Source of the DNA: Streptomyces cathayae
GTDB lineage: Bacteria > Actinomycetota > Actinomycetes > Streptomycetales > Streptomycetaceae
Length of the DNA stretch: 64,000 bases
Assembly: GCF_029760955.1 (NCBI RefSeq)
Contig: NZ_CP121682.1
Location: 1,054,001-1,118,000, forward strand
Direction of reading: 5' to 3'
Under the pieces are notes generated by a model. It made no database searches. It was not told the origin of the DNA and was given only the letters and a program-made list of their open reading frames with translations. Positions 1 to 64,000 of the stretch are shown here, in pieces. The position numbers and the translations under genes are program-made. Every line of letters starts with the position of its first letter. Position 1 is the stretch's first letter.

Positions 1-1093
1 GGGCCGCCTTGACCGGCGGGATGGAGCTGTAGGCCGTGTTGAGGATCTTCTGCTCGGCGTCGCTCGTCATGAACTTCACGAACTCGGTGGCGCCGTCGAG
101 GTTGCCGCTGTTCTTGAAGACGGCCAGGTTGATGCCGGCGACCATCGAGTTGACCTGCTTGCCCGCGCCCGGGGTGCCGGACTGCACGGGCACGGGGGCG
201 ATGCCGTAGTCGTCCTCGCTCATGCCCTGGGACGTGAGGTTGGCGGAGGCGGACTGCCACAGCAGCATCGCCGTCCTGCCCTTGGCGAAGTCGCTGACGG
301 ACTGGTTCTGGGCGTACTCGGCGTTGCCCGGGGCGATGATCTTGTCCTTGGCCATCAGGTCGACGTACTGCTTGACCGCGGTGACCGCGCCGTCGTTGGT
401 GAAGTCGGGTTTGCCGTCGGCGGTGAAGAAGTCGGCGCCGTGCTGCTGGGCGAGGACGAAGGCGTGGTGGATGTTCTCGGAGGGGTTCGAACCCTCCATG
501 GCGATCCCCCACTTGCCGTCCTTGGAGACCTTCTTTCCGGCGGCGACCAGCTCGTCCCAGGTGGCGGGCGGGGCGTCGACGCCCGCGTCGGCGAGCATCT
601 GCTTGTTGTAGTAGAGGGCGTACGCCATCGAGTACAGCGGGACGGCGGCCGGGTCCTGGCCCTCGGTGCCGGTGGAGCCGAGCGCGGAGTCGACGAAGCG
701 GTCCTTGCCGCCGATCCTGTCGAAGTTCTTCGCGTCCCACGGCAGCAGCGCGCCCGTCGCCTGGAGCGAGGCGGACCAGGTGTTGCCGATGTTGAGCACG
801 TCCGGGCCCTGGCCGGAGGTGGTCGCGGTGAGGATCCGGTTGAGCAGGTCGGACCAGGGCACGACCTCGAGCTTGACCTTGATGCCGGTCTGCTTCTCGA
901 ACTTGTCCAGCTCGGGCTGGAGCACCTTCTTGTCGATCTCGACGCTGGCGCCCTGGTTGGAGGCCCAGTACGTGAGCTCCTGGGGCGAGCCGCCGGACCC
1001 GCCGCCCGTGCTCGAACCGCCTCCGCAGGCCGAGGCGGTGAGTGCGAGGGACAGGATGACGGCGCCGGTGGCCGCGGCTCGGATACTGCGCAT
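1..1093 (-). CDS. Sugar ABC transporter substrate-binding lipoprotein (partial, cut by window edge)
   Basis: Extracytoplasmic solute-binding protein of the family 1 (maltose/oligosaccharide-type) class that captures a sugar for an ABC importer. About 364 N-terminal residues are present and the C-terminus lies beyond the left edge. Residues 1-23 are a lipoprotein signal with lipobox LTASAC, so Cys23 would be lipidated, followed by a Gly/Ser linker. The body begins with the usual TYWAS strand and a helix containing LDKFEKQTGIKV, and later has YNKQMLADAGV, typical of this fold. The ATG at 1093 is preceded by AGGAG at good spacing. The permease genes expected beside it are not in the window. It is divergent from the secreted beta-helix protein, which fits a polymer-degradation and uptake pair, but that link is an inference. 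The substrate cannot be told. Confidence 0.88.
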   Translation of the reverse strand, partial: MRSIRAAATGAVILSLALTASACGGGSSTGGGSGGSPQELTYWASNQGASVEIDKKVLQPELDKFEKQTGIKVKLEVVPWSDLLNRILTATTSGQGPDVLNIGNTWSASLQATGALLPWDAKNFDRIGGKDRFVDSALGSTGTEGQDPAAVPLYSMAYALYYNKQMLADAGVDAPPATWDELVAAGKKVSKDGKWGIAMEGSNPSENIHHAFVLAQQHGADFFTADGKPDFTNDGAVTAVKQYVDLMAKDKIIAPGNAEYAQNQSVSDFAKGRTAMLLWQSASANLTSQGMSEDDYGIAPVPVQSGTPGAGKQVNSMVAGINLAVFKNSGNLDGATEFVKFMTSDAEQKILNTAYSSIPPVKAA

Positions 1094-1172
1094 GGCTCCT
1101 GATGTGCCTTTCCGGGGGTGCGGGCAGGAAGCGGAGAAGCGGAGAAGGAAGGCGGGGTCGGCGACTCATGGC

Positions 1173-1193
1173 TTAATTTAGGACGTGAGTTAA
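1173..1193. promoter_or_regulatory. Candidate operator, imperfect 21-bp palindrome
   Basis: TTAA…TTAA flanks around TTTAGGACGTGAG make an AT-rich imperfect inverted repeat in a very GC-rich divergent promoter region, about 80 bp upstream of the lipoprotein gene and 150 bp upstream of the beta-helix gene. Its AGGAC core resembles that of the two ROK-type sites seen later in the window. The regulator is not known; the call is inference. Confidence 0.4.
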
Positions 1194-1345
1194 ACCCTCC
1201 GAAGGCGGCACGTCAAGGGTTTGGACGGAGTCACCCCACTCTTGCCGCGCCTCTTGACTCATCTGTTCCACGGATGAACCATCAGCGGCGAAAGAGCGCT
1301 CCCCACTCCCCCACACCGTTCACTTCCTGAACCAGGAGAGCCCCC

Positions 1346-3190
<1,845 letters not shown>

Positions 3191-3356
3191 CCCCGGTGTG
3201 CGGTGCGCGCTCCGGGCGGAGCCGGCGGTCGGAGCGCGCACCGCGACGGCGCCGGTTGTGGACGCGGCGACCGACTCGCCACGGACACGGACGGGCGTAC
3301 CGATGGTTCCGGCGCGGGCCGTACGTCGTTACGGGTGGAAAGAAAGGAGATCCACC

Positions 3357-3914
3357 ATGCCCCTGCCGGAGTCCGCGCGGTACCCCACGACCGAACTCGA
3401 CACCCGCTACAGCTCCGCGCTCAATCCCCGCCCGGGTGCCGCGGACGTCACCGCCACCGAGTGGGCCGAGGCCCGGCGGCGACTGGAGGCGGCGGAGATC
3501 TTCTGGGTGTCCACGGTGCGGCCCGACGGCAGGCCGCACGTCACGCCCGTGATCGCCGCCTGGCACGACGGTGTGCTGTACTTCTCCACCGGTCGGGGGG
3601 AGCAGAAGGCGAGGAACCTCGCACACGATGCGCACTGCGTGCTGACCACCGGCGCGAACTCGCTCACCGAAGGGCTCGACCTGGTGGTCGAGGGCGAGGC
3701 GAGACCGGTTACCGATCCGGCGCTGCTGGAAGAGGTGATCGCGGCGTACGAGGCCAAGTACGGACCGCACATCACCTCCCCCGAGGGCACCTTCCACGGG
3801 CTCGGGGAGACGTTCCGGAAGGGGGACGCGGTGGTGTTCGCGGTGGCCCCGGCCACCGCGTACGGTTTCGGCCGGGACGACGGGGTGTACAGCCACACCC
3901 GGTGGGTGTTCTGA
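3357..3914 (+). CDS. Pyridoxamine 5'-phosphate oxidase (PPOX)-like flavin/F420-binding protein
   Basis: 185 residues, start chosen at the ATG preceded by AAAGGAG. The core from about residue 38 shows the split-barrel PPOX pattern: IFWVSTVRPDGRPHVTPVIAAWHDGVLYFSTGRGEQKARNL is the strand-turn-strand FMN/F420-binding part, followed by CVLTTG and LVVEGEARPV. Proteins of this family in actinobacteria act as small FMN or F420-dependent reductases or as haem/cofactor binders; the substrate cannot be told here. It lies alone, downstream of the beta-helix gene (166-bp gap) and convergent with the EF-G paralogue. The frame stays open upstream into the beta-helix gene, but that extension has no fitting ribosome site and no family similarity. 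Confidence 0.85.
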   Translation: MPLPESARYPTTELDTRYSSALNPRPGAADVTATEWAEARRRLEAAEIFWVSTVRPDGRPHVTPVIAAWHDGVLYFSTGRGEQKARNLAHDAHCVLTTGANSLTEGLDLVVEGEARPVTDPALLEEVIAAYEAKYGPHITSPEGTFHGLGETFRKGDAVVFAVAPATAYGFGRDDGVYSHTRWVF

Positions 3915-3962
3915 GCAAGCGGGCGAACGGCGCGCCGCCGTGTGCCGCCGTGTGCCTGCGGC

Positions 3963-4000
3963 GGTGGCCCCCTCCACGTGTGGGTGCGGAAGGGGCCACC
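3963..4000. terminator. Bidirectional terminator-like hairpin
   Basis: Arms GGTGGCCCC (3963-3971) and GGGGCCACC (3992-4000) pair perfectly between the convergent PPOX and EF-G2 genes. No T-run, as is common in Streptomyces. Confidence 0.6.
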
Positions 4001-4038
4001 GTCCTGCCGGCCGGCGCGGGCGCGGGACGGCGTTGCGG

Positions 4039-6105
4039 CTACCGTGCCGGGACGGGTGCCGGTGCGTAGCCGACGGGCCGGGTGGTGAAGGTGCCGCGGC
4101 CCTGGGTGCGGCTGCGCAGGCGGGTCGCGTAGCCGAACAGCTCGGCCAGCGGCACCGTCGCGGTGACGACGGTGCTGCCCGACCGGGTGGCCGAGCCGGT
4201 CACCCGGCCGCGGCGTGCGGCCAGATCGCCGAGCACCCCGCCCACCGTCTCCTCGGGCACGGTGACGGTGGCCTCCACCACCGGTTCCAGCAGCACCATC
4301 GCGCAGGACCGCAGGGCATCCCGCAGACCGAGCCGGCCGGCGGTGCGGAAGGCGGTGTCCGAGGAGTCCTTCACATGGGTCGCCCCGTCGGTGAGCGTGA
4401 CGCGCAGCCCGGTCACCGGATGACCGCCCGACGGCCCCTCGGCCAGGGCGTCCCGGCAGCCGGCCTCGACCGCGCGGACGTACTCCTGCGGCACGCGCCC
4501 GCCGACGACGGCCGAGCGGAACTCGAACCCGGTGCCCGGGGCGCCCGGGACGCCCAGCGGCTCGACGTCGAGCACGACGTGGGCGAACCGGCCCGCCCCG
4601 CCGTCCTGTTTGACGTGCCGGAAGACGAACCCGGACACGCCGCGGCCGACGGCCTCCCGGTAACCGACCTGGGGGCGGCCCACGTTGACGGCCATCCCGT
4701 GATCACGCCGGATCTTCTCCACCGCGATCTCCAGATGCAGCTCACCCATGCCGGACAGCACCGTCTGACCGGTCTCCGGGTCGGTCCGCACCACCAGCGA
4801 GGGGTCCTCCTCGACGAGCCGCGCGAGTGCCGACGCCAGACGTCCGGTGTCGTTCCTCCGGAGTGCCTCGAGCGCCACGGAGACGACGGGCTCGGCGACC
4901 CCCGGAGGTTCCAGGACCAGCGGGGCGCAGGGTGCGCACAGGGTCGATCCGGCACGGGCGGACCTCAGCCCGGCCACGGCGACGATGTCCCCGGCGACCG
5001 CCCGGTCCAGCGGGGCGTGCCGGTCGGCCCGGACCCGCAGGATGCGGCCGATGCGCTCGGTGCGGCGGGCGGTCGCGTCCCACACGGTGTCTCCCCTCTC
5101 GATCGTTCCCGAGTACAGGCGCAGATAGGTCAGTCGTCCGGTGGACGTGGCGTTCACCTTGAACGCGAGGGCGGCCAGCGGTGCCCCGGGGTCGGCGGGG
5201 CGGTCCTGCTCACCGGTGCCGTCGTCGCGCGTCCCGCGCACGGGCGGCACGTCGAGCGGGGACGGCAGGTAGGCGAGGACGGCGTCCAGCAGGGGCTCGA
5301 CGCCCCGGTCGCGGTAGGCCGAGCCGCACAGCACGACGACGCCCTCGCCGCTGCGGGTGAGGTCGCGCAGGGCGGAGGTGAGCGTACGGGTGCTGAGCGC
5401 GCCCGTGTCGCAGAACTCCTCCAGCGCGCCCGGATGCAGTTCGGCGACGGCCTCCTCCAGCGTCCGGCGCCGACGGCGGGCCTCCTCCCTGAGGTCGTCC
5501 AACACGGGGCCCTCGTGGGCCGTCGTACCGTCGTCGGTCCAGGTAAGCGCCCGCATGCGGATCAGGTCGACGACGCCGGTGAAGGTGTCCTCGGCACCGA
5601 TCGGCAGCTGGACCGCCAGGGGTGCGGGGTGCAGTCGCGCGCGGATCGAGGCGACGGCGGCGTCCAGTTCGGCACCGGCACGGTCCATCTTGTTGACGAA
5701 CGCGATGCGCGGTACACCGTGCCGGTCGGCCTGCCGCCACACCGACTCGCTCTGCGGCTCCACGCCGGCCACCGCGTCGAACACCGCGACCGCGCCGTCG
5801 AGGACGCGCAGCGAGCGCTCGACCTCGTCTGCGAAGTCGACGTGCCCGGGGGTGTCGATCAGGTTGATGCGGTGACCGTCCCAGGTGCAGCTGACGGCGG
5901 CGGCGAAGATCGTGATGCCCCGGTCGCGTTCCTGCGGGTCGAAGTCGGTGACGGTGGTGCCGTCGTGCACCTCGCCCCGCTTGTGCGTGGTGCCGGTGGC
6001 GTACAGGATCCGCTCGGTGACGGTGGTCTTGCCGGCGTCGACGTGGGCGAGGATGCCGAGGTTGCGGACGGTGGCGAGGGGGTCGGCGTGCAGGAGGTCG
6101 CGCAT
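4039..6105 (-). CDS. fusB: Elongation factor G paralogue (EF-G2)
   Basis: 688-residue translational GTPase with all EF-G domains. GTPase motifs from the N-terminus: AHVDAGKTT (G1), RGITI (G2), DTPGH (G3) and NKMD (G4). Phrases typical of true EF-G follow: [32 protein letters not shown], then domain [14 protein letters not shown], and domains IV/V with [18 protein letters not shown]. It is diverged from housekeeping EF-G (HVD instead of HID in G1; short gaps), so this is a second copy, as known in streptomycetes. No str operon genes are beside it. I chose ATG 6105 ([10 protein letters not shown], weak AAAGG upstream), matching the usual EF-G N-terminus; an ATG at 6204 is also open. A ribosome-protection role like TetM/OtrA is less likely because the EF-G signature region is retained. 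Confidence 0.88.
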
Positions 6106-6243
6106 GGCCCGTGGCCTTTCGGTGTTCTGTGACAGGACAGCGCGATTCCCGGACGAGACCCGTGGTCGGGCGACGGGGGCACAGGGGTGCCCAAAAGCCG
6201 TCACGACAATGCGACGTGGCCGCCCGTCAATGATTCGGTCTCG

Positions 6244-6357
6244 TCACGGCATCCGGTGCCGGCCGCGCAGCGGGCACCGGACGGCCGAGGACACGAGGAG
6301 CACCTCGGAGCGGACGGACCGGGTCCGGAGAACGGCCGCGGCGGTGTGGTCACGCAT
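6244..6357 (-). CDS. Possible 37-residue leader peptide upstream of EF-G2
   Basis: Short open frame starting MRDHTAAAVLRTRSVRSEV and ending at TGA 6244-6246. Its ATG is preceded by GAGGGGAG at reasonable distance, better than the ribosome site of the following gene. It lies 138 bp in front of EF-G2 on the same strand. The product is basic with no recognisable family. It may be a translated leader that tunes expression of the EF-G paralogue, or may be chance; the ribosome site is the only direct evidence. Confidence 0.3.
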   Translation of the reverse strand: MRDHTAAAVLRTRSVRSEVLLVSSAVRCPLRGRHRMP

Positions 6358-6486
6358 GGCCGGACTCCCCTCACGGTCTCGAAGGCGCGCCCTTCCGTCG
6401 AGGCGGCGCCTGCTCGTTGCCGAGTGTAGGGAGGGCCGGGTGGGCGGAGCCACGGGTTTTCCCGTGTGACGGGGATCACGTCGGGG

Positions 6487-6516
6487 GGAAAACCCGCGGC
6501 GCGGCTCGGGCGTCTA
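6487..6516 (+). promoter_or_regulatory. ECF-type promoter of the sigma factor operon, leaderless
   Basis: GGAAAAC (6487-6493) and CGTCTA (6511-6516) are separated by 17 bp, the classical ECF sigma -35/-10 pair. The GTG start of the sigma gene lies only 6 bases past the -10, so the transcript would begin at or next to the start codon with no 5' leader. This points to autoregulation by the sigma factor. Confidence 0.7.
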
Positions 6517-6522
6517 GCGGGT

Positions 6523-7083
6523 GTGAGATCAGTCAGGGCAGCACTGCACAAGGTGGACGAGGAACGTCTCGTCCGGCTGGTGGCGAAGGGCGACCGTGCC
6601 GCGTTCGAGGAGTTGTACCGGCGTACGGCGCCGTGGCTGGCGGTGCGGCTGCGCCGCCGGTGTGCGGACGAGCAGATCGTCGCGGAGGTCATGCAGGAGA
6701 CCTACCTGGCGGTGTGGCGCGCGGCGGGCGCGTTCGCCGGGGCCGCGGTCGGCGGGACGGCCGTCGGTTGGCTGTGGACGATCGCGGCGCGCCGCCTGGT
6801 CGACGCGTTCCGGCGCAGGGCTCACCACGCGGAGCCGCCGCCGGCCGCCGCCGTGCCCGGCGCGGCGCCCGCCGCCGAGGAGGAGGCGCTCGCGGCGACC
6901 GTCGGCGGTGAGGTCGGGGACGCACTGCGGTGCCTCGCGCCGGAACTGAGACAGGTACTGCAGGCCATGGTGCTCGACGGGCTGTCCGTCCGGGAGACCT
7001 CGGTCCTGCTCGGGCTGCCCGAGGGCACGGTCAAGACCCGTGCCCGCCGGGCCCGGATCGCGATGCGGAGGGCGCTGGCGTGA
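6523..7083 (+). CDS. ECF-family RNA polymerase sigma factor
   Basis: 186 residues. Region 2 is seen at about residues 15-80 (DRAAFEELYRRTAPWLAVRL, EVMQETYLAVWRAAGAF, GWLWTIAARRLVDAFRRRA) and region 4 at about 130-186 (LAPELRQVLQAMVLDGLSVRETSVLLGLPEGTVKTRARRARIAMRRAL), joined by an Ala/Pro-rich linker. I chose the GTG at 6523 because an ECF promoter ends 6 bases before it, implying a leaderless message; a more distal GTG-type start at 6466 would overlap the promoter. The stop overlaps the GTG of the anti-sigma gene (GTGA). The operon continues into an ABC transporter, so the likely regulon is its own export cassette. The inducing signal is unknown. Confidence 0.92.
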   Translation: MRSVRAALHKVDEERLVRLVAKGDRAAFEELYRRTAPWLAVRLRRRCADEQIVAEVMQETYLAVWRAAGAFAGAAVGGTAVGWLWTIAARRLVDAFRRRAHHAEPPPAAAVPGAAPAAEEEALAATVGGEVGDALRCLAPELRQVLQAMVLDGLSVRETSVLLGLPEGTVKTRARRARIAMRRALA

Positions 7084-7898
7084 GTGGGGAACATCCGTCG
7101 ACGCGGATCGTCGAGGGGTATGCGCGCGGCGGTACGGACCTCGCCGTTGACGAGGTGTGGGCCGTGGAGGCCCATCTGGAGGCGTGCCGGGTGTGCCGCG
7201 ACCGGCTGTCCGCCGCCGTCGGTACCGAGGCGCCCGCCGTGGCGGCGCTGGTCGGCACCGTGTGGTCCGGCCTCGAACCCCGGCTGGCGGTCACCGCCAC
7301 GATGCCGCGCGGACGGCGCCGGCCGGCGCGGCTGTCGAGGTGGCTGACGCCCACGATGGTGCCGTGGCTGGCCATGGTCGTGGGCGTGGTGCTGCTGGCC
7401 CTGCTGTTCGACCTGGCCGGCACCGGTTCGGGCGAGGTGTCGCTGGTGCTGCTGTTCGCGCCGGTCCTGCCCGTGCTCGGCGTCGCGGCCTCCTGGTCGC
7501 GCGGTCTGGACCCGGCGTACGAACTGACGTCCTCGGCGCCCAGGGCCGGTCTCCCCCTGGTGCTGCGGCGCACCGCGTCCGTGCTCGGCGTGGTCGTCCC
7601 CGCGCTGCTGGTGGGCGGATGGGTGACGGGGGTGATGGTGGCCCAGTGGCTGCTGCCCTGTCTGGCCTTGACGGCCGCGACGCTGGCGCTCGGCGGTGCC
7701 ATCGGGGTGACCCGCGCCGCTGTCGCACTGGCCGCCGTGTGGGCCGCCGTGGTCGTGGCGCCGACCCTGGCCACCAGCCGTACGGCCTTCGCCCTGCAGA
7801 CGGGCGGTCTGCCCGTGTGGGGGCTGCTCCTCGCACTCGGCACCGGTGTCGTGATCGCCCGCAGGGGCGCGTACTCCGTGCCGGGAGCTACTCGATGA
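7080..7898 (+). CDS. Zinc-binding anti-sigma factor with multi-pass membrane domain
   Basis: 272 residues. The cytosolic N-terminus carries the anti-sigma zinc motif HLEACRVC (H-x3-C-x2-C, about residues 29-36), expected to hold the partner sigma factor. The C-terminal two thirds contains about six hydrophobic helices (for example MVPWLAMVVGVVLLALLF, VSLVLLFAPVLPVLGVAA, VLGVVVPALLVGGWVTGVMV, PVWGLLLALGTGVVIA), so it spans the membrane several times rather than once, unlike RsrA-type soluble factors. Its GTG overlaps the sigma stop and its TGA overlaps a possible ATG of the next gene, giving translational coupling and a fixed sigma/anti-sigma ratio. Confidence 0.85.
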   Translation: MSGEHPSTRIVEGYARGGTDLAVDEVWAVEAHLEACRVCRDRLSAAVGTEAPAVAALVGTVWSGLEPRLAVTATMPRGRRRPARLSRWLTPTMVPWLAMVVGVVLLALLFDLAGTGSGEVSLVLLFAPVLPVLGVAASWSRGLDPAYELTSSAPRAGLPLVLRRTASVLGVVVPALLVGGWVTGVMVAQWLLPCLALTAATLALGGAIGVTRAAVALAAVWAAVVVAPTLATSRTAFALQTGGLPVWGLLLALGTGVVIARRGAYSVPGATR

Positions 7899-7918
7899 CC
7901 ATCGGAAAGGAACACCAC

Positions 7919-8728
7919 ATGACGTCCGCCGTGAGCGCGGCCGACCTCGCACCGACGGCCTACGCCTGGGAGATCCGGGCCACCGGGCTGAAGGTCAAGG
8001 TCGGCAGGAAACGCATGGCCGTCGACGGCCTCGACCTGTCGCTGGGCACCGGCGTACACGGGCTCCTCGGTCCCAACGGGGCGGGCAAGACCACCCTCAT
8101 CCGGACCCTGGCCACCGTGCTGCGCCCCACCGAGGGCACCCTGGAGCTGCTCGGCGAGTCCGCCGACGGCAGGGGCGGGCACCGTGCGCTGCGCCGCCGG
8201 ATCGGTTACCTGCCGCAGGAGTTCGGCTACTACAAGCGTTTCACGGTGCGCGAGTTCGTCGAGTACATGGCGTGGCTGAAGGAGGTGCCGAAGGCGGAGA
8301 TCCCCGCGGCGGTGCAGCGCGCCGTGGAGCGGGTGGGGCTGGCGGACCGCGCCGACGAGAGGATGAAGGCCCTCTCGGGCGGCATGGTGCGCAGGGTCGG
8401 CATCGCCCAGGCCATCGTCAACGACCCGGCGATCCTGCTGCTGGACGAGCCGACGGTCGGCCTGGACCCGGCGCAGCGGCTGCGCTTCCGCGAACTGCTC
8501 CAGGAGCTGGGCACGGACACCTGTGTGCTCGTCTCGACCCATCTGGTGGAGGACGTCGCCGCCGCCTGCACCGACGTGGTGCTCTTCGCCGAGGGCCGGC
8601 TGGTCTTCCAGGGCACCCCGGACGAGCTGGCCGCGGCGGGCGGCCCCGAGCACGTGGGCGACAGCCCTCTGGAGCGTGGCTACTCGGCGCTGCTGCAGGG
8701 TCCCGTCCGGGAAAGGGGCACCTGGTGA
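7919..8728 (+). CDS. ABC transporter ATP-binding protein
   Basis: 269 residues with a complete nucleotide-binding domain: Walker A LGPNGAGKTT, Q-loop YLPQEFGYY, signature LSGGMVRRV, Walker B ILLLDEPTVGLDP and switch His in STHLVEDV. The type matches multidrug or peptide exporter and membrane-remodelling ABC-2-like systems (an LPQEFG Q-loop is common in those). ATG 7919 has AAAGGA upstream and is preferred; an earlier ATG at 7895 overlaps the anti-sigma stop and is also possible. The stop overlaps the GTG of the permease gene. The export substrate is unknown. Confidence 0.9.
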   Translation: MTSAVSAADLAPTAYAWEIRATGLKVKVGRKRMAVDGLDLSLGTGVHGLLGPNGAGKTTLIRTLATVLRPTEGTLELLGESADGRGGHRALRRRIGYLPQEFGYYKRFTVREFVEYMAWLKEVPKAEIPAAVQRAVERVGLADRADERMKALSGGMVRRVGIAQAIVNDPAILLLDEPTVGLDPAQRLRFRELLQELGTDTCVLVSTHLVEDVAAACTDVVLFAEGRLVFQGTPDELAAAGGPEHVGDSPLERGYSALLQGPVRERGTW

Positions 8729-10128
8729 ACACCCGTGTTCTGCGCATCGAGTTGAGGCGCTCCGTCGCCCCGTGGGCCGGCGCCGTGGTCTTCACGAGCG
8801 CGCTGGCGTTCCTGTACCTGGTGGACGCCTCGTGGTGGAGGGGCACCACGGCGTGGACGGCCCAGTGGACGTCCCTGGCCATGTGGACCCGCAGCCTGTT
8901 GTTCTACCTGTGGCCGCTGGCCGTGGGGCTCGGGGCGCTGCAGGGTCTGCGCGACCACCGCTCGAAGATGCCGGAGCTGCTGACGACCACGCCGCGACCC
9001 GCCTGGCACCGCGCGGCCGTATCGGCGGGTACGACGGCGATCACCCTGGCCTCGGCCTTCATGCTCCTCGTCCTCGTGGGCGCGGTCCAGGTGGTCGCCC
9101 ACACCGAGTACACGCACCTCGGGTGGCTGCCGATCTCGCTGGTGGGGGCGCTGTCCCTCGTCGCGGGTGCCGTGCTGGGCATGGGAGCCGGGCGGGCCCT
9201 GCCGTCCGCGCTCACCCCGCCCGCGCTGGCCATGGGTGCCTTCGTGTTCACGGCCCTCATGCACATGTCGTTGGGCCGGACGGAGACGGTCACGCAGGAG
9301 GGGTATCCGAGCACGGAGCCGAACCGCGTCTCGCTGCTGTCACCGGCGGTGGAGGAGGTGCGCGACGTACTCGTCACGTTCTCCGCCCCCGTACACGTCG
9401 GGCAGACGATCTGGCTGCTCGGCATGGCCACGACCGGCTTCGCGCTACTGGTCGCCATGACCCGGCGCGCCCGGCTGGTCGCCCTGACGCCCGTCCTGGC
9501 GGGCGCGGTCCTCGCCCTGCTCGTCCTCCCCTCCGACCCGCGCCGGATGTACGTCGTCGACGAGGCCGCCGCGGAGCTGGTGTGCGACGGCCCGGTGTGC
9601 GTGACCAAGACGCACCGGGCACGACTCGCCGACCTCGCGGGTCCCGGTAAGGAGGCACTGCGCCTGCTGCACGGCGCCCTGGGCGACCGGGCACCGGTCT
9701 CGGTCCGGGAGAACATCGCCGTACTGCCGGACGGCACCGTGCCGCAGTGGTCCGGCGAGACCGTGCTCTTCGACTTCGACGACGGCATCATCGCCGCCGC
9801 GCAGGGCGAGGAGCTGACCCGGGCCCTGATCGCCGAAGCCATGGTGCCGGGGTGCACCCCCGTGGGCTGGAGCAGTTGGGGGAGCGAGGACTTCGCGCAG
9901 GCCGTCGCGGTGGGCTGGGTCCTCGGGGACCTCAGGCCGCTTCCCGGCACGGAGTCGGCGAGTCTGCGCAGCGAGGTCGAGGCCGAGACCCGTCCGGTGT
10001 GGAAGGAGCTCACGGCGCTGCCGCGGGCCGAGCAGCTCTCGCGGATCAACGCGATGCGCGCCGCCGCGCTCTCCTGCGAGGGCAGGGGCGACGCCTTCGA
10101 CGCCCTGTCCGGCGGTGCGTCCCGGTGA
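8725..10128 (+). CDS. ABC transporter membrane protein with large C-terminal soluble domain
   Basis: 467 residues. The first 270 residues form about seven to eight hydrophobic helices (AVVFTSALAFLYLV, LLFYLWPLAVGLGALQGL, LASAFMLLVLVGAVQVVA, ISLVGALSLVAGAVLGMGAG, TIWLLGMATTGFALLVAM, ALTPVLAGAVLALLVLP). The remaining 190 residues after MYVVDEAA are hydrophilic, carry a CDGPVC pair of cysteines and look extracytoplasmic. It would be the permease for the adjacent ATPase. The soluble domain matches no family I know. GTG 8725 overlaps the ATPase stop, and the stop overlaps the GTG of the next gene. Confidence 0.8.
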   Translation: MNTRVLRIELRRSVAPWAGAVVFTSALAFLYLVDASWWRGTTAWTAQWTSLAMWTRSLLFYLWPLAVGLGALQGLRDHRSKMPELLTTTPRPAWHRAAVSAGTTAITLASAFMLLVLVGAVQVVAHTEYTHLGWLPISLVGALSLVAGAVLGMGAGRALPSALTPPALAMGAFVFTALMHMSLGRTETVTQEGYPSTEPNRVSLLSPAVEEVRDVLVTFSAPVHVGQTIWLLGMATTGFALLVAMTRRARLVALTPVLAGAVLALLVLPSDPRRMYVVDEAAAELVCDGPVCVTKTHRARLADLAGPGKEALRLLHGALGDRAPVSVRENIAVLPDGTVPQWSGETVLFDFDDGIIAAAQGEELTRALIAEAMVPGCTPVGWSSWGSEDFAQAVAVGWVLGDLRPLPGTESASLRSEVEAETRPVWKELTALPRAEQLSRINAMRAAALSCEGRGDAFDALSGGASR

Positions 10129-10700
10129 GATGGCTGACGCTGTACGCGCGCTCGCGTCAGGTTCCCGCGTCGCTCGCCACGGTGGTGATCAGCGCGGTGG
10201 CGGCGTGGGCGCTCTCCCGGAACGGGGGCGAGGAGCCCGGTGATCTGCGACTTCCCGCGCTCGTCCTCGCCATGGGGGCGATGGCGGCCTCGATCGGGCT
10301 CAGCGGGCAGGACCTCGCGCTGGACCGGACGGCCTCGATCCGCTGGGTGCCCCGCAGAGCGGCGCACGTGCTGCTCGCCGGCGCGGTCGTCGGCACGGTG
10401 CTGCTGACGGTGCGGGCCATGGGCGAGACCATGGCCACCACCGCGTTCGTCGTCCGGGACAGCGCGGGCCTGATGGGCCTGGCCGCCCTGGGCGCGGCGT
10501 TCTCGGGCGGCCAGTACGCGTGGACGCCGCCGTTCGCCTGGCTCTCGTTCGCGTTCTTCGCCCCGCCCCCGACGAGTGTGCCGACGCAGGTGGCGTCCTG
10601 GATACTGCTGCCACCCGGCACGGCGGCGGGCACCTGGACGGCCCTGGCCCTCACGGTCGCCGGCACCACGGCCTACGCCGTCGCGGGCCCGAGACGGTGA
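10125..10700 (+). CDS. Small integral membrane protein, last gene of the sigma/ABC operon
   Basis: 191 residues with about five hydrophobic stretches (ASLATVVISAVAAWAL, PALVLAMGAMAASIGLSG, AAHVLLAGAVVGTVLLTV, SAGLMGLAALGAAFSGG, AGTWTALALTVAGTTAYAV). I do not recognise the family. Its GTG overlaps the stop of the preceding permease, so it is translated from the same message and is probably a second membrane subunit or an accessory of the exporter. Confidence 0.78.
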   Translation: MRWLTLYARSRQVPASLATVVISAVAAWALSRNGGEEPGDLRLPALVLAMGAMAASIGLSGQDLALDRTASIRWVPRRAAHVLLAGAVVGTVLLTVRAMGETMATTAFVVRDSAGLMGLAALGAAFSGGQYAWTPPFAWLSFAFFAPPPTSVPTQVASWILLPPGTAAGTWTALALTVAGTTAYAVAGPRR

Positions 10701-10781
10701 CCGGACCGGGCCCGCCGTCAAGCCGATGATGTCGGGTGCGGGTGATACCGGCGCGCGCCGCTCCGGCGTTCCGAGCCTGGT

Positions 10782-12194
10782 TCAGCGGCCCCTGCGCACC
10801 CGGGCCGCCGCCCTGGCCTCCGCCGCCTTGCGGGCCTCGGCGACCTTGCGGGACTCCTTGCCCGGACGGCCCGAACCGCCTGAACCGCCCGGACGGCTGC
10901 CCAGGCCGCGGAAGGGCGCGTTGCCGCTGCCGGCCTTCGTCCCGGCCGGCGGGCGCTTCGCACCGGTGAGGGCGGTCAGCGTCGCCTCGCCGGAGCGCAC
11001 CGGGGTGACGGTCGGCCGGACACCGGCGTCGGACATCATCCGGTTCACCTCGCGCCGCTGGGCGGGAGTGACCAGGGTGACCACGGTCCCGGACCGTCCG
11101 GCCCGTGCGGTGCGCCCGCCGCGGTGCAGGTAGTCCTTGGGGTCGGCCGGCGGATCGACGTTGACGACGAGGTCGAGCGCGTCGACGTGGATGCCCCGCG
11201 CCGCGACGTTGGTGGCCACCAGCACGGTGAGGTCACCGTCCGCGAACCGGCCGAGCGTGTGCGTGCGCTGCGGCTGCGACTTGCCGCTGTGCAGGGCACC
11301 GGCCCGCACGCCGGCGGCCCGCAGATGACGTGTGAACTGGTCGACGCCCGCCTTGGTGTCCAGGAACATCAGCACCCGGCCGTCCCGGGCGGCGATCTCG
11401 GTCGCCGTGGCGTACTTGTCGGCGGGATGCACGGTCAGGACGTGGTGGTCCATGGTGCTCACCGAGCCCGCCCCGGGGTCGACCGACGCGTGGACCGGGT
11501 CGTTCAGATGGTTCCGCACCAACTGCTCGACGTGACGGTCGAGCGTGGCCGAGAACAGAAGCCGCTGCCCGTCGGCGGGGACCTGTTCCAGGATGTCCGA
11601 GACCTGCGGCAGGAACCCCAGGTCGCACATCTGGTCCGCCTCGTCCAGCACCGTGATCCGCACGTGGTTCAGATGGCAGTCCCGGCGCGACACGAGGTCG
11701 GCCAGCCGCCCCGGCGTCGCGACGACCACCTCGGCGCCGCTCCGCAGCTCCGCCACCTGCCGGTTGATCGACAGCCCGCCGACCACCGTCGCCAGCCGTA
11801 CGTTCAGCGTCCGCGCGTACGGCACCAGGGCGTCGCTCACCTGCTGGGCGAGCTCCCGGGTCGGGACCAGGACCAGCGCGAGCGGCCGCTTCGCCTCCGC
11901 CCTCCGGCCCGCCGTCCGGACGAGCAGAGCGAGCCCGAAGGCCAGCGTCTTGCCGGACCCCGTCCGCGCCCGCCCGAGGACGTCACGGCCGGCCAGCGCG
12001 TCGGGCAGCGTCGCCGCCTGGATGGGGAACGGTTCCGTCACCCCGAGCCCGCCCATCGTCTCCACCAGCTCCGGCGGCAGCCCGAACGCGTCGAAGGACG
12101 CGGCCGGGGTCGCCCCCGGCGGCGCTGTCACTCGCGGGGGCGTGCCGCCCCCGGAGAGTCCGGAGAGTCCGGAGGCCAACGGCTTCGCGTTCAT
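10782..12194 (-). CDS. DEAD-box ATP-dependent RNA helicase
   Basis: 470 residues. All helicase motifs are present: Q motif (FGLPPELVETM…PFPIQA), I ARTGSGKT, Ia PTRELAQQ, Ib TPGRL, II VLDEADQM, III SAT, IV VLMFLDTK, V ATNVAARGIHVDALDLVVN and VI HRGGRTARAG. The C-terminal 80 residues are Gly/Ser/Lys/Arg-rich and basic (SRKVAEARKAAEARAAARVRRGR), an RNA-binding tail. Such enzymes unwind RNA in ribosome assembly and mRNA decay, often in the cold. ATG 12194 has GGAAGG upstream. A perfect 18-bp hairpin lies 32-70 bases before the start on the same transcript, a likely expression control. It stands alone. Confidence 0.93.
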   Translation of the reverse strand: MNAKPLASGLSGLSGGGTPPRVTAPPGATPAASFDAFGLPPELVETMGGLGVTEPFPIQAATLPDALAGRDVLGRARTGSGKTLAFGLALLVRTAGRRAEAKRPLALVLVPTRELAQQVSDALVPYARTLNVRLATVVGGLSINRQVAELRSGAEVVVATPGRLADLVSRRDCHLNHVRITVLDEADQMCDLGFLPQVSDILEQVPADGQRLLFSATLDRHVEQLVRNHLNDPVHASVDPGAGSVSTMDHHVLTVHPADKYATATEIAARDGRVLMFLDTKAGVDQFTRHLRAAGVRAGALHSGKSQPQRTHTLGRFADGDLTVLVATNVAARGIHVDALDLVVNVDPPADPKDYLHRGGRTARAGRSGTVVTLVTPAQRREVNRMMSDAGVRPTVTPVRSGEATLTALTGAKRPPAGTKAGSGNAPFRGLGSRPGGSGGSGRPGKESRKVAEARKAAEARAAARVRRGR

Positions 12195-12226
12195 GAGGGG
12201 CACCTTCCTGGTCTGGCGCCCGGAGC

Positions 12227-12264
12227 GCACCGGGGCCCGTACCGTTCGGTACGGGCCCCGGTGC
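12227..12264 (-). promoter_or_regulatory. Perfect 18-bp inverted repeat in the helicase 5' leader
   Basis: Arms 12227-12244 and 12247-12264 pair without mismatch around a TT centre; the core reads GGGGCCCGTACCG. It lies between the divergent helicase and flavohaemoglobin genes, 33 bases upstream of the helicase ATG. It could be a 5'-UTR structure opened by the helicase itself, a transcription stop for readthrough, or an operator. Confidence 0.6.
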
Positions 12265-12442
12265 AGTGAAGCGCGGGCACAGCTTATCAGCGGCCCGGAA
12301 TGCGCCTCCGGCGCCGATTCCTCCCCCTGCACCGGCACCCGCGCCCTCCGAGCGGCTCCGGCCGCCGGCAGGCCGTGTCACTCAGGAGGTGCCGGGTACC
12401 TGGAGCGGGCCAGGAACCCCCGCCGACCTGGAGGGAAGCCGC

Positions 12443-13654
12443 ATGCTCTCCGACACCTCCCGCCCCGTCATCACCGCCACACTCCCCGTGGTCGCCGACC
12501 ACATCGGTGAGATCGCCCAGCGCTTCTACCGGCACATGTTCTCCGCGCATCCCGAACTCCTCGACGGCGTCTTCAACCGCGGCAACCAGGCGCACGGCCA
12601 CCAGCAGCAGGCCCTGGCCGGCTCGGTGGCCGCGTTCGCGACGACCCTGGTGGAGACACCGGAGCGGGTGCCGGAGCAGTTGCTGAGCCGGATCGCCCAC
12701 AAGCACGCCTCGCTCGGCATCCGCCCGGACCAGTACCCGATCGTCCACGACCACCTGATGTGGGCGATCGGCGACGTCCTGGGCGACGCGGTCACCGCAG
12801 AGGTCGCCGCGGCCTGGGACGAGGTGTACTGGCTGATGGCCAACGCCCTGATCAACCAGGAGCGCGGCCTCTACAGCGCCCGCGGGGTCCGGCCGGAGAC
12901 GGTCTGGCGGGACTGGCGGGTGGAGCGGAAGATCAAGGAGACCGACGACGTGGTCACCTTCGTGGTCAAGCGGAACGACGACCGCCTGGTGAAGACCTCC
13001 CTGCCCGGCCAGTACGTCACCGTCCGGATGCGGATGCCCGACGGGAAGCTCCAGCCGCGCCAGTACAGCCTGACCCGTGCCGACGACGGCGAGCACCGCC
13101 AGTTCTCGGTGAAGCGGGTGCGCGGCGAGGGCGGCGACCCCGACGGCGAGATGTCGGCGCTGCTGCACGACTCCGTCGGGGTGGGCGACGACCTGACGCT
13201 GTCGCTGCCGTACGGCGACGTGGTGCTCGACGACTCGGGACGTCCGGTGGTGTTCGCCAGTGCGGGTATCGGGGTCTCCCCCATGGCGGGCATGCTGTCG
13301 CACCTGGTCGCGGCCGACTCCGGGCTGTCGATCACCCTTCTCCACGCCGACCTCGACGAGGCGTCCTTCCCGCTGCGGCGGCAGGTGGTCAACGACGTGC
13401 TGGCACTGCGGGACGCGCGGATGTACCTCTGGTACGAGAAGGGCGCGCACAGCCTCGAACCGGTGACCGGCGTCTTCGAGGGACAGATGGACCTGTCCGC
13501 CGTCGACGTCCCCGACGACGCCCTCTACTACCTGTGCGGGCCCCTGCCCTTCATGCAGGCCGTACGGAGCCGCCTGATCGAGCAGGGAATCGCCCCGCGC
13601 GACATCCAGTACGAGATCTTCGGCCCCGACCTGTGGCAGGCCGACCTGGACTGA
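12443..13654 (+). CDS. hmp: Flavohaemoglobin (nitric oxide dioxygenase)
   Basis: 403 residues, the usual length. It oxidises NO to nitrate using O2, haem, FAD and NAD(P)H in the cytosol. The globin domain (1-140) begins RPVITATLPVVADHIGEIAQRFY with the distal Tyr in RFYRHMF, a QQQAL segment, and the proximal His in RIAHKHASLGI. The FAD domain (about 150-260) has RQYSLT; the NAD domain (260-403) has FASAGIGVSPM and YYLCGPLPFMQAV. ATG 12443 follows GGAGGGAAG. Divergent from the helicase. I looked for the NsrR-type site expected in front of such genes and did not find a convincing one. Confidence 0.95.
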   Translation: MLSDTSRPVITATLPVVADHIGEIAQRFYRHMFSAHPELLDGVFNRGNQAHGHQQQALAGSVAAFATTLVETPERVPEQLLSRIAHKHASLGIRPDQYPIVHDHLMWAIGDVLGDAVTAEVAAAWDEVYWLMANALINQERGLYSARGVRPETVWRDWRVERKIKETDDVVTFVVKRNDDRLVKTSLPGQYVTVRMRMPDGKLQPRQYSLTRADDGEHRQFSVKRVRGEGGDPDGEMSALLHDSVGVGDDLTLSLPYGDVVLDDSGRPVVFASAGIGVSPMAGMLSHLVAADSGLSITLLHADLDEASFPLRRQVVNDVLALRDARMYLWYEKGAHSLEPVTGVFEGQMDLSAVDVPDDALYYLCGPLPFMQAVRSRLIEQGIAPRDIQYEIFGPDLWQADLD

Positions 13655-13708
13655 CCGTCGTGCCGACGGCGGGCGGCGGCAGGAGAGCGGCCGGGAGTCG
13701 TTCCGCGG

Positions 13709-15142
13709 TCACCCGGAGTTGTATCCCCACCGGGCGTTGCCGTCCTTGCCCATGAAGCACTTCGCGGGCCGCCCATCGGTGGTCGTCGCGACGGCACCGA
13801 CGGGAGAACAGTACTGACCGAACTGGACACCGGGCCGGCTTCCGGTGCCGCCGCTCGAACTGCCGGAGGAACCACCACTGGTGGAACCGCCGCCGGACGA
13901 GCCGCCACTGCCGCTGCCGCCTGTGGTGCCGCCGCTCGAGCCGGTGCCGTACGAGGGCTGCGGTCGCGGCTTCGACTCGGGTTTGGGCTCGGGCTTCGGT
14001 TCAGGCTCCGGTTCAGGCTTTGGCTCCGGCTTGGGCTTCGGTTTCGGCTTGGGTTTGGCGCAGGGGTCGCTGGGGCCGATCAGCCACAGGTCGATCTGCG
14101 TCCCGGTCGAGACCTCGGTGTCGGGCTCCGGCTGCTGCCTGCACACCTGCCAGTCGGCCAGTTCCTCCAGCCCGTCGTACAGACGCTTGCCGGTGTGGGC
14201 GTGGAAGTAGATCACGCGCTCGAGACCGAGGTCGCCGAGAGCACGGGAAGCATCGTCGGCCTGCTCGCCGACGAGGTCCGGCATGACGATCCGGCGGGGG
14301 CCGTGCAGCCGGGTCGGGCACTGCTCCTGCTTCGGAACCGCATACAGGGTCAGCGTCCTGGCTGCCGGAGGGACCGTCTCGTCACGGGCCGGGCTCTGGA
14401 AGCAGACCTGCCAGCCGCTCGTGGTGGTGTTCACCGGCCGCTGGTCGGAGGAGGCGTCGGCTGCCGACACCGTCTTCCACGGATGCCGGCCGGCCGACAC
14501 AGCCGCTACGGCGAGAGGGGTCGCCTTGAAGTCGGGGACGGTCAGAGCGGGCTCGGGCTTCTGGACCACGGCCTCCTTCTCGCCGGAGCCCGGACCCAGG
14601 TTGGCGAAGAGGAATCCGATCACCGCTACGGAGACGAAAACAGGGTGTCGGCTTATCCAGGTGGCGAACCGTGTTCCGCGGCCTGGGCGCAAGGGGGAGT
14701 CGGGAGGGAGAACCTCGCCCGTGGCCACGAGGAGCTCGCCCCTCGGGTCGAGTTTCGAGCCCCACAGTTTGTGCGGATGCCCGTGGACGAGGACCTCGAC
14801 GGACCGGAACATGCCGTAGGTACGGCGGGAGATCCGCAGGGGCGCGGGGACGCGGATCGCCCTGGGCCTCACAAGACCCCGCAGAAGGACGAGGTCGTTC
14901 TTCGTGAGCACGGCCCAGCCCCAGCCGTTGCGGTAGACGGCCCGGACGTCTTCCTGTGGGCCCAGTTCTCCCAACAGCGCCTTCGCCTGGTCGTCGGACA
15001 GGGAGAGACTCTCACCAGCGGCGGCTTCGGCGGTGCGCCGGTCCTTGGCCAACAGATCGGACAACGGTTCTCCAGCTCTTTCGAAAAGTTCTCCGGACGT
15101 GTCGAGCTGTGAGCCCCGGAAGCCGGTACGTCGCCCCTGCAC
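13709..15142 (-). CDS. Membrane-anchored PASTA-domain protein with Pro/Lys/Glu repeat spacer
   Basis: 477 residues. An N-terminal cytosolic part (1-155) of unknown fold is followed by one membrane helix (about 163-178, FVSVAVIGFLFANLG). Outside are two PASTA-like units (TVPDFKATPLAVAAVSAGR… and VMPDLVGEQADDASRALGDLGLE…), then a spacer of alternating Lys-Pro and Glu-Pro pairs (about 345-375), a Gly/Ser-rich stretch (385-435), and a C-terminal block with CFMGKDGNARWGY. Several cysteines in the outer part suggest disulphides. PASTA units usually bind peptidoglycan or lipid II in Ser/Thr kinases and penicillin-binding proteins, but there is no kinase domain here. The GTG start at 15142 has a weak ribosome site and is uncertain. 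Confidence 0.75.
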   Translation of the reverse strand: MQGRRTGFRGSQLDTSGELFERAGEPLSDLLAKDRRTAEAAAGESLSLSDDQAKALLGELGPQEDVRAVYRNGWGWAVLTKNDLVLLRGLVRPRAIRVPAPLRISRRTYGMFRSVEVLVHGHPHKLWGSKLDPRGELLVATGEVLPPDSPLRPGRGTRFATWISRHPVFVSVAVIGFLFANLGPGSGEKEAVVQKPEPALTVPDFKATPLAVAAVSAGRHPWKTVSAADASSDQRPVNTTTSGWQVCFQSPARDETVPPAARTLTLYAVPKQEQCPTRLHGPRRIVMPDLVGEQADDASRALGDLGLERVIYFHAHTGKRLYDGLEELADWQVCRQQPEPDTEVSTGTQIDLWLIGPSDPCAKPKPKPKPKPEPKPEPEPEPKPEPKPESKPRPQPSYGTGSSGGTTGGSGSGGSSGGGSTSGGSSGSSSGGTGSRPGVQFGQYCSPVGAVATTTDGRPAKCFMGKDGNARWGYNSG

Positions 15143-15326
15143 GAAGACACGTCCCGCACCGCCGGACGCCGTGCTGGAGGCACTGCGCGACAGTTACCGA
15201 CAAATGCAGATGTTAACGGCTGCCGATCCGGGCCCGGACACCGGCAGGACTCACCGAAGGCACCCGTGACCTGCGCCGATTTCCCGGAGCCATCCTGCTC
15301 ACCCCGCCGGCACGCGGCAGCGGCCC

Positions 15327-15605
15327 GTGCCACCCGCCGACGCGAAGGCTCAGGTGAAGCCGCCGTACCGGAAGCACCGGGAGACGTATCGTGAGGCCGT
15401 GAAGAGACGGCGTTGGTGGGTTCTGATCAGCTTGTGGGCCATGTGGTGGGCGGCCGTTACCGCTGCCTTTGCGCTTCTGGGCGCGGTTACCGATCAGCCG
15501 ATGGGTCTGGGGGAGTGCGCGGCGGGCGCCGCGTTTGTGATTGTCGTCGGTGAACTCGGCGACCGCCTGCGGCGACGCTTCTTTCCCCGCCGCAAGGTCG
15601 GTTGA
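15327..15605 (+). CDS. Small two-helix membrane protein, hypothetical
   Basis: Up to 92 residues. A basic N-terminus (RKHRETYREAVKRRR) precedes two hydrophobic helices (WVLISLWAMWWAAVTAAFALLG and AAGAAFVIVVGELG), and the C-terminus is very basic (RLRRRFFPRRKVG), which suggests both ends are cytosolic. No family is recognised. The start is uncertain: GTG 15327 has no clear ribosome site, GTG 15354 has AAGG nearby and may be the true one. It sits next to the decayed alpha-galactosidase. Confidence 0.5.
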   Translation: MPPADAKAQVKPPYRKHRETYREAVKRRRWWVLISLWAMWWAAVTAAFALLGAVTDQPMGLGECAAGAAFVIVVGELGDRLRRRFFPRRKVG

Positions 15606-15617
15606 CTGCTCGGCTCG

Positions 15618-16121
15618 TCAACGCTTGCTGCGTCGCCGGAACTTCGACCCGCGAGTCAGGCGGGACATGGTGCGGAGGGGCGGCTTCGAAGTATGCCCAT
15701 GCCCTCCCCCAGGCATGATCTGCACGGACACGTTGCGGAGCCGGGCGAAGCCCAAGACGTGGTCCAAATTGGAGAGGATGTCGAAGGCCGACTGGGGCGC
15801 CGACCGGAGGTCCGCGCCGATCAGCAGGGGCGCGGCCATGACCGACCACATCGAGAAGTGGGTGCGGTACTCGGTGTCGGTCATGCCGCCGTTGCCCACC
15901 TCCAGCATGTCCGGGTCGTTTCAGCCACCCGGGCCCGCGTACTCGTCGAGGGACAGGTTCTCCTTCATGATCGACAGCATGGAGTCCCAGTCGTCACTGA
16001 TGTCCCCTGTGGTGCGCCATGACTGCCCGACACCCCTGGCCCATTCCCAGGGCTTGTTCTCACCCCACTCGCAGAGGCTGTAGAGGATCGGACGCCCGGT
16101 GGCCTCCAGCGCGTCGCGCAT
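15618..16121 (-). pseudogene. Remnant of a GH27 alpha-galactosidase gene
   Basis: Two segments in the same reading frame match the catalytic region of GH27 alpha-galactosidases: MRDALEATGRPILYSLCEWGENKPWEWA…WRTTGDISDDW…AGPG, then after a TGA stop (15921-15923) [39 protein letters not shown]. In intact enzymes the junction reads GPGHWNDPDM; here HW has become Gly-stop (TGG to TGA). The 5' part including the nucleophile region is missing where the TnpB element abuts, and the similarity also ends after FDILSN; the tail (RNVSVQIMP…) is unrelated and faintly recalls DUF5753 regulators. It is therefore dead by truncation at both ends plus a nonsense change. Confidence 0.85.
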
Positions 16122-16127
16122 GGTCGT

Positions 16128-16160
16128 TTGACTTGCTCCTCGGCCTGAAGCCCGGGGATT
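16128..16160 (-). repeat. Right-end hairpin and presumed 3' end of the TnpB guide RNA
   Basis: Minus-strand reading AATCCCCGGGCTTCAGG then CCGAGGAGCAAGTCAA, an imperfect hairpin and a TCAA terminus as at right ends of IS605-group elements. In characterised TnpB systems the omega RNA comes from here, so bases just beyond (ACGACCATGCGCGACG, in the alpha-galactosidase remnant) would be the guide. Confidence 0.55.
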
Positions 16161-16187
16161 CTGGCCTTCTCGATCGTTGCTGTGCCA

Positions 16188-17411
16188 CTACGCGGCACGG
16201 GGTCCGGTCGGGAATCCGTGGCTTCCTGTTTCTTCGCGCCGTGCCGGGATTGCTCCTGGTCTTACCGGCGCTCCGCAGGCCGATACCGCCAGTCCGGCGG
16301 CCGTCTTGACGTTGATCGCGGCGTTGGTGTCCCGGTCGTGGACGGTGCCGCAGGCGGTACAGGTCCACTCCCTCACGTTCAGGGGTTTGGGTCCGTCCTT
16401 GACGCCGCAGGCGGAGCAGGTCTGGGAGGTCGGCTCGAACCGGCCGATCTTCACCAGGGTCCGCCCGTACCGTTCCGCCTTGTACTCCAGCATGCCGATG
16501 AACGATGACCATCCGGCGTCGTACACCGACTTGGCCAGCCTGGTGCGGGCCAGTCCCGCCACCGACAGGTCCTCCACCGCGATCCCTTGGTTCTCGGAGA
16601 GCAGCTTGGTGGAGAGTTGGTGGTGGAACTCGCGGCGCGCGTCGGTGACCCCGGCGTGGGCGCGGGCGACCTTCAGGCGGGCCTTCTCGCGGTTCTTCGA
16701 TCCCCTCTGTTTGCGGGACAGCTCCCGCTGGGCCTTCTTCAGCTTCTTCTCCGCGCGCCGCAGAAAGCGCGGGGAGTCGATCTTCGTGCCGTCGGACAGC
16801 ACGGCGAAGTGGGTCAGGCCGAGATCGATGCCGATGGTGCGGTCGGTGTCGGGCATCCGGGCCGTGTCGGCGGCGGGGTCGGTGTCGATGACGAAGGAGG
16901 CGAAGTACCGGCCGGCCGCGTCCTTGATGACGGTGACGGAGGTGGGGGTGGTGGGCAGCGTGCGGGACCACTTCACCTTCACCACACCGATCTTCGGCAG
17001 GTGCAGACGGCCGCCATCGGTGATCTTCCAGCGGGCGTTGGCGGTGAACCGGATCGACTGCCGGGCATCCCTGCGGGACTTGAAGCGGGGCGGGCCGATC
17101 CTGGGGCCCTTGCGGGCGCCGTTGAGGGAGGCGAAGAAGTTGCGGTACGCGCTCTCGGCGTCCCGCAGGGACTGCTGCAGCACCACCGCGGAGACCTCGC
17201 CCAGCCAGAACCGCCCGGCTGTCCGCTTGGCCTGGGTGATCAGGCGCGTGGACAGCTCGCCGACCGTCGGGAACATCCCGCCTGCCGTGCGGGCGTCCTC
17301 GCGGGCGCGGACCGCGTCGTTGAACACGACGCGGGCGCATCCGAACGCCTTCGCCAACGCGGTCTGCTGGCCGGTGTCCGGGTACAGGCGGAAGCTGTAC
17401 CGAAGCTGCAT
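16188..17411 (-). CDS. tnpB: TnpB RNA-guided endonuclease (OrfB of IS605/IS1341 family)
   Basis: 407 residues, the normal TnpB length, and apparently intact. The N-terminal helix-turn-helix/WED region opens with MQLRYSFRLYPDTGQQTALAKAFG. The split RuvC nuclease shows its three acidic sites: Asp in GIDLGLTHFAVLSDG, Glu in GIAVEDLSV and Asp in HDRDTNAAINV. A zinc ribbon with two CxxC pairs (CSACG…CTACG) lies between the last two. TnpB proteins cut DNA matched by a guide RNA made from the element's right end and help the element persist. ATG 17411 is taken because the family N-terminus begins there; the frame is open further upstream but reads unrelated sequence. Confidence 0.92.
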   Translation of the reverse strand: MQLRYSFRLYPDTGQQTALAKAFGCARVVFNDAVRAREDARTAGGMFPTVGELSTRLITQAKRTAGRFWLGEVSAVVLQQSLRDAESAYRNFFASLNGARKGPRIGPPRFKSRRDARQSIRFTANARWKITDGGRLHLPKIGVVKVKWSRTLPTTPTSVTVIKDAAGRYFASFVIDTDPAADTARMPDTDRTIGIDLGLTHFAVLSDGTKIDSPRFLRRAEKKLKKAQRELSRKQRGSKNREKARLKVARAHAGVTDARREFHHQLSTKLLSENQGIAVEDLSVAGLARTRLAKSVYDAGWSSFIGMLEYKAERYGRTLVKIGRFEPTSQTCSACGVKDGPKPLNVREWTCTACGTVHDRDTNAAINVKTAAGLAVSACGAPVRPGAIPARREETGSHGFPTGPRAA

Positions 17412-17620
17412 GACCGTCACCCTACGTACCTGCGTTGTGGGTGAGGCACAGGAGAACAGAACTGGTCGGCACTGTGTTCTCGTCATGCATGTACATGTGG
17501 GCTTCGTGACCGGGTTCCGACACAAGGTGTTCACTGGTGCCCGTTTGAGGCGGATGGAGGAGATCAGCGGCACCTCCTCACCGTGGTCGGGCGGTACATC
17601 GCACAGCGGAACCGGCCGGT

Positions 17621-17732
17621 GTGAGCACAGCCCGGCTCCGCCGGGAGAAGCACTCACGACGCTCCGCGCCGCAGACGGTGAACCCTCCGTGTCCGGCTCC
17701 GCCGGACCATCTGCGGCGACGCTCCGCGTCGC
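17621..17732. repeat. Array of hairpins with identical 3-base loops, upstream of tnpB
   Basis: Three perfect hairpins share a TCC loop on this strand (GGA on the other): CCCGGC-TCC-GCCGGG (17631-17645), GTCCGGC-TCC-GCCGGAC (17691-17707) and GCGACGC-TCC-GCGTCGC (17716-17732); a fourth at 17658-17670 is imperfect. The first is enclosed by GTGAG/CTCAC (17621-17625, 17653-17657) and the second by GCCGCAGA/TCTGCGGC (17668-17675, 17710-17717). This looks like a branched RNA rather than random GC-rich DNA. The 490-base stretch 17412-17904 holds no other gene that I can see. Confidence 0.55.
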
Positions 17733-17755
17733 GACCATCAGATTCGCTTCACCAC

Positions 17756-17769
17756 CGGGCTGAAGCCCG
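17756..17769 (-). repeat. Left-end hairpin of the TnpB element
   Basis: CGGGC-TGAA-GCCCG on the plus strand; the loop-proximal sequence matches the right-end hairpin. AT-rich GAATAAATCCCGG follows at 17779-17791, near the likely outer boundary. Confidence 0.5.
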
Positions 17770-17904
17770 ATGCACTGCGAATAAATCCCGGTAGCTCCCT
17801 GGCCTGCCCTCACCCATCGGCAACCGGTGGAGAACTACGGGTACCGATGACGGTCAACCGATGCGGCTGAGACCACACCCAGCGCACTGGAGCATCGGGC
17901 GCGG

Positions 17905-18555
17905 TCAGGGCGCGCGGACCGCCGAGATGTCGAACTCGAGCTCGATCTTCTCGCTGACCATCAGGCCGCCGGTCTCCAGCATCGCGTTCCAGGTGAGGTC
18001 CCACTGGGCGCGGTTGACGACGGCCGTGCCGTCGAAGCCGATCCGCTCGACGCCGAAGGCGTCGACCACCGAGCCCGTGTAGAGGAGGTCGACGGTGACC
18101 GGGTGCGTGCGGCCCTTGACGGTGAGGGCGCCCGTCATTCGGAAGCGGTCGGCATCGACCTGCTCGATGTAGGTGCTGCGGAAGGTGATGGTCGGGTAGC
18201 GCTCGACGTCGAGGAAGTCGGCGCTGCAGAGGTGACGGTCGCGCTGCGCGACGCGGGTGTCAACGGTGTCCGCCCGGATGACCACCCCGGCTCCGGAGCG
18301 TTCCGGTCGTTCACCGTCCAGCTGAAGCCAGCCGTCGAAGCCGGTGAAGCTCCCCCGGACCCGGGTGACCACGGCGTGCCGGGCGGCGAACCCGATGGTG
18401 CTGTGCGCCTGGTCGAACATCCACTCCCCGGAGAGCTGGGCCCGGGAGGGGGCGGCGTTGAACGTCCGGGCGTCCGTGCCCGTCGGCGGGGCCGGCGACG
18501 GTGTCGGCTCGGTGTCGGCGGACCGTGCGGTGCGGAAGAGAGAGCGGAAGTCCAT
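17905..18555 (-). CDS. YceI family lipid-binding-like protein
   Basis: 216 residues. After a 40-residue polar N-terminus, the YceI lipocalin-like barrel runs from SGEWMFDQAHSTIGFAARHAVVTRVRGSFTGFDGWLQLDG to the C-terminus, with characteristic VDTRVAQRDRHLCSADFLDVERYPTITFRST and GALTVKGRTHPVTVDL. These proteins bind polyisoprenoids or fatty amides; in actinobacteria most lack a signal peptide, as here, and are taken to be cytosolic. ATG 18555 is preceded by GGGAGAT. A 13-bp palindrome lies about 100 bp upstream and may be its operator. Transcribed alone. Confidence 0.92.
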   Translation of the reverse strand: MDFRSLFRTARSADTEPTPSPAPPTGTDARTFNAAPSRAQLSGEWMFDQAHSTIGFAARHAVVTRVRGSFTGFDGWLQLDGERPERSGAGVVIRADTVDTRVAQRDRHLCSADFLDVERYPTITFRSTYIEQVDADRFRMTGALTVKGRTHPVTVDLLYTGSVVDAFGVERIGFDGTAVVNRAQWDLTWNAMLETGGLMVSEKIELEFDISAVRAP

Positions 18556-18656
18556 CAGATCTCCCGGTGAGGGTGCTTGACAGCCGCGCATGCGGCTTCA
18601 GGAGACCGCCATTCAACAGGTGTAGAGCACACCAAAACGATCTTGCCCGGATTCTT

Positions 18657-18669
18657 TCTCAACTTGAGA
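18657..18669. promoter_or_regulatory. Candidate operator TCTCAACTTGAGA upstream of the YceI gene
   Basis: Perfect 13-bp palindrome in an unusually AT-rich patch 102 bp upstream of the YceI start. The TCAA(N)TTGA form is typical of MarR-type sites; no MarR gene is nearby. Confidence 0.45.
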
Positions 18670-18838
18670 TCTTCGACGTGGGCCGGGACCGGCGGCAGGG
18701 CTGGGGGCCACGACTTCGGCGGCTCGCCGTGAGCCGCGCCGAGGCCCCGGGCGCGGATCCGGTGTGGATTCCGCGCGGGCTGCCCTCAGCCCGCGCCACG
18801 GCGACGATCTCCCCGGCGCCTCCGGCCGGAACGGCGTT

Positions 18839-20803
18839 TCAGCTGTTCTTCGCGAGGAAGGCCTCCACCTCGTCGCGGCGGGTGAGGGAGGGCTGGGCGC
18901 CCGCCCGGGTGGTGCTGATCGCCGCGGCGGCGCAGGCCCAGCGGGCGGACCGCTCGAGGGTGCGGCCCTCCGCGAGGGCGACGGCGAGCGCGCCGCAGAA
19001 GGAGTCACCGGCGGCGGTGGTGTCCACGGGCCGGACGGAAAAGGCGGGGACGTGCAGGTGCGAGGCGCCCTCGAGGAGGAGCACCCCGTCGCCGCCGAGC
19101 GTGACGATCACCGCGCCCGCACCGGTCAGTTTCCGGGCCGCGGCGACGACCTCGTCGATCGTCTCCGGTACGGGCGTGCCGGTGAGGGCCGCCAGTTCCG
19201 TGCGGTTGGGGACCAGTACGTCGACGTGGGGCGGCGGAACGGCGCCGGCGACGGCGGGGGCCGGGTTGTGCAGCACGATGCCGCCGGCCAGCCGCGCGGC
19301 GGCGTGGTTGGCCTCGTCCGGGACCTCCTGCTGGAGGACGGTCACGGCCGCCTTCCGCAGCACGTCCGCCGCGGCCTCGCAGTCGGCGGTGCTCACGCGG
19401 GCGTTGGCACCGGGGCTGACGATGATGGTGTTCTCGCCCGCCGGGTCGACGGCGATCAGGGCGCGGCCGGTCGCCACGCCCGGGGTGCGGGTGATGTGCG
19501 TGACGTCCACGCCCTCGCTCCGGACGGCGTCGAGCATGACGTCGGCCGCGTCGTCCTCGCCGACCCGGCCGACGAAGGAGACGTTCCCGCCGAGCCGGGC
19601 GGCGGCGACGGCCTGGTTGGCGCCCTTGCCGCCGGGGTGCTGGGCCATGTCACCGCCGAGGACCGTCTCACCGGGAACCGGATGCCGGGGAACCGGCGCG
19701 ACGAGGTCCAGGTTCAGGCTTCCGACGACTGCGATCACTGTTCTACCTCTGGGGTGCGGGTGCTGCGCATCCAGCGCACCCCGGGTGTCCTCGGCCGAGG
19801 ACACCCGGGGTGCGCTGGATGCGCGTACGACGAGTTCGGGGGCGAGACGGACCGACCGGCGCGGCCCGTCGTTCTGTCCGGCCAGCCGGTGGCCGAGCAG
19901 GTGCACGGCTTCGGCGGCCAGTGCGCGCACGGGTTGGCGGACGGTGGTCAGGGCCGGGTCGGCGAGATCCATCATGGGGATGTCGTCGAAGCCGGTGACA
20001 GCGATGTCGCCCGGGACGTCCCTGCCGAGTTGTCGCAGCCGTTGCAGTACGCCGACCGCGAGGAGGTCGTTGGCGCAGACGACGGCGTCCGGACGGGACG
20101 GCAGGATCCGCTCCGCCGCGGTCCGCCCCCACTCCAGTGAGAAGTCGCCGAGTTCGATCTGTCCGGAGCCGCGCGGGAGCAGGGCGCCGGCCTCGGCCTC
20201 GTACGCCGCGAGCCGCTCGGCCGCCGCCGAGCCGGTTCCGGCGGCTCCCACGAAGCAGACCCGGCGGCGGCCGGTGGCGACCAGGTGGTCCATGACGAGC
20301 GCCATGCCGGTGGCGTTGTCGGTCGCGACCGAGTCGGCGACGCCGGGGCCGCAGCCGCGGTCCAGCAGGACCAGCGGCACGTGGGCCGCGGCCTTCTCCA
20401 CCGCGGCCCGGCTCCGTTTCCCGTCGACGGGGATGACCAGCAGGGCGTCGACCTGCCGGTCCAGGAGATCGGCGATCCGGGCGGCCTCGATCTCCGGGTC
20501 GTCGTCGCAGTCGGCGAGCAGCACGGCACGTCCCTCGGCGTGCAGGGCGTGCTCCACCTCCCGCACGAGAGAGGGGAAGAAGGGGTTGGTGATCTGCGGC
20601 AGGACGAGGCCGACGGTGCCGGTGGAGCGGCTGCGCAGGGCGCGGGCGACCTGGTTGGGCCGGTAGCCGAGCTCCTCGGCCGCCTCCCGTACCCGGCGGG
20701 CCGTCTCTGCCCCGACCGGACGGGTCCCGGCCAGGACCCGGGAGACCGTGGCGACGGAGCAGCCCGACGCGCGGGCCACCTCCCTCAGGGTGACGTCGGT
20801 CAC
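18839..20803 (-). CDS. LacI-family repressor fused in frame to ribokinase
   Basis: 654 residues. Residues 1-335 are a full LacI/RbsR-type regulator: HTH TLREVARASGCSVATVSRVL, hinge YRPNQVARALRSR, and a periplasmic-binding-type sensor (VGLVLPQITNPFF, VTGFDDIPMMDLADPALTTVRQP). Residues 356-654 are a full ribokinase: VVGSLNLDL, HPGGKGANQAVAAARLGG, and catalytic Asp in TTAAGDSFCGAL. No stop lies between them; the joint (about 327-347) is encoded by a perfect 60-bp palindrome. A GTG at 19738 with AGAGG upstream begins the ribokinase part, so free ribokinase may also be made. Divergent from nucleoside hydrolase and permease genes: ribose freed from nucleosides would be phosphorylated by this protein and sensed by it. 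Each part has normal length. Confidence 0.88.
   Translation of the reverse strand: MTDVTLREVARASGCSVATVSRVLAGTRPVGAETARRVREAAEELGYRPNQVARALRSRSTGTVGLVLPQITNPFFPSLVREVEHALHAEGRAVLLADCDDDPEIEAARIADLLDRQVDALLVIPVDGKRSRAAVEKAAAHVPLVLLDRGCGPGVADSVATDNATGMALVMDHLVATGRRRVCFVGAAGTGSAAAERLAAYEAEAGALLPRGSGQIELGDFSLEWGRTAAERILPSRPDAVVCANDLLAVGVLQRLRQLGRDVPGDIAVTGFDDIPMMDLADPALTTVRQPVRALAAEAVHLLGHRLAGQNDGPRRSVRLAPELVVRASSAPRVSSAEDTRGALDAQHPHPRGRTVIAVVGSLNLDLVAPVPRHPVPGETVLGGDMAQHPGGKGANQAVAAARLGGNVSFVGRVGEDDAADVMLDAVRSEGVDVTHITRTPGVATGRALIAVDPAGENTIIVSPGANARVSTADCEAAADVLRKAAVTVLQQEVPDEANHAAARLAGGIVLHNPAPAVAGAVPPPHVDVLVPNRTELAALTGTPVPETIDEVVAAARKLTGAGAVIVTLGGDGVLLLEGASHLHVPAFSVRPVDTTAAGDSFCGALAVALAEGRTLERSARWACAAAAISTTRAGAQPSLTRRDEVEAFLAKNS
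19765..19824. repeat. 60-bp perfect palindrome inside the LacI-ribokinase gene
   Basis: Arms 19765-19794 and 19795-19824 are exact reverse complements with no spacer, centred on CCTCGGCCGAGG. It encodes the linker between the two domains. On the message it would fold into a very stable hairpin just before the ribokinase ribosome site at 19740-19750. Confidence 0.95.
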
Positions 20804-20888
20804 GATGCGGCCCCCTTCGTTCGGTTCGGCTGCGCTGGGCCCGGTCGGGCTTCACCGGGCGGGAAGCGGCCTCCCGGAAACAATTCCG

Positions 20889-20900
20889 GCAAACGTTATC
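20889..20900. promoter_or_regulatory. LacI-type operator half-way to the regulator gene
   Basis: GCAAACGTTATC, with the AACGTT centre typical of LacI-family sites, 86 bp upstream of the lacI-rbsK start; a second site lies at 20988-21001. Confidence 0.55.
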
Positions 20901-20955
20901 ACCGCACAACTGCCGAGCATCGGCTCATTCACACTCAAGTATGTGATGTCCGACA

Positions 20956-21001
20956 TTGACAAGGGCGCGTGCTTGGGTGAAATTTCTGGAGAACGTTTTC
21001 C
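20956..21001 (+). promoter_or_regulatory. Promoter with overlapping LacI operator for the nucleoside operon
   Basis: TTGACA (20956-20961) and GAAATT (20979-20984), 17 bp apart, are a good -35/-10 pair. Right after it lies GGAGAACGTTTTCC (20988-21001), a near-perfect palindrome (6 of 7 pairs) with the same AACGTT core as at 20892. The placement over the start point suggests direct repression by the LacI-ribokinase protein. Confidence 0.6.
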
Positions 21002-21217
21002 CACGCTATGGCCCAGGGATGCGGGCGGTGATGTCCGCTCCTGTGGTCGGCGACAGCGATTCCGTACGTGTCGATGCCCCCGGCAGCGCGGCGGGGGCCG
21101 CTGCCACCTCCGGCGCCGGAGACGTGAGCCGACGCACCCTCCGCAGTGGCCCGCCCGCGGCCGCCGCTGCGCAGTTCCATCTCCTCACAGACCCGCTAGA
21201 GCGAAGGGGCTCTTCCG

Positions 21218-22165
21218 ATGACCAGGAAAATCATCCTCGACTGCGACCCCGGGCACGACGACGCCATCGCACTGCTGCTGGCGCACGGCAACCCCGACAT
21301 CGACCTGGTCGCCGTCACGACCGTGGTCGGGAACCAGACGCTGGAGAAGGTGACCCGCAACGCCCTGTCCGTGGCGCGCATCGCCGGGATCACCGGTGTG
21401 CCCTTCGCCGCCGGCTGCCCGCGACCGCTGGTGCGGGCCATCGAGACAGCGCCGGACATCCACGGCGAGACCGGTCTGGACGGACCGGTGCTGCCCGAGC
21501 CGACCCTCGAGCTGGACCGCCGGCACGCCGTCGACCTCATCATCGACACGGTGATGTCGCACGAGCCCGGCGAGATCACCATCGTCCCGACGGCGGGCCT
21601 GACCAACATCGCCCTCGCCGCGCGCAAGGAGCCCCGCATCGTCGAGCGGGTCCGCGAGGTCGTCCTGATGGGCGGCGGCTACCACGAGGGCAACTGGAGC
21701 GCGGTCGCCGAGTTCAACATCATCATCGACCCCGAGGCCGCCCACATCGTCTTCAACGAGAGCTGGCCGGTCACCATGGTCGGTCTCGACCTGACGCACC
21801 AGGCGCTGGCGACGCCCGAGGTCGCCGAGCGGATCGCCGCGGTCGGCACCAAGCCCGCCAAGTTCGTCGGCGAGCTGCTGGACTTCTTCGGCGCCACCTA
21901 CAAGGAGGCGCAGGGCTTCGAGCACCCGCCCGTGCACGACCCGTGCGCGGTCGCGTACGTGATCGACCCCTCCGTCATGACGGTACGCAAGGCTCCCGTG
22001 GACGTCGAGCTCAGCGGCGGTCTGACCCTGGGCATGACCGTGACGGACTTCCGCGCCCCGGCGCCGGCCGACTGCCACACCCAGGTCGCGGTCGAGCTCG
22101 ACCGCGAGCGGTTCTGGGACCTCGTGGTGGACGCCCTCGAGCGGATCGGTGACGTCGAGGCATGA
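21218..22165 (+). CDS. Inosine/uridine-preferring nucleoside hydrolase
   Basis: 315 residues. Splits ribonucleosides into base and ribose in the cytosol. The N-terminus MTRKIILDCDPGHDDAIALLLA holds the Asp cluster that binds Ca2+ and ribose; VTTVVGNQTLEKVTRNAL, VPTAGLTNIALAARKEPRIVERVREVVLMGGGYHEGNWSAVAEFNIIIDPEAA and HDPCAVAYVIDP are family landmarks. ATG 21218 follows a GAAGGGG site. It is the first gene of a two-gene operon: its stop overlaps the ATG of the MFS carrier (ATGA). The ribose it frees would go to the divergent ribokinase fusion. Confidence 0.95.
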   Translation: MTRKIILDCDPGHDDAIALLLAHGNPDIDLVAVTTVVGNQTLEKVTRNALSVARIAGITGVPFAAGCPRPLVRAIETAPDIHGETGLDGPVLPEPTLELDRRHAVDLIIDTVMSHEPGEITIVPTAGLTNIALAARKEPRIVERVREVVLMGGGYHEGNWSAVAEFNIIIDPEAAHIVFNESWPVTMVGLDLTHQALATPEVAERIAAVGTKPAKFVGELLDFFGATYKEAQGFEHPPVHDPCAVAYVIDPSVMTVRKAPVDVELSGGLTLGMTVTDFRAPAPADCHTQVAVELDRERFWDLVVDALERIGDVEA

Positions 22166-23601
22166 GCGCACCCACCACTCTGAACCGGCCCGGCGAGGCG
22201 TCGGGCCGGCGCACGACCCGGGTGGGCGTGCTGATGGTCGCGCTCCTCGCGGCCTGTTTCGCCTTCCAGCTCAACGCGAGCATGCTCAGCCCCGCGCTGA
22301 AGAACATCGAGGAGAGCTTCGGCGCCAGCTCGGCCGAGATCGGGCTCACCCAGACCGCGTTCTTCACCTCGGCGGCCCTGTTCTCGCTCTTCCTGCCCCG
22401 GCTGGGTGACGTCCTCGGCCGCCGCAAGGTCCTGGCCGGCATGCTGGCGGTCATGGCCGTCGGCTGTGTCGTGGCCGCACTGGCGCCGAGCGTGCCCGTG
22501 CTCTTCGTCGGCCGCATCATCCAGGGTGTGTCCGGCCCGGTCGTCCCCCTCTGCCTGATCATGCTGCGGCAGGAGGTGAGCGAACCGAAGAAGTACGGCA
22601 CCCTGCTGGGCGTGATCACCGCCGTCAACGGCGGCATCGCCGGTGTCGACGCCCTCGCCGGGGGCTACCTCGCCGACACCCACGGCTTCCGGTCGGTCTT
22701 CTGGACGATGGCCGTCGTGGCGGTCCTCGCCACCGTGCTGGTCGCCACCCTGACCCCCGAGACCAAGGCGCCCAACGCGACCCGGATGGACTGGCCGGGT
22801 GTCGCGCTCCTCGTCGTGTCCGTCGGCGCACTGCTCACCGCGCTGAACGAGGCCGGCAAGCTCGCCGACGCCCACTGGCTCCTGGTCGCCGTCCTCATCG
22901 TCGTCGGCGCGGTCGCCTTCGCCCTGTTCTGGCGGACCGAGGACCGCAGCACGCACCCGCTGGTCGCCACCCGGCACCTGAAGCAGCGCTCGACCTGGGC
23001 GACCCTGCTGACCACCCTGCTCACCATGACGGGCGTATTCGCCGTCATGAACGGACTGATCCCGGCGCTCGCCCAGGACGGGAACGCCGGACTCGGCATG
23101 GGCGCCGAGCAGTCCGCGTGGTGGACCCTCACCCCGTACGCCCTGGCCGGTCTGGCCATGGGGCCCCTCGCCGGCCGGCTCGCCGCCACCTTCGGGTACG
23201 GCCGCGTCCTGCGGCTGGGGCTGATCGGGGCCGTGGCGGGTGTGCTGCTGATGATCCTCACGATCGACTCCCAGTCCCGCCCCATGCTGCTGCTGACCTC
23301 GATCCTGGTCGGCATCGCCTACGCGGGTGTGGCGAACATCGTGCTCAACGGGCTCGGCATCGTCCTGTCCCCCAAGGACAACCCGGGCTTCCTGCCCGGT
23401 CTCAACGCGGGGGCGTTCAACCTCGGCGCCGGTCTCAGCTTCGCACTGCTGTACGCGGTCAAGACCGCGGCCCTGCCGGACGACCCCACGTCGCCCGCCG
23501 ACTACACCGCCGGCATGATCGCCGGAGTGGTCATCCTGGCCGCCGCCTTCGCGACGTCCTTCATGATCCCGAAGCCGGTGGAGGCCGAGGCCCGCGACTG
23601 A
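22162..23601 (+). CDS. MFS permease, probable nucleoside importer
   Basis: 479 residues with 12-14 predicted helices. Major-facilitator motif RLGDVLGRRKVLAG follows helix 2, and FVGRIIQGVSGPVVPLCLIMLRQE fits the DHA2-like branch. Overlap with the nucleoside hydrolase stop and the shared LacI-controlled promoter suggest it brings in nucleosides; drug-efflux relatives exist in the same branch, so direction and substrate are inference. Followed by a strong hairpin at 23659-23705. Confidence 0.85.
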   Translation: MSAPTTLNRPGEASGRRTTRVGVLMVALLAACFAFQLNASMLSPALKNIEESFGASSAEIGLTQTAFFTSAALFSLFLPRLGDVLGRRKVLAGMLAVMAVGCVVAALAPSVPVLFVGRIIQGVSGPVVPLCLIMLRQEVSEPKKYGTLLGVITAVNGGIAGVDALAGGYLADTHGFRSVFWTMAVVAVLATVLVATLTPETKAPNATRMDWPGVALLVVSVGALLTALNEAGKLADAHWLLVAVLIVVGAVAFALFWRTEDRSTHPLVATRHLKQRSTWATLLTTLLTMTGVFAVMNGLIPALAQDGNAGLGMGAEQSAWWTLTPYALAGLAMGPLAGRLAATFGYGRVLRLGLIGAVAGVLLMILTIDSQSRPMLLLTSILVGIAYAGVANIVLNGLGIVLSPKDNPGFLPGLNAGAFNLGAGLSFALLYAVKTAALPDDPTSPADYTAGMIAGVVILAAAFATSFMIPKPVEAEARD

Positions 23602-23658
23602 TCCGGGCCTTTTGGCACCGCCTCGCTCCGACGGCACCCGGTGCGGCGACATGACGAC

Positions 23659-23705
23659 GGCCCGCGGCACGGGCCGGGAATTCCTCCCGGTCCGTACCGC
23701 GGGCC
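23659..23705 (+). terminator. Terminator hairpin after the nucleoside operon
   Basis: 21-base arms (23659-23679 and 23685-23705), beginning GGCCCGCGG and ending CCGCGGGCC, with one mismatch and one G-T pair around ATTCC. No T-run. Confidence 0.65.
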
Positions 23706-23737
23706 GTTCGCCGTTCGCCGTTCGCCGTTCGCCGTTC
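23703..23737. repeat. Five tandem copies of GCCGTTC
   Basis: A 7-bp unit repeated exactly five times right after the terminator. The 362-base gap 23602-23963 otherwise holds only this, the terminator and an inverted repeat at 23799. Confidence 0.9.
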
Positions 23738-23798
23738 GCCCGCCGACTGCCCCGGCCCGCCCCTGCGCGCGCTCAGGACACCCGACACCACGCACTCG

Positions 23799-23834
23799 TC
23801 TCACATGTCGATACGGGCTGACTGGCACGTGAGA
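23799..23834. promoter_or_regulatory. Inverted repeat upstream of the MHS carrier gene
   Basis: TCTCACATGT (23799-23808) faces GCACGTGAGA (23825-23834); 8 of 10 positions pair across a 16-base spacer, about 130 bp before the gene. Possible operator; regulator unknown. Confidence 0.4.
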
Positions 23835-23963
23835 TGTCTGAGAGCCTTGAAATGCCTGTACCGTGCACACGACCTTCCCCCGGGGAAGGCTCCTGCTGTC
23901 GGACGGACCGTCGGCGGCACACCGCCGGCGTCTGTTCTCCGCCCTCGTGCGAAAGACCGAGAA

Positions 23964-25382
23964 ATGCCCGCACCAGCCACCACCCCAGCCCCGGCGCCCG
24001 TCAACTCGCGGTCCCGTGTCCTCGTCGCGAGCCTCATCGGCACGACGATCGAGTTCTACGACTTCTACATCTACGCGACCGCCGCGGTCCTGGTCTTCCC
24101 CTCGCTCTTCTTCCCGAACAGCGACCCGACCACCGCACTGCTGTCGTCCTTCGCGGTGTTCGGCGCCGCCATGGTCGCCCGCCCGATCGGCGCCGTCGTC
24201 TTCGGACACCTCGGCGACCGGCTCGGCCGCAAGGGCACGCTGGTGGCCTCGCTCCTCACCATGGGCATCGCCACCTTCCTCATCGGCGTGCTGCCCACCT
24301 ACGCGCAGGCCGGCTGGATCGCGACCGCGCTGCTGGTGCTGATGCGGCTCGCCCAGGGCTTCGCGCTGGGCGGGGAGTGGAGCGGCGCCGCGCTGGTCGC
24401 CACGGAGAACGCGCCGAAGAACAAGCGCGCCCTCTACGGCACGTTCCCGCAGCTGGGCGCCCCGCTCGGCTTCATCATCGCCAACGGCCTCTTCCTGATC
24501 ATCGGCGCGCTGCTGCCGTCCGCCGCGGGCGCCGACCCGTCGCAGCCCTCCGAGGCCTTCCTGAGCTGGGGCTGGCGCATCCCGTTCCTGTTCTCGGCCG
24601 TGATGGTCGCGATCGGCCTGTGGGTGCGGATGCGTCTGGTCGAGGCACCGGTCTTCGCCAAGACCCAGGAGGCCGGGCTGGTGCGGAAGCTGCCGCTGGC
24701 CACCGTCTTCCGCAACCACTGGAGGCAGCTGGTCCTCGGCACCTTCTTCATGCTGGCGACGTACGTGCTCTTCTACCTGATGACCACGTTCTCGCTGAGC
24801 TACGGCCGTACCGCGACGGACGCCGCCGTGCCCGGTCTGGGGTACAGCTACACCACCTTCGTCCTGATGATGATCTTCGGGGTGCTGTTCTTCGCCGCGT
24901 TCACCCTGATCTCGGGTCCGCTCGCCGACAAGTACGGCCGCCGCGCCACCCTGATCTGGGTCACCGTCGGAATCCTGGTCTTCGGGCTGGTGTGGGTGCC
25001 GCTGATCGGCCTGGGCACGCTGGGCGTGGTGCTGTGGCTGGTGCTCGGCTTCACGCTGATGGGCATGACCTTCGGCCCGATGGGCGCGCTCCTGCCGGAG
25101 CTGTTCCCGACGAGCGTGCGCTACACCGGTTCCGGCATCTCGTACAACGTCAGCTCGATCCTCGGCGCGGCCGTCGCCCCGTTCATCGCGGTGGCGCTGT
25201 GGGAGGCCGCCGACGGCTCGCCGCGGCTGGTCGGCGTCTACCTCTCCGCGATGGCACTGCTGACCCTGGTCGCCCTGCTCATCGGCAAGGAGACCAAGGA
25301 CACCGCCCTCGACGAGGGCGAGGCCACCGCCGACGCCGCCGTCGGCCGGGACGAGGTCCCCGCCGCCACCGCGGCCCGCTGA
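23964..25382 (+). CDS. MFS metabolite:H+ symporter (MHS/ShiA-ProP type)
   Basis: 472 residues, 12 helices. The opening SLIGTTIEFYDFYIYATAAVLVFPSLFFP and RPIGAVVFGHLGDRLGRKGTLVASLLTMGIATFLIGVLPTY are hallmarks of the metabolite:H+ symporter family that imports dicarboxylates, shikimate, betaine or alpha-ketoglutarate. RLAQGFALGGEWSGAALVATENAP and LPELFPTSVRYTGSGISYN complete the pattern. ATG 23964 is where the family similarity starts. It stands alone between two terminators; the oxalate cluster lies downstream on the other strand beyond the tRNA, so an organic acid substrate is a mild guess only. Confidence 0.9.
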   Translation: MPAPATTPAPAPVNSRSRVLVASLIGTTIEFYDFYIYATAAVLVFPSLFFPNSDPTTALLSSFAVFGAAMVARPIGAVVFGHLGDRLGRKGTLVASLLTMGIATFLIGVLPTYAQAGWIATALLVLMRLAQGFALGGEWSGAALVATENAPKNKRALYGTFPQLGAPLGFIIANGLFLIIGALLPSAAGADPSQPSEAFLSWGWRIPFLFSAVMVAIGLWVRMRLVEAPVFAKTQEAGLVRKLPLATVFRNHWRQLVLGTFFMLATYVLFYLMTTFSLSYGRTATDAAVPGLGYSYTTFVLMMIFGVLFFAAFTLISGPLADKYGRRATLIWVTVGILVFGLVWVPLIGLGTLGVVLWLVLGFTLMGMTFGPMGALLPELFPTSVRYTGSGISYNVSSILGAAVAPFIAVALWEAADGSPRLVGVYLSAMALLTLVALLIGKETKDTALDEGEATADAAVGRDEVPAATAAR

Positions 25383-25397
25383 ACCCGTCCGGCGTTT

Positions 25398-25439
25398 CAC
25401 CGCGGCCCCCTCCCTCGTGCGAGGGAGGGGGCCGCGGTG
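25398..25439 (+). terminator. Terminator with 20-bp perfect stem
   Basis: Arms 25398-25417 and 25420-25439 pair perfectly (CACCGCGGCCCCC… with …GGGGGCCGCGGTG) around TG, directly after the MFS stop. Confidence 0.8.
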
Positions 25440-25481
25440 TCTTCTGTACGGGCGCCGTCGGACAGCGCCCGTGGACACACG

Positions 25482-25514
25482 AAAAAGGGCCGCGACCGTA
25501 AGGTCGAGGCCCTT
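25482..25514 (-). terminator. Intrinsic terminator of the tRNA-Leu gene
   Basis: On the minus strand AAGGGCC(T)CGACC - loop - GGTCG(C)GGCCCTT is followed by further T residues, 23 bases past the tRNA 3' end. Confidence 0.75.
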
Positions 25515-25536
25515 GCATCCGTATCGTCACTGCGAG

Positions 25537-25621
25537 TGTCCGAGGGGGGACTTGAACCCCCACGCCCGATAAAGGGCACTAGCACCTCAAGCTAGCGCGT
25601 CTGCCATTCCGCCACCCGGAC
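25537..25621 (-). tRNA. tRNA-Leu (anticodon GAG)
   Basis: 85 nt. Acceptor GTCCGGG pairs with CTCGGAC; the D-arm is TGGCGGAATGGCAGAC; the anticodon stem CTAGC/GCTAG encloses the loop TTGAGGT with anticodon GAG (reads CUC/CUU); a long class II variable arm (TGCCCTTTATCGGGCG) and T-arm GGGGGTTCAAGTCCCCC follow. CCA is not encoded. Followed by an intrinsic terminator. Confidence 0.95.
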
Positions 25622-25762
25622 CAGGTGTGTGCCGCCGTGTCAGGGGCGTTCCCCTCGGCGACGTGGACAACCATACCAAGGTTTCGCAGTGCCTTTCACC
25701 TGCGTTTCCGTGCCCCGGGCAGGGGTTGCTCGCCCTGCCCGGAGCACGGGGTGCGGGGCTCG

Positions 25763-27319
25763 TCAGGGCATGAGGTGGTACTCCGGGAAGTTGCCCGGCA
25801 GCCGCTCTCCCGCCGGACCCTGTGTCACGGCGCGGACCAGCAGCTCGCCGCCGACGAACGCGCCGCGCCAGGAGGCGCCGAACCCGCCGAACAGTTCGTC
25901 CCGGTCGCCACGGGAGCGCGGGGTGCCGTGGCCGACCTTGAACGCGCGGATCTGCGGGGCGAGTCGGTCGTAGGTGGCCCGGTCGTCCGTGGACAGCGTG
26001 GCCACCAACGCACCATTGGACGCGTTCATGGCGGCCAGCAGCTCCGCCTCGGTGTCGACCAGGACGATCGTGTCGACCGGCCCGAACGGCTCCGCGTGGT
26101 ACAGCGGCGACGACGGGGGCGGGTCCAGCAGCGTGACGGGCTGGACGTACGCCGAGGTGTCCTGGCCGGGCAGGAAGCGGGCGTCCGCCTCCTCGCCGTG
26201 GTGCAGCGGTACGGCGCCGCGGTCGACGGCCTCGGTGATCTGGTCGCGCAGCTCCTTCGCCTTGGCCGCGTTGATCACCGGTCCGAAGTCCAGCCGCGGG
26301 CAGGGGTCGTCGGGGTGCTCCACGGCGAGCGGGTGGCCGATCCTGAGCGTGCGCACCGCGGGGAGGTACGCGGCCAGGAACTCGTCGAACAGCCGGCGCT
26401 GGACGACGAAGCGCGGATACGCCGTGCAGCGCTGCTTGCCGTAGTCGAAGAGCTTGGGGACGACCGCCGCGAGCGCGTCCCAGTCCGAGTGGTTCCAGAT
26501 GCCCCAGGTGTTGAGGCCCTCCTGTTCGAGGATGTGCCGCTTGCCGAGGTCGGCGACGGCCGTGGCCACCGCGGCGCCGGTGTCGCGGCCGCCGACGAAG
26601 GAGACGCAGCCGATCTCGGGCGCCCGCAGCAGGGCCTCCGACAGTTCGCCCCCGCTGCCGCTGACGAGGGTCACGGGGATCCCCTCGCGGGCGGCGAGCG
26701 CCGCGGCCAGGGTCAGACAGGCGACGCCGCCGTCGGTCGGGGTCTTGGCGATGACCGCGTTGCCCGCCAGCGCCTGGACCAGCAGGGCGTGGACGAGCAC
26801 GCTCATCGGGTAGTTCCAGCTCGCGATGTTGGACACCGGCCCGTCCAGCGGGGCCCGGCCGGCGACCATGGCGTCGATGCCGTCGACGTACCAGCGCACG
26901 CCGTCGATGGCCCGGTCGACGTCCGCCTGGGCGAGCCGCCAGGGTTTGCCGATCTCCCAGACGAGGAGGAGGGCGAGCAGTTCGCGGTGTTCGGTGAGGG
27001 CGTCCAGGGTGGCGGCGACGCGGGCGCGGCGTTCCGGCAGCGGGACGTGCCGCCAGGCGCGGTGCTGGTCGAGCGCGGCACGTACGGCGTCCTGGGCGGT
27101 GGCCCGGTCCAGGCGCGGCGGGCCGACGACGGGGCTGCCGTCGACGGGGCTGACGGCGGGCAGTGTGCTGCCGTCGGCCTGCCAGGCGGCGTTCCAGAGG
27201 TTGAGGACGCGGTCGTCCCGGAAGGCCTCGGGGGCGACGGCGAGGCAGCGCTGCCAGGCGTCGGTCCAGGAGGTGCCGGCTTTGAGGGTGAGGGTGGGTG
27301 GGGTGAGGGTGGATGCCAT
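25763..27319 (-). CDS. Aldehyde dehydrogenase superfamily protein at the edge of the oxalate cluster
   Basis: 518 residues. The NAD-binding part shows NYPMSVLVHALLVQALAGNAVIAKTP and VSFVGGRDTG; the catalytic Cys lies in YGKQRCTAYPRFVVQRRLFDEFL. The usual LELGG segment with the general base is LEQEGLNTWGIW, so the family branch is unusual and may not be a simple hydrolytic ALDH. C-terminal YHAEPFGPVDTIVLV resembles EIFGPV. Stop and start are clear; ATG 27319 follows an AGCGGAGCG site. It lies 89 bp behind sucD on the same strand, so it may serve oxalate/glyoxylate metabolism, such as glyoxylate or glycolaldehyde oxidation; the substrate is inference. Confidence 0.8.
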   Translation of the reverse strand: MASTLTPPTLTLKAGTSWTDAWQRCLAVAPEAFRDDRVLNLWNAAWQADGSTLPAVSPVDGSPVVGPPRLDRATAQDAVRAALDQHRAWRHVPLPERRARVAATLDALTEHRELLALLLVWEIGKPWRLAQADVDRAIDGVRWYVDGIDAMVAGRAPLDGPVSNIASWNYPMSVLVHALLVQALAGNAVIAKTPTDGGVACLTLAAALAAREGIPVTLVSGSGGELSEALLRAPEIGCVSFVGGRDTGAAVATAVADLGKRHILEQEGLNTWGIWNHSDWDALAAVVPKLFDYGKQRCTAYPRFVVQRRLFDEFLAAYLPAVRTLRIGHPLAVEHPDDPCPRLDFGPVINAAKAKELRDQITEAVDRGAVPLHHGEEADARFLPGQDTSAYVQPVTLLDPPPSSPLYHAEPFGPVDTIVLVDTEAELLAAMNASNGALVATLSTDDRATYDRLAPQIRAFKVGHGTPRSRGDRDELFGGFGASWRGAFVGGELLVRAVTQGPAGERLPGNFPEYHLMP

Positions 27320-27408
27320 GCGGTTCGCTCCGCTCTCGGTGCACAGTCGAGAGGAGGGGGCCCGGGGGCCGTCCTTGGACAGATGTGCGGCCGGGGTGTG
27401 GGGGTGGG

Positions 27409-28293
27409 TCACCGTCCGGCTTCGAGGACGGCGAGTACGTGTCGTGCCGTTTCCGTGGGTGTGCCACCCACCCGGACGCCGACGGCTTCCAGGGCGTCCT
27501 TCTTCGCCTGCGCCGTGCCCGAGGAGCCGGAGACGATCGCGCCCGCATGGCCCATGGTACGGCCCTCCGGTGCGGTGAAGCCCGCGATGTAGGCGACGAC
27601 CGGCTTGGTGACGTGCTCGCCGATGTAGGCGGCCGCGCGCTCCTCGGCGTCGCCGCCGATCTCGCCGATGAGGACGACGAGGTCGGTGTCGGGGTCCTCC
27701 TGGAAGGCGGCGAGACAGTCGATGTGGGTGGTGCCGACGACGGGGTCGCCGCCGATGCCGACGCAGGTCGAGAAGCCGATGTCCCGCAGTTCGTACATGA
27801 GCTGGTAGGTGAGCGTGCCGGACTTGGAGACCAGTCCGATGCGGCCCGGTTTGGTGATGTCGGCGGGGATGATGCCGGCGTTGGACTGCCCGGGGGTGAT
27901 CAGGCCGGGGCAGTTGGGGCCGACGACCCGGGTGCCCTTCTGCCGTGCGTACGTGATGAAGGCGACGGAGTCGTGGACGGGGATGCCCTCGGTGATGACG
28001 ACGGCCAGGCCGATGCCGGCGTCGGCCGCCTCCACGACGGCGGCCTTGGCGTGGGCGGGCGGTACGAAGACGACCGTGACGTCGGCTCCGGTCGCCTGTA
28101 TGCCGTCGGCGACCGATCCGAAGACGGGCACCGCACGGTCGTCGAAGTCGACGGTCCGGCCGGCCTTTCGGGGGTTGACCCCGCCGACGACGTTCGTGCC
28201 GGCGGCGAGCATCCGCCGGGTGTGCTTCATGCCCTCGCCGCCGGTCATGCCCTGGACGAGGACCTTGCTCTCCTTGGTGAGGTGGATCGCCAT
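27409..28293 (-). CDS. Succinyl-CoA ligase alpha-subunit paralogue
   Basis: 294 residues. The CoA-binding Rossmann part begins [29 protein letters not shown], and the phosphohistidine site is in [30 protein letters not shown] and [10 protein letters not shown] are family landmarks. Forms an acid-CoA ligase with the beta subunit encoded just upstream (11-bp gap). Strong ribosome site GAGGAGAG. Because it sits divergent from oxc/frc, the pair may act on an acid other than succinate (oxalate, formate, malate or glyoxylate-derived); a paralogous malate-CoA ligase is known in methylotrophs. The real substrate cannot be read from sequence. Confidence 0.88.
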
Positions 28294-28304
28294 GTCCGCT
28301 CTCC

Positions 28305-29435
28305 TCAGGCTGTGGTGGCGAGTCGGGCCGCGCGGTCGGCGGCGCCGTCCATCGTGGTGACCTGTTCGACCAGCGGGTGGGCACGCTCGTCGAGGATGGC
28401 CCGGCCCCGGGCCGCGTTGTTGCCGTCGAGGCGTACGACGAGCGGTTTGGTCAGCCGGACGGTGTCCAGGGCGCGGACGATGCCGTCGGCCACCGCGTCG
28501 CAGGCGGTGATGCCGCCGAAGACGTTGACGAAGACGGACTTCACGGCCGGGTCGGAGAGGATGACGGACAGTCCGTCCGCCATGATCTGCGCCGACGCCC
28601 CGCCGCCGATGTCGAGGAAGTCGGCGGGGCGGGCCCCGCAGCCGGCGACGACGTCGAGGGTCGACATGACCAGGCCGGCGCCGTTGCCGATGATGCCGAC
28701 CTCGCCGTCCAGTTTGACGTAGTTGAGGCCCTTCGCCGCCGCGGCCGCCTCCAGCGGGTCGGCGTGGGCCGAGTGCTCCGCTCCCCACCGGGCCTGGCGG
28801 AAGCGGGCGTTGTCGTCGAGGGTGACCTTGCCGTCCAGGGCCATGATCCGTCCGTCGCGGGTGCGGACGAGCGGGTTGACCTCGACGAGCAGGGCGTCCT
28901 CGCGGACGAGGACCTCCCAGAGCCGGACGAGGACGTCGACGGTCTGCGGCGGGAGGCCCGCCGTCTCGGCGATGCGGGCCGCGGTCGCCGAGGTGACGCC
29001 CTCGACGGGGTCGACGGGGATGCGCGCGACGGCCTCGGGGCGGGCTGCGGCGACCTCCTCGATGTCCATGCCGCCCTCGGCGGAGGCGATGGCGAGGAAG
29101 CGGCCGGCCGCGCGGTCGAGGACGTAGGAGACGTAGAACTCGTCCTCGATCTCCACGGGCTGGGCCAGCATGACCTCGCCGACCGTGTGCCCCTTGATGT
29201 CCATGCCGAGCATCTGGCGTGCCGTCAGTTCGGCGGCGGCCGGGTCGGCGGCGAGCTTGACCCCGCCCGCCTTGCCGCGTCCGCCGGTCTTGACCTGTGC
29301 CTTGACGACGACGCGGCCGCCGAGCCGGCGGGCGATCACGCGGGCTCCCTTGGGCGTGTCGGTGACCTCGGCCTTCGGCACCACGATGCCGTGTTCCTCG
29401 AAGAGTTGCCTTGCCTGGTGTTCGTACAGGTCCAT
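28305..29435 (-). CDS. Succinyl-CoA ligase beta-subunit paralogue
   Basis: 376 residues. ATP-grasp domain with [45 protein letters not shown] and MDIEEVA; C-terminal half has [21 protein letters not shown] and [23 protein letters not shown] at 29435 with CAGGAG before it matches the family N-terminus; an upstream GTG extension to 29525 reads unrelated sequence. First gene of a leftward unit sucC-sucD-ALDH whose promoter region is shared with the rightward oxc-frc operon and contains an 8-8-8 palindrome. ADP- or GDP-forming ligase coupling an acid with CoA; substrate as for the alpha subunit. Confidence 0.88.
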
Positions 29436-29550
29436 CTCGGCTCCTGTCTGCGAAGTCGCCGGAAGGTCGCTGGGAGAAGCCGGGGTCCGGCGTGGGAAAA
29501 GTGGCGCGCACCCCCTGGACACCACTCATGGGATGCGGGATAACAAGCTT

Positions 29551-29574
29551 CATACAGTATTCGTCGACTGTATG
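29551..29574. promoter_or_regulatory. Operator in the divergent sucC/oxc promoter
   Basis: CATACAGT and ACTGTATG form a perfect 8-bp inverted repeat around ATTCGTCG. Positions 29559-29568 read ATTCGTCGAC, matching TTTCGTCGAC at 60577-60586 and TTTCGTCTAC at 57741-57750. This suggests control by the GntR protein encoded at 56991-57671. Confidence 0.6.
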
Positions 29575-29660
29575 CAATGTACTGCGAGAGCGGTGCGCGA
29601 GTAGTGCGCGAGTAGTTCGCGAGAGCGTTCCCACCCCCTATGAAGGGACAGGACTTCGCC

Positions 29661-31343
29661 ATGCCCGACGACACACAGGACCTGATCTCAGGCGGTCACC
29701 TCGTCGCCAAGGCCCTCAAGGCCGAGGGCGTCGACCGCATCTACACGCTGTGCGGCGGCCACATCATCGACATCTACGACGGCTGCGTGGACGAGGGCAT
29801 CGAGGTCGTCGACGTACGTCACGAACAGGTGGCCGCGCACGCGGCCGACGGCTACGCCCGGATCACCGGCAAGCCCGGCTGCGCGGTCGTCACCGCGGGC
29901 CCCGGCACCACCGACGCCGTCACCGGCGTCGCCAACGCCTTCCGCGCCGAGTCGCCGATGCTGCTGATCGGCGGTCAGGGAGCCCTGACCCAGCACAAGA
30001 TGGGGTCCCTGCAGGACCTGCCGCACGTCGACATGATGAACCCCATCACCAAGTTCGCGGCGACCGTGCCGGACACGGCACGCGCGGCGGACATGGTGTC
30101 GATGGCCTACCGCGAGTGCTACCACGGCGCGCCCGGCCCCTCCTTCCTGGAGATCCCGCGCGACGTCCTGGACGCCAAGGTCCCGGCGTCCGCGGCACGC
30201 GTGCCGCGGCAGGGCGCCTACCGCGCCTCGACGCGCTCGGCCGGCGACCCCGAGGCCGTCGAGAAGCTCGCCGACCTGCTGACGCACGCCGAGAAGCCGG
30301 CCATCCTGCTCGGCAGCCAGGTGTGGACCACCCGCGGGACCGAGGCGGCCGTCGAACTCGTCCGCGCCCTCGACATCCCCGCCTACATGAACGGCGCGGG
30401 ACGCGGCACCCTGCCGCCCGGCGACCCGCACCACTTCCAGCTGTCACGCCGGTACGCCTTCACGAACGCCGACGTCATCGTGATCGTCGGCACGCCCTTC
30501 GACTTCCGCATGGGCTACGGCAAGCGGCTGTCGCCGACGGCGACCGTCGTGCAGATCGACCTCGACTACCGCACCGTCGGCAAGAACCGCGACATCGACC
30601 TCGGCATCGTCGGCGACGCGGGGCTGGTGCTGAAGTCGGTGACCGAGGCGGTGTCCGGAAGGATCAACGGCGGTGCCTCCCAGCGCAAGGAGTGGCTGGA
30701 CGAGCTGCGCGCGGCCGAGCAGACCGCGCTGGAGAAGCGGCTGCCGCAGCTCAGGTCCAACGCCTCGCCCATCCACCCCTACCGGCTGGTCAGCGAGATC
30801 AACGACTTCCTCACCGAGGACTCGATCTACATCGGGGACGGCGGCGACATCGTCACCTTCTCCGGGCAGGTCGTCCAGCCCAGGTCGCCCGGCCACTGGA
30901 TGGACCCGGGCCCGCTGGGCACCCTCGGCGTCGGTGTCCCCTTCGTGCTCGCGGCCAAGCAGGCCCGGCCCGACAAGGAGGTCGTCGCCCTCTTCGGCGA
31001 CGGTGCCTTCTCCCTGACCGGCTGGGACTTCGAGACCCTCGTCCGCTACGACCTGCCCTTCGTCGGCATCGTCGGCAACAACTCCTCGATGAACCAGATC
31101 CGTTACGGCCAGGCCGCCAAGTACGGCAAGGAACGGGAGCGGGTCGGCAACACCCTCGGCGACGTCCCGTACGACAAGTTCGCGCAGATGCTGGGCGGTC
31201 ACGGCGAGGAGGTCCGCGACCCCGCCGACATCGGCCCCGCGCTGCGCCGGGCCCGCGAGTCGGGCAAGCCGTCCCTGATCAACGTCTGGGTGGACCCGGA
31301 CGCGTACGCCCCCGGAACCATGAACCAGACGATGTACAAGTGA
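29661..31343 (+). CDS. oxc: Thiamine-diphosphate decarboxylase, probable oxalyl-CoA decarboxylase
   Basis: 560 residues. N-terminal pyrimidine domain with the catalytic Glu in [20 protein letters not shown]; middle domain; C-terminal diphosphate-binding motif [29 protein letters not shown]. It is of the acetolactate synthase / 2-hydroxyacyl-CoA lyase class and differs from textbook Oxc in several blocks, but the next gene is a clear formyl-CoA transferase, so oxalyl-CoA to formyl-CoA plus CO2 is the likely reaction. ATG 29661 has AGGACTTCG spacing from AAGGGACAGGA; an ATG at 29640 lacks a ribosome site. First gene of oxc-frc-acyl-CoA ligase. A 2-hydroxyacyl-CoA lyase activity would be the alternative. 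Confidence 0.75.
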
Positions 31344-31354
31344 GGTGCACGCCC

Positions 31355-32587
31355 ATGACCGCCAAGGCACTTGACGGCATCCGCGTCCTGGACATGACGC
31401 ACGTCCAGTCCGGGCCCTCCGCGACCCAGCTGCTGGCCTGGCTCGGCGCGGACGTCGTCAAACTGGAGGCCCCCACCGGGGACATCACGCGCACACAGCT
31501 GCGCGACCTCCCGGACGTCGACTCCCTCTACTTCACGATGCTCAACTGCAACAAGCGGAGCATCACCCTCAACACCAAGACCGAGCGCGGCAAGGAGATC
31601 CTCACCGAGCTGATCCGGCGCTCGGACGTCATGGTCGAGAACTTCGGACCGGGCGCCGTCGATCGGATGGGCTTCACCTGGGACCGCGTCAAGGAGATCA
31701 ATCCACGGATCGTCTACGCCTCCATCAAGGGGTTCGGCGAGGGCCCGTACACCGACTTCAAGGCGTACGAGGTCGTCGCGCAGGCCATGGGCGGGTCGAT
31801 GTCGACCACCGGTTTCGAGGACGGGCCGCCGCTGGCGACGGGGGCCCAGATCGGGGACTCGGGCACGGGCATCCACGTGGTGGCGGGCATCCTCGCCGCC
31901 CTGTTCCAGCGGGAGCACACCGGGCGCGGGCAGCGGGTGAACGTGGCCATGCAGCACGCGGTGCTCAACCTCTGCCGGGTGAAGCTGCGCGACCAGCAGC
32001 GCCTGACCCACGGTCCGCTCGCCGAATATCCCAACGAGGACTTCGGCGACGAGGTTCCCCGGTCCGGAAACGCCTCCGGCGGCGGGCAGCCCGGCTGGGC
32101 GGTCAGGTGCGCGCCGGGCGGACCGAACGACTACGTGTACGTCATCGTGCAGCCCGTCGGCTGGAAGCCGATCAGCGAGCTGATCGGCCGGCCGGAGCTG
32201 GCCGAGGACCCCGACTGGGCGACCCCCCGGGCACGGCTGCCCAGGCTGGGCAAGATGTTCCAGCTGATCGAGGAGTGGTCCTCGACGCTGCCCAAGTGGG
32301 AGGTGCTGGAGCGGCTGAACGCGCGCAACATCCCGTGCGGGCCGATCCTGTCCACCAAGGAGATCATCGAGGACGCCTCGCTGGCCGCGAACGGGATGGT
32401 CGTCACCGTCCCGCACCCCGAACGCGGCGCGTTCGTCACCGTCGGCAGCCCGCTGAAGCTCTCCGACTCCCCCGTCGACGTGGTCGCCTCCCCACTGCTC
32501 GGCGAGCACAACGAAGAGGTGTTCGTCGGCGAGCTCGGAATCGGCGACGAGGAACTGCGTCTGCTCAAGTCGAACGGGGTGATCTGA
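31355..32587 (+). CDS. frc: Formyl-CoA:oxalate CoA-transferase
   Basis: 410 residues, class III CoA-transferase. It swaps CoA from formyl-CoA to oxalate. It agrees with known Frc proteins over its whole length: [60 protein letters not shown], and the catalytic Asp168 in [10 protein letters not shown] (Asp169 of Oxalobacter Frc). The glycine loop reads SGGGQPGW rather than GGGGQPGW, a small change at the gate loop. C-terminus [15 protein letters not shown] precedes ATG 31355; 11 bp after oxc and directly abutting the next gene. Confidence 0.93.
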
Positions 32588-34735
32588 GTGATGGCCGAGG
32601 ACCGCACGCTCCGGGTGCGCGCACTGCTCGACGCGGTGCGCGCCGACGGGCGCACCGCCCTCACCGCGCCCGAGGGCAAGGTGCTGGCGGACGCGTACGG
32701 GATCGCCGTACCGGGTGAGGAGCTGGCGACGGACGTCGAGGAGGCCGTGGCGTACGCGGCGCGGTTCGGCGGGCCCGTCGTGATGAAGATCGTCTCACCG
32801 GACATCCTGCACAAGACCGACGCCGGCGGTGTGATCGTCGGTGTGGAGGGCGCGGCCGATGTGCGGGCGGCGTTCTGCCGGATCGTGGAGAACGCGCGTG
32901 CCTACGACCCCGCCGCCCGGATCGACGGTGTGCAGGTGCAGGAGCTGCTGCCGCAGGGGCAGGAGGTCATCGTCGGCGCGGTCACCGATCCGACGTTCGG
33001 GAAGGTGGTGGCGTTCGGGCTCGGCGGGGTGCTCGTCGAGGTGCTCAAGGACGTCACCTTCCGGCTCGCGCCGGTGGAGGCCGACGAGGCGCTGTCGATG
33101 CTGGACTCGATCCGGTCGGCGGAGATCCTGCGCGGGGTGCGCGGCCGGGAGGGCGTGGACCGGTGGGCGGTCGCCGAGCAGATCCGCCGGGTGTCGCAAC
33201 TCGTCACGGACTTCCCGGAGATCGCCGAGGTGGACCTCAACCCGGTGATCGCCACCCCGGGCGGGGCCGTCGCCGCGGACATCCGGGTGATCCTGTCCAC
33301 CGAGACGCCCAGGGAGCGCCGCCAGTACTCGCGCGAGGAGATCCTGACCTCGATGCGGCGGCTGATGCAGCCGCGTTCGGTGGCGGTGATCGGCGCCTCC
33401 AACGAGGCGGGCAAGATCGGCAACTCGGTGATGCGCAACCTCGTCGACGGCGGTTTCGCCGGGGAGATCCACCCGGTGAACCCCAAGGCCGATGACATTC
33501 TGGGCCGCAAGGCGTACAAGAGTGTCACGGACGTCCCCGGTGAGGTGGATGTGGCGGTCTTCGCGATCCCCGCCAGGTTCGTGGCCGCGGCGCTGGAGGA
33601 GGTGGGGCGCAAGAAGATCCCGAACGCCGTCCTCATCCCCTCCGGGTTCGCCGAGACCGGTGAGCACGAACTCCAGGACGAGATCGTGGCGATCGCCGAG
33701 CGGCACGGTGTCCGGCTGCTCGGGCCCAACATCTACGGCTACTACTCGACCTGGCAGGACCTGTGCGCCACGTTCTGCACACCGTACGACGTCAAGGGCG
33801 GGGTCGCGCTGACCTCGCAGTCGGGCGGCATCGGGATGGCCATCCTGGGCTTCGCCCGCACCACCAGGACGGGTGTGTCGGCGATCGTCGGGCTGGGCAA
33901 CAAGTCGGACCTGGACGAGGACGACCTGCTGACCTGGTTCGGGGAGGACCCGCGCACCGACTGCATCGCCATGCACCTGGAGGACCTCAAGGACGGGCGG
34001 GCGTTCGTGCGGGCCGCGCGGGAGACCGTGCCGAAGAAGCCGGTCGTGGTCCTGAAGGCGGGGCGTACGGCGGCGGGCGCGAAGGCCGCGGGCTCGCACA
34101 CCGGCGCCCTGGCGGGTGACGACGCCGTGTACGACGACATCCTGCGGCAGGCCGGTGTGATCCGCGCGCCGGGTCTGCACGACATGCTCGAGTACGCGCG
34201 CGCGTTGCCGGTGCTGCCCACCCCGAAGGGCGACAACGTCGTGATCATCACGGGGGCGGGGGGCAGCGGGGTGCTGCTGTCGGACGCGGTGACGGACAAC
34301 GGGCTGTCGCTGATGGAGATCCCGCCGGATCTGGACACGGCGTTCCGGGCGTTCATCCCGCCGTTCGGGGCGGCCGGCAACCCGGTGGACATCACCGGGG
34401 GCGAGCCGCCGTCGACGTACGAGGCGACGATCCGGCTGGGTCTCGAGGACCCGCGCATCCACGCGCTGGTCCTCGGTTACTGGCACACGATCGTCACGCC
34501 TCCCATGGTGTTCGCCGAGCTCACCGCGCGGGTGGTGGCCGAGTTCCGCGAACGGGGCGTCGAGAAGCCGGTGGTGGCGTCGCTCGCGGGTGACGTGGAG
34601 GTCGAGGAGGCGTGCCAGTACCTCTTCGAGCGGGGGGTCGTGGCGTACCCGTACACGACCGAGCAGCCGGTGGCCGTGCTCGGCGCGAAGTACCGCTGGG
34701 CGCGTGCGGCGGGGTTGTTGGGGGGCGGTTCATGA
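32588..34735 (+). CDS. ADP-forming acyl-CoA synthetase (acetate-CoA ligase family)
   Basis: 715 residues, single chain with the ATP-grasp (beta) part first: VVMKIVSPDILHKTDAGGVIVGV, VVAFGLGGVLVEVLKDVTFRLAP. From about residue 260 comes the CoA-binding alpha part: RSVAVIGASNEAGKIGNSVMRNL, GPNIYGYYSTW, TSQSGGIG and the catalytic His in AAGSHTGALAGDDAVYD. Such enzymes interconvert acyl-CoA + ADP + Pi with acid + CoA + ATP. In an oxalate operon it may recover ATP from formyl-CoA or activate oxalate; this is inference. Start is GTG 32588 or ATG 32591, immediately after the frc stop, so coupled. A 14-bp hairpin follows the stop. Confidence 0.88.
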   Translation: MMAEDRTLRVRALLDAVRADGRTALTAPEGKVLADAYGIAVPGEELATDVEEAVAYAARFGGPVVMKIVSPDILHKTDAGGVIVGVEGAADVRAAFCRIVENARAYDPAARIDGVQVQELLPQGQEVIVGAVTDPTFGKVVAFGLGGVLVEVLKDVTFRLAPVEADEALSMLDSIRSAEILRGVRGREGVDRWAVAEQIRRVSQLVTDFPEIAEVDLNPVIATPGGAVAADIRVILSTETPRERRQYSREEILTSMRRLMQPRSVAVIGASNEAGKIGNSVMRNLVDGGFAGEIHPVNPKADDILGRKAYKSVTDVPGEVDVAVFAIPARFVAAALEEVGRKKIPNAVLIPSGFAETGEHELQDEIVAIAERHGVRLLGPNIYGYYSTWQDLCATFCTPYDVKGGVALTSQSGGIGMAILGFARTTRTGVSAIVGLGNKSDLDEDDLLTWFGEDPRTDCIAMHLEDLKDGRAFVRAARETVPKKPVVVLKAGRTAAGAKAAGSHTGALAGDDAVYDDILRQAGVIRAPGLHDMLEYARALPVLPTPKGDNVVIITGAGGSGVLLSDAVTDNGLSLMEIPPDLDTAFRAFIPPFGAAGNPVDITGGEPPSTYEATIRLGLEDPRIHALVLGYWHTIVTPPMVFAELTARVVAEFRERGVEKPVVASLAGDVEVEEACQYLFERGVVAYPYTTEQPVAVLGAKYRWARAAGLLGGGS

Positions 34736-34747
34736 GATGAGCGGAAA

Positions 34748-34780
34748 GGGGCCGGCCGACGGTGCGCGTCGGCCGGCCCC
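34748..34780 (+). terminator. Terminator-like hairpin after the oxc operon
   Basis: GGGGCCGGCCGACG (34748-34761) pairs perfectly with CGTCGGCCGGCCCC (34767-34780). It separates the ligase gene from oxlT and may weaken rather than end transcription. Confidence 0.65.
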
Positions 34781-34856
34781 GGGACCCGAATGCGCACGAA
34801 AGGCATGGGACAGGGGGCGCTGGCCAGAACTTTCGACGCAAGGGGTGCAACACGAC

Positions 34857-36242
34857 ATGACAACGACTGATCTACGTAGTCCGGTTCCCTACCGGGAGGT
34901 GGCCGACGCGAACGGACGCGTCTACCGCCTCGGTGAGACCGACGTCGACATCATGGGCCGCAAGCGCAAGTGGATGGTCATCCTGCCCTGGGTCGGCATG
35001 ATGGGCATCAGCTCGGCGGAGTACGCGTTCGCGTCCGCCGAGGACACCCTGCACACGGCTCACTCGTGGAGCAGCGCGCACATCTTCTGGATGCTGGGGG
35101 TCTGGGTCTTCTTCCAGGCGGCGGTGGCCTTCCCGGCGGGCAAGCTGCGGGAGAGCGGCCGGCTGCCGGCCCGCTGGGCGATGATGTGCGGTGCGGTGGG
35201 TACCCTGCTGGGCTATCTCTCGCTCGCCTTCGCACCGCATGTGATCGTCGCGTATCTCGGCTTCGGCATGTTCAGCGGTATGGGCGCCGGCATGGTGTAC
35301 GCGACCTGCGTGAACATGGTCGCCAAGTGGTATCCGGAGCGCAAGGGCGGCAAGACCGGCTTCGTGAACGGCGGTTTCGCCTACGGTTCGGTGCCGTTCG
35401 TCTTCCTCTTCACCGGCTTCATGGACCTCACCAACTTCCGGTGGGTGCTGGTCTCCGTGGGTGTGTTCCTGGCCGGTGTGGTGGCGGTGTCCGGCTACTT
35501 CTTCAAGGACCCGCCGAAGAACTGGTGGCCGGCCGACATCGACCCGCTGAAGAAGCCGACCGACGCACGCACCCGGCGCGCGCTGGAGAAGAACCCGCCG
35601 GCCGTGCACCAGTACACCCCCAAGGAGGCGTGGCGGACCGGCCGGGTGGCGCTGATGTGGTTCTGCCTGCTGTGCACCTCGGGCGTGAACATCTTCGGCA
35701 TCGCCTTCCAGGTGCCCTTCGGCGACGACGCGGGCTTCGCCGGAGGCATCGTGGCGACCGCCATGTCCCTGAAGGCGATCGTCAACGGCACCGGCCGCGG
35801 TGTCATCGGCTGGCTCTCCGACCGGTACGGCCGCAAGCAGTGCCTGATCTTCGTCTGTATCGTCCTCGGGCTGTCCCAGTACGGCATCCTGTTCTCCGGG
35901 AACATCGGGAACCTGCCGCTGTTCCTGCTGTTCTCGTCCATCTCCGGCTTCGGCGGCGGTGCCATCTTCCCGATGTTCGCGGCGATGACCGCCGACTACT
36001 TCGGTGAGAACAACAACGCCTCCAACTACGGCCTGGTGTACTCCTCGAAGCTGGTCTCCGGTCTGCTCGGGTCCGGCATGGGCGCCGTCGTGGTGGCCAC
36101 CTGGGACTACGCGGGCGCGTTCATCCTCGCCGGTTCGATCTCCCTGTTCGCCGGTTGCGTGGCCGTGTTCCTGCATCCCCCGGGGCGGCCGAAGGCCCGC
36201 ATCGTCCCGAACCCGCAGCCGCTCGGTGACGAGACGGCCTGA
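34857..36242 (+). CDS. OxlT-like MFS transporter, probable oxalate/formate antiporter
   Basis: 461 residues, 12 helices, in the inner membrane sense of a Gram-positive cytoplasmic membrane. LPWVGMMGISSAEYAFASAEDTL, FSGMGAGMVYATCVNMVAKWYPERKGGKTGFVNGGFAYGS and GWLSDRYGRKQCLIF are typical of the oxalate:formate antiporter family; SGYFFKDPPKNWWP is the usual segment after helix 6. AAGGGG precedes ATG 34857. Lies behind oxc-frc-ligase after a hairpin. It would exchange external oxalate for formate, helping proton balance. A second paralogue lies at 59053-60414. Confidence 0.85.
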   Translation: MTTTDLRSPVPYREVADANGRVYRLGETDVDIMGRKRKWMVILPWVGMMGISSAEYAFASAEDTLHTAHSWSSAHIFWMLGVWVFFQAAVAFPAGKLRESGRLPARWAMMCGAVGTLLGYLSLAFAPHVIVAYLGFGMFSGMGAGMVYATCVNMVAKWYPERKGGKTGFVNGGFAYGSVPFVFLFTGFMDLTNFRWVLVSVGVFLAGVVAVSGYFFKDPPKNWWPADIDPLKKPTDARTRRALEKNPPAVHQYTPKEAWRTGRVALMWFCLLCTSGVNIFGIAFQVPFGDDAGFAGGIVATAMSLKAIVNGTGRGVIGWLSDRYGRKQCLIFVCIVLGLSQYGILFSGNIGNLPLFLLFSSISGFGGGAIFPMFAAMTADYFGENNNASNYGLVYSSKLVSGLLGSGMGAVVVATWDYAGAFILAGSISLFAGCVAVFLHPPGRPKARIVPNPQPLGDETA

Positions 36243-36308
36243 CCCTTCCGGTCGCCGCCGACGCCGCATACCGTCCCTGCTGCGGAGTACCGCACGAGAG
36301 TTTCGTCC

Positions 36309-36363
36309 ACACGGACCGGGCGGCCCCTCCCGCATGCTGCGGGAGGGGCCGCCCGGTCCGTGT
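36309..36363. terminator. Bidirectional terminator with 26-bp perfect stem
   Basis: Arms 36309-36334 and 36338-36363 pair without mismatch around TGC, between convergent oxlT and the Tat-exported isomerase-like gene; the centre reads CCTCCCGCATGCTGCGGGAGG. Confidence 0.9.
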
Positions 36364-36369
36364 TCCCGG

Positions 36370-37587
36370 TCAGCGGCGCCGCCGGCGCAGGGCCGCCAGG
36401 TTGTCGTAGCTGATCTTGGCCTCGCGCAGCGACTGCCCGGGGTCGGTGTCGCTCGGGGCGGTGTCGTCCTCGACCATCGGGTTGCGGTAGTTCCGCTCCC
36501 CGACCCGGGAGAAGAACGTCGTGTAGTCGATGACGCCGGTTCCGAAGGGCACCATCTCGTAGCCCATGCCGTTGGTCGTGCTGACGACGCCGTCCTTGGC
36601 GTGGAACAGCGGGTAGCGCTTGTTGTGGCGGGCGACCAGGCCGGCCGGGTCGAAGACGTTCCTGCGGGTGGAACCGTCGTGGGCGGTGTACGTGTGGAAC
36701 TTGTACTGGGCGACATGCGCCCAGAAGATGTCCATCTCCAGCCAGACGAGCTTCGGGTCGGTGACCTTGAGGAAGTACTCCAGCTTCCGGATGCCCGAGC
36801 TGCGGGTCGGCCGGCCCTGGTCGTCCAGCGGTCCGCCGTCGAGCAGGAAGCCGTAGGCGCCGTCGTGGTTGTGGGTGTAGAGCTTGATGCCCTCGCGGCG
36901 GGCGATCGCGCCGAGGGCGTTCCACTTGTCGGCGGCCACGTCCCAGTCGGCGCGGTGGGAGCTGCCGGTGGGGTCGCCGCCGGTGCCCATGTGGTCCAGG
37001 CCGAGGATGTTGGCGATCTCCAGGTGCTTCTTGAAGGTCTCCTTGTCCGCCGTGGTCAGCGGCCAGGAGGACGGGATGAAGCCGTGGTTGCCCTGGGCGC
37101 GCAGGCCGTAGTCGTCCAGCCAGCGGCGCAGCAGCTTCGCTCCCGCCACGGACTCCAGGCTCGCCCCTCCGGGTGCGTTCGCGTGCTGGTTGTAGCCGGC
37201 GAACTCCACCTGGCGGTAGCCGTGGCGGGCCAGCTGTTTGAACACCTCGCGGAAGCCGGAGGGCAGATCGGTGGACAGGGGGTCGCGGCCGGTGGCGTCA
37301 CGCACGGTGTAGAGGATGATGCCGCGCTTGTGCGGCGGGACGAGCACCTGCCCGCCGCGGTCGTGGCCGTGGTCGTGCCCGTGGTCGTGGTCTCTGCCGC
37401 GGTCGTGGGCCAGGGCGGGGGCGGCGCCGAAGACGGGGAGCGCGACGGCTCCGGCCGCCACGGCGGTGCAGGTGCTGAGGAAGCGGCGCCGGTCCACGCC
37501 CAGGGAGCGGCGCAGTCCCTCGTCCGGGGCATCGGCGGCCGAGGCGGTGACGGCCTCGGTGCGGGAGGGGTCGGAGTACGGGGTCAC
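36370..37587 (-). CDS. Tat-exported xylose isomerase-like TIM-barrel protein
   Basis: 405 residues from GTG 37587 (AAGGCAGG upstream). A Tat signal (VDRRRFLSTCTAVAAGAVALPVFGAAPALA) is followed by a His/Asp-rich spacer HDRGRDHDHGHDHGHDRGG, likely metal binding. The rest is a sugar phosphate isomerase/epimerase-type barrel: LYTVRD, LARHGYRQVEFAGYN, NHGFIP, IKLYTHNHDGAYGF, LVWLEMDIFWAH and FHAKDGV carry the usual metal-ligand Glu/His pattern. Such secreted enzymes are found in sugar oxidation (3-keto sugar) systems. It lies 158 bp behind the EBO-like cluster on the same strand and may or may not belong to it. Confidence 0.8.
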   Translation of the reverse strand: MTPYSDPSRTEAVTASAADAPDEGLRRSLGVDRRRFLSTCTAVAAGAVALPVFGAAPALAHDRGRDHDHGHDHGHDRGGQVLVPPHKRGIILYTVRDATGRDPLSTDLPSGFREVFKQLARHGYRQVEFAGYNQHANAPGGASLESVAGAKLLRRWLDDYGLRAQGNHGFIPSSWPLTTADKETFKKHLEIANILGLDHMGTGGDPTGSSHRADWDVAADKWNALGAIARREGIKLYTHNHDGAYGFLLDGGPLDDQGRPTRSSGIRKLEYFLKVTDPKLVWLEMDIFWAHVAQYKFHTYTAHDGSTRRNVFDPAGLVARHNKRYPLFHAKDGVVSTTNGMGYEMVPFGTGVIDYTTFFSRVGERNYRNPMVEDDTAPSDTDPGQSLREAKISYDNLAALRRRRR

Positions 37588-37745
37588 AAGTGGCCTGCCT
37601 TCTCGGTCGTGGCCGGTTCCGGTGCCGCCGGGACCGGCCGTTGTCAGTGCCGTGTGTTTCACTCTCCGTAGCTGGATCGCTGGATCTCGGAGGCGTCTGT
37701 GTGGTGGTGCGTCCGTCGTGGTGGGGCGTCAGCCGTGGTGGTGTG

Positions 37746-39152
37746 TCAGCCGAGTCCGGCAAGCCGGAGCAGGAGTTGTTTGACATCGGTGGCCGCGACG
37801 CGGTCTCCGACGGCACGGGGGGTGGAGCAGATGAGGAGCGGACCGTCGTCGTCGCTCGCGGGGAGGCGGCCGTGGCTGCCCCGAATAGGTGATGGATCGA
37901 GGGGCACGACCGCCATCCGGTAGCGCATGCCGAGTTTCTTGCGCGCCAGTGCGGTGGCCGCCTTGACCTTGACGTACGGGTCGAGGGGATCCATGAAGAG
38001 TTCGACCGGGTCGTAGCCGGGTTTGCGGTGGATCTCGACGAGTTGCGCGAAGTCGGGCGCGTGCTCGTCGTCGAGCCAGTAGTAGTACGTGAACCAGGCG
38101 TCGGGTTCGGCGACGGCGACCAGTTCGCCGGCGCGCGGGTGGTCGAGGTGGTGCGCCTTCTTGCCCTCGTCGTCGAGGAGTTGGTCGATGCCGGGGAGCC
38201 CTTCGAGGGCGGCCCGGGTGGCGTCGAGGTCCTCGGGGCGGCGCACGTAGACGTGGGCGATCTGGTGGTCGGCGACCGCGAAGGCGCGCGAGGCCATCGG
38301 GTCGAGGTACTCCATGCCGTCCTGCGTGTGCACCTCCAGCAGGCCCGCGCGGCGCAGGGCGCGGTTGATGTCCACGGTCCGGTTCACCCGGGTGATGCCG
38401 TACTCGGACAGGGCGACGACGGTGCGGCCCTCGGCACGTGCGTCGTCGAGCAGCGGGGCCAGGGCGGCGTCCAGGTCCGCGGCGGCTTTCAGGGAGCGGG
38501 GGTCGTCGGGGCCGAAGCGCTGCAGGTCGTAGTCGAGGTGAGGGAGGTAGCACAGGGTCAGGTCGGGGTGGCGGGTGCGGTTGATGTGGCGGGTCGCGTC
38601 GATGATCCACCGGCTGGAGACGAGGTCCGCGCCGGGGCCCCAGAAGTGGAAGAGCGGGAAGGTGCCGAACTTCTCGGTGAGTTCGTCGTGCAGGGCGGGC
38701 GGCCGGGTGTAGCAGTCGGGTTCCTTGCGGCCGTCGGCGTAGTAGACCGGGCGGGGGGTGACGGTGATGTCGGTGTCGGCGCCCATGGCGTACCACCAGC
38801 AGATGTTGGCGACGGTGTAGCCGGGGTGGGCACGGCGGGCGGCGTCCCAGAGTTTGTCGCCGGCGACGAGGCCGTTGTGCTGGCGCCACAGCAGGACGTC
38901 GCCGAGTTCGCGGAAGTACCAGCCGTTGCCGACGATGCCGTGCTCGGAGGGGAGGGTGCCGGTGAGGAAGGTGGACTGGGCGGCGCAGGTGACGGCGGGC
39001 AGCACGGTGCCGAGCGGGGCGCGGGAGCCGGACTGGCCGAGGGCCTTGAGGTGGGGCATGTGGTCGAGGAGACGGGGGGTGAGACCGACGACGTCGAGGA
39101 CGAGGAGGGGGGTGGGGTCGGCGGCGCGGTCCGTTGTGGGGTCCGGGGTCAA
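37746..39152 (-). CDS. Alkaline-phosphatase superfamily hydrolase (EboF-like)
   Basis: 468 residues of the nucleotide pyrophosphatase/phosphodiesterase type. LLVLDVVGLTPRLLDHMPHLKAL has the first metal Asp; VLPAVTCAAQSTFLTGTLPSEHGIVGNGWYFRE holds the nucleophile Thr and its surroundings; LPHLDYDLQRFG, LSEYGITRV and ADHQIAHVYV supply further metal ligands. No signal peptide, so it acts in the cytosol unless carried otherwise. The start is TTG 39152, overlapping the stop of the preceding gene as TTGA, with AAGGA upstream. The open frame extends another 1.3 kb upstream but only as the shadow of the preceding gene. Last gene of the seven-gene cluster. Confidence 0.88.
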   Translation of the reverse strand: MTPDPTTDRAADPTPLLVLDVVGLTPRLLDHMPHLKALGQSGSRAPLGTVLPAVTCAAQSTFLTGTLPSEHGIVGNGWYFRELGDVLLWRQHNGLVAGDKLWDAARRAHPGYTVANICWWYAMGADTDITVTPRPVYYADGRKEPDCYTRPPALHDELTEKFGTFPLFHFWGPGADLVSSRWIIDATRHINRTRHPDLTLCYLPHLDYDLQRFGPDDPRSLKAAADLDAALAPLLDDARAEGRTVVALSEYGITRVNRTVDINRALRRAGLLEVHTQDGMEYLDPMASRAFAVADHQIAHVYVRRPEDLDATRAALEGLPGIDQLLDDEGKKAHHLDHPRAGELVAVAEPDAWFTYYYWLDDEHAPDFAQLVEIHRKPGYDPVELFMDPLDPYVKVKAATALARKKLGMRYRMAVVPLDPSPIRGSHGRLPASDDDGPLLICSTPRAVGDRVAATDVKQLLLRLAGLG

Positions 39153-40318
39153 GGGAGTTCCTTCAGGCCTAGGTCCGTCAGCAGGTCGCGGGCGAGGGTG
39201 AGTTCGGCGGCGATGCCGTCGGCGAGCTGGGCGCGGCCCCGGGGCCGCAGCTCGGGCGGGAGGGCCTGCCAGGTGTAGGTCTCGACCTCGAGGTGGCGGG
39301 TGAGCGGGTGCGGGCCGCCGACGAGCCGGGTCAGGGCGGATTTCAGCACGGGCAGCGTGGAGGTGAGGGGCGCGGTGGGGGCCGCGTGCAGCGGGACGTG
39401 GAAGTGGGCGCGCCAGGGTGCCGCGTCGGGCAGGGTGTCGCCGGCCAGGGCTTCGGCCAGGTCGTCGGTGCCGCGCGGGCCGGCGGCGGTGGACGTGCGG
39501 GTCTGGTGCAGGAAGCGGGGTTCGGCGAAGGCCGCCAGGGCCTCGCGGACCTCGGGGAGGTGGGGCTGTTCCGCGTGCAGTGCGGCGGACAGCTGGGACT
39601 TGACCACGGGGACACCGGCCCGGATCAGGTCGTCCAGGGCGGTGTGCGGGTCTTCGAAGGAGGTGGCGAGGTGGCAGGTGTCGACACAGATGCCGATGCG
39701 GTCGTGGCCGATCGCGGTGAGCGGTGCGATGGCGTCGTGGGTGGTTTCGACGACGCAGCCGGGTTCCGGCTCCAGGGCGATGCGGATCGAGCGGCCGGTC
39801 AGCTCCTGGAGCGCGTCGAGGCGCTCGGCGAGGGTGCGCAGGGCGGTGCGGGCCGTCTCCGCTCGCTGCCCGTCGTAGGCGGTGCGCCAGGCCAGCGGCA
39901 GGGTGGAGATGCTGCCGTCGGGGACGTCGTCGGGGAGCAGTCCGGCGAGCAGGCGGGCCAGCGAGGTGGTGTGCTCCAGGCGCTCGGGATCGGCCCAGTC
40001 CGGCTTGTAGACACGGTACTTGACCTCCTCTGCGCCGAAACCCTCGTAGGGGAAGCCGTTGAGGGTGACGACCTCGAGGCCGCGCCGGTCGAGTTCGCAG
40101 CGCAGGCCGCGCAGCGCGGACGGGTCGGTGACCAGGGCGTGGGCGGCGTCCTTGGCGAGCCACAGGCCGATGCCGAGCCTGTCCCGGCCGAGGCGGCGCC
40201 GGACGGGCTCGCAGTGGTCCCGCAGCTGGGCGAGGACGCCGTCGAGGGTCTCGGCGGGGTGGACGTTGGTGCAGTAGGCCAGGTGGACGGTGGAGCCGTC
40301 GGGGTGGCGGAAACGCAT
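39149..40318 (-). CDS. EboE-like metabolite traffic / sugar isomerase-fold protein
   Basis: 389 residues. The opening LAYCTNVHPAETLDGVLAQL is the mark of the EboE family, followed by LGIGLWLAKDAA, LNGFPYEGFGAEEVKYRVYKPDW, LEPEPGCVVETTHDA, GICVDTCHLATSFEDP and HFHVPLHAAP. This is a TIM-barrel of the sugar isomerase/AP-endonuclease type with Glu/His/Asp metal ligands. The family name comes from EBO operons of cyanobacteria, Bacteroidetes and eustigmatophyte plastids, where the operon is linked to moving a precursor (scytonemin) to the periplasm; the chemical role is unknown. ATG 40318; 3 bp gap to the TatD-like gene. Confidence 0.85.
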   Translation of the reverse strand: MRFRHPDGSTVHLAYCTNVHPAETLDGVLAQLRDHCEPVRRRLGRDRLGIGLWLAKDAAHALVTDPSALRGLRCELDRRGLEVVTLNGFPYEGFGAEEVKYRVYKPDWADPERLEHTTSLARLLAGLLPDDVPDGSISTLPLAWRTAYDGQRAETARTALRTLAERLDALQELTGRSIRIALEPEPGCVVETTHDAIAPLTAIGHDRIGICVDTCHLATSFEDPHTALDDLIRAGVPVVKSQLSAALHAEQPHLPEVREALAAFAEPRFLHQTRTSTAAGPRGTDDLAEALAGDTLPDAAPWRAHFHVPLHAAPTAPLTSTLPVLKSALTRLVGGPHPLTRHLEVETYTWQALPPELRPRGRAQLADGIAAELTLARDLLTDLGLKELP

Positions 40319-40321
40319 GGC

Positions 40322-41218
40322 TCACGCCTCCGCGGCGGGGGCGCCGGCGGCCCGCGCGGGCTCGTCCCTGGGCGCGCCGCGCAGGATGGAGTTGCCCTCG
40401 TGGGTGGCCTCGGTGGCGGTGACGTCGAGGGCGAGCCGGCCGCTGAGTCCGTAGAAGGCGACGGGGTTGCGCCACAGCACCCGGTCGACGTCGTCGTCGG
40501 TGAAGCCCTCGGCGAGCATCAGGTCGGCGACCTTGCGGGTCTTGAGCGGGTCGCTCTTCCCCCAGTCGGCCGCGGAGTTGACCAGGACCCGCTCGGGGCC
40601 GTGGGCGCGCAGGATCGCGACCATCCGCTCCTCGTCCATCTTGGTGTCGGGATAGACGGAGAAGCCCAGCCAGCAGCCGCTGTCCTTGGCCTCCTTGACG
40701 GTGGTCTCGTTGAGGTGGTCCATCAGGACGCGGTCCATGGGCAGCGCGGACTCCCGGACGACGTCGAGCGTGCGGCGCAGACCGGCGAGCTTGTCGCGGT
40801 GCGGGGTGTGCACCATCGCGGGCAGGCCGTGGTCGGCGGCGAGCTGGAGCTGGGCGGCGAGCGCGGTGTCCTCGGCGGGGGTCATGGAGTCGTAGCCGAT
40901 CTCGCCGACGGCCACGACGTTGTCCTTGACGAGATACCGGGGCAGCAGGTCGAGGACGGGCGTGCAGCGCGGGTCGTTGGCCTCCTTGGGGTTGAGCGCG
41001 AGGGTGCAGTGGTGGGCGATGCCGTACTGGGCGGCCCGGAAGGGTTCCCAGCCCAGGAGGGCGTCGAAGTAGTCGAGGAAGGAGGCCGGCGAGGTGCGGG
41101 GCTGGCCGAGCCAGAAGGCGGGCTCGACGACGGCGCGGACACCCGCCGCGTACATGGCCTCGTAGTCGTCGGTGGTCCGCGAGGTCATGTGGATGTGGGG
41201 GTCGAAGAGGCGCATCAT
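40322..41218 (-). CDS. TatD-like metal-dependent hydrolase (EboB-like)
   Basis: 298 residues. Metal-ligand motif FDPHIHMTS at the N-terminus (HxH), then EPAFWLGQPRTSPASFLDYFDALLGWE, VAVGEIGYDSMTPAED (Glu ligand), MVHTPHRDK and DHLNETTV (His ligands), VNSAADWGKSDPL (Asp). This is the TatD branch of the amidohydrolase superfamily as found in EBO operons. ATG 41218 overlaps the EboA stop (ATGA). The substrate is unknown; it need not be a DNase as classical TatD is. Confidence 0.9.
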   Translation of the reverse strand: MMRLFDPHIHMTSRTTDDYEAMYAAGVRAVVEPAFWLGQPRTSPASFLDYFDALLGWEPFRAAQYGIAHHCTLALNPKEANDPRCTPVLDLLPRYLVKDNVVAVGEIGYDSMTPAEDTALAAQLQLAADHGLPAMVHTPHRDKLAGLRRTLDVVRESALPMDRVLMDHLNETTVKEAKDSGCWLGFSVYPDTKMDEERMVAILRAHGPERVLVNSAADWGKSDPLKTRKVADLMLAEGFTDDDVDRVLWRNPVAFYGLSGRLALDVTATEATHEGNSILRGAPRDEPARAAGAPAAEA

Positions 41219-42048
41219 GACTCCTTGCCGTGGGGGTGGCGGGCGTCGCGGGCGTCGCGGGCGTCGCGGTGGTCGTCCGTGGCGGGCGTCGGGGTGGCGG
41301 ACTCGGGCCGGATCAGGGCCTGTACGCGGTGCAGGTCCTCCGGGACGGGGCGGCCCGCGGCGGTGCGTTCGTCGGCGTAGTCGCCGAGCATGCGGGCGAG
41401 TTCGCCGTCGCCCCGGGCGCGCCGGGGCAGGTCCGCCACCCGGTCCACGTCGACGCCGGTGAACAGGCACTTCAGTACGGCGTGCCGCCAGGCGTGGGCG
41501 TCGAGGTGCCGGGCGCAGTACGGGCCGACGGCGGCGGAGACGAGCCGGGTGTCGTTGGTGCGCAGCGCGTCCTCGAGGAGCGGGCGGGCCTCGGGGCCGG
41601 GCACGAGGTGGGGCAGGGCGTGCAGGACGGCCCGGCGTTCGTCGGCGGTGCCCTGGTGGTACACCCGGGTCAGCGCCTCGAGGTCGGCGCGGGCCGCGTG
41701 CAGGATCAGGACGCGGGCGGCATCGGCGTGGGCCGGGCCGCAGCGGCGGCCGGCCTCGGCCAGGCGCAGCTCCCAGACGGAGATGGGCCCGTGGGTGCCG
41801 GGGCGGCCGGCCGCCTCGTCCAGGGCCTGGTCCAGCCAGGCGCGAGCGGCCGTGTCGAGGCGGGCGGAGAGAGAACGGTGCAGTTCGGCGAGCGGGGTGA
41901 CGGCGGGGTGGAGCGGGGTGGCGGGAGCGGCGGGGGTGGTGCCGTCGGCTGCCGGGGCCGCCGAGGCTCCCGGAGGGCGGGGGGCCGCCTCGGGGCCGCT
42001 CAGGGTGGCTGCCTCCGGGGTGGCCGGGGTGGCACGGGGGTGGTTCAC
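41215..42048 (-). CDS. EboA-domain protein
   Basis: 277 residues. A 50-residue Ala/Pro-rich start precedes an alpha-helical repeat-like domain (ELHRSLSARLDTAARAWLDQALDEA, FRCG-type GRRCGPAHADAARVLILHAARADLEALTRVYHQGTADERRAVLHALPHL, LVSAAVGPYCARHLDAHAWRHAVLKCLFTGVDVDRVADL, ELARMLGDYADERTAAGR) that is the EboA signature. No enzyme function is known. GTG 42048 overlaps the upstream stop (GTGA) and its own TGA overlaps the next ATG, so it is made in fixed ratio with its neighbours. The end carries DARDARDARH repeats. Confidence 0.88.
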   Translation of the reverse strand: MNHPRATPATPEAATLSGPEAAPRPPGASAAPAADGTTPAAPATPLHPAVTPLAELHRSLSARLDTAARAWLDQALDEAAGRPGTHGPISVWELRLAEAGRRCGPAHADAARVLILHAARADLEALTRVYHQGTADERRAVLHALPHLVPGPEARPLLEDALRTNDTRLVSAAVGPYCARHLDAHAWRHAVLKCLFTGVDVDRVADLPRRARGDGELARMLGDYADERTAAGRPVPEDLHRVQALIRPESATPTPATDDHRDARDARDARHPHGKES

Positions 42049-43007
42049 GGGGTGCTGCTCCCTTCGGGGGTGGCGGAGGGATCGCCGGGTGGGGGCGCGG
42101 GGGCGGGAGCCGTGCCGGCGCCGATGGTGGTCGCGGCGGTGTGGGCCGCGGCGTGGAGGAACGGGAGGGAACGGGCCGCGAAGTGGGGGCCCGCGTGGGA
42201 GTGGCGGGGCAGTTCGACGACGGTCAGGCCCTGGTAGCCGGTGGCGGCGAGGGCCGCGAGGAGGGGCGGGAAGTCGATCTCGCCGTCTCCGAAGGGCAGG
42301 TGTTCGTGGACGCCGCGGCGCATGTCCTCGATCTGGACGTGGCGCAGCCAGGGGGCGGCGTCGCGTACGCAGTCGGCGGGAGGGAGGGGTTCGAGGCACT
42401 GGCAGTGGCCGAGGTCCAGGGTGAGGCCGAGGGGTTCGGGGTCACCGAGCGTGCGGCGCAGGTGGTGGAAGTCGGCGAGGGTGGCGAGGAGGTGGCCGGG
42501 TTCGGGTTCGACGGCGAGCGGGACGCCGGCGGTGGCGGCGGCGTCCAGGACGGGGGTGAGGGTCTCGGCGAGGCGTTCCCAGGCGGTGTCCTCGTCCGTG
42601 CCGTCGGGGAGGGTGCCGCTGAAGCAATGTACGGCGTGCGCTCCGAGGTCGGCGGCGACGCGGACCGCCCGCAGGAGGAGGTCGACGCGGCGGGCGCGGT
42701 CGTCCGGGTCGGGGTCCAGCAGTGACGGGCCGTGCTTGCGGCGGGGGTCGAGCACATAGCGGGCGCCGGTCTCCACGGTGACGCCGAGCCCGAGCGCGTC
42801 CAGCCGGTGCGCGACCCGGCGGGTGCGGGCGGCGAGGTCCGGGGCGAGCGGGTCGAGGTGCATGTGGTCGAGGGTCAGTCCGACCCCGTCGTAGCCGAGG
42901 TCGGCGAGGAGGGCGAGGGCGTCGTCGAGCCGGAGGTCGGCGAGGCCGTTGGTGCCGTAGCCGAAGCGGAGCGGGGGCGAGGGGACGCCGTTCGGGTTCC
43001 GGCTCAC
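42045..43007 (-). CDS. Sugar phosphate isomerase/epimerase in the EBO-like cluster
   Basis: 320 residues, xylose-isomerase-like TIM barrel. LRFGYGTNGLADLRLDDALALLADLGYDGVGLTLDHMHLDPL, VTVETGARYVLDP, LAVEPEPGHLL (Glu ligand), LTLDLGHCQCL (Asp/His ligands), VQIEDMRRGVHEHLPFGDGEIDFPPLL (Asp/His, Glu) fit the family and suggest a cytosolic epimerase acting on a sugar or cyclitol. GTG 43007 overlaps the upstream UbiA stop, and its TGA overlaps the eboA GTG. The frame is open 800 bp further upstream only as a shadow of the UbiA gene. Confidence 0.88.
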   Translation of the reverse strand: MSRNPNGVPSPPLRFGYGTNGLADLRLDDALALLADLGYDGVGLTLDHMHLDPLAPDLAARTRRVAHRLDALGLGVTVETGARYVLDPRRKHGPSLLDPDPDDRARRVDLLLRAVRVAADLGAHAVHCFSGTLPDGTDEDTAWERLAETLTPVLDAAATAGVPLAVEPEPGHLLATLADFHHLRRTLGDPEPLGLTLDLGHCQCLEPLPPADCVRDAAPWLRHVQIEDMRRGVHEHLPFGDGEIDFPPLLAALAATGYQGLTVVELPRHSHAGPHFAARSLPFLHAAAHTAATTIGAGTAPAPAPPPGDPSATPEGSSTP

Positions 43008-44077
43008 GTGATGCTCACCTTCCTCATGGCGGACCTCCTCGCGAACATCCGGCCGGCCGGGGCCAGGGCCGCGACGAGCAGGGAGGTGACGGCCGAGCCG
43101 GAGCGGGCGGCGAGCGCGGCCTGGAGCGGGATCGTGGCCCGGATGCCGCTCCCGACGGCGCGTTGGGTGAGTGGGGGCGAGGGGTTGAGCGTGGCGTGGA
43201 GGTAGGGCCGGGCGGCCGTGGCGGCGTAGGCGGCGCCCAGGGCGGTGGCGAGGACGACGGTGGCCCTGGGCAGGCCCTCGGCCGGGCTGGAGCCCGGCAG
43301 GCCGGGGGCGGCTGCTGCCCGCCGGCCTGCCGGGGGTCGGGTGGGGCGGGCGGCCAGTCGTGTCAGCGCCCCCGTCGTCGCGAGGGCCGCCAGCGGCGCC
43401 AGGACCGAACCGCCGGTGGTCTCCCGGCGGGAGACGGCCGTGACCGCGAGGGTGTGCGTGCCGAGCAGTGCGGCGGAGGGCAGGGCGGACCGGGTGTTGC
43501 CGCCGGTGGCGGCCGCGCCCAGGAGCAGGTCCAGTCCGCGGGCGGCGGCCATGGCCGCGGGGCCGGCGGGGGTGTGCTTCAGGGCGAGGTCGTAGGCCCA
43601 GACGGTCGCCGCCAGGGGCGCGGCCACCGCGAGGGCGGGGCGTCCCGCGGCGGCGGCGAGCGCCAGTCCGGCGCCGGTGAGGGCACCGGCGGCGGTGAGG
43701 GCGGCGGCCGGGCGGATGCGGCCGGACGGAAGCGGGCGGTGCGGGCGTTCCACGGCGTCCTCGGCGCGGTCCGCCCAGTCGTTCAGGGCCATGCCGGCCT
43801 CGTACAGGCACAGGGAGGAGCCGATGGCGAGCAGGGTGCGGGGCCCGGGGCGCGCGCCGGCCGCCGCCGCCCCGGCCAGGGCGTCACCGGGGACGGTGAA
43901 CAGCGCGGGCAGCCGCAGCAGTTCGGCCCAGGCGCCCGCGCGGCCGGAGCGGGGGCGGGAGGTGCGGGGCGCGGGGCCGGGGAGGGGCGGGGCGGCGTGC
44001 CCGGGGGTCGGGCCGTCCGCCGCTGCCGCCCCGGCCGACGCGGGCGTGTCCCGCGTCGGGGCGGCTGGGCGGTTCAT
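43004..44077 (-). CDS. UbiA-family membrane prenyltransferase (EboC-like)
   Basis: 357 residues. After a 50-residue Pro/Ala-rich start come about eight helices. The first Asp-rich prenyl-diphosphate motif is NDWADRAEDAVERPHRPLPSGRI; the second is YDLALKHTPAGPAAMAAARGLDLLLG. This is the EboC type of UbiA protein, which joins a prenyl or polyprenyl group to a polar acceptor at the cytoplasmic membrane. ATG 44077 overlaps the upstream stop (ATGA), and the TGA overlaps the next GTG. The presence of a cyclitol-forming enzyme right before it suggests that the acceptor could be a cyclitol or its phosphate (inference). Confidence 0.88.
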   Translation of the reverse strand: MNRPAAPTRDTPASAGAAAADGPTPGHAAPPLPGPAPRTSRPRSGRAGAWAELLRLPALFTVPGDALAGAAAAGARPGPRTLLAIGSSLCLYEAGMALNDWADRAEDAVERPHRPLPSGRIRPAAALTAAGALTGAGLALAAAAGRPALAVAAPLAATVWAYDLALKHTPAGPAAMAAARGLDLLLGAAATGGNTRSALPSAALLGTHTLAVTAVSRRETTGGSVLAPLAALATTGALTRLAARPTRPPAGRRAAAAPGLPGSSPAEGLPRATVVLATALGAAYAATAARPYLHATLNPSPPLTQRAVGSGIRATIPLQAALAARSGSAVTSLLVAALAPAGRMFARRSAMRKVSIT

Positions 44078-45279
44078 CGCCGCACCCCGCGGTCGTCGGT
44101 GCCGTCCCGCAGCCGCCCCGCGAAGCGCCTCAGCTCCGCGTACTGCTCGGCCAGCGAGGACGGGCCGTCCCCCACCGGGTCCTTGAAGTAGAAGCCCAGC
44201 TCGCTCAGCGGGCCGGACAGGCCCCGCTGCCGGGCGCGGACGGTCAGCCGGGCCAGGTCGAGGACGAGCGGCGCGGCGAGCGCCGAGTCGCAGCCCTGCC
44301 AGGTGGTCTGCAGGATCATGCGGGCGCCGAGGAAGCCGTCGAAGGCGATGTGGTCCCAGGCCGTCTTCCAGTCGCCGAGCGCGGGGACGTCGTCGATGTG
44401 GACCTCGCCCTCGGGTGTGGTGCCGAGGGTGTCGGCGAGGACGCGGTCCTTGCCGGCGTTCTTGGCGGCGGCGGCCGCGGGGTCGGCGAGGGCGGCACCG
44501 TCGCCGCCGCCCAGGAGGTTGGTGCCGGACCAGGCCCGCACGGCGAGGGCGCGCTGCAGGAACATCGGGCCGAGCACGGAGCGCAGCAGGGTCTGCCCGG
44601 TCTTGCCGTCGCGGCCCGCGTACGGCAGGCCCGAGGACTCGGCGAGCGGGGCCAGCGCCGGGTGGTGCAGGCCCGTGGAGGGGGTGAAGTTGACGTAGGG
44701 GCAGCCGGCGCGCAGGGCGGCCGCCGCGTAGCGGGAGCTCGGCGGCAGGGAGCCGTCGGTGGGAGCGGGCTCGGTGGAGGCGACGTTCACCACGACGGCG
44801 CCCGCGAGGCCCTGGCGGTGCACGAAGTCGCGGATGTCGGCCGCGAACACGTCGATCAGTTCGTCGTCCTGGCGGCCCGATCCGCCGTCCGTGTCACCGG
44901 GCAGGGGGCCGCCGGGTCTGATCTCCCGGTCGGCGGCGACGAGTTCGGCGTGCACGGCGGAGGGCAGGCCGTGCGGCAGGACGCCGCCGGCGGCGAGGTG
45001 CTCGGCACGTTTGGGCAGCGGGCAGTCGACGGTGTCGTGGCCGCCGAAGACGAGGGAGGACAGCGGCGGCAGGCCGCACGAGGTGAAGTCGGGGGTCTCG
45101 GTGACCATGCCGGTCGGCGGGTGGAGTCCGGCGGTGACGGCGGCGCAGCCCGCGATCGCGGTCGTGGCCACGGATCCGCGCGCCCCGACGAGCCAGACGC
45201 CGAAACGCGGGGCCGGGGAAGGGGAAGGGGCGGGGGAAGGGGCGGGGGTGGTGGTGGGGAGGGACGGTCCGGCGGACAT
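44074..45279 (-). CDS. myo-Inositol-1-phosphate synthase-like NAD cyclase
   Basis: 401 residues. Rossmann start RFGVWLVGARGSVATTAIAGCAA, then VVVNVASTEPA, YVNFTPSTGLHHPALAPLAESSGLPYAGRDGKTGQTLLRSVLGPMFLQRALAVRAWSGTNLLGGGDG, KDRVLADTL, DWKTAWDHIAFDGFLGARMILQTTWQGCDSALAAPLVLDLARL. These match inositol-3-phosphate synthases (GKTGQTLLRS, NTLGNxDG-like and CDSALAAPL segments). A divergent branch, so the product may be an inositol phosphate or a related cyclitol phosphate. ATG 45279 has an excellent AAGGAGG. First gene of the seven-gene EBO-like run; it stands where other EBO operons carry a dehydroquinate-synthase-like enzyme (EboD), also an NAD-dependent sugar-phosphate cyclase. Confidence 0.87.
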   Translation of the reverse strand: MSAGPSLPTTTPAPSPAPSPSPAPRFGVWLVGARGSVATTAIAGCAAVTAGLHPPTGMVTETPDFTSCGLPPLSSLVFGGHDTVDCPLPKRAEHLAAGGVLPHGLPSAVHAELVAADREIRPGGPLPGDTDGGSGRQDDELIDVFAADIRDFVHRQGLAGAVVVNVASTEPAPTDGSLPPSSRYAAAALRAGCPYVNFTPSTGLHHPALAPLAESSGLPYAGRDGKTGQTLLRSVLGPMFLQRALAVRAWSGTNLLGGGDGAALADPAAAAAKNAGKDRVLADTLGTTPEGEVHIDDVPALGDWKTAWDHIAFDGFLGARMILQTTWQGCDSALAAPLVLDLARLTVRARQRGLSGPLSELGFYFKDPVGDGPSSLAEQYAELRRFAGRLRDGTDDRGVRR

Positions 45280-45423
45280 GGGCAGCCTCCTTGTCGTACG
45301 CGAACCGGGTGTGAGCGCCGGAAGCGGGCCCGCAAGGGCCCGGCGGGGTGCCGGGCGCGGGGCCCGGCGGGACGGCGGGCGGAGGTCCGGCGTCCTCCGC
45401 CCGCCGCCGTTCCGGTGGCCCTC

Positions 45424-45443
45424 AGGGCCTCTCGAAAGGCCCT
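45424..45443 (-). terminator. Small hairpin at the end of the giant secreted-protein gene
   Basis: AGGGCCT (45424-45430) pairs with AGGCCCT (45437-45443), overlapping the stop codon. The gap 45280-45441 to the EBO-like cluster holds further GC-rich repeats and no clear promoter. Confidence 0.45.
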
Positions 45444-48400
45444 AGGAGGGCAGTTCCTTCAGCTGGATGTCGCGGAAGGAGACCTGGTCGCCGGCGCCGT
45501 GGTTCTGCAGGCCGATGTGGCCGTCGGTCAGGCTCCGCTCGGGGTCCTTGTTGGTGAAGTCGTTGATCTTGACTCCGTTGAGGAACACCTGGAGGCGTTC
45601 GCCCTGGACCTTGATCTCGTAGGAGTTCCACTGGCCGGGCGGACGCAGGACCTGGTCACGGGCCTTGGTGTTCGCCGACTTGAACGAGTAGACGGAGCCC
45701 GTGGTGCGGTCGGGCGCGTCCGTGGCGTCGATCTGGATCTCGTAGCCCTTGTTCACCGCGGACCAGGGGTCGTCGGAGGCCGGGAAGCCCACGAAGACAC
45801 CGGAGTTGTCGTCGCCCCGCATCTTCCAGTCGAGCTTGAGGGAGTACGACGTCAGCTCCTTGGCCTGGTACCAGAGCAGGCCCATGCCGCCCTCGGACTC
45901 CAGGGTGCCGTCCTTGACGTTGAACTTACCGGGGCCGGCCTGCTTCCAGCCGTCCAGGGTCTGGCCGTTGAAGATCGTCCGGTAGCCCTTGGCGGGCTTG
46001 CAGTCCGCCTTGACCTGGCCGGTGGCGTACTGCAGACCGCCGAGCAGATGGGTGCGGAAGGCCTCTTCGGCGTAGGACTCCTTGGTGTGGCCGCCGCCGG
46101 TGTAGAAGGAGCGGCCGCCGCCGTAGCTCTGGCACCAGGCGATCGGGTGGTCGCCCTTCATGGTGCCGCCCTGGTACGTCGTCTCGTCCAGGGTGGCGAG
46201 GACCTTGGCCTGCTCACGCGGGTTGGTGCGGTAGTTGTACCACTCGTCGGTGCGCTCCCAGGCGTTGTCCAGGTGCGCGGTGGACGGGTGGTCGTGGTCC
46301 TCGACGCGCACGGTGGCCTTCTGGATGGCCGGGTGCGAGTCGAAGTACGCGCCGACGAGGCCGCCGTAGAACTCCCAGTCGTACTCGGTGTCGGCGGCGG
46401 CGTGGATGCCCATGTATCCGCCACCGTTCTTGACGTAGTTCTCGAACGCCTTCTGCTGGGCGGCGTTCAGCACGTCACCGGTGGTGGACAGGAAGGCCAC
46501 CGCGTCGTACTTGGCGAGGTTGGCCGTGGTGAACTGTCCGGCCTCCTCGGTCGCGTCGACCGTGATGCCGGCCGGGGCGCCGAGTTCCTTGAGGGCGGCG
46601 ATGCCGGCCGGGATCGAGTCGTGCCGGAAGCCGGCCGTCCTGGAGAAGACCAGGACCTTCTTGCCGTCCTTGAACGGCTGGGTGGAGAACTCGAAGTCGT
46701 CCACGTCGTACAGCGCGCCGTCGCCGCCCCGGAAGACCAGGTAGATCTCCGTGGTCTTCTTCGGCAGGGACCGCAGCGGCACGTCGACGTTCTGGAACGT
46801 CTCCCAGCCGCCGGTCGGCGGGATGTACGCCGAGCCGTGCAGTTTGCCGTCGGGCGAGCCGGTGCGCAGCTCGACGAAGCCGCCGGCGCCACCGGAGGAG
46901 GCCCGCACGGTCAGCTTCTTCTGCCCGTCGAACCGGTAGGGGCTGAAGGAGATCCAGTCGCCGTCGTGGATGTCGCCGACGGTCTTGCCGCCGTGGGCGC
47001 CGGTCTTGTCGATCACCGATACGCCCTGCTGGGTGGTGAAGTGCTCGGCCTGGCGGTGCAGCGGCTGGAGCACGGTGCGCGCGGTGCCGGTCAGGGCCTC
47101 CTGGCCGTTCGCCCCGCCGTCGGTGTAGTTGGCGCCGACGACACCGTAGATGTTGGCGTTGGGGTCGTGACCGCCGTCACCGGGGGGCGGCTTGAGGGTG
47201 CCCTCGCAGCCCGTCTCACTGGTCAGCTCGTGGGCGTGGGAGTCGTGGCCGAGGCTGTAGACGACCTTGACCTTGGAGCAGTCGACCTTCTCCTCGGGGT
47301 CGGTGACGGTCACCTTGAACGGGACGGGCTCGCCGAAGGCGGCCAGAGCTCCGTTGCCCGGAACGTCGATCGTCACCTTGGGCTCGGTGTTGCCGACCAC
47401 GATGCGGACGCTGGCGTTGCCGGTGTTGCCCTCGGGGTCCTTGGCGGTGAAGGTCGCGGTGTAGGTACCGATCTTCTTGTACTTGTGGGTGGGCTTGAGG
47501 CCCTCGCCCTTGGTTCCGTCGCCGAAGTCCCAGCTGTAGGTGAGATCCGGGGAGTCGGCGTCCTTGGCGGAGGCGGTGAAGGCGACCTTGAGGCCGGCCG
47601 CGCCGGAGGTCTTGTCCGCGCCCACCTCGGCGATCGGGGAGAAGCCGTCCTGGGCGTTCTCGATCCGGTACAGCCCGGAGTTGTCGTCGCCCTGGAACCA
47701 GGAGAGGCCGTAGTCCAGGACGTAGAGCGCGCCGTCGGGACCGAAGTCCATGTCCATGATCTGGGTGCCGGTCCACGGGAAGTCGTTGATCTTCTCGACG
47801 GAGCCGTCTTCTGTCTGCTCGATCCGCTTGATCCAGCGGCGGCCGAACTCGCCCGCGAAGAAGTCGCCGTCGTACGCCTCGGGGAACTTCACCTTGGAGT
47901 CGAGGTCCGGGTCGTAGTGGTAGACCGGGCCGGCCATCGGGGACTCGGAGCCGCTGCCGAACTCGGGCACGCTGCCGCCGTCGTACGGGATCCAGGCGGG
48001 CTGGGCGGGCGGCAGGTCGGTGAGACCGGTGTTGTGCGGCGAGGTGTTCCTCGGGGCGTCGCAGTCGAACTTCTCGCCGGAGGTCTTGGTGGCGAAGTCG
48101 TAGTCGACGTAGGCGTCGTTGTCGCCGGTGCAGAACGGCCAGCCGAAGTTGGCGGGCTCGGTGACCTTGGCGAACTCGACCTGTCCCGCCGGGCCCCGCT
48201 TCGGGTCGGCGGCGCCGGCGTCGGGGCCGTAGTCGCCGACGTAGACGGTGCCGGTCTTCTCGTCGACGCTGATCCGGAACGGGTTGCGGAAGCCCATCGC
48301 GTAGATCTCGGGGCGGGTCTTCTCGGTGCCGGGGGCGAAGAGGTTGCCCTCCGGGACGGTGTACGAGCCGTCCTCGGCGACCTTGATACGGAGGAGCTTG

Positions 48401-49155
48401 CCGCGCAGGTCGTTGGTGTTGCCGGAGCTGCGGCGGGCGTCGAAGGCGGGGTTGCGGCCGGGCCGCTCGTCGATCGGCGTGTAGCCGTCGGAGGCGAAGG
48501 GGTTGGTGTCGTCGCCGGTGGACAGGTAGAGGTTGCCCTCGGCGTCGAAGTCGATGTCGCCGCCGACGTGGCAGCAGATGCCGCGGGACGCCTCGACGTC
48601 CAGGACCTTCTTCTCGCTGGCCAGGTCCAGCGTGCCGTTGGGGTTGAGGACGAACCGGGAGAGGCGGTTGACGCCGTCGAACTTCGCGAAGTCCGCGGCG
48701 GTGCCGGTCTCCGGGGCGTCGCCCGCGGGGGTGTCGAGCGGCGGGGCGTAGTAGAGGTAGACCGCCCGGTTGTTCTCGAAGTCCGGGTCGATGCCGACGC
48801 CCTGCAGGCCCTCCTCGTCATGGCTGTAGACGGGGACCTTGCCGGCGACCTTGGTGACGCCGCCCTGGTCGGTGAGGCGCAGGGTGCCGTCGCGCGAGGT
48901 GTGCAGGACGCTGCGGTCCGGGAGCACGGCGAGCGACATCGGCTCGCCCGTCTCGGGCTCGCCCTTGGCGAGCGGCACCTGCTGGAACTGCCCCTCGGCG
49001 GCGGCCGGTTCGTCGTGCTCCGGGTGGCCCGGGTGGGCGCCGGCGACGGTCGCCGGGGTGCCCACGGCCAGCATCAGGCCGGTGAGCAGGGCGAGGGCGG
49101 TGCGAAGTTTGGGACGTCTCGTGGTGTGGGTGGGTTCGAGTCTGCTTCTGTGCAC
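45442..49155 (-). CDS. Giant secreted PQQ-type sugar dehydrogenase / PKD / CBM6 / ThuA / 3-keto-disaccharide hydrolase protein
   Basis: 1237 residues from GTG 49155 (GGAGGGA six bases upstream). Order: basic Sec signal (to about 40); soluble-glucose-dehydrogenase-like beta-propeller, about 55-480 (LAVLPDRSVLHTSRDGTLRLTDQGG, GDIDFDAEGNLYLSTGD, MGFRNPFRISVDEKTGTVYVGDYG); PKD domain, about 495-585 (FTASAKDADSPDLTYSWDFGDGT); CBM6-like domain, about 715-830 (QAEHFTTQQGV, GDWISFSPYRF); ThuA-like amidotransferase-fold domain, about 835-1060 (KKVLVFSRTAGFRHDSIPAGI, GGYMGIHAAADTEYDWEFYGGLVGAYFDSHP); and a C-terminal DUF1080/3-keto-disaccharide hydrolase lectin-like domain (YRTIFNGQTLDGWKQ, GVFVGFPASDDPW). 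It probably oxidises and cleaves glycosides outside the cell. A ROK-type site precedes it. Confidence 0.9.
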   Translation of the reverse strand: MHRSRLEPTHTTRRPKLRTALALLTGLMLAVGTPATVAGAHPGHPEHDEPAAAEGQFQQVPLAKGEPETGEPMSLAVLPDRSVLHTSRDGTLRLTDQGGVTKVAGKVPVYSHDEEGLQGVGIDPDFENNRAVYLYYAPPLDTPAGDAPETGTAADFAKFDGVNRLSRFVLNPNGTLDLASEKKVLDVEASRGICCHVGGDIDFDAEGNLYLSTGDDTNPFASDGYTPIDERPGRNPAFDARRSSGNTNDLRGKLLRIKVAEDGSYTVPEGNLFAPGTEKTRPEIYAMGFRNPFRISVDEKTGTVYVGDYGPDAGAADPKRGPAGQVEFAKVTEPANFGWPFCTGDNDAYVDYDFATKTSGEKFDCDAPRNTSPHNTGLTDLPPAQPAWIPYDGGSVPEFGSGSESPMAGPVYHYDPDLDSKVKFPEAYDGDFFAGEFGRRWIKRIEQTEDGSVEKINDFPWTGTQIMDMDFGPDGALYVLDYGLSWFQGDDNSGLYRIENAQDGFSPIAEVGADKTSGAAGLKVAFTASAKDADSPDLTYSWDFGDGTKGEGLKPTHKYKKIGTYTATFTAKDPEGNTGNASVRIVVGNTEPKVTIDVPGNGALAAFGEPVPFKVTVTDPEEKVDCSKVKVVYSLGHDSHAHELTSETGCEGTLKPPPGDGGHDPNANIYGVVGANYTDGGANGQEALTGTARTVLQPLHRQAEHFTTQQGVSVIDKTGAHGGKTVGDIHDGDWISFSPYRFDGQKKLTVRASSGGAGGFVELRTGSPDGKLHGSAYIPPTGGWETFQNVDVPLRSLPKKTTEIYLVFRGGDGALYDVDDFEFSTQPFKDGKKVLVFSRTAGFRHDSIPAGIAALKELGAPAGITVDATEEAGQFTTANLAKYDAVAFLSTTGDVLNAAQQKAFENYVKNGGGYMGIHAAADTEYDWEFYGGLVGAYFDSHPAIQKATVRVEDHDHPSTAHLDNAWERTDEWYNYRTNPREQAKVLATLDETTYQGGTMKGDHPIAWCQSYGGGRSFYTGGGHTKESYAEEAFRTHLLGGLQYATGQVKADCKPAKGYRTIFNGQTLDGWKQAGPGKFNVKDGTLESEGGMGLLWYQAKELTSYSLKLDWKMRGDDNSGVFVGFPASDDPWSAVNKGYEIQIDATDAPDRTTGSVYSFKSANTKARDQVLRPPGQWNSYEIKVQGERLQVFLNGVKINDFTNKDPERSLTDGHIGLQNHGAGDQVSFRDIQLKELPS

Positions 49156-49324
49156 GAAGTCCCTCCGGGAACGGGGTGGAGCCGTACGGAACGAGTGCGA
49201 AGACGTGCGGTGCGTGCGGACGCCGGGGTGCGTCGTCACCCCGAAGGCGCGGGTGTCCTGAACACTTCAGGGACGGTAACCGCGTTCTTCCGAAACGAAC
49301 ACCCCTTGGGTCAGGGCTGGTTGA

Positions 49325-49348
49325 ACTTTTCCCCGACACAGGACAAAG
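49325..49348. promoter_or_regulatory. ROK-type operator in front of the giant secreted-protein gene
   Basis: 24-bp element beginning ACTTTTCCCC and ending CACAGGACAAAG, identical at 20 of 24 positions to the element at 56870-56893 upstream of the ROK gene. It lies about 170 bp before the gene. The 269-base gap 49156-49424 holds nothing else that I can name. Confidence 0.65.
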
Positions 49349-49424
49349 CAGGATCCGGGCATGCCGGGCCGGGGACCGGCGGATGCTCCGGCCCCCGCCC
49401 CCGACCTGCCGCCGGGCGCGCGGT

Positions 49425-50423
49425 TCAGCTGTTGAACGCGGCGTCGAAGGACGCGCTGGGCGGCTCGAAGTCGTACGCCTTGAGCCGGGTCAGCGCCTCC
49501 GGGGCGCCCTGGAGCCGGTCCATGCCGGCGTCCTCCCATTCGACGGAGACCGGGCCCCGGTAGTCGATGGAGCGCAGCATGCGGAAGACGTCCTCCCAGG
49601 GGACGTCGCCGTGGCCGGCGGAGACGAAGTCCCAGCCGCGACGGGGGTCGCCCCAGGGCAGGTGGGAGCCGAGGCGGCCGTTGCGGCCGTCGAGGCGTTT
49701 GCGGGCCTCCTTGCAGTCCACGTGGTAGATCCGGTCGCGGAAGTCCCACAGGAAGCCGACCGGGTCGAGGTCCTGCCACACGAAGTGGGAGGGGTCGAAG
49801 TTGAGTCCGAAGGCCGGCCGGTGGTCGACCGCCTCCAGGGTGCGCACGGTGGTCCAGTAGTCGTAGGCGATCTCGCTGGGGTGCACCTCGTGCGCGAACC
49901 GCACGCCCTCGGCGTCGAAGACGTCCAGGATCGGGTTCCAGCGCGTCGCGAAGTCCTCGTAGCCGCGGTCGATCATCGACTCGGGAGCGGGCGGGAACAT
50001 GGCGACCAGGTGCCAGATCGCCGACCCGGTGAATCCGATGACGGTGTCGACGCCGAGGAGGGCCGCGGCGCGCGCGGTGTCCTTGATCTCGGCGGCGGCC
50101 CGCTGCCGTACGCCCTCGGGTTCGCCGTCGCCCCAGATCCTGGCGGGCAGGATGGCCTGGTGGCGCTCGTCGATGATGGCGTCGCACACCGCCTGGCCGA
50201 CCAGGTGGTTGGAGATCGCCCAGCACCTGAGGCCGTACTTGTCGAGGAGCTGGTGCCGGGAGGCGACGTAGGACGGGTCGGCGAGTGCCTTGTCGACCTC
50301 GAAGTGGTCACCCCAGCAGGCGAGTTCGAGACCGTCGTAGCCGAAGTCGCGGGCGAGTCGGCAGACCTCCTCCAGGGGCAGGTCCGCCCACTGTCCGGTG
50401 AACAGCGTGAAGTTGCGCGGCAT
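49425..50423 (-). CDS. Sugar phosphate isomerase/epimerase
   Basis: 332 residues, TIM barrel. [86 protein letters not shown] (Glu ligand), [13 protein letters not shown] (Asp/His), [48 protein letters not shown] and [11 protein letters not shown] (Glu) give the metal site. The sequence resembles IolE/3-keto-sugar isomerase-like enzymes that partner with Gfo/Idh oxidoreductases. ATG 50423 follows GAGGAGGA; 15 bp behind the oxidoreductase gene, so last in the ROK-ABC operon. Cytosolic; substrate unknown. Confidence 0.9.
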
Positions 50424-50438
50424 CGGTGTCCGTCCTCC

Positions 50439-51656
50439 TCAGGCGGCGATCGTCGTGTAGAGGGAGTTCTTCTCGGCGCTCTCCTCCACGGCCGCGAGCA
50501 CGCGTTGCACCTGCAGCCCGTCGGCGAAGGAGGGTTCGGGTGTGCGGCCGTCGGCGACGGCGTGGACCAGGTCGCGGGCCTGGTGCACGAAGGTGTGCTC
50601 GTAGCCGAGGCCGTGGCCCGGCGGCCACCAGGCGTCCAGGTAGGGGTGGTCGGGTTCGGTGACGAGGATGCGGCGGAACCCCGCGTACGCGCCGGGCTCG
50701 GTGCCGTCGTGGTAGGAGAGCTCGTTGAGCCGTTCCAGGTCGAAGGCCAACGAGCCGCGCTCGCCGTTGAGTTCGATGCGCAGGGCGTTCTTGCGGCCGG
50801 TGGCGTACCGGGTGGCCTCGAAGGAGGCGAGGGCGCCGGAGGCGAAGCGGCCGGTGAACAGGGCGGCGTCGTCGACGGTGACCTGGCCGGTTCCGGTGCC
50901 GTTGACGGCGGTCGGCCCGCCGGCGGGCGCGGTGGGCAGCGGCCGCCGGCGGACGAACGTCTCGGTGAGCGCGGAGACGCCCGCCAGCGGCTCCCCCGCC
51001 AGGTACTGCGCCAGGTCGACGATGTGCGCGCCGAGGTCGCCGAGCGAGCCGGAGCCGGCCTGTTCCCGGCGCAGCCGCCAGGTCAGCGGGAACGCGGGGT
51101 CCACCAGCCAGTCCTGGAGGTACGCCACCCGTACGTGCCGCAGGGTGCCGATCCGGCCCTCGGCCACCATCCGCCGGGCCAGCGCGGTCGCGGGCACCCG
51201 GCGGTAGTTGAAGCCGACCATCGCCAACCGGCCCCGCCTCTGGGCCTCTTCGGCGGCGCGGACCATCGCCTCGGCCTCGGCCACGGTGTTGGCGAGGGGC
51301 TTCTCGCACAGCACGTGCTTGCCCGCGGCGAGGGCGGCCAGCGCGATCTCGGCGTGGCTGTCGCCCGGGGTGCAGATGTCGACGAGGTCGACGTCGTCCC
51401 GTTCGACCAGGGCACGCCAGTCGGTCTCGGTGTCCGCCCAGCCGTGGCGGTCGGCCGCCGCACGCACCGCGATGGCGTCCCGGCCGCAGATCACGGCCAG
51501 TTCGGGGCTCAGCGGCAGGTCGAAGACGCGGCCCGCGGTGCGCCAGCCCTGGGAGTGGGCGGCGCCCATGAAGGCGTAGCCGACCATGCCGACGCGCAGG
51601 GGTGGCTTCCCCGTTTCCGCGCCGTCTGCCCCATCTGACTGCTGCGGCTGTGCCAT
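50439..51656 (-). CDS. Gfo/Idh/MocA family oxidoreductase
   Basis: 405 residues, NAD(P)-dependent. The Rossmann part has RVGMVGYAFMGAAHSQGW, VDICTPGDSHAEIALAALAAGKHVLCEKPLANTVAEAEAM with the family EKPLA motif, then GFNYRRVPA and the substrate domain QAGSGSLGDLGAHIVDLAQYLAGEP with the GDLGAH motif. Such enzymes oxidise or reduce sugars and inositols at one carbon. ATG 51656 follows GAGGAGGA. In an operon with Rbs-type transport and a sugar isomerase, it would act on the imported sugar or inositol; together with the secreted protein it suggests a 3-keto-sugar or inositol route. Confidence 0.93.
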   Translation of the reverse strand: MAQPQQSDGADGAETGKPPLRVGMVGYAFMGAAHSQGWRTAGRVFDLPLSPELAVICGRDAIAVRAAADRHGWADTETDWRALVERDDVDLVDICTPGDSHAEIALAALAAGKHVLCEKPLANTVAEAEAMVRAAEEAQRRGRLAMVGFNYRRVPATALARRMVAEGRIGTLRHVRVAYLQDWLVDPAFPLTWRLRREQAGSGSLGDLGAHIVDLAQYLAGEPLAGVSALTETFVRRRPLPTAPAGGPTAVNGTGTGQVTVDDAALFTGRFASGALASFEATRYATGRKNALRIELNGERGSLAFDLERLNELSYHDGTEPGAYAGFRRILVTEPDHPYLDAWWPPGHGLGYEHTFVHQARDLVHAVADGRTPEPSFADGLQVQRVLAAVEESAEKNSLYTTIAA

Positions 51657-51736
51657 ACGGATGTCCTCCTCGTCGTCGCGGCGGGCGGGGGTGGGCCCCG
51701 CCCGGTGGGCTGGTCAGGCCCGTGGGGCGGGGCTCG

Positions 51737-52786
51737 TCACTTGAAGCCGGTGGACATGTACTGGTCGACGTTCTCCTTGTCGACCACGGCCGAGTAGCAG
51801 GTCAGCGAGGTGGGGATCTCGAACTCGGCGAGGCCGCCGATCCCCTTGCCCTGGCCGAGGGCGCGGGCGAGGTCGATCGCGGAGGCGGCCATCGACGGCG
51901 GGTACAGCACCGTCGCCTTCAGGACTCCGTCGTCCGCCTTGATGGCCTCGAAGGCGGAGAGCGCGCCCGCCCCGCCGACCATCAGGAAGTCGTCGCGCCC
52001 GGCCTGCTCGATGGCGCGCAGCGCGCCCACGCCCTGGTCGTCGTCGTGGTTCCACAGCGCGTCGACCTTCGACTGCGCCTGGAGGAGCTGGGCCATCTTG
52101 GCCTGGCCCGACTCGACGGTGAACTCGGCGGCCTGGCGGGCCACCTTCTTGATGTTGGGGTAGTTCTTCAGTGCGTCGTCGAAGCCCTGGGTGCGCTGCT
52201 TGGTGAGCTCCAGGTTGTCCAGGCCGGCCAGTTCGATGACCCGGGCGTCCGGGGTGTCCTTGAGCTTCTCGCCGATGTAGTGCCCGGCGTTCAGGCCCAT
52301 CCCGTAGTTGTCGCCGCCGATCCAGCAGCGGTAGGCCTGCGGGGTGTTGAAGACGCGGTCGAGGTTGACCACGGGGATGCCGGCCCGCATCGCCTTCAGC
52401 CCGACCTGGGTGAGCGCCTTGCCGTCGGCGGGCAGCACCACCAGGACGTCGACCTTCTTGTTGATGAGGGTCTCGATCTGGCCGATCTGCTGGGCGGTGT
52501 CGTTGGAGCCCTCGGTGGTCTCCATGGTGACGTCGGAGTACTTCTCGGCGCGCTTCTTGGCCTGCTCGTTGATGGCGTTGAGCCAGCCGTGGTCGGCCTG
52601 CGGTCCGGCGAAGCCGATGGTGACCGGCTTGCCGGGCTTGTCGTCGGCCACCGGCTGGTCGTTGGCGGTCGGCTTCGCGTCGCTCGGCTCGTTGCTGGTG
52701 CAGCCGGTGACGAACACACCGGCGGACACGGCGGCGGCTCCGAAGAGCAGTCCTCTGCGGCTCGTGGAAGGCGTCGGCTCTGGCAT
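51737..52786 (-). CDS. Rbs/Xyl-type sugar-binding lipoprotein of ABC importer
   Basis: 349 residues. Signal: TSRRGLLFGAAAVSAGVFVTGCTSNEP, a twin-arginine-style lipoprotein signal with the lipidated Cys near residue 29. The mature part is a periplasmic-binding-like domain: KPVTIGFAGPQADHGWLNAINEQAKKRAEKY, TLINKKVDVLVVLPADGKALTQVGLKAMRAGIPVVNLDRVF, VDALWNHDDDQGVGALRAIEQAG. It delivers a pentose/hexose or cyclitol to the adjacent permease. AAAGGG precedes ATG 52786. Between the permease and the Gfo/Idh gene in the operon. Confidence 0.92.
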   Translation of the reverse strand: MPEPTPSTSRRGLLFGAAAVSAGVFVTGCTSNEPSDAKPTANDQPVADDKPGKPVTIGFAGPQADHGWLNAINEQAKKRAEKYSDVTMETTEGSNDTAQQIGQIETLINKKVDVLVVLPADGKALTQVGLKAMRAGIPVVNLDRVFNTPQAYRCWIGGDNYGMGLNAGHYIGEKLKDTPDARVIELAGLDNLELTKQRTQGFDDALKNYPNIKKVARQAAEFTVESGQAKMAQLLQAQSKVDALWNHDDDQGVGALRAIEQAGRDDFLMVGGAGALSAFEAIKADDGVLKATVLYPPSMAASAIDLARALGQGKGIGGLAEFEIPTSLTCYSAVVDKENVDQYMSTGFK

Positions 52787-52803
52787 GGCGGTGAACCCTT
52801 TCG

Positions 52804-53823
52804 TCAGGTCGTGCTCGCGGTACGGCGCTGGACCAGCACGGCGGCGACGATGATCGCGCCCTTGGCGATCTGCTGGACGTCGCTCTGCAGGTTGTTCAGG
52901 GCGAAGATGTTGGTGATCGTGGTGAAGATCAGGACGCCCAGCACGGAGCCGACGATGGTGCCGCGGCCTCCGGTGAGAAGGGTGCCGCCGATGATCGCGG
53001 CGGCGATGGCGTCGAGTTCGTAGAGGTTGCCGTTGGTGTTCTGGCCGGAGCCGGCCAGGACGATCAGCAGGAAGGCGGCGATGCCGCAGCACAGCCCGGA
53101 CAGCAGGTAGAGGTACAGCCGCTGGCGGCGGACGTCGATGCCGGCGAGCCGGGCCGCCTCCGGGTTGCCTCCGACGGCGACGGTGCGGCGCCCGAAGGTG
53201 GTCCGGTTGAGCACCAGCCAGCCGATGACGGTGACCGCCGCGAACACCAGGACCAGGGGCGGGATGCCCAGGACGTAGGAGTCGCGTTCACCGAGGTCGA
53301 GGACCCCGTCGATGGTGACGACCTGGGTCCGCCCGTCGGTGATCAGCAGGGCCAGACCACGGGCCGAGGCGAGCATGGCCAGCGTCGCGATGAACGGGAC
53401 CATCCCGCCGTAGGCGATGAGCACCCCGTTGACCAGGCCGCAGCCCAGTCCGACGAGGACGGCGGTGAACAGGATGCCGGTGAAGCCGAACTCCTGGGTG
53501 GCCACGGTGGTCGCCCACACCGAGGACAGGGCGACGATCGCGCCGACCGACAGGTCGATGCCGCCGGAGGTGATGACGAAGGTCATGCCGACGGTGACGA
53601 CACCGATGACGGAGGCCTGGGTGAGCACGAGTTGGAGGTTGCGGGTGTCCAGGAACTCGTCGGGTCTGGTGATGCCGCCGATGAGGACGAGTACGGCGAG
53701 CACGCCGAGCAGTGACAGCGTACGGAGGTCGGCGCGGAACAACACGGCGCGCCAGGCGGGTGTTTCGCCGGTGGCGGGCACCTTGTCGGTGCGTTCCCGC
53801 GGCGGGGAGACGGGCTGCGTCAT
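52804..53823 (-). CDS. Rbs-type sugar ABC transporter permease
   Basis: 339 residues, about ten helices. RNLQLVLTQASVIGVVTVGMTFVITSGGIDLSVGAIVALSSV is the signature of the RbsC family, with GGMVPFIATLAMLASARGLALLITDGR and IAAAIIGGTLLTGGRGTIVGSVLGVLIFTTITN. Start overlaps the ATPase stop by 4 bp (ATGA). It forms the channel of the importer in the operon controlled by the ROK protein. Confidence 0.94.
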   Translation of the reverse strand: MTQPVSPPRERTDKVPATGETPAWRAVLFRADLRTLSLLGVLAVLVLIGGITRPDEFLDTRNLQLVLTQASVIGVVTVGMTFVITSGGIDLSVGAIVALSSVWATTVATQEFGFTGILFTAVLVGLGCGLVNGVLIAYGGMVPFIATLAMLASARGLALLITDGRTQVVTIDGVLDLGERDSYVLGIPPLVLVFAAVTVIGWLVLNRTTFGRRTVAVGGNPEAARLAGIDVRRQRLYLYLLSGLCCGIAAFLLIVLAGSGQNTNGNLYELDAIAAAIIGGTLLTGGRGTIVGSVLGVLIFTTITNIFALNNLQSDVQQIAKGAIIVAAVLVQRRTASTT

Positions 53824-55337
53824 GACGCCGGGCTTCCTTCCATGACGAGGTCGAGTACACGGTGTTCGTCGAGTTCCCGGGCGGGCGCCGTGTGGACGAC
53901 GTCGCCTTCCCGGAGCACCAGGACGCGGTCGGCGAGGCCGAGCACCTCGGGCACCTCGCTGGAGACGAGCAGTACCGCGAGGCCTTCGTCCGCCAGGCGG
54001 CGGACGACCGCGTACAGCTCGGCGCGGGCGCCGACGTCGACGCCGCGGGTGGGTTCGTCCAGCAGCAGCACCCGGCAGCCGCGCAGCAGCCAGCGGGCGA
54101 GCACGGCCTTCTGCTGGTTGCCGCCGGACAGGGTGCGCACGGGCACGTCCGGGTTGTCCGGCCGGAGCGACAGCTCACGGGTGGCGGCGCGGGCGGCGCT
54201 CAGTTCCGCACCCCGGTCGATCCAGCCGGCGCGGGAGAAGCGGGACATGGCGGAGACCGACACGTTGCGGGTGACGGACTCCAGCATGAGCAGGGCCTGC
54301 GCCTTGCGTTCCTCGGGGGCGAGCCCGATCCCGGCGCGCACGGCGGCGCGGACGCTGCCCGGCCGCAGCGGGCGTCCGTCGACCAGGACACGGCCGGTGT
54401 CCGGTCTGCGGGCCCCGTAGACGGTCTCCAGGATCTCGGAGCGCCCGGAGCCGACCAGACCGGCGAGCCCGACGATCTCCCCGGGGCGCAGCTGGAGGTC
54501 GAGAGGGGCGAACTCGCCCTTGCGGGACAGCCCTTCGACGGTCAGCACCGGTTCGCCGGTCGGCGGGGAGTCGGGCCGTTCGGGGAAGACGTACTCGACG
54601 TCGCGGCCGGTCATCAGGGAGACCACCTGGCGGGTCGGGGTGGACTTCGCGGGCAGCCCGCCCGCGACGGCCCGGCCGTCCTTCAGCACGGTCACCCGGT
54701 CCCCGATGCGCCGGATCTCCTCGAGGCGGTGCGAGATGTAGACGACGGCGACTCCGTCGGCGGTGAGATCGTCGACGATGCGGAAGAGGTTCTCGACCTC
54801 GTCCGGGTCGAGCGCCGCCGACGGTTCGTCCATCACGATGAGACGCACGTCGTGCGAGAGTGCCCGCGCCATCGAGACGATCTGCTGCTGCGCCGCCGAC
54901 AACTCCCCCACCAGCCGGGTCGGTTCGATCTCCGGGTGTCCGAGCCGGGTCAGCAGCCGGCTCGTCGCCTCCCTGGACGTCCTCGGGCGGACCACGAACC
55001 CGGCGGTCGTCGGCTCCTGGCCGAGGTGGACGTTCTCGGCGACCGTCATGTGCTCCACCAGGTCGAGTTCCTGGTAGATGGTGGCGATACCCAGGCGCAT
55101 GGCGGCGATCGGCGAGCGCAGGGTGACCGCTTCTCCACGCCAGCGGATCGTGCCCGTGTCGGGCTGGTGGGCGCCGGCCAGCACCTTGATCAGGGTGGAC
55201 TTGCCGGCGCCGTTCTGGCCGAGCAGGCAGTGCACCTCGCCGGCCTGGACGTCGAGGTCGACGCCGTCCAGGGCCCGGACTCCGGGGAACGACTTGGTGA
55301 TGCCGGACATGCTGAGCAGCGGTGGTTCGGGTGCCAT
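53820..55337 (-). CDS. Rbs/Mgl-type sugar ABC transporter ATP-binding protein (two NBDs)
   Basis: 505 residues with two nucleotide-binding domains, as in RbsA. First: LLGQNGAGKSTLIKVLAG, IYQELDLVEHMTVAENV, LSAAQQQIVSMARAL, LIVMDEPSAAL. Second begins about residue 255: GEIVGLAGLVGSGRSEILETVYG (degenerate Walker A, usual in this family), APEERKAQALLM, LSGGNQQKAVLARWL, VLLLDEPTRGVDVGA. Energises sugar import. ATG 55337; about 220 bp behind the ROK gene and overlapping the permease. Confidence 0.94.
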   Translation of the reverse strand: MAPEPPLLSMSGITKSFPGVRALDGVDLDVQAGEVHCLLGQNGAGKSTLIKVLAGAHQPDTGTIRWRGEAVTLRSPIAAMRLGIATIYQELDLVEHMTVAENVHLGQEPTTAGFVVRPRTSREATSRLLTRLGHPEIEPTRLVGELSAAQQQIVSMARALSHDVRLIVMDEPSAALDPDEVENLFRIVDDLTADGVAVVYISHRLEEIRRIGDRVTVLKDGRAVAGGLPAKSTPTRQVVSLMTGRDVEYVFPERPDSPPTGEPVLTVEGLSRKGEFAPLDLQLRPGEIVGLAGLVGSGRSEILETVYGARRPDTGRVLVDGRPLRPGSVRAAVRAGIGLAPEERKAQALLMLESVTRNVSVSAMSRFSRAGWIDRGAELSAARAATRELSLRPDNPDVPVRTLSGGNQQKAVLARWLLRGCRVLLLDEPTRGVDVGARAELYAVVRRLADEGLAVLLVSSEVPEVLGLADRVLVLREGDVVHTAPARELDEHRVLDLVMEGSPAS

Positions 55338-55495
55338 GCGGATTCCCCTCGGCGGGCGTGCGGGCCGGTGTCAGGGCGCGGTCGGGCCGACGTTGTCGGA
55401 GCAGGGGTGGAGCGGTGGAGCCGTACGTGGTGCCGGTGCGCTGTTCCGTGCGGTGAAACGGTGCGAGCGAGGTGGGCGGTGCCGGCGGCGCGGAC

Positions 55496-55531
55496 TGCGT
55501 GAGTGGTGCGAACTACGTGAGCGGTGCGAAC
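55496..55531. repeat. Two tandem 18-bp units between ROK and ABC genes
   Basis: TGCGTGAGTGGTGCGAAC then TACGTGAGCGGTGCGAAC, with further GGTGCG copies either side. The intergenic stretch 55338-55554 holds no gene; these repeats could be operators or chance low complexity. Confidence 0.5.
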
Positions 55532-55554
55532 GGTGCGGTGGTGCCGTGGGCTGC

Positions 55555-56745
55555 TTACGCGGGTGAGAACAGGTGGTCGCTGATGAGCCGGGCCGCGCCG
55601 ATGACTCCGGCGGTGGGGCCCAACTCCCCCAGGACGATGGGCAGGTTGCCGGTCGCCAGGGGCAGCGACTGGCGGTAGACCTGGGTACGGATGGCGGCGA
55701 GCAGGGTGTGGCCGAGACCGGTCACCCCGCCGCCGATCACCACCAGGCCGGGGTTGAAGAAACTGACCAGGCCGGCGATGACCTGGCCGGTGCGGTTGCC
55801 GCCCTCGCGGATCAGGTCGAGGGCGGTGGCGTCCCCCGCGGCGGCCGCGGCGGCGACGTCGACGGCGCTGAGCGTGCCGTTCGTCTCCAGGCGGCTCGCG
55901 AGTTCGGCGGAGAGCCCCTGTTCGGCGGCCTCCATGGCGTCCCGGGCGAGGGCCGCGCCGCTGAAGTGGGCCTCCAGACAGCCCCGGTTGCCGCAGGCGC
56001 ACGGGCGGCCGTCGGGTACGGCCTGGATGTGCCCGATGTCGCCGGCGCTGCCCGTCGTACCGCGGTAGACCTCACCGCCGACGACGATGCCGCAGCCGAT
56101 GCCGGTGCCGATCTTGACGCAGAGGAAGTCGCCGACGGTGCGGGCGACGCCCGCGTGCTGCTCCCCCATCGCCATCAGGTTCACGTCGTTGTCGACCATG
56201 ACCGGACAGCCGAGGTCCTGGCTGAGCGCCTCCCGTACGGGGAAGCCGTCCCAGCCGGGCATGATCGGCGGTGCCACCGGGACACCCTCGGGGAAGCGGA
56301 CCGGGCCCGGGACGCCGATACCGGCGCCGTCGAACCCCTCGGCGAGTCCGGTGGCCTTCAACTTCGCCGCCATGGCCAGGACTTGTTCGAACACCGCGAC
56401 CGGTCCGTCACGGACGTCGATGGGCTGGTTGAGATGCCCGAGGATCTCCAGTTCGGCGTTGGTGACCGCGACGTCGACCGAGGTCGCGCCGATGTCCACG
56501 CCGAGCAGGCGCAGGTGCGGGTTGAGGCGGATGTTGTGGGAGCGCCGGCCGCCGCGCGAGGCGGCGAGTCCGTCGGCCACGACGAGTTCCGTCTCCAGCA
56601 GCCGGTCCACCTCCACGGCCAGCTTCGACCGGGAGAGGTCGACCTGGTCGCCCAGCTGGGCACGGGAGTTGGGGCCACCGTCGCGCAACAGCCGGAGCAG
56701 TCGGGCCTGATGTGCGTTCGCGGGTCGTGCGGTCATACGTCTCAC
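55555..56745 (-). CDS. ROK-family transcriptional regulator
   Basis: 396 residues. N-terminal winged helix (ANAHQARLLRLLRDGGPNSRAQLGDQVDLSRSKLAVEVDRLLETELVVADGLAASRGGRRS), then a sugar-kinase-like ROK domain: LGVDIGATSVDVAVTN, GAGIGVPGPV, VMVDNDVNLMAMGEQ, VKIGTGIGCGIVVGG, and the zinc motif CACGNRGCLEAH. Such proteins repress sugar genes until the sugar binds. GTG 56745 (GGGGAGGGG before it) or ATG 56736 may start it. It is first in the operon with Rbs-type transporter, oxidoreductase and isomerase; a 24-bp site 125 bp upstream has a near copy in front of the giant secreted-protein gene. Confidence 0.93.
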   Translation of the reverse strand: MRRMTARPANAHQARLLRLLRDGGPNSRAQLGDQVDLSRSKLAVEVDRLLETELVVADGLAASRGGRRSHNIRLNPHLRLLGVDIGATSVDVAVTNAELEILGHLNQPIDVRDGPVAVFEQVLAMAAKLKATGLAEGFDGAGIGVPGPVRFPEGVPVAPPIMPGWDGFPVREALSQDLGCPVMVDNDVNLMAMGEQHAGVARTVGDFLCVKIGTGIGCGIVVGGEVYRGTTGSAGDIGHIQAVPDGRPCACGNRGCLEAHFSGAALARDAMEAAEQGLSAELASRLETNGTLSAVDVAAAAAAGDATALDLIREGGNRTGQVIAGLVSFFNPGLVVIGGGVTGLGHTLLAAIRTQVYRQSLPLATGNLPIVLGELGPTAGVIGAARLISDHLFSPA

Positions 56746-56869
56746 GAACCCCTCCCCGCCTCGGTCGGCCTGTGCGCGCCGGATTCCGGCCACGTGTGTG
56801 GCGTGCTTTCGGAGGGAACGTAGCAGCGGCTGCCGGGGGTGGGAAGAAGTCGCGCAGGAATTGGCCCCC

Positions 56870-56893
56870 ACTTTTTCCACTCACAGGACAAAG
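56870..56893. promoter_or_regulatory. ROK-type operator upstream of the ROK gene
   Basis: Begins ACTTTTTCCAC and ends CACAGGACAAAG; 20 of 24 positions equal the element at 49325-49348. Its place upstream of the ROK gene suggests autoregulation. Confidence 0.65.
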
Positions 56894-56990
56894 GGGTCCG
56901 CGCGGAGCCACGCGGGCCCCTTCCCGCGGTCGGGTTCCCGCGCCCTGGAAGCGTGGTCAGGACCTCACCGCCGCCAGGACGCCGGTGCCG

Positions 56991-57671
56991 TCAGGACGTC
57001 GCCTGCGCGAGGTACGAACGCCGGGTGTGCTCGGTGTGTTCGCGCATGAGCCGCTCGGCCAGCTGCTCGTCGCGGGCGGCGACGGCGGCGATCAGGTCGC
57101 GGTGCTCGGCCCAGGACCGGCCTCCGCGCTGCCGGGCGACGGGGGCGTGGTACCAGCGCACCCGGCGGCCGACCTGGGCGGCGAGTTCGGCGAGGACCGC
57201 GTTGCCGGCCAGGTCCATGATCTTGGCGTGGAAACGGGCGTTGAGGACGACGGCGGCCTCCACGTCGTCGGAGGCGACGGCCTCCAGGCCCAGCGCCAGG
57301 ATCTCCTCCAGGGCCTCGATGCCCGCGCTGTCGGCGTTGAGCGCGGCGAGCCTGGCGGCCTCGGCCTCCAGCAGCGTGCGCACGGTGAGGAGTTGGTCGG
57401 CCTCCTGCTCCGTGGGTTCGTGCACGAACGCGCCCTGCGCGGGGCGCAGATCGACCCAGCCCTCGGTGTTCAGCCGCTGCAGCGCCTCGCGTACCGGCTG
57501 CCGGGAGACCCCGAGGTGACCGGCGAGTTCGCTCTCGACCAGATGCTGGCCGGGCTGGAGGGCGCGCGTGGTGATGAGCTCGAGCAGTGCCTCGTAGACC
57601 CGGTCCCGCAGCGGTCCCGGTCGTTCGAGCTTGGGCACCGCCCCCTGGGGCAGTCCGGTCGACAGCATCAC
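56991..57671 (-). CDS. GntR-family (FCD/FadR-type) transcriptional regulator
   Basis: 226 residues. Winged helix: PLRDRVYEALLELITTRALQPGQHLVESELAGHLGVSRQPVREALQRLNTEGWVDLRPAQGAFV. The C-terminal FCD domain is all-helical with metal-ligand pattern (RTLLEAEAARLAALN, LNARFHAKIMDLAGN, WAEHRDLIAAVAARDEQLAERLMREHTEHTRRSY), which usually binds a small organic acid. GTG 57671/ATG 57668 follow GAGGAGG. A TTTCGTCTAC element lies at 57741-57750, and like elements occur in the panE/oxlT2 and sucC/oxc promoters, so it is my candidate for the oxalate/formate regulator. Confidence 0.93.
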   Translation of the reverse strand: MMLSTGLPQGAVPKLERPGPLRDRVYEALLELITTRALQPGQHLVESELAGHLGVSRQPVREALQRLNTEGWVDLRPAQGAFVHEPTEQEADQLLTVRTLLEAEAARLAALNADSAGIEALEEILALGLEAVASDDVEAAVVLNARFHAKIMDLAGNAVLAELAAQVGRRVRWYHAPVARQRGGRSWAEHRDLIAAVAARDEQLAERLMREHTEHTRRSYLAQATS

Positions 57672-57733
57672 GGTCCCCCTCCTCGGCAGCCCGCGCCCGG
57701 CCGCACGGCCGGTCGTTCGGCGCCGCCAGTAGT

Positions 57734-57757
57734 GATTGTCTTTCGTCTACAGTCTAC
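57734..57757. promoter_or_regulatory. Candidate GntR operator upstream of gntR
   Basis: GATTGTCTTTCGTCTACAG, then TCTAC; AT-rich compared with its surroundings. TTTCGTCTAC matches the cores at 29559-29568 and 60577-60586; TTGTC…GACAA-like halves are usual for FadR-type sites. Confidence 0.55.
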
Positions 57758-57817
57758 GGCGCCCGTACACCAGGGAGAGGGGGAGTCGATCGCGTCACAC
57801 CCGTACGAGGGGGATCT

Positions 57818-58765
57818 TCAGGGGCAGCGGACGACCTGCCCCGCGTAGGACAGGTTCCCGCCGAAGCCGAACAGCAGGACCGGGTCGCCGGACGCCACCG
57901 CGCCCCGCTCGACGAGCTTGGCGAAGGCGAGCGGGATGCTCGCGGCCGACGTGTTGCCCGACTCGGTGACGTCGCGGGCGACGACGGCGTTGACGGCGCC
58001 GATCTTGAGCGCGAGGGGTTCGATGATCCGCAGGTTGGCCTGGTGCAGCACCACCCCGGCGAGCTCCTCCGGTGTCAGTCCCGCCTTCTCGCAGGCCTGG
58101 CGGGCGATGGCCGGCAGTTTCGTGGTCGCCCAGCGGTACACGCTCTGCCCCTCCTGGGCGAACCGGGGCGGCGTCCCCTCGATCCGCACCGCGTTGCCCA
58201 TCTCCGGCACCGAGCCCCACAGCACGGGCCCGATCCCGGTCTCCTCGGGGGTCTCGGCCGCCTCGACGACCGCGGCGCCCGCCCCGTCGCCGACGAGCAC
58301 GCAGGTGGAGCGGTCGGTCCAGTCCGCCACCTCGGACATCTTGTCGGCGCCGATGACCAGCGCGCGGCGCGCGGCGCCGGCCCGCACGGCGTGGTCGGCG
58401 GTGGCCAGCGCATGGGTGAACCCGGCGCACACCACGTTGACGTCCATCGCGGCGGGCCCGGGGATGCCGAGGCGGGCGGCGACCCGGGCCGCCATGTTGG
58501 GCGAGCGGTCGATCGCGGTGGACGTGGCGACCAGCACCAGGTCGATCTCCGCGGGGGTGCGGCCGGCCGCCGCCAGCGCCTTGGCCGCGGCGTGTGCGGC
58601 CAGGTCGTCGACGGGCTCCTCGGGGCCCGCGATGTGGCGGGTGCGGATGCCGACCCGGCTCGTGATCCACTCGTCGCTGGTGTCGACCATGCCCGCCAGT
58701 TCCTCGTTGGTGAGCACCCGGGCGGGCTGGTAGTGGCCGACGGCGGCGATGCGCGAGCCGATCAT
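57818..58765 (-). CDS. 3-oxoacyl-ACP synthase III family enzyme (KAS III)
   Basis: 315 residues, thiolase fold. Catalytic Cys in VNVVCAGFTHALA, His in VLHQANLRIIEPL and Asn in ESGNTSAASIPLAF; the N-terminus ITSRVGIRTRHIA is typical. Such enzymes join an acyl-CoA to malonyl-ACP or make acyl esters. It is one of the extra KAS III copies common in streptomycetes: no acyl carrier protein or other fatty acid gene is near. It lies between oxlT2 and gntR on the same strand. GAGGGGG precedes ATG 58765. Its role in an oxalate locus is unclear. Confidence 0.92.
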   Translation of the reverse strand: MIGSRIAAVGHYQPARVLTNEELAGMVDTSDEWITSRVGIRTRHIAGPEEPVDDLAAHAAAKALAAAGRTPAEIDLVLVATSTAIDRSPNMAARVAARLGIPGPAAMDVNVVCAGFTHALATADHAVRAGAARRALVIGADKMSEVADWTDRSTCVLVGDGAGAAVVEAAETPEETGIGPVLWGSVPEMGNAVRIEGTPPRFAQEGQSVYRWATTKLPAIARQACEKAGLTPEELAGVVLHQANLRIIEPLALKIGAVNAVVARDVTESGNTSAASIPLAFAKLVERGAVASGDPVLLFGFGGNLSYAGQVVRCP

Positions 58766-58929
58766 GGGTGGGTCCCCCTCGTGTTGCGGTTGCGGGATCC
58801 ACCAGTCTGGTCAGTGACCGGCGGGTACACCGACAGGTGATGCGACAGGAATCGGGCGCCGGGCTTGTCGGCTTCGGTCAGGCCCGCGGACGCCCGGACA
58901 CGCGTCCCGATGTGCCCGGACACCGCCCG

Positions 58930-59022
58930 TCATCCGGTGAACAGTTGTGTCGCCTTCCGTACGAGTTCGTACAGCCCGTAGGCGAGCGGTACCCCCACCC
59001 ACAGCCAGGCGAAGGTGATCAG
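58930..59022 (-). CDS. Tiny membrane peptide in frame behind the OxlT2 stop (MFS small-subunit-like)
   Basis: 30 codons reading LITFAWLWVG…LYELVRKATQLFTG, one membrane helix with a short basic amphipathic tail. This strongly recalls the small single-helix proteins annotated as accessory subunits next to OxlT-like carriers in actinobacteria. It is in the same frame as oxlT2 and begins 30 bases after its TGA, but no ATG, GTG or TTG lies between the TGA and the conserved part; the first codon would be CTG 59022. Either CTG starts it or it is reached by reading through UGA (followed by C, a leaky context, and a strong hairpin). Confidence 0.55.
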   Translation of the reverse strand: MITFAWLWVGVPLAYGLYELVRKATQLFTG

Positions 59023-59028
59023 CCCGCG

Positions 59029-59051
59029 GCGGGCGGGGCCGCCCCGCCCGC
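59029..59051 (-). other. Perfect 11-bp hairpin directly after the OxlT2 stop codon
   Basis: GCGGGCGGGGC (59029-59039) and GCCCCGCCCGC (59041-59051) pair around one base, starting two bases past the TGA at 59053-59055. It lies between the carrier and the small peptide, in a spot where a stem could stall ribosomes and favour readthrough, or cause partial termination. Confidence 0.7.
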
Positions 59052-59052
59052 G

Positions 59053-60414
59053 TCAGGCGGACTCGTGCTGCTGTCGCCGGTCATCGGCGGCCTCCTTCGT
59101 CAGGTCGGGGCGGGGGACGTGGTGGCGGGGATGCACGGGCCGGACGAGTTCGTTGGCGACGAAACCGACCACGAGCAGGCCGATCATGACGAGGAACGAC
59201 AGCCCGTACAGCGACGAGCCGTGCTTCCCCGCCTCCTCCTGCCGGTCGGCGACCCAGTTCACGATGAGCGGTCCGAGCACGCCGGCCGTGGACCACGCGG
59301 TGAGCAGCCGTCCGTGGATGGCGCCGACCTGGTAGGTGCCGAAGAGGTCCTTCAGATACGCCGGGGCCGCGGCGAAACCGCCTCCGTAGAAGGAGAGGAT
59401 GACCAGCGCGCACAGCACGAACAGCGGCTTGGAGGTGTCGCCGAACATCGCGATCAGGGTGTACATCAGCGCGCCGACGCCCAGGTAGAGGCGGTAGACG
59501 TTCTTCCGGCCGATCACGTCGGAGGCGGAGGACCAGCCGATGCGGCCCGCCATGTTCGCCGCCGACAGCAGGGCGACGAAGCCGGCGGCCGCGGTCACCG
59601 ACACCGGCGCGGAGGTGTCCGCGAAGAAGTCGGTGATCATCGGGGCCGCCTTCTCGAGGATCCCGATGCCGGCGGTGACGTTCGTGCAGAGCGCCAGCCA
59701 CAGCAGCCAGAACTGCGGGGTGCGCAGGGCGCCGCGGGCCGAGACCTGCGGACCGGTGAGAGCGGCGGCCGCCGGGGCGTGGGCCGTCGGAGCCTGGCCG
59801 GTCGGCCGCGGGAGGCGCGGCACCCGCACCAGCACCACGCCGAGCAGCATGAACAGGGCGTATGTCAGCCCGTGCACGAGGAAGGCCAGGGCGATGCCGG
59901 TGTGGCCGGTGCCGAAGGACTCGAGCATCTGCGCCGACCACGGCGAGGCGATCAGCGCGCCGCCGCCGAAGCCCATGATGGCGATTCCGGTGGCCATGCC
60001 GGGCCGGTCCGGGAACCACTTGATCAGGGTCGACACGGGCGAGATGTAGCCGATGCCGAGGCCGACGCCGCCCACGAAGCCGTAGCCGAGGACGATCAGC
60101 CAGTACTGCTCGGTGGCCGCGCCGAGGGCGGAGAGCAGGAAGCCGGAGGAGAAGCAGACGAGGGCGACGGTCATCGCCCAGCGCGGCCCCTTGCGCTCCA
60201 CGAGGGTGCCGCCGAACGCGGCGGACAGGCCCAGCATGACGATGCCGAGCTGGAACGGCAGCGCGCTCTGGGTGCCGCTGAGGCCGAGGGCGGACTCCAG
60301 CGGCGGTTTGAACACGCTCCAGGCGTAGGCCTGGCCGATGGAGAGGTGGACCGAGAGGGCGGCGGGCGGAACGAGCCAGCGGCTCCAGCCCGGGGGTGCG
60401 AGGGGAGGGCTCAT
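59053..60414 (-). CDS. OxlT-like MFS transporter 2
   Basis: 453 residues, 12 helices. SIGQAYAWSVFKPPLESALGLSGTQSALPFQLGIVMLGLSAAFGGTLVERKGPRWAM is the usual start of oxalate/formate antiporter family members, with YGFVGGVGLGIGYISPVSTLIKWFPDRPGMATGIAIMGFGGGALIASP and LKDLFGTYQVGAIHGRLLTAWSTAGVLGPLIVNWV. It shares the family with the carrier at 34857 but not close sequence. ATG 60414 is taken from family similarity; the ribosome site is poor. Divergent from panE-fdh across a region with a GntR-like site. Its stop is followed by a hairpin and the small membrane peptide in the same frame. Confidence 0.88.
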   Translation of the reverse strand: MSPPLAPPGWSRWLVPPAALSVHLSIGQAYAWSVFKPPLESALGLSGTQSALPFQLGIVMLGLSAAFGGTLVERKGPRWAMTVALVCFSSGFLLSALGAATEQYWLIVLGYGFVGGVGLGIGYISPVSTLIKWFPDRPGMATGIAIMGFGGGALIASPWSAQMLESFGTGHTGIALAFLVHGLTYALFMLLGVVLVRVPRLPRPTGQAPTAHAPAAAALTGPQVSARGALRTPQFWLLWLALCTNVTAGIGILEKAAPMITDFFADTSAPVSVTAAAGFVALLSAANMAGRIGWSSASDVIGRKNVYRLYLGVGALMYTLIAMFGDTSKPLFVLCALVILSFYGGGFAAAPAYLKDLFGTYQVGAIHGRLLTAWSTAGVLGPLIVNWVADRQEEAGKHGSSLYGLSFLVMIGLLVVGFVANELVRPVHPRHHVPRPDLTKEAADDRRQQHESA

Positions 60415-60560
60415 GGAACCCGGACGGTAGGGAGAGCCCGGGTGGTTGAAAACCCGTCGGGTCGACGGTATGCGGTGAACGGTATGCAGTCTGCGGCGAA
60501 CGGTCGGACCGCACGGCGGCCGGAACGCGGGCGTGCGCGAACCCTTGCTGAGCCCACCTC

Positions 60561-60595
60561 CATACTGTAGACAATATTTCGTCGACATTCGTCAT
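60561..60595. promoter_or_regulatory. Divergent promoter region oxlT2/panE with GntR-like operator
   Basis: CATACTGTAGACAATATTTC then GTCGACATTCGTC, an AT-rich patch in the GC-rich gap. TTTCGTCGAC at 60577-60586 is shared with the sucC/oxc and gntR upstream regions; CTGTAGACAAT is a FadR-type half pattern. Confidence 0.6.
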
Positions 60596-60659
60596 ACGCC
60601 GGATCCGGCCGTCGGCCTCCACCTCCGCGGTACTCCCTCGACCGAACGGAGCGTTCCCA

Positions 60660-61631
60660 GTGAAAGTGGCAGTTCTCGGCGCCGGGGCCATCGGCGCCTA
60701 CGTCGGCGCCGCGCTCCATCGCGCGGGCGCCGATGTGCACCTCGTCGCCCGTGGACCGCATCTGGCGGCCATGAGGCAGCACGGCGTGCGGGTGCTCAGC
60801 CCGCGCGGCGACTTCACGGCGCGCCCCCACGCGACCGACGACCCGGCCGAGATCGGCCCGGTCGACTACGTCTTCCTCGGCCTCAAGGCCAACGCGTACG
60901 CGGCGTGCGGGCCGCTGATCGCCCCCCTGTTGCACGACACCACGGCGGTCGTGGCCGCCCAGAACGGCATTCCCTGGTGGTACTTCCACCGGCACGGCGG
61001 CCCCCACGACGGCCACCGCCTGGAAAGCGTGGACCCCGGCGGCTCGGTCAGTGCGGTGCTCGCGCCCCGGCGGGCGGTCGGCTGTGTCGTCTACGCGGCC
61101 ACCGAGCTCGAAGGGCCCGGCGTCGTACGGCACCTGGAGGGCACCCGGTTCTCGATCGGGGAGCCCGACCGCAGTGTCTCCGCGCGCTGCCTCGCGTTCA
61201 GCGGGGCGATGGTGGACGGCGGGCTGAAGTGCCCGGTGGAGCCCGAACTGCGCGGCGACATCTGGATCAAGCTGCTCGGCAACATCTCCTTCAACCCGAT
61301 CAGCGCCCTCGCCCGCGCGACCATGCGGCAGATGTGCCTGCACGGCGGTACCCGCAGGGTCATCGAGATCATGATGAACGAGACGCTCTCGGTCGCCCGC
61401 GCCCTCGGCTGCGAGGTCGGCGTGTCCGTGGAGCGCCGGCTGGCCGGCGCCGAGCGCGTCGGCGACCACCGCACGTCCACGCTCCAGGACCTGGAGCGCG
61501 GTAAACCGCTCGAACTCGACGTATTGCTCGCCGCCGTCGTCGAGTTGGCGGACATCACCGGCGTGGAGGTGCCCACCCTGCGCACCGTGCACGCCCTCTC
61601 GGACCTGCTCGCGCTGAGGAGCGCCGCATGA
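60660..61631 (+). CDS. PanE-like (ketopantoate reductase family) dehydrogenase, candidate oxalyl-CoA reductase
   Basis: 323 residues. NADPH-binding VAVLGAGAIGAYVGAALHRAGADVHLVARG; central QNGIPWWYFHRHGG; catalytic Lys and helix in DIWIKLLGNISFNPISALARATM; C-terminal GDHRTSTLQDLERGKPLELDVLLAAVVELADITGVEVPTLRTVHAL. These fit the 2-dehydropantoate 2-reductase family, but the gene is co-transcribed with formate dehydrogenase. In Methylobacterium a PanE-like enzyme reduces oxalyl-CoA to glyoxylate; that would fit here (inference). GTG 60660 has GGAG at 9 bases; stop overlaps the next ATG. Confidence 0.85.
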   Translation: MKVAVLGAGAIGAYVGAALHRAGADVHLVARGPHLAAMRQHGVRVLSPRGDFTARPHATDDPAEIGPVDYVFLGLKANAYAACGPLIAPLLHDTTAVVAAQNGIPWWYFHRHGGPHDGHRLESVDPGGSVSAVLAPRRAVGCVVYAATELEGPGVVRHLEGTRFSIGEPDRSVSARCLAFSGAMVDGGLKCPVEPELRGDIWIKLLGNISFNPISALARATMRQMCLHGGTRRVIEIMMNETLSVARALGCEVGVSVERRLAGAERVGDHRTSTLQDLERGKPLELDVLLAAVVELADITGVEVPTLRTVHALSDLLALRSAA

Positions 61632-63565
61632 AGAGTACCAGGAAACGCGACCGGAGCCCGAAGACCTACACCAGGCTCACCCATCCCCTGGTCCGCGACG
61701 CGCGTGACGAGCCGTTCCGGCGGGCCACCTGGGACGAGGCCCTGGAGCGGGCCGCCCGGGGAATCGGCGCCGCGCGCGGCGCGTTCGGGATGTTCTCCTG
61801 TGCCCGCGCGACCAACGAGATGAACTACGTGGCGCAGAAGTTCGCCCGGGTCGTCATGGGCACCCACAACGTCGACTCCTGCAACCGCACCTGTCACGCC
61901 CCGTCCGTGGCCGGGCTGTCGGCCGCGTTCGGCTCCGGCGGCGGGACCTCGTCGTACGAGGAGATCGAGCACACCGACGTCATCGTGATGTGGGGTTCCA
62001 ACGCCCGCTTCGCACACCCGATCTTCTTCCAGCACGCACTGAAGGGCATCCACAACGGCGCCCGTATGTACGCGGTCGACCCGCGGCGGACGTCGACCGC
62101 CGAGTGGGCGGAGAGCTGGCTCGGGCTGAACGTCGGCACGGACATCCCGATGGCGCACGCGATCGGCCGCGAGATCATCCACGCCGGCCTGGTCAACGAG
62201 GCGTTCGTCCGGGGGGCGACGACCGGGTTCGAGGAGTACCGGGAACTCGTCGAACCGTGGACGCTGTCCCTCGCCGAGAAGGTGACGGGCGTACCGGCCG
62301 CCGCGATACGGGAGTTGGCGCACGCCTACGCCCGCGCCGAGCGCGCCCAGCTGTGCTGGACCCTGGGCATCACCGAGCACCACAACGGCACCGACAACGT
62401 CCGCGCCCTGGTCAACCTCTCCCTGCTCACCGGCCACGTCGGCCGCTACGGCGCCGGTCTGCAGCCGCTGCGCGGCCAGAACAACGTGCAGGGCGGCGGT
62501 GACATGGGGGCGATCCCCAACCGGCTGCCCGGCTTCCAGGACTTCCTCGACCCGGCGATCCGGCTGAAGTTCGAGTCCGCCTGGGACACCGTCCTCCCGC
62601 CGCGTTACGGGATGACGCTGACGGAGATGTTCGAGGCCATGGACGACGGTTCGCTGCGGGCCGTCTACTGCATCGGGGAGAACCCGGCGCAGTCCGAGGC
62701 AGACGCCGAGCAGGCGGTACGGCGGCTGAGCGGGCTGGACTTCCTGGTGGTGCAGGACATCTTCCTGACGAGGACCGCCGAACTCGCGGACGTCGTCCTG
62801 CCGGCCACCGCGGGGTGGGCGGAGACCGACGGCACCACCACCAACAGCGAGCGCAGGGTGCAGCGGGTCCGCCGGGCGGTGGTGCCGCCCGGTGAGGCAC
62901 GCGAGGACATCGACATCATCTGCGATCTCGCCACCCGCCTCGGCCACGACTGGAAGTACGCCGACGCCGAGGCCGTCTGGGACGAACTGCGGTCCGTCTC
63001 CCCCGACCACCACGGCATGACCTACGGACGGCTGGAGGAGCACCAGGGCATCCAGTGGCCGTGCCCGAGCACCGACGCGCTCGAACCGCCGTATCTGCAC
63101 GGCAGGTTGTGGGACCCGGACCCGGAGCGGCGGGGCAGGCCCGCGCCGTTCGGGATCGTGCAGCACGATCCGCCGGTCGACCTCACCGACGAGGAGTACC
63201 CGATCCGGCTCACCACGGGACGCCGGCTCGACTCGTACAACACCGGTGTTCAGAGCGGCGGTTACTCCTCGCCCCTGCGGCGCGGAGAGGCCGTCGAGCT
63301 GTGCCCGGAGGACGCCGAGCGCTACGGGGTCGCGGTCGGCGAGCAGGTGCGGGTGACGTCCCGGCGCGGGTCGGTGCTGGCGCCGGTGTGGGTGGACACC
63401 GCGCTGCGGCCGGGGCTCGCCTTCATGAGCTTCCACTTCCCCGACGAGGTGGACACCAACGTGCTGACCATCGAGGCCAACTGCCCCATCGCCGGAACCG
63501 CGGAGTTCAAGGCCTCGGCGATCCGGATCGAGAAGCTCCCGGCTCCGAGCCCCGTGATCCAGTGA
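61628..63565 (+). CDS. Formate dehydrogenase alpha subunit (molybdopterin), lacking the N-terminal Fe-S domain
   Basis: 645 residues. Molybdopterin oxidoreductase core with the Mo-ligand Cys region HNVDSCNRTCHAPSVAGL, FGSGGGTSSYEEIEHTDVIVMWGSNARFAHPI, AGLQPLRGQNNVQGGGDMGAIPN, and the C-terminal domain EEYPIRLTTGRRLDSYNTGVQSGGYSSPLRR. Oxidises formate to CO2. Unlike usual FdhA proteins it begins at KTYTRLTHPLVRD, so the CxxC..C 4Fe-4S domain that normally passes electrons on is absent. ATG 61628 overlaps panE (ATGA). A 16-bp tandem duplication covers its stop. Followed by a NuoE-like subunit, so electrons should go to NAD. Confidence 0.9.
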   Translation: MKSTRKRDRSPKTYTRLTHPLVRDARDEPFRRATWDEALERAARGIGAARGAFGMFSCARATNEMNYVAQKFARVVMGTHNVDSCNRTCHAPSVAGLSAAFGSGGGTSSYEEIEHTDVIVMWGSNARFAHPIFFQHALKGIHNGARMYAVDPRRTSTAEWAESWLGLNVGTDIPMAHAIGREIIHAGLVNEAFVRGATTGFEEYRELVEPWTLSLAEKVTGVPAAAIRELAHAYARAERAQLCWTLGITEHHNGTDNVRALVNLSLLTGHVGRYGAGLQPLRGQNNVQGGGDMGAIPNRLPGFQDFLDPAIRLKFESAWDTVLPPRYGMTLTEMFEAMDDGSLRAVYCIGENPAQSEADAEQAVRRLSGLDFLVVQDIFLTRTAELADVVLPATAGWAETDGTTTNSERRVQRVRRAVVPPGEAREDIDIICDLATRLGHDWKYADAEAVWDELRSVSPDHHGMTYGRLEEHQGIQWPCPSTDALEPPYLHGRLWDPDPERRGRPAPFGIVQHDPPVDLTDEEYPIRLTTGRRLDSYNTGVQSGGYSSPLRRGEAVELCPEDAERYGVAVGEQVRVTSRRGSVLAPVWVDTALRPGLAFMSFHFPDEVDTNVLTIEANCPIAGTAEFKASAIRIEKLPAPSPVIQ

Positions 63566-63582
63566 TCCCGTGATCCAGTGAG
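63551..63582. repeat. 16-bp tandem duplication at the formate dehydrogenase stop
   Basis: CCCGTGATCCAGTGAT (63551-63566) followed by CCCGTGATCCAGTGAG (63567-63582). The first copy contains the fdh stop; the second leads to the ribosome site of the next gene. Confidence 0.9.
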
Positions 63583-63591
63583 GTGACGCAA

Positions 63592-64000
63592 GTGGACCTG
63601 CGCTTCGGTGACGGCAAACCGACGGACGAGGAGCGGGCGGCGGTCGACGCGCTGCTCGGTCCTCCCGAGTCCTCGTGGGAGGGTGCCGACCGCGACGGGA
63701 TGCGGGCCGGCGATCTGAGGTGGGCCCGTGGCGGGCGGGAGGCCCGGGACCGCCGCGACCAGCTGCTGCCGGGGCTGCACGCGGTCAACGACCGGGTGGG
63801 CTGGATCAGCGAGGGCGCCCTGGACTACCTGTGCCGGCGGCTGACGGTGCCGCCGTCGGAGGCGTACGGGGTCGCCACGTTCTACGCGATGTTCTCCGTC
63901 AGGCCGCGCCCGGCGACCGTGCTGCACGTGTGCACGGACCTCGCGTGCGCGGCGGCCGGGGCCGGGGCGCTGTGCGCCGGGATCGAGTCGCGGCTCGGGC
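63592..64000 (+). CDS. NuoE-like formate dehydrogenase gamma subunit (partial, cut by window edge)
   Basis: 136 residues seen, continuing past the right edge. From about residue 65 it reads VNDRVGWISEGALDYLCRRLTVPPSEAYGVATFYAMFSVRPRP, then VLHVCTDLACAAAGAGALC, the thioredoxin-like 2Fe-2S fold of NuoE with the first Cys pair of its cluster. In NAD-dependent formate dehydrogenases this subunit, with a NuoF-like partner, passes electrons to NAD. In many actinobacteria NuoE and NuoF parts are fused; that cannot be seen here. GTG 63592 follows GAGGTGA. Confidence 0.9.
   Translation, partial: MDLRFGDGKPTDEERAAVDALLGPPESSWEGADRDGMRAGDLRWARGGREARDRRDQLLPGLHAVNDRVGWISEGALDYLCRRLTVPPSEAYGVATFYAMFSVRPRPATVLHVCTDLACAAAGAGALCAGIESRLG

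Follow-up and report, generated by a model that had tools for sequence, protein, structure and literature searches.

An ebo operon with an inositol-phosphate-synthase-type cyclase

The window, a stretch of 64,000 nucleotides from Streptomyces cathayae, carries an EBO operon of a widespread type built around a cyclase of the myo-inositol-phosphate synthase (MIPS) family. This variant is common in actinobacteria, and certain halophilic archaea have a gene set that partly corresponds to it. Its gene content, the exclusivity of its cyclase, its conservation and its conserved active-site residues were observed directly. We consider it probable that the actinobacterial set is a second main EBO type, in which a MIPS-family cyclase and an isomerase take the place of EboD and which makes a prenyl-cyclitol lipid.

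Seven open genes were read from the sequence on the leftward (-) strand, spanning 37746-45279, in the order MIPS-like cyclase, UbiA, isomerase, EboA, TatD (EboB), EboE and phosphodiesterase (EboF) (Table 1). Re-reading of the junctions bore out the first-pass annotation in the number and order of genes and in their coupling, with five of six joints being exact 4-base overlaps (MIPS/UbiA, ATGA, 44074-44077; UbiA/isomerase, GTGA, 43004-43007; isomerase/EboA, GTGA, 42045-42048; EboA/TatD, ATGA, 41215-41218; EboE/phosphodiesterase, TTGA, 39149-39152) and the TatD/EboE joint a gap of 3 bases (40319-40321).

Table 1. The ebo operon and its flanking genes, in the direction of reading (positions within the window)
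Feature	Position	Strand	Evidence
ROK-family regulator	55555..56880	-	PF00480 200.3 bits
ABC ATPase, sugar type	53820..55337	-	PF00005; AraG-like 531.1 bits, under cut-off 689
ABC permease, sugar type	52804..53823	-	PF02653 127 bits; AraH-like 215.2, under cut-off 378
ABC sugar-binding lipoprotein, RbsB-like	51737..52786	-	108.6 bits, under cut-off 337
Gfo/Idh/MocA dehydrogenase	50439..51656	-	best model levoglucosan dehydrogenase 359.1 bits, under cut-off 650
TIM-barrel sugar-isomerase-like protein	49425..50423	-	PF01261 144.5 bits
GSDH / PKD / CBM6 / ThuA / 3-keto-disaccharide hydrolase protein, 1265 aa, secreted-type	45442..49239	-	Pfam
MIPS-like cyclase, 401 aa, first gene of the operon	44074..45279	-	PF07994, PF01658
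UbiA-type prenyltransferase, SCO3242 family (EboC-like)	43004..44077	-	NF045897
TIM-barrel isomerase/epimerase-like protein, gene added in the MIPS type	42045..43007	-	PF01261 151 bits
EboA-domain protein	41215..42048	-	NF035938
EboB, TatD-type metal hydrolase	40322..41218	-	PF01026 49.8 bits
EboE, TIM-barrel protein	39149..40318	-	NF035939
EboF, type I phosphodiesterase/phosphatase-like, TTG start	37746..39152	-	PF01663 236.2 bits
Sugar-isomerase-like TIM barrel	36370..37662	-	PF01261 83.6 bits

The canonical ebo operon is described as six genes, eboA-F, in cyanobacteria, Bacteroidetes, other bacteria and eustigmatophyte plastids (PMC5133447, PMC6282210). The operon in the window resembles it in EboE, the EboA domain, TatD-type EboB, UbiA-type EboC, phosphodiesterase-type EboF and its tight arrangement, but differs in having a MIPS-family cyclase and an added TIM-barrel isomerase instead of EboD, in a UbiA protein of the SCO3242 family and, often, in the company of GSDH/ThuA-type and sugar-uptake genes.

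Family assignment of the operon proteins

EboE scored 427.6 bits against a cut-off of 250 (NF035939, NCBIfam) and the EboA domain 163.9 bits against 50 (NF035938, NCBIfam), so that the concern of the first-pass annotation that EboA and EboE profiles might not match did not hold. Its proposed comparison with the whole Ebo set succeeded for these two models but not for the narrower EboA family model (61.2 bits, under the NCBIfam cut-off of 320) or the EboC model NF035940, against which the UbiA protein reached 124 bits (cut-off 250). The same protein passed the SCO3242 family model (389.7 bits, cut-off 260), and its NDxxDxxxD motif is invariant in 11 aligned EboC-type proteins; it is a UbiA prenyltransferase as annotated, but of a family that the NCBI models keep separate from EboC.

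A Pfam search of the operon found both MIPS domains, UbiA, two AP_endonuc_2 TIM barrels, TatD and type I phosphodiesterase, and EboB and EboF are conserved between the operon and its EboD-type relatives. The isomerase is modeled as alternating strands and helices (pLDDT 92.8), and its ligand-like E, D, H and E residues are identical in 38 of 38 rows. The HxH, E, H, H and D of EboB are identical in all 48 rows, which include MIPS-type, EboD-type, Gemmatirosa and haloarchaeal proteins. By sequence, EboE has no meaningful match among solved structures (best 0.0064). The EboA protein has no match in Pfam and is predicted to be all-helical (pLDDT 85.3), and its predicted fold retrieved nothing from the PDB at E<=0.001.

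The predicted all-helical EboA would suit a membrane translocation complex, in which the cyclase could be exchanged since its role is structural rather than catalytic. We regard such a complex as the least probable of the readings considered here, given that the MIPS and dehydroquinate-synthase proteins are different families, that the MIPS active-site residues are conserved, and that EboB, EboE, EboF and the isomerase keep their candidate catalytic residues across types.

The MIPS-like cyclase

The cyclase carries the NAD_binding_5 (PF07994, 118.8 bits) and Inos-1-P_synth (PF01658, 99.4 bits) domains, and it is a near-constant member of the operon, in agreement with its initial description as a MIPS-like protein heading the set. 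Its nearest solved structure by sequence is the MIPS of Archaeoglobus fulgidus (PDB 1u1i, 207.6 bits), a member of the same sequence family with the same aligned asparagine and lysines: Asn254, Lys273, Lys277, Lys305 and Lys366 align with Asn255, Lys274, Lys278, Lys306 and Lys367 of the Archaeoglobus enzyme and are invariant in 14 rows. To our knowledge, the Archaeoglobus enzyme lies outside any ebo set.

Against the mycothiol INO1 model TIGR03450 the cyclase reached 29.2 bits, under the cut-off of 638, and a separate housekeeping mycothiol INO1 (729.5 bits, same cut-off) is encoded elsewhere in the strain. The cyclase is therefore not the sole housekeeping inositol-phosphate synthase, as the first-pass annotation had allowed it might be, and a role as the only inositol source is ruled out. 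A quick tree did not unite the MIPS proteins of the actinobacterial, Gemmatirosa and haloarchaeal ebo sets in a single clade.

Distribution and mutual exclusion of the two cyclases

EboD is dehydroquinate-synthase-like, and its describers posit sedoheptulose 7-phosphate as its substrate (PMC5133447). It is the cyclase of the EBO sets examined here from other phyla, whereas most actinobacterial sets have the MIPS-family cyclase. Pfam found no EboD within the operon. PF01761 occurs at three places in the genome, none adjoining the operon: an AroB (342.5 bits, cut-off 305), an AroB-like protein under that cut-off (268.3 bits) and a weak match (24.7 bits). A genome-wide search with an EboD alignment gave nothing at E<=1e-50, and the absence of EboD noted at first is thus upheld.

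Among 394 genomes of the host's class, 90 contain an EboE over its cut-off, as do 28 of 40 same-genus genomes, the strain's own included; the compared genomes are related and these counts, like those below, are not independent. The MIPS type (>=450 bits) was present in 84 of the 394, and all 84 belong to the 90 genomes with EboE. MIPS scores in the class fall from 476.7 to 365.7 bits with nothing between, and the six lower-scoring places opened, of eight (L208-L213), held no further ebo gene. Among the 394 genomes no EboD-like protein exceeded 206 bits, by an EboD profile run without a positive-control genome.

Mutual exclusion of EboD and the cyclase, which had been proposed as a survey, was borne out: the two were never together in 173 opened EboE loci, and no co-occurring EboD was seen elsewhere in the 394 class genomes. 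The 94 over-cut-off EboE places were sampled by opening 13 (the window's own included), a further 60, and two of the remaining 21, all of the host's genus. The 80 actinobacterial loci comprised 69 with MIPS, one with EboD and none with both. For plasmids, 13 of 48 records with an EboE match were opened (five MIPS, eight EboD, none with both), as were 8 more of 64 with a MIPS match. The species collection holds at least 509 EboE relatives, the best 80 of which are all from Streptomyces; 63 of these 80 have a MIPS gene in the fetched stretch and none has EboD. With so many relatives, and a MIPS gene in 63 of the best 80, the locus is not a chance arrangement.

MIPS is almost always accompanied by the extra TIM-barrel isomerase, and EboD therefore appears to be replaced by two enzymes. 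The original suggestion that one cyclase may replace the other is in this respect half right: the two exclude each other, but the exchange is not one for one.

Inositol is widely used in actinobacteria, and a MIPS-family protein with conserved residues might merely boost its supply for phosphatidylinositol or mycothiol and have no part in the EBO product. This is improbable, as the strain already has a dedicated INO1, the ebo-type MIPS is confined to EboE genomes as counted above, and both the Gemmatirosa set and three haloarchaeal sets contain a MIPS as well.

Mixed and exceptional sets

On the Gemmatirosa plasmid (L127), MIPS, isomerase and UbiA occur alongside an EboB that groups with EboD-type kin. 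The 35 MIPS-type rows in the trees were hand-picked for spread, with rows under 45 bits left out. In tests on quick tree searches, with clades named after the scores had been seen, grouping of this EboB with the actinobacterial type was rejected (p 1.2e-36), EboF leaned toward EboD-type kin (p 0.046) and EboE was weakly placed (p 0.109). A quick UbiA tree has the Gemmatirosa EboC following the cyclase (support 96), but the placement test cannot tell (p 0.58) and we make no such claim. Three haloarchaeal plasmid loci (L140, L142, L143) combine MIPS, UbiA, TatD and phosphodiesterase with two isomerases.

A single ebo operon (L176) lacks both MIPS and the isomerase; its EboC is preceded by genes for an ABC binding protein and for a Gfo/Idh dehydrogenase. 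MIPS is thus not strictly needed. Second operon copies in two genomes (L028 in G128, L215 in G659) lack MIPS, which lies elsewhere in each genome, and two Streptomyces operons (L093, L124) are without it despite a long enough stretch and look rearranged. An ebo region is also described in the actinobacterium Saccharomonospora (PMC9235831).

Flanking genes and the sugar train

The operon sits at the end of a train of sugar-uptake and sugar-oxidation genes that leads leftward into it (ROK, ABC importer, levoglucosan-dehydrogenase-like, GSDH/ThuA) and that the first-pass annotation did not include; the ABC ATPase and permease genes overlap by 4 bases. Of 69 actinobacterial MIPS loci, 42 contain a homologue of some part of the 1265-residue GSDH/ThuA protein, and 30 contain one of its GSDH domain. 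The TIM-barrel protein encoded beyond EboF has homologues (E<=1e-5) in 26 of 77 tallied MIPS loci, and its N terminus, read by eye, is twin-arginine-like. That the GSDH neighbors need a substitute cofactor for missing PQQ is ruled out, since the strain's PqqC is over its cut-off.

The whole train from 36370 to 56880 could instead be one glycoside or sugar-utilization locus, with secreted C3 oxidation, ABC import and catabolic ebo enzymes, and with MIPS and UbiA as side branches. The genes leading into the operon (a regulator, an RbsABC-like importer, a dehydrogenase, TIM barrels and the GSDH/ThuA/3-keto-disaccharide hydrolase protein) fit such a locus, and operons of several families have neighbors of the same kinds. 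Moreover, the five loci in which EboE occurs without other ebo genes each contain an ABC-permease homologue, and the Pfam-checked lone-EboE loci L164 and L207 adjoin dehydrogenase genes. Catabolism, however, is a poor fit for a MIPS cyclase, whose reaction is regarded as irreversible, and for a prenyltransferase in the membrane that in some loci has a prenyl synthase nearby. The GSDH/ThuA protein has homologues in none of nine EboD-type loci, and 27 of the 69 actinobacterial MIPS loci lack one in the fetched stretch. We judge this explanation unlikely, although it is the strongest of the alternatives. The flanking genes do look catabolic rather than biosynthetic.

Clustering of flanks in 82 of 88 loci, with six own-family loci left out, showed a prenyl synthase directly adjoining the operon on the same strand in six other loci of four families.

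Proposed pathway and related systems

For the prenyl-cyclitol reading, we infer the enzyme activities and the product as follows. The ring would derive from glucose 6-phosphate, and not from a C7 sugar, the cyclase yielding inositol (or inosose) phosphate. This product may then be isomerized, dehydrated or dephosphorylated by EboE, EboB, EboF and the isomerase, and the membrane enzyme EboC/SCO3242 would prenylate the ring with a prenyl diphosphate, presumably from the synthase that lies beside the operon in some genomes. The resulting lipid, possibly aromatized, could act at the membrane in moving or handling a metabolite, as EBO does in Nostoc, where export of a metabolite from the cytoplasm is reported to require it (PMC6282210); here it would often work alongside a sugar-uptake and sugar-oxidizing set.

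Chemical precedent is provided by the BE-40644 pathway of Actinoplanes, described as a sugar-phosphate-derived cyclitol that is dehydrated and farnesylated by a UbiA-superfamily enzyme (PMC5133447); this pathway, however, uses an EEVS cyclase within a secondary-metabolite cluster, and EboA, EboB, EboE and EboF are not mentioned in the account consulted. Farnesyl transfer was shown for the EboC homologue Ubi-297, which is EboC-type like the protein here but belongs to marine Flavobacteria whose set includes EboD (PMC9235831). The test substrates accepted there were aromatic, chiefly quinoline acids, which are not cyclitols. The EDB cluster is linked to indole compounds and nematode repulsion in a review whose relevant section has no mention of a cyclase (PMC9655573). 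The foxicin cluster was set aside as a product link, as the main text of PMC5318452 does not mention prenyl, inositol, TatD or phosphodiesterase in the parts consulted.

SCO3242 and SCO3243 of Streptomyces coelicolor are listed inside the CDA cluster SCO3210-SCO3249 (PMC3610822). The likeness is by name: SCO3242 (a "putative transferase") shares the name of the NCBI family and SCO3243 is called myo-inositol phosphate synthase. A link to CDA by neighborhood was dropped, as the S. violaceoruber locus (L102), with a window-like neighborhood, has no gene call over 1058 residues, and only the locus tags of that paper remain.

The MIPS type offers a concrete chemical starting point toward the EBO product: its first step comes from a family with known substrate and chemistry, so that the precursor is predictable and can be labeled, and comparison with the EboD type would show the shared part of the molecule. 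EboE is frequent in a genus in which genetics and lipid analysis are routine. On a broader and, taken as a whole, rather doubtful view, EBO might be a shikimate-independent route, common to bacteria and haloarchaea, in which a sugar phosphate is turned into a keto-cyclitol, dehydrated by TIM-barrel enzymes and converted into a prenylated, quinol-like ring lipid, an electron or substrate carrier in the membrane for secreted beta-propeller oxidoreductases, with the MIPS and EboD types as C6 and C7 versions of one lipid class. The beta-propeller partners in such a route would be GSDH-type in actinobacteria and Natronococcus, and ScyD/ScyE-type in cyanobacteria and some actinobacteria.

Organization and family assignment of the operon

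The window sequence bears out the first-pass annotation of seven tightly packed leftward genes joined by five 4-base overlaps and one 3-base gap (in gene order ATGA, GTGA, GTGA, ATGA, the gap, and TTGA). Its EBO-type assignment also holds against curated NCBI models, where EboE scores 427.6 bits (cut-off 250) and the EboA domain 163.9 bits (cut-off 50). At 389.7 bits (cut-off 260), the UbiA protein matches the NCBI model "SCO3242 family prenyltransferase", and it scores 124 bits against the EboC model, below the cut-off of 250. The cyclase carries both Pfam domains of myo-inositol-phosphate synthase (MIPS), with the Archaeoglobus enzyme 1u1i as its closest solved relative by sequence (207.6 bits), and scores only 29.2 bits against the mycothiol INO1 model. 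It is not the sole housekeeping inositol-phosphate synthase of the strain, as a separate INO1 (729.5 bits) is found on the main contig at 4.01 Mb.

Coordinates of the operon and of related features (L-numbers are loci opened for comparison, each with its own coordinates)
Locus	Positions	Strand	Feature
Window	37746-45279	leftward	Operon: MIPS-like cyclase, UbiA prenyltransferase, TIM-barrel isomerase, EboA-domain protein, TatD-type EboB, EboE, phosphodiesterase-type EboF
Window	29640-36242	plus	TPP enzyme, acyl-CoA-synthetase-like gene, membrane transporter
L176	7668-13803		ebo operon with neither cyclase
L128 (Mycetohabitans)	2069-5087		Genes just before EboD-type operon
L135 (Aureibacter)	1097-4157		Genes just before EboD-type operon
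L137	2221-3423		ScyD/ScyE-type gene
L144 (Hymenobacter/Roseomonas plasmids)	7797-16498		MIPS-containing gene set
L145 (Hymenobacter/Roseomonas plasmids)	7638-16825		MIPS-containing gene set

Mutual exclusion of the two cyclases

Chemistry aside, the exchange of EboD, the dehydroquinate-synthase-like cyclase of other EBO operons, for the MIPS-like enzyme is well supported. Among 80 actinobacterial loci (79 fetched and that of the window), MIPS is present in 69 and EboD in one (L031), with none containing both, five containing neither and five having EboE alone. Thirteen plasmid loci, taken from 48 records with an EboE match, comprise eight of the EboD type (Mycetohabitans, Azospirillum, two Deinococcus, Ketogulonicigenium, Salipiger, Roseivivax and Aureibacter) and five of the MIPS type (Gemmatirosa, Nonomuraea and three Streptomyces). 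The best 80 of at least 509 relatives of this EboE in the species collection, all 80 from Streptomyces, include 63 loci with MIPS and none with EboD; 15 of the 17 without MIPS stop no more than 4.1 kb upstream of EboE, and the other two (L093 and L124) look rearranged. Thus, the two cyclases never met in 173 loci (80 actinobacterial, 13 plasmid and the 80 from Streptomyces), consistent with the absence of EboD and the exclusivity next to ebo genes proposed in the first-pass annotation.

Among the five actinobacterial loci with neither cyclase, L181 and L182 reach the contig edge and the MIPS gene lies on another contig of the genome. The genome of L028 has two copies of the operon, and MIPS is present in the other one (L029). 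The reading frames of L045 are broken, and no trace of a MIPS gene is seen there. L176 is an ebo operon without MIPS and isomerase, in which the genes ahead of EboC encode an ABC sugar-binding protein and a Gfo/Idh/MocA dehydrogenase; this layout, seen in one genome, points to uptake and oxidation of a cyclitol or sugar as a possible further source for the pathway. L215 of genome G659, outside the 80, is another second copy without MIPS.

A tool-drawn sample of 394 genomes of the class contained EboE above cut-off in 90. A search based on 14 MIPS proteins of the ebo type (alignment A1) picked out 84 genomes with scores from 476.7 bits upward, the next score being 365.7 bits. All 84 fall within the 90 EboE genomes and none outside (Fisher p 2.8e-79, descriptive only because the genomes are related). 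No other ebo gene was recognised in the six of eight lower-scoring MIPS places that were opened (L208-L213). An EboD elsewhere, co-occurring with the cyclase in most genomes, is not what the same 394 genomes show: an alignment of nine EboD proteins gave matches at E<=1e-50 in 11, with a top score of 205.3 bits, and EboE and the MIPS type are also present in two of these genomes (G150, 196.7 bits; G533, 180.6 bits). Since single EboD proteins of other phyla score 366-466 bits against that of L031, the sole actinobacterial EboD found, the eleven weaker matches are read, on this scale of single-protein comparisons, as probable other members of the superfamily.

In the five EboE-only loci (L164, L192, L195, L206 and L207), EboE is above cut-off, other ebo genes were not recognised nearby, and ABC-permease homologues occur in all five; two checked by Pfam have dehydrogenase, transketolase-like or Gfo/Idh genes. 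From these loci, the chemistry of EboE seems not to be confined to EBO. A second EboE-like group (G500, G673, G409 and others; L216 and L217) aligns to the EboE model over positions 1-242 alone, at 172-192 bits, and other ebo genes were not recognised in L216 and L217, save a weak isomerase match in L217. The genes just before the EboD-type operons of Mycetohabitans and Aureibacter encode a ferritin-like protein and a large Pfam-less protein.

MIPS in other backgrounds

In the Gemmatirosa plasmid locus L127, the isomerase, MIPS, UbiA, EboF and EboB genes share a strand, EboE lies on the opposite one, and EboA was not found. Its EboB sits with EboD-type kin (nearest 73% identity), grouping with the actinobacterial type being rejected (p 1.2e-36), EboF shows the same tendency (p 0.046), EboE also falls with these kin, though not firmly (p 0.109), and EboC is assigned to no group (p 0.58). 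Judged by the placements of EboB, EboF and EboE, L127 looks like a MIPS cyclase within an EboD-type background, in one genome.

In three haloarchaeal plasmid loci (L140 Halobaculum, L142 Natronococcus and L143 Halocatena), MIPS adjoins an EboF-like phosphodiesterase, with TatD, isomerase, UbiA and isomerase genes close by. Against bacterial ebo queries, the best scores are 229-264 bits for the EboB- and EboF-like proteins and 307-329 bits for MIPS. EboE and EboA were not found in these three loci, and the second isomerase may fill the role of EboE. No ebo genes accompany MIPS in a fourth haloarchaeal locus (L141). A quick MIPS tree placed the actinobacterial ebo proteins in one group (97), the haloarchaeal ebo proteins and L141 in another (100) and ten MIPS proteins from outside ebo loci in a third (96), with Gemmatirosa apart; a single ebo-MIPS clade is therefore not supported. 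Another MIPS-containing cluster, in L144 and L145, combines MIPS with genes for Gfo/Idh/MocA and YcaO-like proteins, a sugar isomerase and a PIG-L deacetylase.

The added isomerase, conserved residues and proposed chemistry

An isomerase of the same family as that of the operon described here is present in 68 of the 69 actinobacterial MIPS loci; in 65 of the 69 its position is between UbiA and EboA or it forms a fusion with EboA. The fusion occurs in five of the 69 and in Nonomuraea L136, and was remarked on earlier for actinobacteria, in the passage concerned without further data (PMC5133447). The same search found no such isomerase in nine EboD-type loci; Ketogulonicigenium, of that type, has an annotated sugar phosphate isomerase just past the operon.

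The positions aligned with N255, K274, K278, K306 and K367 of Archaeoglobus MIPS are invariant in the 14 proteins of A1. Three of the five appear as alanine in the PDB sequences 3qw2, 3qvw and 3qvx, and the positions so changed are presumably catalytic. Sets of acidic and histidine residues are kept across types in EboB (48 rows), EboE (45), EboF (48) and the isomerase (38). UbiA retains NDxxDxxxD in 11 of 11 aligned rows, where its second acidic motif, usually DxxxD, seems cut down to one nearly invariant Glu.

The MIPS-like cyclase would convert glucose 6-phosphate to inositol or inosose phosphate, which would be modified by the two TIM barrels together with EboB and EboF, and the modified ring would then be prenylated by EboC. 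The xylose-isomerase-like fold also covers enzymes of inositol catabolism, with IolI and IolE among the matches listed, so isomerisation or dehydration of a keto-cyclitol, even to an aromatic ring, is possible. Such a ring would fit both the substrates of Ubi-297, aromatic according to the relevant passage (PMC9235831), and the BE-40644 precedent, as mentioned in PMC5133447.

Previous descriptions

A term search of the main texts of three EBO-gene papers (PMC5133447, PMC6282210 and PMC9235831) found no word beginning "inositol". In the open-licence literature, the NCBI family names returned no paper, SCO3242/SCO3243 returned transcriptome papers, and no description of the MIPS-type ebo set appeared among the search results. 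NCBI curators already hold the SCO3242 family, and the set is therefore partly known to annotators.

Genes around the operon

Ahead of the operon runs a leftward train, absent from the first-pass annotation, of a ROK regulator, a ribose-type ABC importer (ATPase, permease and binding lipoprotein), a Gfo/Idh/MocA dehydrogenase, a TIM barrel and a 1265-residue protein with GSDH, PKD, CBM6, ThuA and 3-keto-disaccharide hydrolase domains; one more TIM-barrel gene lies downstream. The best model for the dehydrogenase is levoglucosan dehydrogenase, at 359.1 bits, below the cut-off of 650. Inverted repeats, one of them 22 bases long and 82% complementary, occur in the 162 bases ahead of the cyclase gene, and a consensus search of these bases found neither a sigma-70-like promoter nor a T-run terminator.

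Some part of the 1265-residue protein is matched in 42 of the 69 actinobacterial MIPS loci: the GSDH domain in 30 (23 of 60 outside the strain's own taxonomic family, and 7 of 14 families), the 3-keto-disaccharide hydrolase domain in 25 and the ThuA domain in 13, with none of the three in nine EboD-type loci. Five GSDH genes (six matches) occur in the 7.6 Mb of the strain's genome, and chance would therefore place one in about 1-2 per 100 stretches of 18 kb, on this one-genome baseline. A polyprenyl synthetase is found in 8 of 82 loci with clustered flanks (one member confirmed by Pfam), and directly adjoins the set on the same strand in six of the eight (L027, L039, L149, L150, L152 and L205). 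Immediately ahead of MIPS in 3 of 77 loci is a ScyD/ScyE-type (NHL) protein, called from annotation in L137 and from similarity to it in L155 and L162, an arrangement that recalls cyanobacterial scytonemin clusters. Of the plus-strand genes beside the window operon, the TPP enzyme is, at a guess, an oxalyl-CoA decarboxylase, and by eye the acyl-CoA-synthetase-like and transporter genes resemble genes next to the operon in L102 and L110.
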